Source: Methylobacter sp. (GTDB taxonomy: Bacteria; Pseudomonadota; Gammaproteobacteria; Methylococcales; Methylomonadaceae). From it: a DNA stretch of 32,870 nt. Where the stretch lies: NCBI GenBank assembly GCA_026399025.1, contig JAPLRU010000040.1, positions 1 to 32,870 of the forward strand. Direction: 5' to 3'. The position numbers and the translations under genes were made by a program. Each line of letters begins with the position of its first letter. Position 1 is the first letter of the stretch. Positions 1-32,870 of this stretch are shown in pieces. A model generated the notes under the pieces. The model was not told the DNA's origin, did no database searches, and saw only the letters and a list, made by a program, of their open reading frames with translations.

Positions 1-149
1 GATAAAAAGCTGTGACTGCGACCCCTCCAGGGTCGAAAAATCATTGTTTCCGCTATCCGGGGGTGTCGCTACGCTCAACCCCCGGCTAACAGCTTGAACC
101 CCGCTGGGGTTCCATAAGCTCACACAATGACTTGTGTATAAAGATGAGC

Positions 150-240
150 GCTCCGGCGTGGGAATGCCGGAATACCGCTCCAGCGGTATGGGACGCGGGA
201 GCGTCCCTCACTGCGTTCCCACGCCGGAGCGTGGGAACGA
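150..240. repeat. Intergenic palindromic repeat with nested hairpins
   Basis: A perfect 15-bp inverted repeat (150-164 with 216-230, GCTCCGGCGTGGGAA) encloses two further perfect hairpins: 172-189 (ATACCGCT with AGCGGTAT, 2-nt loop) and 190-207 (GGGACGC with GCGTCCC, 4-nt loop). The whole can fold into a three-armed cruciform. The right arm is followed by a partial second copy of GTGGGAACG. There is no ORF. It resembles the REP/MITE-like elements of methanotroph chromosomes; a related but shorter copy occurs at 31661-31688. The family assignment is inference. Confidence 0.6.
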
Positions 241-317
241 TAGTCAAAATGTTTTAACATCGTCACGCAGATTGCCTTGATTCCTTTCAAGCTAAACGCA
301 TAATCACCGCCTTGCTG

Positions 318-360
318 TTCAACTTCGGCTTTTCGGTAAGTTCGAATAGCCGAAGTTGAA
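318..360. other. 13-bp stem hairpin upstream of the RTX gene
   Basis: TTCAACTTCGGCT (318-330) is perfectly complementary to AGCCGAAGTTGAA (348-360), with a 17-nt loop. A TATAAT hexamer follows at 362-367 without a convincing -35 box. The hairpin lies 134 nt before the chosen RTX start, so it could be a terminator for an upstream gene, a leader structure of the RTX mRNA, or another palindromic repeat. The rest of 1-493 shows no gene. Confidence 0.45.
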
Positions 361-493
361 CTATAATCAGCTATTATTTTATGTTTTAGATACAGTCACC
401 TGTCTTAAACACCCAACCCGAGCCGTTCAAATTGAGCAACGCACCCGCATCGGGTATCGCTCAAGCCCTTTATTTAGCATAGAGAAATCCTAC

Positions 494-3400
494 ATGAGTC
501 AAGCAATTACACCAACAGGCCAACGGACTGTCATAGATAGCCCTGCAAGCCCTGATTTATCCGGCGCTTCAAGCAATACCACCGTTCCGACCGAGGGTGA
601 CGATACCCTGCTTGGCACAGAGGGGAACGATACGATATTGGGATTGGCAGGTAACGACCTTATTAACGGGCTGGCCGGCAAGGATAAGCTGGACGGCGGC
701 GCCGGCAACGATACGCTGAACGGCGGTCCGGGCAATGATAGTCTGGACGGCGGCGCGCTGGACGATTACAGTCCGGGCGTTATCGACACGCTGAACGGCA
801 GCACCGGCAATGACACCTTTTTATCCCGAGGCTTTTTTGGCGCGGGCTATTACTCGGGCGGATACGACATTGACCGGCTGGATTTCAGCCAGCCCGATGC
901 CTATACCGCAGAGCGCCGCACTACCGATAGTGCCGGTGTGAAGGTCGATCTCGGCGCCGCTACGGCGTTTACTTATTATCTTCAGGCAAGCGACTTCACT
1001 TGGCTCGACCCCAACGGGCAAATCACTGTCACGGGCATTGAAAATGTGCGCGGCACTAGCCAAGGCGATATGCTCATCGGCGACGCTAATGCTAATGAGC
1101 TTGATGGCGGCGCCGGCAGCGATATGCTCAGTGGCGGTTCCGGTGACGATACCTTGGATGGCGGTGTGTTGGATATTTACAGCCCCGGCGTTATCGATAC
1201 GATCAATGGCGGCGATGGCAACGATCTCTTTCTATCCAGGGGCTTTTACGGGCAAGGCGACTATTCCGGCGGAGATGGCATCGATTGGCTGGATTTCAGT
1301 CAGCCCGATGCGTTTACGGCTAAGAACCGCACTACCGAAGACTTGGGCGTCAAGGTCGATCTTAGCGTTGGCACAGCTTTTACCCGCTACCAGCAATCGA
1401 GCGATTCCGCATGGCTTGACCCCAACGGACAAATCGCTCTAGCAACAATTGAAAATATTAGAGGCACCGAGCAAGGCGATATGCTCATCGGCGACAGCAA
1501 TGCTAATGAGCTGGATGGCGGTGCGGGCAATGATGTGCTTAAAGGCGGGGAGGGCGCCGATACCCTGATCGGCGGTAGCGGCGACGACAGCTATGAGCTG
1601 GATTCGGCCGATGATGTGGTGATTGAGGCGGCGAATGCCGGTACCGATACCATTCAGTCCGGCATCGGCTATAGCCTTAGCGATAATTTCGAAAATCTCA
1701 CCCTGATCGGGACTGCCGATATTAGCGGCGCCGGTACTGCGTTAGACAATATACTCATCGGCAATAGCGGCTCCAATACGCTGAACGGTGGCGACGGCAA
1801 CGATACGCTGGACGGCGGCGCATTGGACGAATTCAGTCCCGGCGTGACTAATACACTGAACGGCGATGCCGGCGACGATACTTTTTTATCCCGAGGTTTG
1901 TTCGGCGCGGGCAACTATGCCGGCGGCGAGGGTGTCGATCAGATCGATTTCAGTCAGGCCGATGCCTATACCGCCGGACGGCGCAGTGCCGAGGGTGCGG
2001 GCGTCAAGGTCGATCTTGCTGTCGGCAATGTTTTTAGCTATTACCGTGCGGCGGTTAATTTCACTTGGACCGATCCCAACGGACAAATGACTCTGTCAAC
2101 CATTGAAAATGTCCGCGGTACCGCACAAGATGACATTATCAACGGCGACGCCAATGCCAATCTGCTTGACGGCGATTCAGGCAGCGATGTGATCGACGGC
2201 GGTGCGGGGGACGATACCTTGGATGGCGGCGCGCTGGATGATTACTTCCCCGGCATTATCGATACACTAAGCGGCAATAGCGGTAACGATCTGTTTTTAG
2301 CCCGAGGTTTTTTTGGCGCGGGTAATTATGCCGGAGGCGAGGGGGTCGACTGGGTCGATTTCAGCAGGCCCGATGCTTATACCGCAGAGCGGCGCAGTAC
2401 CGACAGTGCCGGTGTCAAAGTGAATCTCGGTACCGGTAGCGCTTCCACTTACTACCTCGAAGCGAGCGGTTTTACCTGGCTTGATCCGAACGGGCAAATC
2501 GCTCTGGCAACGATTGAAAATGTTCGCGGCACCGAGCAAAGCGATATAGTTATCGGCGATAGCAAGGCCAATGAGCTTGACGGCGGCGCCGGCAATGATG
2601 TCCTTGATGGCGGGGCAGGGGCCGACACCTTAATCGGCGGCACCGGCGACGATACCTATGGCATCGATGCCATCAATGACTTGATCGTCGAAGCCGCCGA
2701 TGCCGGTATCGATACCGTTCAGACCGGTATCGGCTACAGCCTCGGCGATAATCTGGAGAACCTCACCTTAACCGGTGCAGCCGCCATCGGCGCTATGGGC
2801 AACGCCTTAGACAATAAACTTATTGGCAATAGCGGCTCTAATACGCTTAACGGCGGCGACGGCAACGACACGCTGGACGGCGGGGCCGTAGATGAGTACA
2901 GCCCCGGCCTCAGCAATACGCTGAACGGCGATGACGGCGACGACACGTTCTTATCAAGCGGCTTTTTCGGTGCGGGCTATTACTCGGGAGGATTCGGCTC
3001 CGATTGGCTTGATTTCAGTCAGCCCGACGCCTATAGCGCAGAGCGCCGCCAAACCGATAACGCGGGCGTCAAAGTGGTTCTCGCTACCGGCAATGCTTCC
3101 ACCTATTATGTTCAGGCGAACGATTTCACTTGGCTCGACGCCAACGGGCAAATCGCGCTGTCATCCATCGAAAATATCCGGGGCACTGAGCAAGGCGATC
3201 TTATTATCGGCAACGGCAGTGCCAATGTGCTTGACGGCGGCGCCGGCAACGACGTTATTAGCGGCGGCTCGGGCGATGACACCTTAGATGGCGGTGCGGT
3301 GGATGAATACATGAGCGGCGTTACCAACACCTTAAATGGCGATACCGGTAACGATACCTTTTTGTCCCGAGGTTTCATCGGAGCGGACAGTTATGTCGGC

Positions 3401-6400
3401 GGCGACGGCTTCGACTGGATCGATTTCAGTCAACCCGATGCCTTTACCGCAGCTTACCGCAAGACCGATAGCGCCGGCGTCAAAGTGGACCTTGCCGCCG
3501 GTAATGCCTCTACTTATTATGTGCAAGCAAGCGATTCCGCTTGGCTCGACCCCAATGGGCAAATCGCTGTGGCAACGATTGAAAATGTGCGCGGCACCGA
3601 ATACGGCGACAGGCTCATCGGCGACAGCAATGCCAATCAGCTGGACGGCGGCGACGGCAATGATGTGCTTAATGGCGGAACAGGCGCCGATACGCTGGTC
3701 GGTGGCGCCGGTGACGACAGCTATCAGGTGGACGGTGTTTCAAGCGTCGTTATTGAAGCGAAAAATGCCGGAACCGATAGCGTCCACGCCGGTATCAGCT
3801 ACAACTTGGGGGCCAATATTGAGAGCCTCACGCTGATCGGCGCGACTGCCATCAACGGCACCGGCAATGAGCTTGACAACATCATCATCGGCAACAGTGC
3901 ATCCAACCAGATTAACGGCGGCTTAGGCAACGATACGCTGGATGGCGGTGCGCTGGATGATTACAGTCCCGGAATAAAAGATACGCTGAACGGGAATGAT
4001 GGCAACGATATCCTTCTATCCCGAGGTTTCTTTGGCGCGGATAGTTATGCCGGGGGCGAAGGTATCGACTGGCTTGATTTCAGCCAAGCCGATGCTTATA
4101 CCGCAGAGCGTCGCAATACCGACGGTGCCGGTGTTAAGGTGAATCTCAGCCTTGGCGCGGCTTCCACTTATTATGTTCAGGCGAGCGGTTTCACTTGGCT
4201 CGATCCTAACGGACAAATCAGTCTTACCACCCTTGAAAATGCCCGAGGCACCGAGCAAGGCGATATTCTGATCGGCGACGGCAATGCTAATGAGCTTGAT
4301 GGCGGCGCGGGCAATGACGCCCTCAAGGGCGGTGCCGGAGCCGATACGCTAGTCGGCGGCGCGGGTGACGACAGTTATGAAGTGGATAGCCTCGATGACG
4401 TAGTGAGCGAAGCCGCCGATGCCGGTAACGATACTATTCAAACCGGCATCGGCTACAGCCTCGGCGATAATTTTGAAAACCTCACGTTGACGGGAGCTGA
4501 CGCTGTCAGCGGCAGCGGCAATGCTTTAGACAATAGACTGATCGGCAATAGCGAGGTTAATACCCTGGACGGCGGCGCCGGAAACGATACTTTGGATGGC
4601 GGCGCGCTGGATAATTCCACGCCGGGCGTCATTGACATGCTGAACGGCGGCGACGGTGACGACACTTTTCTGTTTCGCGGTTTTTTCGGCTCAGGCGTCT
4701 TCAGTGGCGGCGACGGGGCCGACCGGCTCGATTTCAGCCAATCCGACAGCTACACAGCTGCGCGCCGTAACGTCGATGGTGCGGGGGTCTCGGTGGATCT
4801 AGCTGTCGGCACCGCTATCAGCTACTATCGGAAAGGGACTGGTTCGCCCTCGATTAACCTTAACGAACCCCTGGTCCTGTCGTCCATTGAAAATGTGACC
4901 GGCACGGCGCAAGGCGACTTTCTGAATGGCGATGCCAATGCCAATGCGCTTGACGGAGGAGCGGGCGGTGACGTACTTAACGGCGGCGCGGGTGACGATA
5001 CCTTGGATGGCGGCGCCGTGGATGAGTACAATCCGGGAATCACCGACACACTGAACGGCGAGGCCGGTAACGACACCTTTTTATCCCGAGGCTTTTTTGG
5101 CGCCGGTCATTACGACGGCGGCGACGGCATTGATGGGATCGATTTCAGTCAAGCCGATGCCTATACCGCAGAACGCCGCAATACCGACAGTGCGGGGGTC
5201 AAGGTGAATCGTGCCGCCGGCACCGCTTCTACCTACTACCTACAGGCGAGTGACTTTACTTGGCCTGACCCCAACGGGCAAATCAGCCTTACCGCTATTG
5301 AAAATGTGCGCGGTACGGTGCAAAGCGACATTATCGGCGGAGACGATAAGGCCAATGAGTTGGACGGCGGCGCAGGCAGCGATGTGCTTAACGGCGGCGC
5401 GGGTGACGATACCTTAGATGGTGGAGCCTTGGATAATGACAGTCCGGGCGTCATCGACACGCTAAGCGGCGATGCGGGTAACGATCTGTTCCTATCCCGA
5501 GGTTTTTACGGACAAGGTAACTACTCGGGCGGTGAGGGATCTGACCGGATCGATTTCAGTCAGCCCGATGCTTATACCGCCGGTCGGCGCAGCGCTGACG
5601 GTGTCGGTGTTAAGGTCGATCTCTCTGCCGGGACGGCTTTCACTTATTATTTGCAGGCGAGCGGTTTTACTTCGCTTGACCTCAATCAGCAAATCGCTTT
5701 GAACTCCATCGAAAACGTCCAAGGCAGCGATCAAAGCGACATGCTCAGCGGCGATAATAACGCTAATGCGCTGGATGGCGGCGCAGGCAGCGACCTGCTT
5801 AACGGCGGCTCGGGTGACGATACCTTAGATGGCGGCGCAGTGGATGATTACAATCCGGGAATCACCGACACGCTGAACGGCGACGCCGGTAACTACACCT
5901 TTTTATCCCGAGGTTTTTTTGGCGCGGGCAATTACGCCGGTGGCGACGGAATCGACCTGCTTGATTTCAGCCGGCCCGATGCCTATACCGCAGAGCGTCG
6001 CAGTACCGATAGCGCGGGTGTCAAAGTGGATCTCGGCGCAGCTACGGCTTCCACTTATTATCTGCCGGCGAGCGGTTTCACATGGCCGGACCCGAACGGG
6101 CAAATCAGTCTGACCGGCCTTGAAAATGTGTTCGGTACCGAGCAAGGCGATATCCTCATCGGCGATAACCACGCCAACCTGCTGGACGGCGGCGCGGGCA
6201 GTGATGTGCTCAATGGCGGTTTGGGTGACGATACCTTAGACGGCGGCGTCTTGGATATTTACAGTCCGGGCGTCATCGATACGCTGAGCGGCGACGCCGG
6301 CAACGACCGCATTCTATCCCGAGGCTTTTACGGACAAGGCAACTACTCGGGCGGCGACGGCATCGATTGGCTTGATTTCAGTCAGCCGGATGCTTACACC

Positions 6401-7594
6401 GCTGTGCATCGTAATGCCGAAGGTTTGGGCGTAAAGGTCGATCTTGTCGCCGCTACCGCATTTACCCGTTACCAACAGGCGATTGATTTCACTTGGCTTG
6501 ATCCCAACGGACAGATTACCCTCGCAACGATTGAGAATATTCGCGGCACCGAACAAGGTGATATTCTCAGTGGCGATGGCAATGCCAATGCGCTTGACGG
6601 CGGCTCAGGCAATGACGTGCTTAACGGCGGGGCGGGCGCCGATACCTTGATCGGTGGCTTCGGAGACGATAGCTACGAAGTCGATTCGGCCGGTGATGTC
6701 GTTATTGAGGCGGCAAATGCCGGTATCGACACGGTACGATCAAGCATCGGCTACAGCCTAAGCGATAACCTTGAGAATCTGACCCTGATCGGCACTGCGG
6801 TAGGCAACGGCACAGGCAATGCGTTTGATAACGTCCTGGTCGGCAACAGCGCCGCCAATATGCTTAGCGGCGGCGACGGTAACGATACCTTGGATGGCGG
6901 CGCTGTAGACGAATACAGTCCCGGACTGGTTAACGAGCTGAATGGCAATAACGGCGACGACACTTTCCTAGCCCGAGGCTTTTTCGGAACAGACAGCTAT
7001 TTTGGCGGCGATGGGGCGGACTGGCTTGATTTTAGTCAGCCTGATGCTTATACCGCGCAGCGTCGCAGTATCGACAGTGCGGGTGTTAAAGTCGATCTTG
7101 TTGCCGGCAAAGCCTCCACCTACTATCTGGAAGCCGGCGGTTTCACTTGGGACGATGCTAATGGCCAAATCGCTCTGACCGCTATTGAAAACATCCGTGG
7201 GACCGCGCAAAACGATATTCTCAGTGGCGATAATAATGCCAACGTGCTTGACGGTGGCGCCGGTAATGACCTTTTAATAGGCGGTTTAGGGGCCGATACT
7301 TTTCAACTGCGGAGCTTAGGCTCTATGGACACTCTTCAAGACTACTCGGTAAGCGACGATACGATTCAACTTGGCAGTGCAGCATTCACCGCGTTAACCC
7401 ATACCGGCGTCTTAGCGGCCTCATCCTTGCGGGTCGGCGCTAAAGCCTTGGATGCCGATGACTTTTTGATTTACAACAGCAGCACGGGGAAATTGTATTA
7501 CGATGCCGATGGCAATGGCGCTCATCCGGCAACGGAAATTGCGCTGTTAGGCGCCAATTTGGCTTTAACCAATGCTGATTTTGTTGTGGTTTAA
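494..7594 (+). CDS. Giant RTX calcium-binding protein, probable type I secretion substrate
   Basis: About 2366 aa, very acidic and rich in Gly and Asp. The N-terminus has classic GGxGxDxLx nonapeptides. Thirteen copies of a module follow, recognisable by 'FLSRGFFG', 'DFSQPDAYTAERR' and 'AGVKVDL', with module starts near 823, 1233, 1887, 2300, 2950, 3364, 4015, 4668, 5080, 5495, 5905, 6315 and 6968. Each is separated by RTX nonapeptides. Spacing is either about 137 aa or about 218 aa; the longer form carries an extra 'ENLTLIG...GNALDN' module and occurs five times. The last ~110 residues resemble the C-terminal domain of RTX exoproteins and end in NADFVVV, like an uncleaved type I secretion signal. 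RTX nonapeptides bind Ca2+ and fold outside the cell. I see no protease, lipase or other catalytic domain, so an adhesin, matrix or surface-layer role is plausible. No type I transporter genes are in the window. An upstream TTG start at 356 is possible, but ATG 494 begins the recognisable protein. Confidence 0.9.
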   Translation: MSQAITPTGQRTVIDSPASPDLSGASSNTTVPTEGDDTLLGTEGNDTILGLAGNDLINGLAGKDKLDGGAGNDTLNGGPGNDSLDGGALDDYSPGVIDTLNGSTGNDTFLSRGFFGAGYYSGGYDIDRLDFSQPDAYTAERRTTDSAGVKVDLGAATAFTYYLQASDFTWLDPNGQITVTGIENVRGTSQGDMLIGDANANELDGGAGSDMLSGGSGDDTLDGGVLDIYSPGVIDTINGGDGNDLFLSRGFYGQGDYSGGDGIDWLDFSQPDAFTAKNRTTEDLGVKVDLSVGTAFTRYQQSSDSAWLDPNGQIALATIENIRGTEQGDMLIGDSNANELDGGAGNDVLKGGEGADTLIGGSGDDSYELDSADDVVIEAANAGTDTIQSGIGYSLSDNFENLTLIGTADISGAGTALDNILIGNSGSNTLNGGDGNDTLDGGALDEFSPGVTNTLNGDAGDDTFLSRGLFGAGNYAGGEGVDQIDFSQADAYTAGRRSAEGAGVKVDLAVGNVFSYYRAAVNFTWTDPNGQMTLSTIENVRGTAQDDIINGDANANLLDGDSGSDVIDGGAGDDTLDGGALDDYFPGIIDTLSGNSGNDLFLARGFFGAGNYAGGEGVDWVDFSRPDAYTAERRSTDSAGVKVNLGTGSASTYYLEASGFTWLDPNGQIALATIENVRGTEQSDIVIGDSKANELDGGAGNDVLDGGAGADTLIGGTGDDTYGIDAINDLIVEAADAGIDTVQTGIGYSLGDNLENLTLTGAAAIGAMGNALDNKLIGNSGSNTLNGGDGNDTLDGGAVDEYSPGLSNTLNGDDGDDTFLSSGFFGAGYYSGGFGSDWLDFSQPDAYSAERRQTDNAGVKVVLATGNASTYYVQANDFTWLDANGQIALSSIENIRGTEQGDLIIGNGSANVLDGGAGNDVISGGSGDDTLDGGAVDEYMSGVTNTLNGDTGNDTFLSRGFIGADSYVGGDGFDWIDFSQPDAFTAAYRKTDSAGVKVDLAAGNASTYYVQASDSAWLDPNGQIAVATIENVRGTEYGDRLIGDSNANQLDGGDGNDVLNGGTGADTLVGGAGDDSYQVDGVSSVVIEAKNAGTDSVHAGISYNLGANIESLTLIGATAINGTGNELDNIIIGNSASNQINGGLGNDTLDGGALDDYSPGIKDTLNGNDGNDILLSRGFFGADSYAGGEGIDWLDFSQADAYTAERRNTDGAGVKVNLSLGAASTYYVQASGFTWLDPNGQISLTTLENARGTEQGDILIGDGNANELDGGAGNDALKGGAGADTLVGGAGDDSYEVDSLDDVVSEAADAGNDTIQTGIGYSLGDNFENLTLTGADAVSGSGNALDNRLIGNSEVNTLDGGAGNDTLDGGALDNSTPGVIDMLNGGDGDDTFLFRGFFGSGVFSGGDGADRLDFSQSDSYTAARRNVDGAGVSVDLAVGTAISYYRKGTGSPSINLNEPLVLSSIENVTGTAQGDFLNGDANANALDGGAGGDVLNGGAGDDTLDGGAVDEYNPGITDTLNGEAGNDTFLSRGFFGAGHYDGGDGIDGIDFSQADAYTAERRNTDSAGVKVNRAAGTASTYYLQASDFTWPDPNGQISLTAIENVRGTVQSDIIGGDDKANELDGGAGSDVLNGGAGDDTLDGGALDNDSPGVIDTLSGDAGNDLFLSRGFYGQGNYSGGEGSDRIDFSQPDAYTAGRRSADGVGVKVDLSAGTAFTYYLQASGFTSLDLNQQIALNSIENVQGSDQSDMLSGDNNANALDGGAGSDLLNGGSGDDTLDGGAVDDYNPGITDTLNGDAGNYTFLSRGFFGAGNYAGGDGIDLLDFSRPDAYTAERRSTDSAGVKVDLGAATASTYYLPASGFTWPDPNGQISLTGLENVFGTEQGDILIGDNHANLLDGGAGSDVLNGGLGDDTLDGGVLDIYSPGVIDTLSGDAGNDRILSRGFYGQGNYSGGDGIDWLDFSQPDAYTAVHRNAEGLGVKVDLVAATAFTRYQQAIDFTWLDPNGQITLATIENIRGTEQGDILSGDGNANALDGGSGNDVLNGGAGADTLIGGFGDDSYEVDSAGDVVIEAANAGIDTVRSSIGYSLSDNLENLTLIGTAVGNGTGNAFDNVLVGNSAANMLSGGDGNDTLDGGAVDEYSPGLVNELNGNNGDDTFLARGFFGTDSYFGGDGADWLDFSQPDAYTAQRRSIDSAGVKVDLVAGKASTYYLEAGGFTWDDANGQIALTAIENIRGTAQNDILSGDNNANVLDGGAGNDLLIGGLGADTFQLRSLGSMDTLQDYSVSDDTIQLGSAAFTALTHTGVLAASSLRVGAKALDADDFLIYNSSTGKLYYDADGNGAHPATEIALLGANLALTNADFVVV

Positions 7595-7618
7595 GGGGTA
7601 ATTTACCGCCGGAGTTAA

Positions 7619-7659
7619 GAAAAGCACGACAAAGAGCAATGCATTTGTTCGTGCTTTTC
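7619..7659 (+). terminator. Terminator of the RTX gene
   Basis: GAAAAGCACGA and CAAA pair with TTTG and TCGTGCTTTTC, giving a 15-bp stem with one bulged base and a 10-nt loop, 25 nt after the RTX stop codon. No long U-tract follows on the plus strand. The rest of 7660-7900 shows no gene or clear signal. Confidence 0.6.
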
Positions 7660-7900
7660 GCGTCTTTCATAGACAGTTTTTTGGAGAGTCATCTAAGTCA
7701 ACAGTGTCTTACTTGGTTAGGCCTTCTACAAATTTATAGGTAGTGGTACGAATAGATGGCAATCGGCCTTGGCTTTATTATCCAAAATGGCTTGTAACTT
7801 ACAGCCTGTTATGAGAGTGGATAGCTTCTTATACAAACAATCGGATATTCCGCTTTGTTTCAGTTATCGAGGGAAGGTCAAGCGTATTCGGAGGAACGTC

Positions 7901-8344
7901 ATGATCGAAAAAACGATCAGAAAACAAGTGCGTTACGAAAGGAACGACATCAATGCCGCTTTTAAGAAAGCCCCGCTTTTTTTCAATGCGATCCAGCCGG
8001 CAAAAATACTTAACATCAGTAAACAAGGGATGGCTATTTGTAGCAGCCAAGCATTAAAAAGAAATAACCGCCTCAAAATTACGCTTTGCTTTAACGAAGG
8101 GGAGCGTTTTTTTCTTCACGGCCTGGTCGTGCATTCATTTAACAAACCAAACAAATCCGATGATGAGTTTGTAGAGTTGTTCCTCGAAGGAGCGGCATCA
8201 CCTATTGCATTACCTTTTAAATACGGTATTCATTTCGAACATCACAATCTCCGATTCAGGGATTATCTGATTGAATCGGGCTGTAGAAACGGTTTTGAAG
8301 TCCGGCAAAGAGGTTTTTATCAAAGGCAAGCCCGCGCTGACTAA
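7901..8344 (+). CDS. Single-domain PilZ protein (c-di-GMP receptor)
   Basis: A 147-aa protein starting MIEKTIRKQVRYERND. Both halves of the PilZ ligand signature are present: RxxxR (RKQVR, residues 7-11) and an N-x-S-x-x-G version of the D/NxSxxG motif (NISKQG). PilZ domains bind cyclic di-GMP and relay it to motility, polysaccharide or secretion machinery; no partner domain is attached here. I chose the ATG at 7901 because GGAGG (7890-7894) lies at ideal distance. The frame is open from 7769, but the upstream part has no PilZ similarity. It sits between the RTX gene and yajD with no operon partner, so its target cannot be inferred from context. Confidence 0.8.
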   Translation: MIEKTIRKQVRYERNDINAAFKKAPLFFNAIQPAKILNISKQGMAICSSQALKRNNRLKITLCFNEGERFFLHGLVVHSFNKPNKSDDEFVELFLEGAASPIALPFKYGIHFEHHNLRFRDYLIESGCRNGFEVRQRGFYQRQARAD

Positions 8345-8359
8345 TATTTGCCGCTTGAT

Positions 8360-8737
8360 CTACTTTTTATTCAGCAGGGACTTTAGATCCGCAAAGGGAT
8401 TGTGAGTGGCGACAGGCGCATTGGATTTGCCTGTTTTTGAGCCGTCAAAGCGGGTTTCTTCGTACCGTGAATGCTCATTATCATGGCAATAAAGACACAA
8501 CAATTCCCAGTTACTGCCGTCGGACGGGTTATCGTCGTGGTTATGATTTTTGTGATGCACGGTCAATTCGGTCAGGTTTTTATGGTCGAATTCACGAGCG
8601 CAACGACCGCATACCCAAGGGTATAATTTAAGGGCTTGGCCGCGATAAGATTGCTCGCGGAGTTCCTGATTGCGCCGTGCATCGGTTACGATTTGATCCA
8701 GCTTGCTTTTATCGGGTTGGACTTTTTTGATGGTCAT
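8360..8737 (-). CDS. yajD: HNH endonuclease-fold protein YajD
   Basis: 125 aa, the usual length of YajD. The zinc-binding CxxC of the HNH fold is in 'WVCGRCAREF'. The catalytic region is 'TVHHKNHNHDDNP', followed by an asparagine and 'LLCLYCHDNEH', which supplies the second CxxC and the final histidine. The family is widespread in gammaproteobacteria and its physiological role is poorly defined. It is transcribed alone, convergent with the PilZ gene (15 nt between stop codons). Confidence 0.88.
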   Translation of the reverse strand: MTIKKVQPDKSKLDQIVTDARRNQELREQSYRGQALKLYPWVCGRCAREFDHKNLTELTVHHKNHNHDDNPSDGSNWELLCLYCHDNEHSRYEETRFDGSKTGKSNAPVATHNPFADLKSLLNKK

Positions 8738-9011
8738 ATAAATATCTTCTGTAATAGTCTGATTGAGTTAACGGCCTTCGATCATAAGCCGATGTAAGCG
8801 AATTCTAGCAGAAAAACGCTAAAGCATAACCGTCAACCTTGAGCGACGATCCACTTTGAAAATTATCAAGTCACAGCGGCTTAAAGAATTTATACTAAAA
8901 AACGGTAAGATCTCAGTAGGCGTCGATAAACACGGATAAGCCATGAACATCTGCGTTATTTTGATAGCCGAACCGTTACAAAAAATAATTAATAACAGCC
9001 CAAGGTGATAA

Positions 9012-9743
9012 GTGGATAAACGAACATTTACAAACCGCTTGGTCGTTCTCGATACCGAAACGACCGGCTTAAACCCGCAGGAAGGACATAGAATTATTGA
9101 GATTGGCTGCGTGGAGCTGGTTAATCGCCGCTTAACCGGTAAACGTTTTCATGAATATATCAACCCCGAGCGGGTTATTGATGCCGGTGCTATAGAGGTC
9201 CACGGCATTACTAATGAATTTTTGGAAGGTAAGCCCACTTTTTCCGGTATTGTTGAGGATTTTATTGCGTTCATTCAAGGCGCTGAGCTGATTATCCATA
9301 ATGCGCCGTTCGATGTCGGCTTTATCAATTCCGAATTCTCGCGGTTGGGCAACCAGACCGGCACGGTTGCCGATTACAGCAAAGTATTCGATACACTGAC
9401 CTACGCCAGAAAAAAGCACCCCGGACAACGCAATAGTCTGGACGCGTTGTGTAAACGTTACAGTATCGATAACAGCCATAGAGATCTGCATGGCGCTTTG
9501 TTAGATGCTGAAATTCTGGCCGATGTGTTTTTGTTGATGACCGGCGGACAGTCTTCGTTGTTGGATGAAGCGCAGGGCAGGGAGGAAGAACGGGTGGTCA
9601 GCCAAGAGGTTAAGTTTTTGTCGACGGATCGTCCCGCATTAACAGTCATACGTTGTACGGAAGATGAATTAAATGCCCATCAACAGCGCCTGGAAGCGAT
9701 TGAAAAAGCCGGTGGCGCTTGTCTCTGGAATCGGCTGTCTTAA
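9012..9743 (+). CDS. dnaQ: DnaQ-family 3'-5' exonuclease (DNA polymerase III epsilon)
   Basis: 243 aa, the size of bacterial epsilon. Exo I is VVLDTETTGLNP (Asp14 and Glu16 by count), Exo II is HNAPFDVGF, and Exo III is the HRDLHGALLDAEILAD stretch with catalytic His and Asp, so the DEDDh active site is complete. Epsilon proofreads within the replicative polymerase core. The start is GTG with AAGGTG a few bases upstream. The C-terminal tail probably contacts the alpha subunit. It stands alone; rnhA, its common neighbour, is not adjacent. The 274-nt region upstream (8738-9011) shows no gene. Confidence 0.93.
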   Translation: MDKRTFTNRLVVLDTETTGLNPQEGHRIIEIGCVELVNRRLTGKRFHEYINPERVIDAGAIEVHGITNEFLEGKPTFSGIVEDFIAFIQGAELIIHNAPFDVGFINSEFSRLGNQTGTVADYSKVFDTLTYARKKHPGQRNSLDALCKRYSIDNSHRDLHGALLDAEILADVFLLMTGGQSSLLDEAQGREEERVVSQEVKFLSTDRPALTVIRCTEDELNAHQQRLEAIEKAGGACLWNRLS

Positions 9744-9752
9744 CTAAAATAA

Positions 9753-9784
9753 TAAAGCCGCGAAGCGAGCGCTTCGTGGCTTTA
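9753..9784. terminator. Bidirectional terminator between dnaQ and deaD
   Basis: An AAAGCC...GGCTTT hairpin with GCGAAGC paired to GCTTCGT (one G-T pair) and a 4-nt GAGC loop. A-rich and T-rich flanks on both sides suit termination of both converging genes. Confidence 0.75.
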
Positions 9785-9795
9785 TGGGGTGTTAA

Positions 9796-11586
9796 TTATT
9801 CATCTGACTTCGGTTTTGCCCGTCTGGATGTTGAGCCTACTCTTTTTTTGCTTTTATCGGTTTTTTTAGCGCCATCGTCGGCTTGCGCCGCTTTTTTAGC
9901 ACCTTCGCCCATTTTGGATATGTTGAGTTGCTGACCGGCCACCCTGACTTTTTTCAATTCCTCAAACAACTCTTTCGGTATGCCCGCAGGTAACTCAACG
10001 GTGCTGTAATCGTCCTGGATTCTGATGCGGGCGATATGGTCGCCGTCAATTCCGGTTTCATTGGCTATGGCACCGACGATATTGCCCGGTTTTACGCCGT
10101 GAGTATGACCGACTTCAATGCGGTAGATTTCCATTTCAATATCGGCTCCGCCGCCGAATGCGCGTTTCGGCTTACGCTCTCTTTGCGCTTTGTCGGATCT
10201 TGACGGCCTATCGTCTCTGGCCGGTCTATCGTCCCGACTGTCTTTGGCTCTTTTAGGCAGATTTTGCATTAACAGCGGTGTATCGCCCTGGACCAGTTTT
10301 GCCAAGGCAGCGGCTATTTCCAACGCACTGACATTGTGCTCTTGTTGATACTGTTCAACCAGTTGATTGAAAAAGCTTAGTTCTTCGGCCGCCAAGGTAT
10401 CGGTAATGTTTTGTTTAAAACGGGAGATACGTTTATTGTTAATAACTTCGGTTGAAGGCAAACCCATTTCTTCAACTTTTTGTTTGGTCGCTTTTTCAAT
10501 ATTACCCAAGAGATTTCTTTCTCTTGGTGCGATAAATAAAATCGCATCTCCGGTGCGTCCCGCGCGACCGGTTCTGCCGATACGATGCACGTAGGATTCG
10601 GTATCGTAAGGAATGTCGTAGTTAACGACATGAGTAATGCGATCCACATCCAGCCCACGTGCAGCCACGTCAGTTGCAATCAAAATATCCAGTTTGCCGT
10701 TTTTCAGGTTGTTAATGGCTCGCTCGCGTAAGGCTTGAGACATATCGCCATTAATCGCGGCAGCTGAATAACCGCGTGCTTCCAGCTTTTCGGCAAGCTC
10801 AACGGTTGCGGTTTTGGTTCTGACGAAGATAATCATACCGTCGAAAGTTTCGACTTCCAGAATGCGAGTCAACGCATCCAGCTTATGCACCCCGCTCACC
10901 AGCCAGTAGCGTTGACGGATGTTTTCAGCCGATGTCGTGGTGACTTTGATCGTGACATGCTCGGGCTCATTAAGATATTGCTGAGCGATTTTGCGAATAG
11001 CCGTAGGCATGGTTGCCGAAAACAGGGCGATTTGTCTTTGTTCCGGGATTTGTTCAAGAATCCATTCCACATCGTCAATAAAACCCATGCGCAGCATTTC
11101 ATCGGCTTCATCAAGCACAAGATGGCTAAGCCCATCCAGGTTCAGCGTACCTTTACGCATATGATCCATAACCCGGCCCGGCGTACCGACCACGACATGG
11201 GCGCCGCGTTTTAACTGACGTAGTTGGGTGGTGTAGTCTTGCCCGCCGTAAATAGGCAGCACATGAAAGCCTTTTAAATGCGCGGCATAACGTTGAAACG
11301 CTTCCGCTACCTGAATAGCCAATTCGCGGGTTGGCGCTAGAACCAAAACTTGCGGGTCTTTTTGCTTAAGATCGATGCGCGACAAAATGGGTAGTGCGAA
11401 CGCGGCGGTTTTACCGGTTCCTGTTTGTGCTTGCCCCAGCACGTCTTTGCCTTTCAGTAGGAGCGGAATGGTTTGCGCTTGGATAGGTGAAGGTGTTTCA
11501 TAACCGACATCATTCAGCGCTCTTAGCACCGGTTCAATCAGCGCTAAATCACGGAAAGAGGGTAATGTAGAAACATCATTGGACAT
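9796..11586 (-). CDS. deaD: ATP-dependent DEAD-box RNA helicase DeaD/CsdA
   Basis: 596 aa with all helicase motifs: Q motif (TPSPIQAQ), I (AQTGTGKT), Ia (PTRELA), Ib (TPGR), II (DEAD), III (SAT), V (TDVAARGLD) and VI (HRIGRTGRAGRTG). After the two RecA-like domains there is an Arg/Asp-rich linker (RDDRPARDDRPSR), then a DbpA-type RNA-binding domain around residues 490-560, and a Lys-rich tail. DeaD unwinds RNA in ribosome assembly and mRNA decay, chiefly in the cold. The upstream gap is long (to 12076), which would allow a long cold-regulated leader of the kind known for E. coli deaD; I see no specific element proving this. Confidence 0.95.
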   Translation of the reverse strand: MSNDVSTLPSFRDLALIEPVLRALNDVGYETPSPIQAQTIPLLLKGKDVLGQAQTGTGKTAAFALPILSRIDLKQKDPQVLVLAPTRELAIQVAEAFQRYAAHLKGFHVLPIYGGQDYTTQLRQLKRGAHVVVGTPGRVMDHMRKGTLNLDGLSHLVLDEADEMLRMGFIDDVEWILEQIPEQRQIALFSATMPTAIRKIAQQYLNEPEHVTIKVTTTSAENIRQRYWLVSGVHKLDALTRILEVETFDGMIIFVRTKTATVELAEKLEARGYSAAAINGDMSQALRERAINNLKNGKLDILIATDVAARGLDVDRITHVVNYDIPYDTESYVHRIGRTGRAGRTGDAILFIAPRERNLLGNIEKATKQKVEEMGLPSTEVINNKRISRFKQNITDTLAAEELSFFNQLVEQYQQEHNVSALEIAAALAKLVQGDTPLLMQNLPKRAKDSRDDRPARDDRPSRSDKAQRERKPKRAFGGGADIEMEIYRIEVGHTHGVKPGNIVGAIANETGIDGDHIARIRIQDDYSTVELPAGIPKELFEELKKVRVAGQQLNISKMGEGAKKAAQADDGAKKTDKSKKRVGSTSRRAKPKSDE

Positions 11587-12076
11587 GGATTTACCTGTTG
11601 TAGATATAGAATGCGCGTAAGCGCGGGGAAATTGTGTTTGTTTATCAGCGCATTATATCCCACTCTGTTACAAATTGCAGAAAAATTAACGAGAAAATGA
11701 GCTGAATAAAGTTTTCACACCTTACTGGAATCGCTTTGGACAATGAGGATTTTGGGTTAAAGCGGACCTGTGTTCTAACTAATTTACTAAATAGAGAAAT
11801 AGTATGCAGATGGCAGACGAGCACGCATAACAAGCTTAAAACGGCAGTAAACGGATTTTTTCAGCATCATTCAAAAAATCCGCGTTAATCATCGCTATCA
11901 CAGTTATTTGCAAGTTCCCTAAGCAAGTTGTCGCCGCAACTCTGTGCTGCTGTTGCAAAACCGCCGTCTGTTGTCGGCTTTGTAACAGGTTAATTAAGCT
12001 TATTGGCCGGTAATACAACGTCTTATGTGTGGCATTATTATTGCTTAACTGTTGTTATTTACGCCAACAAAAAACA
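11587..12076. other. 490-bp divergent intergenic region (deaD / Fe-S oxidoreductase)
   Basis: It separates two divergent transcription units and must hold both promoters and the deaD leader. It is AT-rich in the middle (11640-11800). The frames open here give no recognisable protein, and I see no repeat or strong hairpin. Confidence 0.5.
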
Positions 12077-13432
12077 ATGAAACTTTTCCTTGATTGGTCC
12101 GCTTATCAAAACGCCGGCATGGGCGACGCCTATGCCGATATTCCCAAAAACGGCGGCGACTTTGCCAAGGCGGTAGCGGTATGCATCGGTAGCCGCCAAT
12201 GCGAACAAGCCGGTAAAGGCGTGATGTGTCCGAGTTTTAAAGTAAGCGAAAACCCCGCGTTGTCACCGGGCGGCCGGGTCAGGTTATTAAAAACGGCATT
12301 AAACGCAGCCGATGATAAGGCGCTGTTCGATCCTGAATTGGCCGAGGCAATGAGTCTGTGCGTCAGCTGCAAAGGCTGCAAGCGGGAATGCGAAAACGAA
12401 GTCGATATGGCTCTGATCAAAGCCGAATATCTGGCCCAACGCCGCCAAGCCGGCGGTTTACCGTTGCGGCACACGCTGTGGGCGCATGCGCCTAAATGGT
12501 TAAATTGGCCCTTACTCGGAAAGCTGGTGATTTGGCGCAATCGCCATGCTTGGCTTGCGCGTGTTGCCGAGCGTCTATTAGGGATTAGCGCCGAAGCCCC
12601 GTTGCCTGTTCCTATCGACGCCGGTAGCGGAAAAAAGCCCGCTGTTAAAAGTCCGTTTTTGCCTGAATCAAATACGCCGATTCAGGAAGTGGTGTTGTTC
12701 GTCGATACTTTTAACCGCCATTTCAACCCTGCCGCCGCAGAAGCCGCAAGCAACCTGCTGGAAAAGGCAGGTTATAAAGTACAAAAACTCGAGTCTGGCG
12801 ATAAGCGAAAAGCGCCCCTGTGCTGTGGCCGCACTTATTTCGCCAACGGCATGATAGACCAAGCTAAGGCCGAAGCCACCCGGCTGGTGCAGGCATTACA
12901 GCCGCATCTCGACGCCGGGCGCTGGATCATCGGCTTGGAGCCGTCCTGCATACTCAGTTTGCGTGACGAATACCTGAATTTAGGGCTGGGGCCGGTGGCG
13001 ACAAAACTGGCGGAGCGGGTATTGTTATTGGAAGAATTTATCGCCAGGGAACAGACCGCCAAACGCTGGCCGCTGTCATTCAAATCCGATGGCGAACGCC
13101 TACTGGTCCATGGTCATTGCCATCAAAAAGCGGTCGGCGCGATGAAGGCAATGCGCAAAGTCTTGAAAACCGTGGACGGTCTCGATTTCGAACTGATTGA
13201 ATCGTCCTGTTGCGGCATGGCCGGGCATTTCGGCCTGGAGGCGGAGCATTACGCCGATTCGCAAGCCATGGCCGAACTCGCGCTGTTTCCGGCTTTGCGC
13301 GCCGAACCGCAAGCGACGGTCGTCGCCAACGGTTTTTCTTGTCAGCAACAGATTAATAACGGCGGATTCGGCAAGCCGCGGCACATCGCCGCTTTTCTTT
13401 ACGCCGCCATAACCCAACCGGAGCCATTATGA
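12077..13432 (+). CDS. Fe-S oxidoreductase with two CCG domains (YdiJ/GlcF-like)
   Basis: About 451 aa. It resembles the C-terminal iron-sulfur half of YdiJ-type FAD-linked oxidases: an N-terminal cluster region (CIGSRQCEQ...GVMCPS), a second cluster site CVSCKGCKREC (CxxCxxCxxxC), and two CCG domains (PLCCGRTYFANG and ESSCCGMAGHFG). CCG domains bind Fe-S clusters or act as heterodisulfide reductase-like centres. The FAD-binding oxidase half that normally precedes it is missing and there is no ORF for it upstream, so it must work with a flavoprotein encoded elsewhere or has another role. I chose ATG 12077 (MKLFLDWSAY); an upstream start at 12029 in the same frame adds an unconvincing Leu/Cys-rich extension. 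It overlaps the AAA ATPase gene by 4 nt (ATGA). Confidence 0.82.
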   Translation: MKLFLDWSAYQNAGMGDAYADIPKNGGDFAKAVAVCIGSRQCEQAGKGVMCPSFKVSENPALSPGGRVRLLKTALNAADDKALFDPELAEAMSLCVSCKGCKRECENEVDMALIKAEYLAQRRQAGGLPLRHTLWAHAPKWLNWPLLGKLVIWRNRHAWLARVAERLLGISAEAPLPVPIDAGSGKKPAVKSPFLPESNTPIQEVVLFVDTFNRHFNPAAAEAASNLLEKAGYKVQKLESGDKRKAPLCCGRTYFANGMIDQAKAEATRLVQALQPHLDAGRWIIGLEPSCILSLRDEYLNLGLGPVATKLAERVLLLEEFIAREQTAKRWPLSFKSDGERLLVHGHCHQKAVGAMKAMRKVLKTVDGLDFELIESSCCGMAGHFGLEAEHYADSQAMAELALFPALRAEPQATVVANGFSCQQQINNGGFGKPRHIAAFLYAAITQPEPL

Positions 13433-15138
13433 AACTACACATCGAACGCCGTTATGTCGAAAGCCTGATCGACGCTTTTCCCAATCAGAGCGCATTGAAG
13501 GAACAACTGCGTTTCGGCAATAAGGCCGAAGTGCTTTATCAGCAATTGGCCGCGCAAGAATGGAGTTTTTTGCACGATCTGTATCAATCTTCCGGCGCAA
13601 AAAGCCAAGCCGCGTTGTTGGCAACGCTGCAAACCGCGCTGAATGATGGCGGCGAGCGCTACGAAGCCGAACAACTGGAGAAAGTGCTGCCCAGCATTAC
13701 CCACTACCTGATCGACGATGCTCAACGCGGCTGGCTGTTTCAAGCCGACGCCAAGGGCAGAACCTGCGCCTATTTGATTACCCGTCTCGATTACACGCCG
13801 CCCGGCGAGGAAGAGGCGGGCCGCATCCTGATTGAACTGAAAGCTAACACCAAAGGCAAAATCTCAGTTGAAACGCTGGCTATCCGCGCCAAGGATATCG
13901 CCGGTAAAACCATCGCCGAGATTTTCGCCGCCAAAGGTTATCTTAAAGAAACGCCGGAATTGATCGCTGTTTACGACGAAGCCGCCGACCGCTATTTCGA
14001 CTGGCGCGGCCGTTACGGCGAGCAGTTTTCCGGCTGGGGAACCGCGGTTTATGTCGAAGATCCGACCTCCAGCCATCGCAGCAGCGATTGGACCCGCAAA
14101 AACACGGTCGTATTGTCCTCGGCCGGCGGCGCTTGCCGTTTGGTCAACGACGAAAACATCCTCAGCGAACGCGCATTAACGCTCGAAGCCTCCGGCGACA
14201 TTCTCGGCAAATATCTGCGCAAAGCCGGAAACAGCATGCGTTACGACAGCAAAACCGAAACCGCGATGGAAGCCTCGAAAGCCGATATACCCAAAGGCGC
14301 GTTCGTCGACTTGCCGATTCACGGCTACATTCTGATGTTTCATTTGGAACTGCATCACCACGTCTGGGTGCATGTCGATGATATAGAACCTTATCAATAC
14401 CAACCGGAACTGAAACAAAAGCTGATATTGCCGCCGGAACAAACCGACTTGATCGACATTCTGACCGCCGAAATGGATATGCTGATGGACGACATTGTGG
14501 CCGGTAAATCCGGCGGTACCACGGTGCTGTGCGCGGGACCTGCCGGAGTCGGTAAAACCTTGACCGCCGAAGTTTATTCGGAAATCATCAAGCGTCCGCT
14601 GTACCGAGTGCATTCCGGGCAATTGGGGCTGAATGTTGCGGAAATGGAAAAAGTGCTGAAAGAAACGCTGATCCGCGCCCAACGCTGGGGCGCGGTGATG
14701 CTGATCGACGAGGCCGACGTTTACATCAAGCGCCGTAGCGACAATTTGGCTTCCAATGCCGTGGTCGGCGTATTTTTGCGGGTGTTGGAATATTTCAACG
14801 GCCTGCTGTTTTTAACCACCAACCGCGTCGACGACATCGACGAAGCGATTATTTCCCGCTGCATCGCGATGATCAAGTACCACGCTCCTCATAGCGCCGA
14901 CCGCCGCAAGATCTGGGCAGTCATGACCGAGCAGTTTGCGTTGCCGCTGGATCAGGCGCTAATCGACCAACTGGCCGATCTATTTCCCACCGCGACCGGC
15001 CGTGACATTAAAGGCTTGACCAAGCTGGTCGCCAAGTTTTGCCAGCAAAAGCAGTTGGAACCTAATCTGGAGGTCTTCAAGCGCTGCTCGGTGTTTCGAG
15101 GCTTGGAATTAGCGGAGGTTGCACAACCCCCTCTTTGA
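13429..15138 (+). CDS. AAA+ ATPase, function unknown
   Basis: 569 aa. The C-terminal AAA domain has Walker A AGPAGVGKT near residue 370, Walker B VMLIDEAD near 425, and a sensor-1-like TTNRVDDID. The ISRC segment that follows fits the arginine-finger region. The N-terminal ~340 residues form an unrecognised region that probably binds substrate. Coding is translationally coupled to the Fe-S oxidoreductase (TGA and ATG overlap). A chaperone or metal-cofactor-loading role for that enzyme is suggested only by this coupling. Confidence 0.8.
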   Translation: MKLHIERRYVESLIDAFPNQSALKEQLRFGNKAEVLYQQLAAQEWSFLHDLYQSSGAKSQAALLATLQTALNDGGERYEAEQLEKVLPSITHYLIDDAQRGWLFQADAKGRTCAYLITRLDYTPPGEEEAGRILIELKANTKGKISVETLAIRAKDIAGKTIAEIFAAKGYLKETPELIAVYDEAADRYFDWRGRYGEQFSGWGTAVYVEDPTSSHRSSDWTRKNTVVLSSAGGACRLVNDENILSERALTLEASGDILGKYLRKAGNSMRYDSKTETAMEASKADIPKGAFVDLPIHGYILMFHLELHHHVWVHVDDIEPYQYQPELKQKLILPPEQTDLIDILTAEMDMLMDDIVAGKSGGTTVLCAGPAGVGKTLTAEVYSEIIKRPLYRVHSGQLGLNVAEMEKVLKETLIRAQRWGAVMLIDEADVYIKRRSDNLASNAVVGVFLRVLEYFNGLLFLTTNRVDDIDEAIISRCIAMIKYHAPHSADRRKIWAVMTEQFALPLDQALIDQLADLFPTATGRDIKGLTKLVAKFCQQKQLEPNLEVFKRCSVFRGLELAEVAQPPL

Positions 15139-15150
15139 ATCAGGCCCGGC

Positions 15151-16554
15151 TTAATCGGCCGTCGCCAATTTACTGTGCTGTATCGAGTAAGAAAAATAAA
15201 TAATCAAACCGATAACCAGCCAGACCACAAAGCGCAGCCAGGTGAGGGCGGGCAGGAAGGCCATTAGCGCCGTACAGGATAACATGCCCAGCACCGGAAA
15301 TAAGGGACTGAACGGCGAGCGGAACGGACGTTTCATCTCCGGTTTGGTGGCGCGGAGCACCAATACGCCTAAACATACCAGCACAAATGCGGCCAGAGTG
15401 CCGATGTTGACCAGTTCGGCCAAATCGCCTAGCGGGATAAAGCCTGCGGCTGTCGCCATGATGATGCCGCACAATACGATGACGCGTACCGGGGTTTGGG
15501 TTTTAGGGTTAACTTCGCTAAAGAACGGAGACAGCAGGCCGTCACGGGACATTGCAAAAATAATGCGGGTCAGTCCGTAGTACAGCACCAGCATCACCGT
15601 GGTAAGACCGGCAATAACCCCGGTTGAGATCAGTGCCGAAGCCCAGTTGTAGCCGAGCAAGTTCAATGCGTGAGCGACCGGCGAAGATACGTTGAGGTCG
15701 GTGTAGTTGACAACGCCGGTCAGTAGACCGGCGACCACGATGTAAATAACCGTGCAAAAGCCCAGCGAGGCGACGATGCCGAACGGCAGGTCGCGTTGCG
15801 GATCGCGGGCTTCTTCGGCGGCGGTGGATACCGCATCGAAACCGACGTAAGCGAAGAAGACCAGCGAGGCACCGGCTAAAACACCTGCGGTTTTACCGTC
15901 AGGCAGCGTTTGAAACCAGCCGAATGGCATGAACGGATGCCAGTTGTCCGGGTGGACGTTAAACACCGCAACAGAGATAAAGACGATGATGGTCAGCAAC
16001 TTAACGAACACCATCGCGTTGTTGACTTTCGCGCTGTGTTTTACGCCGATGATCAGCAATCCCATCAGGATCAGGATGATGGCGGTTGCAGGCAGGTTGA
16101 TCAAGCCGCCGAGTTTGGGCGACTTGGTCAGCATCTCCGGCAACGGCATGCCGATGGCGGTCAGGGCGTTGTTAAAATAACCGGACCAGCCGTTAGCGAC
16201 GGTTGCCACCGCAAGACTGTATTCCAGTAATAAATCCCAGCCTATCATAAACGCGAATATTTCGCCGAAAGCCACATAGCTGTAACCGTAAGCACTGCCG
16301 CAACCGCCGACCGCAGCGGATAGTTCGGCATAAGACAACGCGGCGAAAGCGCAGGCCAGACCGGCGATGACAAACGACACTATCACCGCAGGTCCGGATT
16401 GAGTGGCGGCGGCGACGCCGGTTAAGACAAAGATGCCGGTCCCGATAATCGCGCCTATGCCGAGAAAGGCCAAGTCCCACTTGGACAAGCAGCGTTTGAG
16501 GCCGCTTTCCGATTCATCATCCGAAATAATATGTTTGGTGCGAAGAAATTGCAT
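15151..16554 (-). CDS. APC-superfamily amino acid permease
   Basis: 467 aa with about 12-13 membrane segments. The APC signature FLGIGAIIGTGIFVLTG in TM1 supplies the unwound helix that binds substrate. 'GFDAVSTAAEEARDPQRDLP' after TM6 matches cationic amino-acid transporter (CAT/YfnA-like) proteins. Substrate cannot be read from sequence. I place the start at ATG 16554 (MQFLRTKHIISDD), 72 nt inside the longest frame, because that is where homology begins. Its stop is 12 nt from the convergent AAA gene, with no strong terminator between them. Confidence 0.88.
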   Translation of the reverse strand: MQFLRTKHIISDDESESGLKRCLSKWDLAFLGIGAIIGTGIFVLTGVAAATQSGPAVIVSFVIAGLACAFAALSYAELSAAVGGCGSAYGYSYVAFGEIFAFMIGWDLLLEYSLAVATVANGWSGYFNNALTAIGMPLPEMLTKSPKLGGLINLPATAIILILMGLLIIGVKHSAKVNNAMVFVKLLTIIVFISVAVFNVHPDNWHPFMPFGWFQTLPDGKTAGVLAGASLVFFAYVGFDAVSTAAEEARDPQRDLPFGIVASLGFCTVIYIVVAGLLTGVVNYTDLNVSSPVAHALNLLGYNWASALISTGVIAGLTTVMLVLYYGLTRIIFAMSRDGLLSPFFSEVNPKTQTPVRVIVLCGIIMATAAGFIPLGDLAELVNIGTLAAFVLVCLGVLVLRATKPEMKRPFRSPFSPLFPVLGMLSCTALMAFLPALTWLRFVVWLVIGLIIYFSYSIQHSKLATAD

Positions 16555-16790
16555 GGGAAGTCTCTTAATTGTTTGATTAAAAATGGCAGTGAACTGAATT
16601 ATAGGATTAATAACGCTATTTCCCAAAATAAGTCTTAACTTATCGTGACTTGCAGTCTTTATTGTCTTTTCGGCGATGATTTTTGTGCGCTTAGCGGCTC
16701 AATGATGCCGGGCTTTGTTAAAAATAAAGTAAAATAGCCGCTTTTTTACATTCCACTCCCTAGATATTAAGTAGACAGCAAAGGTACATA

Positions 16791-17897
16791 ATGAAGAATT
16801 ATAAAATCGCAGTCCTGGCCGGTGACGGCATCGGCCCTGAAATCACTCGGGAAGCCATCAAAGTTCTCAAACTGATTGAAGAACGTAACGATGTTTCGTT
16901 TGAACTGATGCCGGCATCTTTCGGCGCCTGCGCTTATTTTGAATCCGGCGATGCTTTTCCGCAGGCAACCATCGACATTTGCGATCAAGCCAATGCGATT
17001 CTTAAAGGCCCGATTGGTCTGAGCCACGAACAATCCAAATTGATTCCGATCGATAAACAACCCGAACGCGGCGCGCTGTTGCCGATGCGCCGCCGTTACA
17101 ACACCTACGCTAATTTTCGGCCGGTATTTTTACCCAAAGCCTTGGCTCATTTTTCGCCGTTAAAGCCGGAAATCATCGGCGAAGGCATTGATATTATTAT
17201 GGTTCGGGAATTGGTTGGCGGCCTGTATTTCGGCAATAAGGAAACCGGCATTAACGAGCAAGGCTTACGTTATGTTAAAGAAACCTTGGAATATGACGAG
17301 CATCAAATCCGCCAAATTTTGCATCAAGCGTTCAAGCTGGCTCAAAAACGCAAAAAAGTGCTGCATAACATCCATAAAAGCAATGTACTGAAATCCAGCG
17401 TGTTATGGAATGAAATCTTGGATGAAGTGGCTAAAGACTATCCCGAAGTGGAAATCATCCATCAACTGGTTGATTCGGCCGCGACCAATCTGTGCCTGAA
17501 ACCCACCCAATTCGACGTGATGGTGATGGAAAACATGTTCGGCGACATCCTCAGCGATCAAGGCGGCGGTATTTTGGGGTCCTTGGGGCTCATGCCGTCT
17601 GCCTGTTTGGGCGATGAAAAAGCCTACTACGAGCCGTCGCACGGTTCGGCGCCCGACATTGCCGGAAAAAATATCGCTAATCCTTATTCGATGATCGGTT
17701 CGGTTGCAATGATGCTGGAAAACAGCTTCGATATGGCCGCAGAAGCCAAGAATGTTTGGGATGCGATGCAAGGCGTCTTTGGCGACGGTTATTCAACCGC
17801 CGATCTGTCCAAGCCGGGCACTGGCGTTACAATGATCAGCACCGAAGAGTTTGGCGACAAGGTCGTTGAAAAACTGAGGCAGATGCCAAGAGTTTAG
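16791..17897 (+). CDS. Isocitrate/isopropylmalate dehydrogenase family protein
   Basis: 368 aa, a beta-decarboxylating dehydrogenase. Visible family features are the N-terminal [10 protein letters not shown], the RxxxxxYANFRP substrate-binding region ([13 protein letters not shown]), [11 protein letters not shown], the catalytic Lys region, the metal-binding aspartates in MFGDILSDQ, and the NAD-type loop [15 protein letters not shown]. These point to NAD+ and to the LeuB branch. The segment [15 protein letters not shown] differs from canonical LeuB, and no leuA, leuC or leuD is nearby, so it may be a paralog using another 2-hydroxy-dicarboxylate. AAAGG precedes ATG 16791. Confidence 0.8.
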
Positions 17898-17909
17898 TCG
17901 GCTTTGACC

Positions 17910-17934
17910 CGATGGCAGCTAAGAACTGCCATCG
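17910..17934 (+). terminator. Hairpin after the dehydrogenase gene
   Basis: CGATGGCAG pairs perfectly with CTGCCATCG around a 7-nt loop, 12 nt after the stop codon. There is no clear U-tract, so this is a likely but not classical terminator. Confidence 0.5.
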
Positions 17935-18077
17935 GCTTAAGGGATGAGGATTTCCTGTTTTTTGGAGAAAGTTACAAAACCAGTGACTTCATGATAGATG
18001 GTTTGGAAGCTTGGTGGGGGTAGCGAAAAATAGAATCATGACTAGAGCAATAGGCAAGCCGACAATACAGTTATTAA

Positions 18078-18105
18078 ATTTAACATAATATTCATTATGC
18101 GAAGT
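18078..18105 (-). other. dif: dif site (XerC/XerD recombination site, chromosome terminus)
   Basis: Read on the minus strand: XerC arm ACTTCGCATAA, 6-bp centre TGAATA, XerD arm TTATGTTAAAT. From memory of the gammaproteobacterial consensus (RNTKCGCATAA, TGTATA, TTATGTTAAAT), 27 of 28 positions agree; against E. coli dif, 24 of 28. dif is where XerCD resolve chromosome dimers with FtsK, so this window should lie at the replication terminus. The XerC arm is repeated at 23813-23823, bounding the integrated element. Confidence 0.9.
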
Positions 18106-18148
18106 CTTGGATGAGTTATTTTTCGCTGTTTTTTGTTTGTTTGAATAC

Positions 18149-18171
18149 ACAAACATTTTGCCGATGTTTGT
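18149..18171. promoter_or_regulatory. ACAAAC inverted repeats beside dif
   Basis: ACAAACAT and ATGTTTGT form an 8-bp inverted repeat with a 7-nt loop. A further ACAAAC...GTTTGT pair follows near 18180-18200. A related stretch (GAATACACAAACATTTTGCCG) recurs near 24031-24051 in the right-hand remnant, so it is a conserved part of the element's left end. An operator or promoter role is inference. Confidence 0.4.
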
Positions 18172-18244
18172 CTGTAAAAACACAAACAAAACAGTTTGTA
18201 CGTCACTCAACATTGTTGGCCTAGAGCGTGAGCGGTCTTTTGTG

Positions 18245-18532
18245 TTACTGGTCGGCCTGCATTTTTGCCGCGTTTAAATCAGCCAATCCCATGTAATGCA
18301 GATCGTCAATCATCCGAACCTCAACTTTGTTATGCGGCCAGATCACCGACGGCGGCAGCTCGATCGATTTGGCGATAGCAACGCGGATGCGGCGAATACC
18401 GCCCCCGGTCACCGCGTCATAAATGCATTTTCTGGTGACTTTGTTCTCGCTGGCAAAATGCGTAATTGAATGCCCGGTTTTGTCGCGCAGTTGCTTGGTG
18501 ATGGTTTTTTGAAGGTGATTAACGACATTCAT
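18245..18532 (-). CDS. Ner/Nlp-like HTH DNA-binding regulator
   Basis: 95 aa. The central part reads as a lambda-repressor-like helix-turn-helix, and IAKSIELPPSVIWPHN closely resembles the C-terminal part of the Mu Ner / Nlp family. Ner-type proteins repress early phage promoters. It is the last gene of the element's minus-strand set, and the 81-bp region in front of it is shared with a divergent 27-aa ORF. The long C-terminal extension after the WPHN motif is not recognised. Confidence 0.65.
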   Translation of the reverse strand: MNVVNHLQKTITKQLRDKTGHSITHFASENKVTRKCIYDAVTGGGIRRIRVAIAKSIELPPSVIWPHNKVEVRMIDDLHYMGLADLNAAKMQADQ

Positions 18533-18613
18533 GATGACAAAACCTGTACACTGAATTACCCTACAATCTAGACTTAAATAATTCGGTTTTCAATAAAAAA
18601 AACGAGGTGCCCA

Positions 18614-18697
18614 ATGACTACTCTAAAAAAACTGTTTTCGTTAGCGCTGCTCATCATTTACGCCATCCTGGAAGCAAATCGCTTCGGTAATCAGTGA
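18614..18697 (+). CDS. 27-aa hydrophobic peptide ORF
   Basis: It reads MTTLKKLFSLALLIIYAILE and seven more residues: two basic residues, one membrane-spanning stretch, and a short polar tail. GAGGTG lies five bases before the ATG. It runs opposite to the other element genes, divergent from the Ner-like gene and ending 7 nt from the stop of the 208-aa gene. It could be a small membrane peptide, a toxin-like peptide, or a chance ORF. It is shorter than the known coat proteins of inoviruses. Confidence 0.4.
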   Translation: MTTLKKLFSLALLIIYAILEANRFGNQ

Positions 18698-18704
18698 TGC
18701 GTTG

Positions 18705-19331
18705 TCATAGCGCCTTTAAAACATTCAAAAATTCATCCCAGATCGATGTTTCGACGGTTAAAAACCACGCTTTTTCGAGTTCGCTTTTCAGCGCATAACT
18801 CGCATCCGACATTTTTCCACGCAATAAATCGAGCGTGCTGTCAGCCCAAGATGTGCTTGATATGTCTTCAGTTACCATACCGCCTAACTCTTGCACGTGT
18901 TGGCATATACCGTCCACCAAGGCGGTCACATCATCCAGCGCGCTGATATTGTTGCCCCACTCCATGGCCGCTTCAATGATGGCGTCCAAGAGCGATAGCG
19001 TAACAATCAATAAAGCCAACAGTACGTTGTATCCAGGCGGTGCAACAACCTTGGCTTTTAACAAGGTTTGAATCAGGATCTTCATGAGCTGACCACCGGC
19101 CAGCATAACGGCTAGTTTTTTAATCCAAAAACTGATGCGTGTCATGGCTTGGAACGCTTTCGCGCTTTTACAGAACGTAGCGCCAAGGCCCAACGCAACA
19201 GCCACGGCGGCAACCACTTTGACAGCGCTACCGCCATCCCGGATGACATATTTTGAAATTCTGGCCACATCTTTTTCAGTAAAGTGTCGAGGATGTGAAC
19301 GATTCGGCTTGTAATACGTGACTTTCGGCAT
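18705..19331 (-). CDS. Membrane protein of the dif element, unknown function
   Basis: 208 aa from the ATG of MPKVTYYKP, which has AGGTG six bases upstream; the frame extends three codons further to a GTG. A basic N-terminus (KPNRSHPRHF) is followed by hydrophobic segments near residues 38-55, 70-85 and 100-120, and then a soluble acidic C-terminal half. There is no Walker A motif, so it is not a Zot/pI assembly ATPase. Its position near the end of the minus-strand set fits a structural or membrane-interaction role, but I do not recognise it. Confidence 0.65.
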   Translation of the reverse strand: MPKVTYYKPNRSHPRHFTEKDVARISKYVIRDGGSAVKVVAAVAVALGLGATFCKSAKAFQAMTRISFWIKKLAVMLAGGQLMKILIQTLLKAKVVAPPGYNVLLALLIVTLSLLDAIIEAAMEWGNNISALDDVTALVDGICQHVQELGGMVTEDISSTSWADSTLDLLRGKMSDASYALKSELEKAWFLTVETSIWDEFLNVLKAL

Positions 19332-19562
19332 AAAAAACACCTGGTGGAAAGCCTTGTGGCAGCTGCCACAAGGCTACTTAAATGAGCCCCCAAACGGACA
19401 TTATTTTATTATTGCTTTTCAATGGCTTATAAAAATATTCGATTTAAGGCCCGGTTATTACGGCCATGTCAACGCATGGCCGTAAGCGGTTTTGAAGTGT
19501 GAGCGCGTTTTAATTAATTGAGTATTTTCAGCAGGTTATCGTGCATCGTAAGTCCATGTCCC
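19332..19562. other. Element intergenic region with two strong palindromes
   Basis: This is the longest gap within the element's minus-strand gene block. It holds a perfect 24-bp palindrome at 19351-19374 (GCCTTGTGGCAG and its complement, no loop) and an 11-bp stem with a 6-nt loop at 19458-19485 (TTACGGCCATG with CATGGCCGTAA). Filamentous phages keep rolling-circle origins and the packaging hairpin in such a region, so this is the best candidate for either. Termination or processing between the 87-aa and 208-aa genes is the alternative. Confidence 0.5.
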
Positions 19563-19826
19563 CTACCCCGCACGCGTTTGACAGCGTGTCGTTTGCTCAA
19601 CCAATTTGCGTAGTGCATCGGTGTTGTCTTTGAGTGACTGCATCCAAAACCCCCGTTCTTCACAGTGCGCATCAACGATGATGTTGACCCGCGCATTGTG
19701 GTCCGAGATGAGCGTTTTTATCTGCATCAACACATAAACCAGCAGCGCAAATAAGGCCAGGATAACAAGCCCAGCCAACCCGTATTTATCAAACGCGTTG
19801 AGTGATTGCGTAGCGACCGTGTCCAT
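19563..19826 (-). CDS. Small single-TM protein of the dif element
   Basis: 87 aa. A short polar N-terminus is followed by one transmembrane helix (GLAGLVILALFALLVYVLM, about residues 17-35) and then an amphipathic, probably coiled-coil C-terminus. Layout and size are holin- or spanin-like, or that of a minor inovirus membrane protein; the sequence does not decide. ATG 19826 shares one base with the TGA of the 354-aa gene, so translation is probably coupled. Confidence 0.6.
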   Translation of the reverse strand: MDTVATQSLNAFDKYGLAGLVILALFALLVYVLMQIKTLISDHNARVNIIVDAHCEERGFWMQSLKDNTDALRKLVEQTTRCQTRAG

Positions 19827-20890
19827 CACGCAACGGCTTTTTTGAGTCCGGCACCGGCGATAACCTGCATAACAGATTCATCGTTTCTCAACGCGTTGGC
19901 CCATTCAGATGTTGGCGATATTTTCGGCACACGCACATTTTTTGATTCCAGATACGCAGACAACTTTGCAATATTTTTAATTGACGTACACGCAATTTGA
20001 ATCATCTCTTCACGCAAATATGATTCACTGTCAGCACGTATTCCTGACGCCTCACAAATCGCTACAGCATCGGCGCCATTCACACCGGCCAAACGCAAAC
20101 GTCGATAACGATCATTGCTCGAACCGGACAGTGCAACTTTTTTAATGTGCTCGACCAGCGCCGCAGATTTTAAAATCAGTAATAGTTTGTCATCTTCACT
20201 CATTACAGCGCCTGCTTTCTGCAATTTTCTGATTGACGCTATCGCCGCTTTATCGGCATCCGTTGGTGTTGCAACCAACAATTTTATTGCCAGCAAATTT
20301 GCGTTTGCAGATGATGTTCTAACGATTGACGATACTTTTCCATCATTGCTGATTGAAACAATCGCCGCAAAAGATTCAGTGTCTTTGTTTAAAAATTCAA
20401 TAGCCGATGGATCGTTATTGATGTTGACGAGCTGATCACCACACATAGTAACAACAGCATTAAACGATTGCCCTACCATGCTTAAAAAATCCGTTTTAGG
20501 TGTCAGGATGACGTCGTCAAGCAAGGTAAGAATGAGTGTTTCAACGCCATTATCAACTGTGTTTGTTGTGTCAAACGTGTAGATAGTTTGGGTGGCGGCA
20601 ATAATATCGCTGTCCGTTGCATCTTTACCCAAATCAATACCAATACCGATCATGTTGGTTGGAAATGGTTTTGATGTCGCGTTAACATCTTTGCGCAAAA
20701 CAAATGATGTTGGTTGTTCACTATCTTGACCCATCCAGACCAACATATATACGACGTCCAATTGTTCTTCAGCCGTTCTGATAACCTTATTATCGATGGA
20801 AAAAACAGTATCCGAACCGGCTACTTTAATGCCTAAATTTTGCGCGCTGTATTGGTCTTCGGGCTGACTTATTTTTACTCCAATCCACAT
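19826..20890 (-). CDS. Unknown 354-aa protein of the dif element
   Basis: The largest gene of the element. GAGGA precedes the ATG (MWIGVKISQPED). There is no signal peptide, membrane helix, Walker motif or zinc cluster. The N-terminal half looks like beta-rich sequence with many Asp, Thr and Val; the C-terminal ~150 residues look helical, with several Lys/Arg. It occupies the slot after the ssDNA-binding gene where inoviruses normally carry coat and adhesin genes, yet it resembles neither. I do not recognise it. Confidence 0.65.
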   Translation of the reverse strand: MWIGVKISQPEDQYSAQNLGIKVAGSDTVFSIDNKVIRTAEEQLDVVYMLVWMGQDSEQPTSFVLRKDVNATSKPFPTNMIGIGIDLGKDATDSDIIAATQTIYTFDTTNTVDNGVETLILTLLDDVILTPKTDFLSMVGQSFNAVVTMCGDQLVNINNDPSAIEFLNKDTESFAAIVSISNDGKVSSIVRTSSANANLLAIKLLVATPTDADKAAIASIRKLQKAGAVMSEDDKLLLILKSAALVEHIKKVALSGSSNDRYRRLRLAGVNGADAVAICEASGIRADSESYLREEMIQIACTSIKNIAKLSAYLESKNVRVPKISPTSEWANALRNDESVMQVIAGAGLKKAVA

Positions 20891-20956
20891 GTTTTTATCC
20901 TCAAAATGATTAATGAGGTTGCAGCATACGGATGTTGGCGTGTACTAAAAAAGCCC

Positions 20957-21262
20957 TCAGTTTTTACCGTTATCGGCCCAGCCGACAATCACGTTGCGGC
21001 TGTCGCGGTCCAGCGATAACTTTAAATCAAACGCCACCGGCAGACCTTTAAAAGCGGCTTGAAATTTATCTTTAAACTCACCGGCAAACACCGTGCCGAC
21101 GGCCATTTCAACCGCGCTATAACCGTGGACGTGCGATTGGAAATTAACGTTATCGATGTCTTCAAATGGCACCAACGCCAGTGCCCGGGTCATCGAATAT
21201 GGGTTACCGGTTTTTTTGGCAATGCCGGTGTTGGTAAATACCGAAGCAATCAAGAGTTTCAT
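20957..21262 (-). CDS. Probable ssDNA-binding protein (DUF1293-like)
   Basis: 101 aa from ATG 21262 (MKLLIASVFTNTGIAKKTG); the longer open frame to 21358 is an artefact, because ATG 21262 overlaps the previous stop as ATGA. The N-terminal strand, the 'KKTGNPYSM' turn, the 'VPFE' step and the final beta segment match the pattern of small inovirus proteins classed as DUF1293, thought to act like gpV. gpV coats new single strands and turns off replication. Position downstream of Rep fits. Confidence 0.65.
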   Translation of the reverse strand: MKLLIASVFTNTGIAKKTGNPYSMTRALALVPFEDIDNVNFQSHVHGYSAVEMAVGTVFAGEFKDKFQAAFKGLPVAFDLKLSLDRDSRNVIVGWADNGKN

Positions 21263-21582
21263 ACGTTTTTTTGATGTAAATGAGGTTCTGATAAAACCCG
21301 GCGATAAGCCAAGGGCGGTGGCGAATCGTCCGGCATTAAGCCTAACGATTGCCGCCAAACACGATTAAATTTTTGCACATTGGCGATAATCGCTTGCCAC
21401 TGCTCATCAGTGTGCCCCTGATCCAGATAAAAAGCTTTAATAGCGGCGTGAACTTTGGCGCAACGCTCGAAATAATCACGATTAAGGGCTTGGGAAGCGT
21501 GGAAGGCTTTGTCATTAAGACTAAAACCGGGAAGGGTTTGGGCGTCCAAAGCTAATTGGCGGATGTGGTCTTTAGAGCTCAT
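21259..21582 (-). CDS. Unknown 107-aa protein of the dif element
   Basis: Mostly helical, basic and aromatic-rich in the middle (RDYFERCAKVHAAIKAFYL), with a Pro-rich patch near the C-terminus. It overlaps both neighbours by 4 nt (ATGA), so three genes are translationally coupled. No known family is apparent. Confidence 0.6.
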   Translation of the reverse strand: MSSKDHIRQLALDAQTLPGFSLNDKAFHASQALNRDYFERCAKVHAAIKAFYLDQGHTDEQWQAIIANVQKFNRVWRQSLGLMPDDSPPPLAYRRVLSEPHLHQKNV

Positions 21583-21791
21583 AAAGCCCCCTTACGCATC
21601 CGCTGATAGCGGGCTTTGATGCGCTGTTCCGTCGACAATAAAATTTTTAGTCGGTTTTCGTCCGCACGAATCCTCGCTAACTGTTCCGGGTCAACGGCCT
21701 GCCTTTCGTTGACGTAGGTGCAGGTCAGCGCCGCTATTTCATTGCAACGCCAATAGCGGGCGCTGTTCGGTTGAAGTAATAGCATGGGCAT
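21579..21791 (-). CDS. Unknown 70-aa protein of the dif element
   Basis: Starts MPMLLLQPNSARYW; the second Met (two codons in) has the better-placed GGTG. The C-terminal half is a charged helix. Possible Cys pair in 'RYWRCNEIAALTC'. Overlaps the next gene by 4 nt. Function unknown. Confidence 0.55.
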   Translation of the reverse strand: MPMLLLQPNSARYWRCNEIAALTCTYVNERQAVDPEQLARIRADENRLKILLSTEQRIKARYQRMRKGAL

Positions 21792-21806
21792 TCACCATTA
21801 ATCCGG

Positions 21807-22130
21807 TTAATGACATTGCATAAAATCAGTGCTCTCCTGCCCTAAAACCACGGGCGACGTAACAGGAGAGTGGCCAAGGTCGCTTGTTTGTTTTTGCTCG
21901 TAAATGCGATTCAGAGCGGACTCATAAAGTTCATCAATCAAAATCTTGTTTTCGATGATTCGCGAAACACTGTCGGGTATGTTCAGATAGGAAATACCCG
22001 TTAATTGCGCTTTAACATTGGCTTTATAAAGTTCCAAAATATAAGGATTGTTTTCCGTTGTTGATTTATCGCGAAAGTAATTAACAATAGCACCAACGGC
22101 TTTGGTGATGTCTTTTTCAGAAATTTCCAT
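21807..22130 (-). CDS. Unknown 107-aa protein of the dif element
   Basis: Acidic, helical protein starting MEISEKDITKAVGAIVNYF. No motif or membrane segment. It lies 66 nt after the end of the frameshifted Rep tail and 15 nt before the 70-aa gene, so it is probably part of the same transcript. Confidence 0.55.
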   Translation of the reverse strand: MEISEKDITKAVGAIVNYFRDKSTTENNPYILELYKANVKAQLTGISYLNIPDSVSRIIENKILIDELYESALNRIYEQKQTSDLGHSPVTSPVVLGQESTDFMQCH

Positions 22131-22195
22131 GGCTTGGCTCCAGTGGATTTAGGGAAACCTTGACCAAGTAAGCCAAGGGTGAAAAAAATCGGCGC

Positions 22196-22420
22196 TTACG
22201 CGGCAATCAGGCCTCGCTCATAAGCCCATGAGGGAATGGCCACCGGCACCGCTTCAATGATGCGCAGCATCGGCACCACGTTGTTATGTTCGGGCGCTAG
22301 GCAGGTGGCGTTCAGTTCGATACCGAATTCGAGCAAGGCTTTGCGGTGGCGGTAAAAAGTATTTTGTGCAAGTAGTTGGCGTAAATCCGCCCCTTGTCGC
22401 CATAGCGTGTAAGTGCCTCG
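22196..22420 (-). pseudogene. Out-of-frame C-terminal part of the Rep gene
   Basis: Read in the -1 frame relative to the upstream ORF, this gives YTLWRQGADLRQLLAQN, then TFYRHRKALLEFGIEL, then about 40 more residues ending at TAA (22196-22198). The YRHRK...LL...GI pattern is typical of the C-terminus of gene II/X initiators. The shift lies at about 22395-22430; a GGGG run in that stretch is the obvious slippage or error point. Confidence 0.7.
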
Positions 22421-23136
22421 TAACGCACTTGGGTTAAGTCGCGGCCATGGCGGATGCCATGCTTTTGCAGTTCTTTAGAGAAAATGCGCAACTCAGCGCG
22501 TAATTTGCCTTGAATAAAGTCTTCAAGGCCGAGGTGTTGCAGGTGGAAAGGCAGTTGGTGAGTGACGCCCTTGGCAATCATTTCCCGGTGTTTGTTGTAA
22601 AACTTCATGGCCCAGCGTTTGGATAATTTGCCCAGATACACCGTGCCTTTATCCCGCGCGGCTTTGCCGTGTCGAGACAGCGCCCGCATTCCGGCGGCAT
22701 GTAACCACGCTTCAACGCTGGCGTCATTGCCCACGTCATACAGCTGGTTAATGTCGATCATCTTCACCTTGTAATCGCCCCGCTTGATTTTTGCTTCGGT
22801 CAATGCCGGACTGGAACAGCTGTGCAAATGGTCGGCGTGTAGCTCAACAATCTTACGAAAGGCCAACAGCAACAACGTGTTCAGGTCGCGGGAACCGAAC
22901 ACGTTGTGCCCTTGCAGGAATTTACACAGGTTGCCGTCGATCATCAGCGAGGTCGCGCGGCCTTGGCCGTCACCACCGGATGACTTGATTTTTATGCTGG
23001 TTTCGTGGGAAGACCGGCAGGTGATGGACTTCACGCAATCCCATTCAAGAGAACCATCCGCTTCAATAGACAACACATGACCCGCCGGTAAAGGGTCGTG
23101 TAAAAAGTCTATCTCGCCTCGGAACCAATCGATCAT
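22312..23136 (-). CDS. Inovirus replication initiator (gene II/X-like), frameshifted
   Basis: 274 aa as read. The N-terminus (MIDWFRGEIDFLHDPLPAGH) and the body with 'VYLGKLSKRWAMKFYNK' and 'LRAELRIFSKEL' match phage CRI/gene II-type initiators, which nick the (+) origin to start rolling-circle replication. The final ~30 residues as read look out of frame. The -1 frame continues the family pattern (TLWRQGADLRQLL, then TFYRHRKALLEFGIEL) to a stop at 22196, giving about 313 aa. A one-base deletion, a sequencing error or programmed frameshifting would explain this. It is divergent from the repressor gene. Confidence 0.8.
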   Translation of the reverse strand: MIDWFRGEIDFLHDPLPAGHVLSIEADGSLEWDCVKSITCRSSHETSIKIKSSGGDGQGRATSLMIDGNLCKFLQGHNVFGSRDLNTLLLLAFRKIVELHADHLHSCSSPALTEAKIKRGDYKVKMIDINQLYDVGNDASVEAWLHAAGMRALSRHGKAARDKGTVYLGKLSKRWAMKFYNKHREMIAKGVTHQLPFHLQHLGLEDFIQGKLRAELRIFSKELQKHGIRHGRDLTQVRYEALTRYGDKGRIYANYLHKILFTATAKPCSNSVSN

Positions 23137-23282
23137 AAAAAACCATCAGCAATTGCGGTTGAATTTAAAAAATATAGCTTTCAAATGAATGCTAGATAAT
23201 ACTTTCAAGCAAAAGGCACTGTTAATTAAAAGTGATGGTCAATTGAAAGTTAAAACGCTATGGTGAATTTGAGAGGTGAAAA
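23137..23282. promoter_or_regulatory. Divergent Rep/repressor control region with CTTTCAA repeats
   Basis: CTTTCAA occurs at 23178-23184 and 23202-23208, and inverted (TTGAAAG) at 23243-23249. These sites lie between the Rep start and the repressor start, spaced 24 and 41 bp. That is the layout expected for an immunity operator, like the RstR-binding region of CTXphi. Repressor binding is inference. Confidence 0.45.
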
Positions 23283-23591
23283 ATGGAAGCCACAGAATGG
23301 TTAGATAAAGCAAAACAAAAATTAAAACTCGATAGCGACTATAAATTGGCAAAAATAATAGGAATCGGGAACGGCGCTATAGCGAACATCAGGAAGCGAA
23401 ACAGCGGTATGGATAATTACGTTGCGTCGAGAATTGAAGATATTCTTGAGCTGGAAAAGATGACGGTCATTATTGATATGGAAATTCAAAAAGCAAAAAG
23501 CGAAGAGAAAAAACGGTATTGGCAAAAGAAAGGACAAATCTACTTAGACAAAAGCCAATTACTGGCAATTTCAAATGAAGAAAATGAGTAA
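23283..23591 (+). CDS. HTH repressor of the dif element (DUF3693-like)
   Basis: 102 aa. The helix-turn-helix is in the N-terminal half (SDYKLAKIIGIGNGAIANIR). The layout 'WLDKAKQKLKLDSDYKLAKIIG' with a following 'RIEDILELE' and a Lys/Glu-rich helix resembles DUF3693 proteins of inoviruses. GAGAGGTG precedes ATG 23283. It is the only element gene of normal size on the plus strand, facing away from Rep, and so occupies the immunity-repressor position of RstR. The strong hairpin at 23753-23793 would terminate its transcript. Confidence 0.75.
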   Translation: MEATEWLDKAKQKLKLDSDYKLAKIIGIGNGAIANIRKRNSGMDNYVASRIEDILELEKMTVIIDMEIQKAKSEEKKRYWQKKGQIYLDKSQLLAISNEENE

Positions 23592-23726
23592 AAATTACCA
23601 AAAATGGTAGAAAAGGACAGTACTACTTACCCTGTCCTTCGCTTTTTTGCGAATCGTTCGTGATTGGGAAAAGGAAAAGCGTGACTTGGCCAGGGATAAA
23701 CACACCAGGTCAGTCACAAAAGCGCT

Positions 23727-23824
23727 GACTTCGCATAATGCAGCCTATGCAAAAAAGCCCCGGTGTGCTGTCGCATGTTACACCGGGGCTTTTCTACATA
23801 AGCTGCGTCACATTATGCGAAGTC
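23727..23824. other. CTXphi-type attP hairpin: two inverted dif-like sites
   Basis: Site 1: XerC arm 23728-23738, 6-bp centre TGCAGC, XerD-like arm CTATGCAAAAA (7/11). Site 2, inverted: XerC arm 23813-23823, 11-bp centre TGTGACGCAGC, XerD-like arm TTATGTAGAAA (8/11). The two pair as one stem: 14 bp outside (GACTTCGCATAATG), a 5-nt bulge (23806-23810), CAGC with GCTG, then a 14-bp inner stem (23753-23766 with 23780-23793) and a 13-nt loop. The inner stem, flanked by A and T runs, can also terminate transcription both ways. In CTXphi a folded ssDNA attP of this form is the XerC substrate for integration at dif. Confidence 0.85.
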
Positions 23825-24042
23825 TTGGATTGGGTTTTTTGATGCGTTACGGATGGCCGGCAGCTGGGTTTTGCGCCGCCTATACGTTGTTTGCAAGCAT
23901 GGGAACAATACCGATGAACACGATAAGCAGCACCGTCAGGCTGATAGTTATACGAAAAAAATAACTTTCCGCAAAAATCGCAAGGATATCTCATTAAAAC
24001 CTCATCGGTAAAAATATTTTGTTTATTTGAATACACAAACAT
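23794..24042 (-). CDS. Small zinc-finger protein overlapping attP
   Basis: 82 aa, starting MFVYSNKQNIFTDE. A zinc-binding pattern is visible: CDFCGKLFF (CxxC) and, about 20 residues later, YCSHACKQR (CxxxC). The last ten residues (KTSHNVTQLM) are encoded by the XerC arm and the attP2 centre, so the gene ends inside the recombination site. At the left end of the element the matching ORF starts MFVYSNKQ but lacks the zinc part and runs through dif into host DNA. It is a candidate gene of the truncated second element; whether it is expressed is unknown. Confidence 0.5.
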   Translation of the reverse strand: MFVYSNKQNIFTDEVLMRYPCDFCGKLFFSYNYQPDGAAYRVHRYCSHACKQRIGGAKPSCRPSVTHQKTQSKTSHNVTQLM

Positions 24043-24070
24043 TTTGCCGGTATTTTATCGTAAAAGACAA
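23813..24070. mobile_element. Remnant left end of a second dif-integrated element
   Basis: After the right XerC arm, similarity to the left end of the first element continues: CTTGGAT, and later GAATACACAAACATTTTGCCG (24031-24051) with weaker similarity to about 24070. The two copies differ by an insertion of about 170 nt. This is what remains if an earlier element integrated at dif, was pushed aside by the later one, and then lost most of its length. The right limit is uncertain. Confidence 0.6.
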
Positions 24071-24083
24071 TCAGCCTACGTTA

Positions 24084-24102
24084 CGCGGATTGGTAATCCG
24101 CG
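24084..24102 (+). terminator. Short GC hairpin near the remnant end
   Basis: CGCGGATT pairs with AATCCGCG around GGT, followed by GGTTGGTTTTTG. It looks like a rho-independent terminator on the plus strand. The remainder of 24103-24301 shows no gene. Confidence 0.5.
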
Positions 24103-24301
24103 GTTGGTTTTTGATTACCTCCATGTGACGAAAACTCTTGCGCCGCGGGCTGTTCATCAGCGCAGGAGAAGAACAACTTCACCGCGACGCCAACAGGCCG
24201 CCCATATAAAAAAAACGGTAATTATGAGATGATGTGGGTGACGATTTATTCGACGTATTTGACGACGCCTTTCTTCATTTTTTTGTGTTATTGATTTATT
24301 T

Positions 24302-25996
24302 ATGAAAATTGCTTTATTCGCGGTATTGGTTGTTTTGCTTAATGGTTTGTTAGGCTGGTCAATCAACTTACCTCAAAATGTAGGGTCTGATGTTCCATCC
24401 GGAAAATTAGGCAGTCTCTCATTCGCTCCGTTTCGCGAAGGCCAAGGGCCTTTGGAAGAAAAATTCCCAACTCCAGAACAAATTGACGCGGACTTACGCT
24501 TGATGGGTGAAAAAACCCACACTATTCGCACTTATGCCAGTAATGGCGGCAGTATGCCGGTCATTCCCGCGTTGGCGCGAAAGCATGGTTTGCTGATGAT
24601 TCAAGGTGCCTGGTTAAGCCCTATAAAAGCGGACAATAGAGCGGAAATCGACGAAGTTATCCGTTCCGCCAACGCCAACCCCGATGTGGTCAAACGGATT
24701 ATCATAGGTAATGAAGTGTTATTACGCGGCGACCTGGATTCTAACAAGCTGATTGAATACATACGCGAAGTTAAACGCTCGGTTAAACAGCCGGTTTCTT
24801 ATGCCGATGTGTGGTCGATGTATATGAAGCATCCGGAGTTAATCCAGGAAGTGGATTTTATTACCATCCACATCCTGCCCTATTGGGAAGACGAGCCCAT
24901 TACTGTTGATCAAGCGCCGGCGCATATCGAGCGCATTTTTAAACAAGTTCGGCAGGAGGCCGACAAGATTGCTCCCGGCAAACCTATACTGATCGGTGAG
25001 TCAGGCTGGCCGGGTGCAGGCCGTCAACGCGGCTGGTCGGTGCCTGGCGTGGTCAACGAAGCAAAATTCATCCGCGCTTTAATTAAAGTCGCCAATAAAA
25101 ACGGCTTCGATTACAACATCGTCGAAGCCTTTAACCAATCCTGGAAAAGCCAACTTGAAGGCGTGGTCGGGGCCAACTGGGGGCTTTATTCGGTTGACCG
25201 CAAAGAGGTTTTTCCTTTGACCGGCCTAGTCTACGAAAATCCCGATTGGATTAATGTCGTGGTAGCATCCACCCTACTTTTTTTAATTATCGTTGCCTAC
25301 AGTTGGACCGCGTTACATTCGTTATCCTCATTGCATCTGGTGTTCTTTTTACTGTTTTCGCAGTTGCTTAGCCTACTGCTGGCTAACATGACCGAGAACC
25401 TCTGGTATACCAGTTACAGCGACTGGCAGCGTTTGCAGACGCTGTTAATCATAGGCTTAAATGCCGTTTTGGCCGGTTTGATAGTGCAACGCAGCCTGGA
25501 TTTGTTAAACGGCAAGACGGCCAACCTGAAATTGGGTGCTTGGATTTATACGCTGTATATCCTGTTTGCCGGATTTGCCGTTTATAAAACCTTCGGCTTG
25601 GTGCTGGATGGACGTTATATCAGCTTTCCTACGGCTGCTGTTTATATCCCGGTTGTGGGTATGCTCGGTTTAACGATCGTCAACCATATCATCGCACCGT
25701 CACGATCACTAAAAGCCGTTGAGATTAGCCGATTGACAGGACATCGAAATAGTCAAGCCGATCAGGATAAGATAGTCGGCTATACCTTGCTGGCGGTAGG
25801 TCTGGCTCTTGTTCTTTGGGAAACCAAAGCATTTATGGTAGGCCGCGACTTTATTCTTGCTTATGCGAATGTCGGCGAAAGAATAGCCATGGCTTTTGTT
25901 TTTTCGGTAAGCAATTTTCAGCTGGTAGTATGGCTCATCTGTTTAGCCATGCTTGCGTTGCCGCTGCTGGCGAGTAGCGATAGAACCGATAAATAA
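24302..25996 (+). CDS. Membrane-anchored GH17 beta-1,3-glucan enzyme
   Basis: 564 aa. An N-terminal hydrophobic segment (residues 3-19) precedes a GH17 (beta/alpha)8 domain, residues about 38-310. The catalytic acid is Glu138 in IIIGNEVLLRG and the nucleophile Glu233 in ILIGESGWPG, both intact. About seven transmembrane helices follow from residue 320 on. GH17 enzymes cut or transfer beta-1,3-glucan; a periplasmic catalytic domain tied to the inner membrane suits glucan trimming or branching during export. No glycosyltransferase gene is adjacent. Start at ATG 24302, with weak ribosome-binding sequence. Confidence 0.85.
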   Translation: MKIALFAVLVVLLNGLLGWSINLPQNVGSDVPSGKLGSLSFAPFREGQGPLEEKFPTPEQIDADLRLMGEKTHTIRTYASNGGSMPVIPALARKHGLLMIQGAWLSPIKADNRAEIDEVIRSANANPDVVKRIIIGNEVLLRGDLDSNKLIEYIREVKRSVKQPVSYADVWSMYMKHPELIQEVDFITIHILPYWEDEPITVDQAPAHIERIFKQVRQEADKIAPGKPILIGESGWPGAGRQRGWSVPGVVNEAKFIRALIKVANKNGFDYNIVEAFNQSWKSQLEGVVGANWGLYSVDRKEVFPLTGLVYENPDWINVVVASTLLFLIIVAYSWTALHSLSSLHLVFFLLFSQLLSLLLANMTENLWYTSYSDWQRLQTLLIIGLNAVLAGLIVQRSLDLLNGKTANLKLGAWIYTLYILFAGFAVYKTFGLVLDGRYISFPTAAVYIPVVGMLGLTIVNHIIAPSRSLKAVEISRLTGHRNSQADQDKIVGYTLLAVGLALVLWETKAFMVGRDFILAYANVGERIAMAFVFSVSNFQLVVWLICLAMLALPLLASSDRTDK

Positions 25997-26037
25997 ATAC
26001 CCGACACGCAATATCAATATTTGATGGGAATTTTATT

Positions 26038-26193
26038 ATGGCAACAGGTACATTCGATACACACAAGTTTGTTCGAAAAAAGGATTTGCAGATTGAATTG
26101 GCCCCCATTAAAGCCGATCTCAACCTACTCAAATGGATGATGGGCGCTCTTATCGCCCTTGCCGTCGCCAATTTCTCCAAGCAATTTTTATGA
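26038..26193 (+). CDS. 51-aa DUF1640-like mini protein
   Basis: Reads MATGTFDTHKFVRKKDLQ, then a short helix and a terminal membrane segment (WMMGALIALAVANF). The start TFDTHKFV and the TM end match the two ends of DUF1640/CCDC90-like coiled-coil proteins, but the roughly 40-residue coiled-coil middle is missing, so this is either a short variant or an internally deleted remnant. Located 41 nt after the GH17 stop. Confidence 0.55.
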   Translation: MATGTFDTHKFVRKKDLQIELAPIKADLNLLKWMMGALIALAVANFSKQFL

Positions 26194-26319
26194 AGCCCTT
26201 AGATTGAATTATGACCTCATCGCCATTGATTAATGTAGCGCTCTGCGAAGCTCTGACAATGGCGGTAAACAATAAAGCGCACCACAAAAACCTTAACCCG
26301 GCAGAAGACTAGGGAAAAT

Positions 26320-27090
26320 ATGCATAACATTAAATTATTCGAATCCGCCGATCACCGTTTTATTTTGCTCAACGAGAGCGAGCCCGGCGAAGAAGACGGC
26401 GTGCGTTCCAATCAGTATCTAATTACCCATCAAAATGACGGAGTGCTGCTTGATCCCGGCGGTTTTGGCGTAATGCCTCGGGTGCTGGTGGAAATGCTGC
26501 GCTATGTGGTGCCGGAGCAAATTAAAGCTATTTTCCTGTCGCATCAGGACCCTGATATTGTCGGCGGCTTATCGACATGGCTGGAACTGTGTCACTCGCC
26601 AGTGTATGTGTCGAGTATCTGGATACGCTTTTTACCCCATTACGGTTTAAAAAATATGGCGCGCTTTATCGGCGTACCCGATCAAGGCATGGACTGCGAA
26701 CCGTCTCCGGGGTTTCAGCTAAAAATCGTACCTGCGCATTTTTTACATTCCGAAGGCCAAATTAATGTCTACGACCCAATTGCCAAAATCCTGTTTAGCG
26801 GAGACATCGGGGCGGCCATGCTGCCTATGGATAAAAACGATGCGTTTGTAGATGACTTTGCCGGTCATATTCCTTATATCAAAGGTTTTCACCGTCGCTA
26901 CATGTGTTCCAATAAGGCGATACGCTGCTGGTTGGACACGATTGCAGACTTGGATATTAGGATGATCGCCCCTCAACACGGGCCGGTTTACCGTGGCGCT
27001 GCGGTGCGGGACTTTTTAAATTGGCTCAAAGATCTGCAATGCGGCATTGATTTGATGCAGTCCGGCGGACATTTTGCGCAAGAGGATTAA
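26320..27090 (+). CDS. ODP-type metallo-beta-lactamase-fold di-iron protein
   Basis: 256 aa. Metal ligands visible are LSHQDPDIVGG (a variant HxxxD, the family's first motif), AHFLHSEG, SGDIGAA and PQHGPVYRG. The fold and the HxxPD-type first motif fit the flavodiiron/ODP branch of metallo-beta-lactamases. ODP domains bind O2 at a di-iron site and serve as oxygen sensors. No flavodoxin domain is attached, which argues against an oxygen-reducing FprA enzyme. The stop is 2 nt before the GGDEF-EAL gene, so the two are probably an operon and a sensor-output pair. Confidence 0.78.
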   Translation: MHNIKLFESADHRFILLNESEPGEEDGVRSNQYLITHQNDGVLLDPGGFGVMPRVLVEMLRYVVPEQIKAIFLSHQDPDIVGGLSTWLELCHSPVYVSSIWIRFLPHYGLKNMARFIGVPDQGMDCEPSPGFQLKIVPAHFLHSEGQINVYDPIAKILFSGDIGAAMLPMDKNDAFVDDFAGHIPYIKGFHRRYMCSNKAIRCWLDTIADLDIRMIAPQHGPVYRGAAVRDFLNWLKDLQCGIDLMQSGGHFAQED

Positions 27091-27092
27091 GC

Positions 27093-29276
27093 ATGAGTAG
27101 TCTATCTCAGCCTAGTCATTTGGAGGTTTTGCGCTTTAGGGTTATCAGCCAGATTGCCGAAATCCTGGAAAATCAATCGCGAACTCAACGTTATGCGATG
27201 AGCTTATCCGAGCTTAATCATAGCGTGCATCAAGAGATTGTCAGTAAGTTGATGGCGACTATGGCGACTTTGGCCGGCGACGATTCCTCTGCGATGATTG
27301 CCCTGATCCCAACCATTACGCATATCGTCGAAACCTGCACCCGGCTGGATCGCAGCCTGAATTTACTGTTCCGGCAACGCAGTGAGCAGTGGGCATCCGG
27401 CGACCAACATATCCAGGATCTACTGATCGAGTTTAATGAAACCTTGCTGGAGCTGTCTTCCGTCTTAATCGAAAAAGACTTGCTGGAACGGCAAAGCCAA
27501 GTGTTGGAGCGCATTATCCTGTCGCACGAACACATCTCGCAATGGAAAGAGTTTGTACAGGAAATTTTGGTGGATTTTTACGCCATTTTCCCGTTTAACT
27601 TTTTTTATATCGCCTTTGTCGAAGAAAACGGCTTATCTCTGTATTTGTATTATTTGGGCCAGTGTTCGGATGAGATACGCGCCCAAGCCCGTGGTTTATT
27701 AAGTAAACAAATGCTGCAAAGCATCGGATTGCCCTCGGACGCAGCGCTGGATATTGAAGAATTTGATATTAACTGCGGCGCCGCAATCCAAACCGCTCGG
27801 GATATTCGTATGATCAGCGTACCGGTCCCCGACCATTCGCCGAACTTGGCCGGCCTGCTGGGGGTCGCCTACGCGGCCGAAAACAATCTATCGCCACAAG
27901 AAGCCAGCGTCATTCGGGCGATACTCGCAGTCATGGTCATGGTGGTCGGTTCCAGTAAAGTGCTATCGCGCACGTTGTTGGAACTGGAATATTATTCCGT
28001 GCACGATCCCCTGACCGGACTGCACAACCGCCGTCAGTTTAACGATATTTTGCGCTATGAAATCGGCCGTTCCGAGCGTCATAAGCACGAGTTTAGCGTA
28101 CTGATGCTGGATTTGGATGACTTTAAGGACATTAACGATTCCTACGGACATCCCACCGGGGATACCGCACTGTGCGCCATCTCCAATGTCTTGCTTGAAC
28201 ATACCCGCAACGGCGATTTGTGCGCTCGGGTAGGAGGAGACGAATTTGCCATCATCCTGACTGAAACCGGCCCTAAAGGCGCACGGATAGTCGCTGAAAA
28301 TGTAAGTCGCGCTTTGCGCGAAAAGGCCATAACATCGATACAAGGCAACCGTTTTCATTTGACGGTCTCAATCGGCGTCAGCAGTTTTCCCGCTGACGGC
28401 CAAACCATAGATCATCTGCTGGAAGGCGTCGACGCCGCCATGTACAAGGCCAAGGACATGGGTAAAGACAGCGTCTGCGCCTTCGATGCCACGGAAGAAC
28501 GGGTCAGCATTCGCACGACCCGCGATAATGCGGAAAATCTGCGCGAGGCCTTAAAAGAGGGTCGCATTGTGCCTTATTATCAATCGATTGTTAACTGCCA
28601 GACCGGCGAATTGTATGCCTTTGAAACGCTGGCCCGGCTTAAATCGCCAAACGGAGAGACGACCTCGGCGGCGATGTTTATCGAAACCATTGATAAATAC
28701 GGGTTGGCGCGGGAACTCGATCTCGCCATGATCAACAACGCTTTTGCCGCTAAACGCGCGTGCATGGATGCCGGCCGTCCGGAAGCGAACGCGAAAGTTT
28801 TTATCAATTTATCGGTGCAGGAAATTCAAGGCCGCGGCATTTTAGGCTATGCCGAAGAGCTTTGCCAACAACTGCAACTTCCTCCCGAAAGTATCGTTTT
28901 CGAATTGCTGGAACGCGAGGCGATTGGCGATATGACCAATATGCGCCGGTTCCTGACTAATTTGCGGCGTAAAGGTTTTGCCTTTGCGCTCGACGATTTC
29001 GGCACCGGTTATAACTCTTTCCATTATTTGCGCGAATTGCGTTTCGAATACGTCAAAATCGACGGTGCGTTCGTGCGCAATATAACAAACTCCAAAGTGG
29101 ATTATGCGTTGGTGCAAAACTTGTCCCGCTTGTGTCAGGATCTTGATATTCTGACCATTGCCGAATTTGTCGAAAATCAGGAAATTTGGGAAGCGCTCAA
29201 GAATATGGGTATCAATTACGCTCAAGGCTACCACATCAGTATGCCGCTACCTGAAATGCAGCAAACGCTGAGATGA
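27093..29276 (+). CDS. GGDEF-EAL bifunctional c-di-GMP enzyme
   Basis: 727 aa. Residues 1-300 form a helical, probably GAF-like sensory region without membrane helices. The GGDEF domain has an intact GGDEF near residue 380 and an RNGD inhibitory I-site (RxxD) five residues upstream. The EAL domain carries ETL in place of EAL near residue 511 but keeps the other key positions: ELLERE, DDFGTGYNSF, VKIDGAF, AEFVEN and YAQGY. Both synthase and phosphodiesterase activity look possible. The cytosolic form and the 2-nt gap to the ODP gene suggest O2-linked control of c-di-GMP. Confidence 0.92.
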   Translation: MSSLSQPSHLEVLRFRVISQIAEILENQSRTQRYAMSLSELNHSVHQEIVSKLMATMATLAGDDSSAMIALIPTITHIVETCTRLDRSLNLLFRQRSEQWASGDQHIQDLLIEFNETLLELSSVLIEKDLLERQSQVLERIILSHEHISQWKEFVQEILVDFYAIFPFNFFYIAFVEENGLSLYLYYLGQCSDEIRAQARGLLSKQMLQSIGLPSDAALDIEEFDINCGAAIQTARDIRMISVPVPDHSPNLAGLLGVAYAAENNLSPQEASVIRAILAVMVMVVGSSKVLSRTLLELEYYSVHDPLTGLHNRRQFNDILRYEIGRSERHKHEFSVLMLDLDDFKDINDSYGHPTGDTALCAISNVLLEHTRNGDLCARVGGDEFAIILTETGPKGARIVAENVSRALREKAITSIQGNRFHLTVSIGVSSFPADGQTIDHLLEGVDAAMYKAKDMGKDSVCAFDATEERVSIRTTRDNAENLREALKEGRIVPYYQSIVNCQTGELYAFETLARLKSPNGETTSAAMFIETIDKYGLARELDLAMINNAFAAKRACMDAGRPEANAKVFINLSVQEIQGRGILGYAEELCQQLQLPPESIVFELLEREAIGDMTNMRRFLTNLRRKGFAFALDDFGTGYNSFHYLRELRFEYVKIDGAFVRNITNSKVDYALVQNLSRLCQDLDILTIAEFVENQEIWEALKNMGINYAQGYHISMPLPEMQQTLR

Positions 29277-29312
29277 GGCTCGGGACTTATGCCTCCGCTA
29301 AAATCTAAAAAA

Positions 29313-29371
29313 TCACCACAAAGACGCACGAAGTTTTATAAAGCGCGTATTCTTTTGCGCCTTTGTGGTGA
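29313..29371. repeat. CACCACAAAG inverted repeat
   Basis: TCACCACAAAG (29313-29323) pairs perfectly with CTTTGTGGTGA (29361-29371). Related words recur nearby (CTTCGTGGTG near 29471, CACCACGAAG near 30666), which suggests a dispersed intergenic repeat. It may also terminate the GGDEF-EAL transcript. No gene is seen in 29277-29522. Confidence 0.5.
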
Positions 29372-29522
29372 TAATATTTCCAATACCGCTTTTATGAAAC
29401 AGCCCGCGCCGCTCAAACCCGCGTCACTCGTACTTAATTTAGCGAGGTCTCTTCTTTGTGAGCTGCGTGTCTTCGTGGTGTTATATTTTAGATTGATACG
29501 ATTCGGCATGCGCCTTATACGT

Positions 29523-30596
29523 CTACTGACCCAACTGTTTTAAAGCGGCGATAGCCTCCGCCAATCCTTGTTTTGCGGCCTTTCGATAGAGATCCGCGGC
29601 TTGTTTGTTATCCTTTGCCACACCCACGCCGGTTGCGTACATTTCGCCCAAATTGTATTGAGCATGAGCATCACCTTGCGCTGCAGCCTTGCCGTACCAA
29701 GAAACGGCAAGGCTGTTATCCTTTATCACGCCCTGCCCTTTCGCATACATCAAGCCCAGATTATATTGCGCAATCACATCGCCCTGCTCTGCGGCCTTGT
29801 AACACCAATAAAAAGCCAGGTTATAATTTCGCTCCACGCCTTTTCCGGTCGCATACATAAAGCCCAATTTGGTTTGCGCTTCCCTATGCCCCCGTTTGGC
29901 CGCTTTGCTAAACCAGGCGACGGCTTGTTTATCATCCTTGGCTAGCTCCAGCCCATTGACATAGATCAAACCGATCTGGAACTGCGCCTCTGCATTGCCC
30001 TGCTCCGCCAACGGCAAGTAAAGCGCTAAGGCTTTTAAAACATGGCCTTGTTTGACTAACAACTTGGCTTTTTTTAATGTTTGTGCGATTTCTTGATTAA
30101 GCCGGACTGTTGCCGCGCTTGTTTTGTTATCGGGCGCGTACAGAAAAGCGATTGTCAATGCAATACCGACAATGCCCGCCGACAAAACCAGCCAATTTAT
30201 TTTTTTTGCACTGGCGAGCAATAAGCCATTAATGCCGATTCGCCAACTTTTATCGGCTGTTGCACTATCACTGGGTGCTGAACTTTTCGTACTCGTTGCC
30301 GGTGGTGCGACATAAGCTTTGGCAATTAATGTCATTACCCGTTGCGCTTCATCGGCGGCCTGCTCCCGTTCTTGCTTGTTTATCCATTGATCGTGCTCGG
30401 CTCTTTTATCCGGATCCGATAAAACAGCATAAGCTCCATTGATAATCTTTATTATCCGAAGCGCTTCTTCAGGGCCGCCTGTATATTTATCGGGATGGTA
30501 ATTTTGACAAAGTGTTTTATAAGCGGCTTTGATAACGCTGGCAGGCGCATTGCGCGAGACATTCAAGTTGTCATAATGGGTTTTAAATTTAGCCAT
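29523..30596 (-). CDS. DnaJ-domain, single-TM, Sel1-repeat protein
   Basis: 357 aa from ATG 30596 (MAKFKTHYDNLNV). Residues 4-70 are a J domain with the essential HPD (CQNYHPDKY), which stimulates DnaK. A membrane helix follows (about residues 130-152, WLVLSAGIVGIALTIAFLY). The C-terminal half is four to five Sel1 repeats (AEAQFQIGLIYVNG..., AQYNLGLMYAKG...), a protein-binding solenoid on the far side of the membrane. The combination suggests recruiting DnaK to a membrane complex; the partner is unknown. The longest frame begins seven codons earlier. Confidence 0.85.
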   Translation of the reverse strand: MAKFKTHYDNLNVSRNAPASVIKAAYKTLCQNYHPDKYTGGPEEALRIIKIINGAYAVLSDPDKRAEHDQWINKQEREQAADEAQRVMTLIAKAYVAPPATSTKSSAPSDSATADKSWRIGINGLLLASAKKINWLVLSAGIVGIALTIAFLYAPDNKTSAATVRLNQEIAQTLKKAKLLVKQGHVLKALALYLPLAEQGNAEAQFQIGLIYVNGLELAKDDKQAVAWFSKAAKRGHREAQTKLGFMYATGKGVERNYNLAFYWCYKAAEQGDVIAQYNLGLMYAKGQGVIKDNSLAVSWYGKAAAQGDAHAQYNLGEMYATGVGVAKDNKQAADLYRKAAKQGLAEAIAALKQLGQ

Positions 30597-30765
30597 AAAA
30601 TTTTCGCGCATTCCCAAGCGCTTGAAACTGTGGAAGTAATATCAAAATCAGTTTAAAAACCTATTCACCACGAAGGCTTTTACTTTTGTTCTCAAACGAT
30701 GGGAATGCGATGGCGAAGCTCCGATTTTGCGTGAAGTAAGGTTTTGCTTGAATGATCCCTGCTCA

Positions 30766-31596
30766 TCAACCAACAAGCTTGATCCCGCTTTCATCGATAG
30801 TGATTAATTGTTGCTTGTACAGTGCGCCGATAGCCTGTTTAAAGACTTTTTTACTAACTCCGAATGCGGCGTAGATAGCTTCCGGCGGACTTTTATCGCT
30901 CAACGTCAATGCGCCGTTATTGGTCTTCAATTTGGCTATGATGCGGTCGGTCAGCGATACTACCTTACCATAACCCGGCTGATGCAAACTGAGATCGATT
31001 TTACGATCTTCCCGTATCTGCTTGATATAACCGTCCAGCTTTTGGCCTTTTCTAATCGGCCGAAACAGCTCATTTTCGTACAACATGCCCCAGTAACTAT
31101 TGTTAATGATGGCTTTAACGCCCAGATCGGACTTATCGGCGATGATCAACGACACTTTTTGGCCGACTTCAAAATCAAGCGCTTCATCACTGAGTAACTT
31201 GTCAATCTTGGTCGTCGCTGCAATGCGGCTTTGCTCGTCGAGAAACACTTTGACCAAGTAAGACCGCCCTACTTCCATCTCGTGGTATTGTTCGCTAAAC
31301 GGAACCAACAGATCTTTAGGCAAGCCCCAATCCAGGAATGCTCCGACATAATTCAGCGAAACTACTTTCAGCCAAGCTATATCGCCCACCTCGGCCAACG
31401 GCTTTTTAGTGGTAGCGGCCAGATGACCTTCCGAATCGACGTAGACAAATACCTCCAAAGTATCGCCGAGCTGACAGTTTGCAGGCGGTTTTTTGTCAGC
31501 CAACAGTACTTTGCCGGAAGTTCCGTCGTCCAGATAGACGTTGGCGCCTTGTTGTTTAACTACGTTCAGCTTATTAATTTTGCCTATATTTATCAT
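30766..31596 (-). CDS. CvfB-like S1 RNA-binding protein
   Basis: 276 aa, the length of CvfB/YitL. It has repeated S1-like beta barrels (two with 'LAATTK' or 'IAATTK' ends at residues 60 and 125), a third S1 domain, and a C-terminal winged helix (PPEAIYAAFGVSKKVFKQAIGALYKQQLI). CvfB binds RNA and affects virulence and translation in Gram-positives; the gammaproteobacterial homologs are little studied. It stands alone. Confidence 0.85.
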   Translation of the reverse strand: MINIGKINKLNVVKQQGANVYLDDGTSGKVLLADKKPPANCQLGDTLEVFVYVDSEGHLAATTKKPLAEVGDIAWLKVVSLNYVGAFLDWGLPKDLLVPFSEQYHEMEVGRSYLVKVFLDEQSRIAATTKIDKLLSDEALDFEVGQKVSLIIADKSDLGVKAIINNSYWGMLYENELFRPIRKGQKLDGYIKQIREDRKIDLSLHQPGYGKVVSLTDRIIAKLKTNNGALTLSDKSPPEAIYAAFGVSKKVFKQAIGALYKQQLITIDESGIKLVG

Positions 31597-31660
31597 AATT
31601 TATTACGCATCGTTTCCATGGTTCAGCGTCACGATTAGCAAGCGCTGAAGCGTTCCAGAC

Positions 31661-31688
31661 GCATTCCCGCGACGGAGTGTGGGAATGC
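31661..31688. repeat. Palindromic intergenic repeat, short form
   Basis: GCATTCCC (31661-31668) pairs with GGGAATGC (31681-31688), loop of 12 nt, followed by TTAATTTTT. Similar words make up the larger repeat at 150-240. It may serve as terminator on the plus strand. The rest of the 302-nt gap 31597-31898 shows no gene; a poor sigma-70-like pair (TTCACA 31836, TAAAAT 31861) lies ahead of ycgR. Confidence 0.45.
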
Positions 31689-31898
31689 TTAATTTTTCGG
31701 CTGGCTTGTTTTGCCGATTGTGTGTTCGGCAAGTTTTACCCGTTGCTGCGCCGCTTGATCAAACAATATCATACCTCAACCTTGCCTTAGATGTGTTGAT
31801 CCGGGAATATTCAAACCAGTAATATTACCCATTTCTTCACATAGTGGTTTATATCTAGGCTAAAATCAGTAGGGCTTAAATGTAACAGAGGAGCGGAT

Positions 31899-32693
31899 AT
31901 GCTAAAACAATTGAAAAACTTGTTGCCGATAAATATTTTTAAAAAACAAAATACTAAGAATGATCTCAACCGCTCCGGAAATCCGAATTTCCTTATCGAG
32001 CCTAACAAAATAAACAAGGTGCTGCGCGAAATCGAGGCTACCTTTCTGCTCTGTACCGTTCAGGTCGACGGCTCCAAAAGAAGCTACGGCACCTCGATTC
32101 TGAAAATTGAGAGCGCTACAAATACTATCGTTCTCGATGAGTTAATTCCCAAGGAAGGCAATGTTCTACTGCAAGAAAAAAAAGCACTCAAACTCTCAAC
32201 GTTTCATCAGGGCCTTCATTTAGCCTTCAATCTCTCGCATATAGAAAGCGGTATCGAAAACGGTGTGACTTATTATAAAGCACCGCTACCGGAGCGTATT
32301 TTTTACCCGCAACGCAGAAAATCGCCCCGCGTAAAAGTCAGCTTGATGGACCTCTCGTTTAGCGGCATTGCGCAAGGAGGCACCTTAGTCAGAGGTCATG
32401 TTTTCGACTTGTCGCAAGAGGGCGCGGGCATCAATGTCAACTTTCCTATGCATACAGACCCCATTCAGCGCGGCGATAAACTCAAAAAATGTCAAATCGT
32501 CTTTGACAATTTCACGATGAGTTTCGATTTTTTGGTGTACCTTGTTAAGCCTTTAGCAACCGGCTCTTCCAAGGTACAGATAGGTGGTTTGTTCGAAAAT
32601 ATTTCCAGTAAGAACCAATCGAAATTAGAAAACTTTATTACATCCGTAGAACTCACCGAGATCAGGAAGCGACGCAAGACTAGAACTCCCTGA
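31899..32693 (+). CDS. ycgR: YcgR-like c-di-GMP-controlled flagellar brake
   Basis: 264 aa. An N-terminal YcgR/PilZN barrel (about residues 30-130) is followed by a PilZ domain with RRKSPR (RxxxR, about residue 139) and DLSQEG (DxSxxG). YcgR binds c-di-GMP and slows the flagellar motor. GAGGAG precedes ATG 31899. The C-terminal tail is Lys/Arg-rich. No flagellar genes are in the window. Confidence 0.85.
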   Translation: MLKQLKNLLPINIFKKQNTKNDLNRSGNPNFLIEPNKINKVLREIEATFLLCTVQVDGSKRSYGTSILKIESATNTIVLDELIPKEGNVLLQEKKALKLSTFHQGLHLAFNLSHIESGIENGVTYYKAPLPERIFYPQRRKSPRVKVSLMDLSFSGIAQGGTLVRGHVFDLSQEGAGINVNFPMHTDPIQRGDKLKKCQIVFDNFTMSFDFLVYLVKPLATGSSKVQIGGLFENISSKNQSKLENFITSVELTEIRKRRKTRTP

Positions 32694-32745
32694 TGTTTGC
32701 TTTATCAATTATTTATTAAATACATTTTAAGTAACTACTCGCCCC

Positions 32746-32868
32746 CTAAATATCAAACTTACCCGCCAAAGCCAATTGCACAGCAATGAGCGGGTTATAT
32801 CCCTTATTTGCCATAGTTTGCAAATAGCTTGAAATGCGGCAATAGGCCTTGGCATAATCTTCCGACCG
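32746..32868 (-). CDS. Partial ORF, possible transposase C-terminus
   Basis: The last 40 residues of an ORF that enters from the right edge: RSEDYAKAYCRISSYLQTMA, then NKGYNPLIAVQLALAGKFDI and a TAG stop. The phrase pattern reminds me of C-termini of transposases, but I cannot name the family from this fragment. Confidence 0.35.
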   Translation of the reverse strand, partial: RSEDYAKAYCRISSYLQTMANKGYNPLIAVQLALAGKFDI

Positions 32869-32870
32869 AA

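What the first reader, a model, noticed from the sequence alone, without database searches (positions are those of the whole stretch)
18078..23824. CTXphi-style occupation of the chromosomal dif site in a probable methanotroph
The window shows a near-consensus dif, a second XerC arm 5.7 kb away, and at that end two inverted dif-like sites that fold into one 98-nt hairpin. One site has a 6-bp and the other an 11-bp centre, giving a 5-nt bulge. This is the arrangement described for CTXphi attP in Vibrio cholerae, where folded phage ssDNA is the XerC substrate. The intact dif on the left is reconstituted from the host XerD arm and the element XerC arm, exactly as the CTXphi reaction predicts.
Basis: partly seen in the sequence, partly recalled or inferred. 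Interest (0 to 1): 0.9.

Follow-up and report, generated by a model that had tools for sequence, protein, structure and literature searches.

The report
Zot-less phage satellite at chromosome dif
A 5.7-kb relative of filamentous phages sits in the chromosome-dimer-resolution site of a methane-eating bacterium, with the same folded-DNA attachment site as the cholera toxin phage but without the known genes to build its own particle.

Summary
The host is a Methylobacter. The layout dif / element / hairpin recurs in related genomes, including tandem units at the terminus of a complete chromosome. Across 20 hairpins the Rep-coding strand keeps G-T wobbles where the other strand would have A-C mismatches (86 against 6; 30 against 3 in 11 further ones): the polarity expected if the virion strand must fold, as in CTXphi. 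It has a phage Rep (its C-terminal part in another frame), RstB-like and RstR-like genes and an origin-like block, but no Zot; in place of the virion genes lies an operon without convincing relatives. Best explanation: an RS1-like satellite, possibly decaying, put into dif by host XerC as folded single-stranded DNA. Counting the window, 4 of 13 bounded hairpin units in the family lack Zot. Integration itself was not shown experimentally.

The parts
18078..18105 (+). chromosomal dif: XerD arm 18078-18088, centre TATTCA 18089-18094, XerC arm 18095-18105 (this arm came with the element under the CTXphi model)
18095..23812 (.). integrated element, 5718 bp, between the two XerC/centre borders
   Evidence: homologous layout in other genomes
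23813..23823 (-). second XerC arm (right half of the split dif; also the outer arm of the hairpin)
23728..23823 (-). attP hairpin, two inverted dif-like sites: short-centre site 23728-23755 (+), long-centre site 23791-23823 (-); also looks like a terminator (GC stem and T run)
   Evidence: 20 loci aligned, 13 of 36 pairs with changes on both sides; family-wide
23590..23666 (-). conserved origin-like block with a GGACAG...CTGTCC stem-loop; putative rolling-circle (+) origin
   Evidence: 73-94% identical over 51-115 bp in five units with a close Rep (G107, L014, L010, G016, G045); no match in G199, G165, G230, G015; partly deleted in G131; function inferred
23283..23591 (+). HTH regulator, divergent from Rep, RstR-like by place
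   Evidence: phrog_4441 E 2e-20, phrog_638 E 7e-13; homologues in 2 of 25 IMG/VR loci, L029 and L030
22312..23136 (-). Rep, phage II/X family; N-terminal catalytic domain in frame
   Evidence: PF05144 E 4e-53, TIGR01629 E 3e-35; 53-81% identical in the 25 confirmed IMG/VR loci
22199..22432 (-). C-terminal part of Rep (78 residues), present but in another reading frame
   Evidence: tblastn with 344-aa Reps
21807..22130 (-). 107-aa ORF, only insignificant hits
   Evidence: best: 33 aa at E 0.008
21579..21791 (-). 70-aa ORF, only insignificant hits
21259..21582 (-). 107-aa ORF conserved in 9 of 25 IMG/VR relatives
20957..21262 (-). RstB-like / single-strand-binding protein
   Evidence: PF07459 E 5e-5, below the curated cut-off; phrog_929 E 8e-10; 14 of 25 IMG/VR relatives, one of them at 29% identity
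19826..20890 (-). 354-aa soluble orphan, first gene of the operon that stands where relatives have virion genes and Zot
   Evidence: no relative; insignificant hits in 74, 75
19563..19829 (-). 88-aa protein with one TM-like stretch, start overlaps the end of the 354-aa gene
   Evidence: weak hit to phrog_9798 (unknown function), E 0.0057
18705..19340 (-). 211-aa protein with up to three TM-like stretches, orphan
   Evidence: insignificant hits
18245..18532 (-). 95-aa HTH protein
   Evidence: phrog_769 E 5.5e-6; PF13693 E 0.0065, below cut-off
23834..23994 (.). probable stump of an older element: like the dif-proximal end of the Zot-bearing prophage of G015
   Evidence: 73% over 167 bp, E 7e-21

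Best explanation
An inovirus-derived satellite, RS1-like in what it keeps, integrated at dif by the CTXphi route. Rolling-circle replication by a II/X-family Rep gives a single-stranded circle. On that strand the two inverted dif-like sites fold into one hairpin whose stem forms a single XerC/XerD site. Host XerC exchanges one strand with dif at the border between XerC arm and centre, and replication finishes the insertion. The product has a rebuilt dif on one side and a split XerC arm plus a double-stranded, presumably inactive hairpin on the other. The element has no known means to make a virion, so spread needs a Zot-bearing helper; phages with Zot and this attP are found in its genus and family. 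Shown: sites, fold, conservation, strand bias, gene content, recurrent layout. Inferred: the XerC-only reaction, the single-stranded substrate, the helper. The shifted Rep frame, unless a sequencing error, suggests that this copy may be decaying.
For: Hairpin of the CTXphi plan, centres 6 and 11 nt against 6-7 and 12 in CTXphi. Changes on both sides with pairing kept in 13 of 36 pairs. G-T 86 against A-C 6 over 20 hairpins, beside 51 other mismatches and 650 Watson-Crick cells; 30 against 3 over 11 hairpins outside the training set, though found by a model trained on the first 20. Same layout with Zot-bearing phages at dif: G015, G045, G230, G199, G165. Circular forms with the hairpin: L072 (141-bp terminal repeat, Zot) and L014 (99-bp repeat, 3490 nt, Rep, no Zot). 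A second Rep-bearing, Zot-less unit at dif in G107, 3468 bp. No Zot over the cut-off in the element or in G000. XerC (over the cut-off) and a second XerC/D-like recombinase among six matches in G000. No integrase family among the ten ORFs tested.
Against: No helper in the G000 assembly. C-terminal part of Rep out of frame. No RstC-like gene named by any search. The dif centre here is TGAATA, one base off the TGTATA common in relatives, so only two instead of three bases beside the XerC arm match the long-centre site. An operon of unknown genes could still hold unrecognised virion genes. In the Rep tree three Zot-less units (window, G107, L014) do not form a clade, but only 9 of 24 inner branches are well supported and one origin is not ruled out.
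Confidence: 0.68

Rival explanations
1. A decayed full-length prophage: it once had Zot and virion genes, lost them by deletion and replacement, and is now fixed junk beside dif.
For: Rep C-terminus out of frame; no helper in the assembly; the G131 unit shows loss in the origin block; the right flank looks like a stump of another element.
Against: attP hairpin, origin-like block, RstR-like and RstB-like genes and an operon of uninterrupted ORFs are there. A circular Zot-less form with the same attP exists (L014).
Confidence: 0.25
2. A complete filamentous phage of a new type whose particle genes (354, 88 and 211 aa) are too diverged to be recognised and which needs no Zot.
For: The operon stands where coat, pIII-like, pVI-like genes and Zot stand in relatives (those names by eye); the 88- and 211-aa proteins are membrane-like; 5.7 kb is near phage size.
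Against: No Zot-type ATPase in the element; the 354-aa protein has no TM-like stretch. All 9 bounded units over 6 kb and 4 of 4 IMG/VR loci over 6 kb with exact terminal repeats (L026, L028, L029, L030) carry Zot. The genes occur only in G000: 1 of 201 (354 aa) and 1 of 237 (211 aa) family genomes.
Confidence: 0.05
3. The hairpin is only an intrinsic terminator and the element went into dif as double-stranded DNA, VGJphi- or TLCphi-like.
For: The inner stem with flanking A and T runs looks like a terminator.
Against: The conserved XerC arms, the extended centre and most wobbles lie outside the terminator stem: 74 of 86 G-T cells are in the att part, with 2 A-C there (my sum over the table). 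The VGJ type has a single dif-like site and leaves two compatible ones (PMC4246890, passages); here one end has no full dif.
Confidence: 0.05

Closest known systems
CTXphi attP(+) of Vibrio cholerae (CTX-type IMEX)
   Same: two inverted dif-like sites, one with a long centre (12 nt there, 11 here; TGTGGCGCGGCA against TGTGACGCAGC) and one with 6-7; folds on one strand; no integrase; dif rebuilt on one side (PMC3089051, PMC4246890, passages)
   Different: compact: the whole hairpin is 96 nt, against about 150 with sites 90 bp apart; a terminator-like inner stem; no Zot, no recognised virion genes; methanotroph host
RS1 satellite of CTXphi
   Same: keeps regulator, Rep and RstB-like genes and the attP of its helper's kind, lacks morphogenesis genes
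   Different: carries an orphan operon of about 2.2 kb; no RstC named; no helper in the same assembly; Rep C-terminus out of frame. RS1 gene content is recalled; its listing as a CTX-type relative is
TLCphi satellite
   Same: dif-integrated, replication module without structural genes (PMC4246890, passages)
   Different: TLCphi has one dif-like site with a degenerate XerD arm and integrates reversibly, XerD first
Full inoviruses of Methylobacter and kin found here (L010, L072, L073, L082)
   Same: same attP hairpin; three of the four the same type of Rep, two a close RstB-like protein
   Different: have Zot and a pIII-like protein (by eye); some have a 430-aa protein that I take for a secretin (not tested); L082 has a GPA-type Rep

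Membership tests
CTX-type IMEX | target is dif at the chromosome terminus | tested here: met
   only dif in G000; terminus position shown in G165, not in draft G000
CTX-type IMEX | two inverted dif-like sites, one with an extended centre, folding on one strand | tested here: met
CTX-type IMEX | product with one full dif at one end and the pair of dif-like sites at the other | tested here: met
   that the pair is inactive as double strand was not tested
CTX-type IMEX | no recombinase of its own; host XerC/XerD present | tested here: met
   ten ORFs; host genes
CTX-type IMEX | single-stranded substrate, XerC catalysis only, irreversible | not testable with these tools
   indirect strand bias only
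Inovirus (complete phage) | Zot / pI morphogenesis ATPase | tested here: not met
   the same model passes its cut-off in 11 of 23 genus genomes, but also in 4 of 14 control genomes, so it is not specific
Inovirus (complete phage) | major and minor coat proteins | tested here: inconclusive
   none recognised; an orphan operon with membrane-like proteins is present
Inovirus-derived replicon | rolling-circle Rep of the II/X family with RstB-like / ssDNA-binding protein | tested here: met
   Rep C-terminal part out of frame
RS1-like satellite | helper phage in the same host | tested here: not met
   no Zot over the cut-off in the draft G000; Zot-bearing units with the same attP in congeners G015, G016, G022
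RS1-like satellite | RstC antirepressor | tested here: inconclusive
   no ORF was given such a name; no direct RstC comparison was made

The most novel reading that the evidence does not exclude
In this family the folded-strand attP works as a general cassette end: any single-stranded circle that bears the hairpin is put in beside dif by host XerC, whatever genes it holds. Phages, Rep-only satellites and units with neither Rep nor Zot then pile up in order on the XerC side of dif, like an integron array without an integrase. G162 (1.4 kb, one 309-aa gene) and G131 (3.2 kb, TPR and DUF29 genes) would be such cassettes.
Probability: 0.13. Interest if true: 0.8.

Novelty: new variant of a known kind. 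Interest (0 to 1): 0.55.

Why it matters
It takes CTXphi-type integration of folded single-stranded DNA from Vibrio and the few other phages named with it (Ypfphi, CUS-1phi) into methane oxidisers. It also gives a natural set of some 30 attP hairpins, with a strand-polarity signature (wobbles kept on one strand only) that can be tested directly. Zot-less elements at dif would be missed by catalogues that require the phage ATPase, as the survey in PMC6813254 did (passage). If the orphan operon acts on helpers or on competing phages, it would be a new satellite module.

Tried and rejected
Exact match of the XerC arm at C115:87195 in the same genome: it lies inside what looks like coding sequence, and the XerD half does not follow; about 0.16 such 13-mers expected by my own arithmetic (10.5 Mb over both strands); taken as chance.

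Empty-site proof by synteny: none of nine flank proteins was found in the 20 loci searched, so there is no direct empty allele.

Fold of the 354-aa protein: single-sequence model with mean pLDDT 36, useless; no fold search made. Relatives of the 354-aa protein: none (a poor PDB hit, E 0.87).

Units without Rep and Zot (G131, G162) as clean cassettes: kept only as the novel case, because G131 has a partly deleted origin block and so may be a decayed phage.

Zot-less units as one lineage: not supported, not excluded.

Unit count: of 20 hairpins with E up to 1e-14 in 237 family genomes, G000 included, 13 could be bounded; G022:C5 is bounded only by degenerate XerC-arm sites. Seven run into contig ends (two of G014, and G012, G188, G171, G139, G158) and were dropped. 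Of the 13, nine have Zot and four do not. Weaker hairpin hits were not examined, and that search used stricter filters that lose weak matches. The hairpins for the alignment were picked by a script that asked for arms and for a T-run string, and I left out near-duplicates (L011, L013, L021, both of L022, L024, L078).

Control against my reading: the Zot model also passes its cut-off in 4 of 14 control genomes, so genome-wide Zot counts may include other ATPases. In G000 its only match with E up to 1 is an AAA-type gene at window 14641-14862, below cut-off.
Full report
1. The sequence. The window is a whole contig (C97, 32870 bases) of a draft genome of 5.23 Mb in 138 contigs. Two congeners hold contigs of the same lengths as named Methylobacter records (G012:C215 and JAUXTH010000010.1, 44416; G016:C411 and CAIKYI010000411.1, 7038), so 'probable methanotroph' is right at genus level. 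dif at 18078-18105 is the only site of its kind in the genome with up to 3 mismatches. The 18 relatives' dif sites printed share the XerC arm ACTTCGCATAA. The arm with the two following bases is found three times in the window, against 0.04 expected.

2. The hairpin. On the minus strand 23823-23728 reads XerC arm, an 11-nt centre, a degenerate XerD arm, a terminator-like stem, a degenerate XerD arm, a 6-nt centre and a XerC arm. It folds with a 5-nt bulge, z -10.95. CTXphi attP1 and attP2 have centres of 12 and 6-7 nt (PMC3089051, Table II in passages; PMC4246890, passages). Among 20 aligned hairpins, 13 of 36 pairs have changes on both sides with pairing kept. Read on the Rep-coding strand with the window's fold, 650 cells are Watson-Crick, 86 G-T, 6 A-C, 51 other mismatches and 27 gaps; 74 of the G-T and 2 of the A-C lie in the att part (my sum over that table). 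In 11 distinct hairpins outside the training set, all pairs give 30 G-T and 3 A-C, the att part 26 and 0; these were found with a model built from the first set, so they lean towards it. Shared descent also inflates such counts: a few wobble columns carry most of them. Even so, the polarity is what selection on the virion strand would leave. A terminator of the same sense would not explain wobbles outside its stem.

3. The same arrangement elsewhere. A covariance model found hairpins with E up to 1e-14 at 20 places, in 17 of 237 family genomes, G000 included. Where dif lies on the same stretch, the unit is on its XerC side with the hairpin at the far end: G015 9.5 kb, G199 8.5 kb plus a second unit in tandem, G165 two units in tandem, G045 7.8 kb, G230 6.9 kb, G107 3.5 kb, G131 3.2 kb, G162 1.4 kb, the window 5.7 kb; in IMG/VR also L010, 9.4 kb. 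In G165, a single-contig chromosome, twenty 20-kb samples turn from minus to plus GC skew between 0.96 and 1.20 Mb and from plus to minus between 3.12 and 3.36 Mb, with one slightly negative sample in between, at 1.68 Mb; dif is at 3,309,759. Tandem growth on one side of dif is what the CTXphi reaction predicts, since each insertion rebuilds dif.

4. Gene content. Rep (PF05144, TIGR01629), an RstB-like protein (below the Pfam cut-off, but phrog_929 E 8e-10), an HTH regulator and a conserved 107-aa ORF link the element to full inoviruses. The 25 confirmed IMG/VR loci have Reps 53-81% identical. The relatives' Reps used as tblastn queries are 344 aa; in the window the last 78 residues are in another frame, the part that corresponds to the G2P_X_C domain seen in longer relatives. 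No Zot over the cut-off is found in the element or in G000. The model passes its cut-off in 11 of 23 genus genomes and 19 of 25 IMG/VR records, but also in 4 of 14 control genomes. Of the six records without it, only L014 has exact terminal repeats, so only there is absence meaningful: a 3490-nt circle with Rep and the hairpin. L022 shows a 3.0-kb Rep unit between two hairpins beside a Zot-bearing stretch, though its 127-bp repeat could also come from assembly of a circle. The window's 354-aa protein has no relative and only insignificant hits; the 211-aa protein none and insignificant hits in 5, 6 and 74; the 88-aa protein a weak hit to a family of unknown function (phrog_9798, E 0.0057) and was not searched for in whole genomes.

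5. An origin-like block (23590-23666) with a GGACAG/CTGTCC stem-loop is conserved in five compared units with a close Rep (G107, L014, L010, G016, G045). It gave no match in G199, G165, G230 and G015, whose Reps differ, and is present with an 11-nt loss in the Rep-less G131 unit. Calling it the origin is inference.

6. The right flank. 23834-23994 resembles the dif-proximal end of the Zot-bearing prophage of G015 (73% over 167 bp), and 24017-24055 resembles the window element's own left end (92% over 39 bp). The repeat between an element's dif-proximal end and the DNA outside its hairpin is far longer than the 11-bp arm in L010, L082, L136, L143 and between the G199 tandem units, modest in L142, and not above shuffles in the window, L135 and L140. 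I read this as stumps of older insertions, which is inference.

7. What it is. Integration of the CTXphi type is well supported by anatomy and by comparison; the reaction itself was not observed. The element meets the tested features of a CTX-type IMEX, fails that of a complete inovirus (Zot), and looks like an RS1 satellite except that no helper is in the same assembly. A decayed prophage remains the main rival, chiefly because of the Rep frame.

8. Literature. Searches listed no paper whose title or abstract start speaks of dif-integrated filamentous phages of Methylobacter or Methylomonas: one search found no paper with Methylomonas and inovirus; none of the 15 listed of 260 holds Methylobacter. 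A 2026 prophage survey of Methylococcus (PMC12924245, passages) showed the word inovirus only in a reference. Only open-licence papers are held, so this is weak evidence of novelty.

Noticed in passing
G014:C116, G015:C7, G021:C2, G007:C142, G131:C1: Zot matches lie about 2.6-4.4 kb away on the XerD side of dif as well, which may mark a second class of dif-integrated phage.
   Followed up: no
L143:9719-12932 (G131): Hairpin-to-dif unit of 3.2 kb with a 649-aa TPR protein and a DUF29 protein, no Rep, no Zot, and an origin block that has lost 11 nt.
   Followed up: partly
L142:110-1554 (G162): Hairpin-to-dif unit of only 1.4 kb with one long gene, 309 aa, without a Pfam match.
   Followed up: partly
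window 18089-18094: dif centre differs by one base from the genus consensus, at the third base from the XerC arm, next to where CTXphi integration is said to test homology.
   Followed up: no
L057:876-1301 and 3963-4388 (G022:C36): Two alike ORFs that look like DUF29 by eye, one on each side of dif.
   Followed up: no
window 356-7594: 2412-aa ORF of repeated GGxGxD-like stretches, RTX-like by eye.
   Followed up: no
L082:6676-8070 (G015): The same attP hairpin sits on a phage with a GPA-type replication gene instead of the II/X type, so attP and Rep are exchanged.
   Followed up: partly
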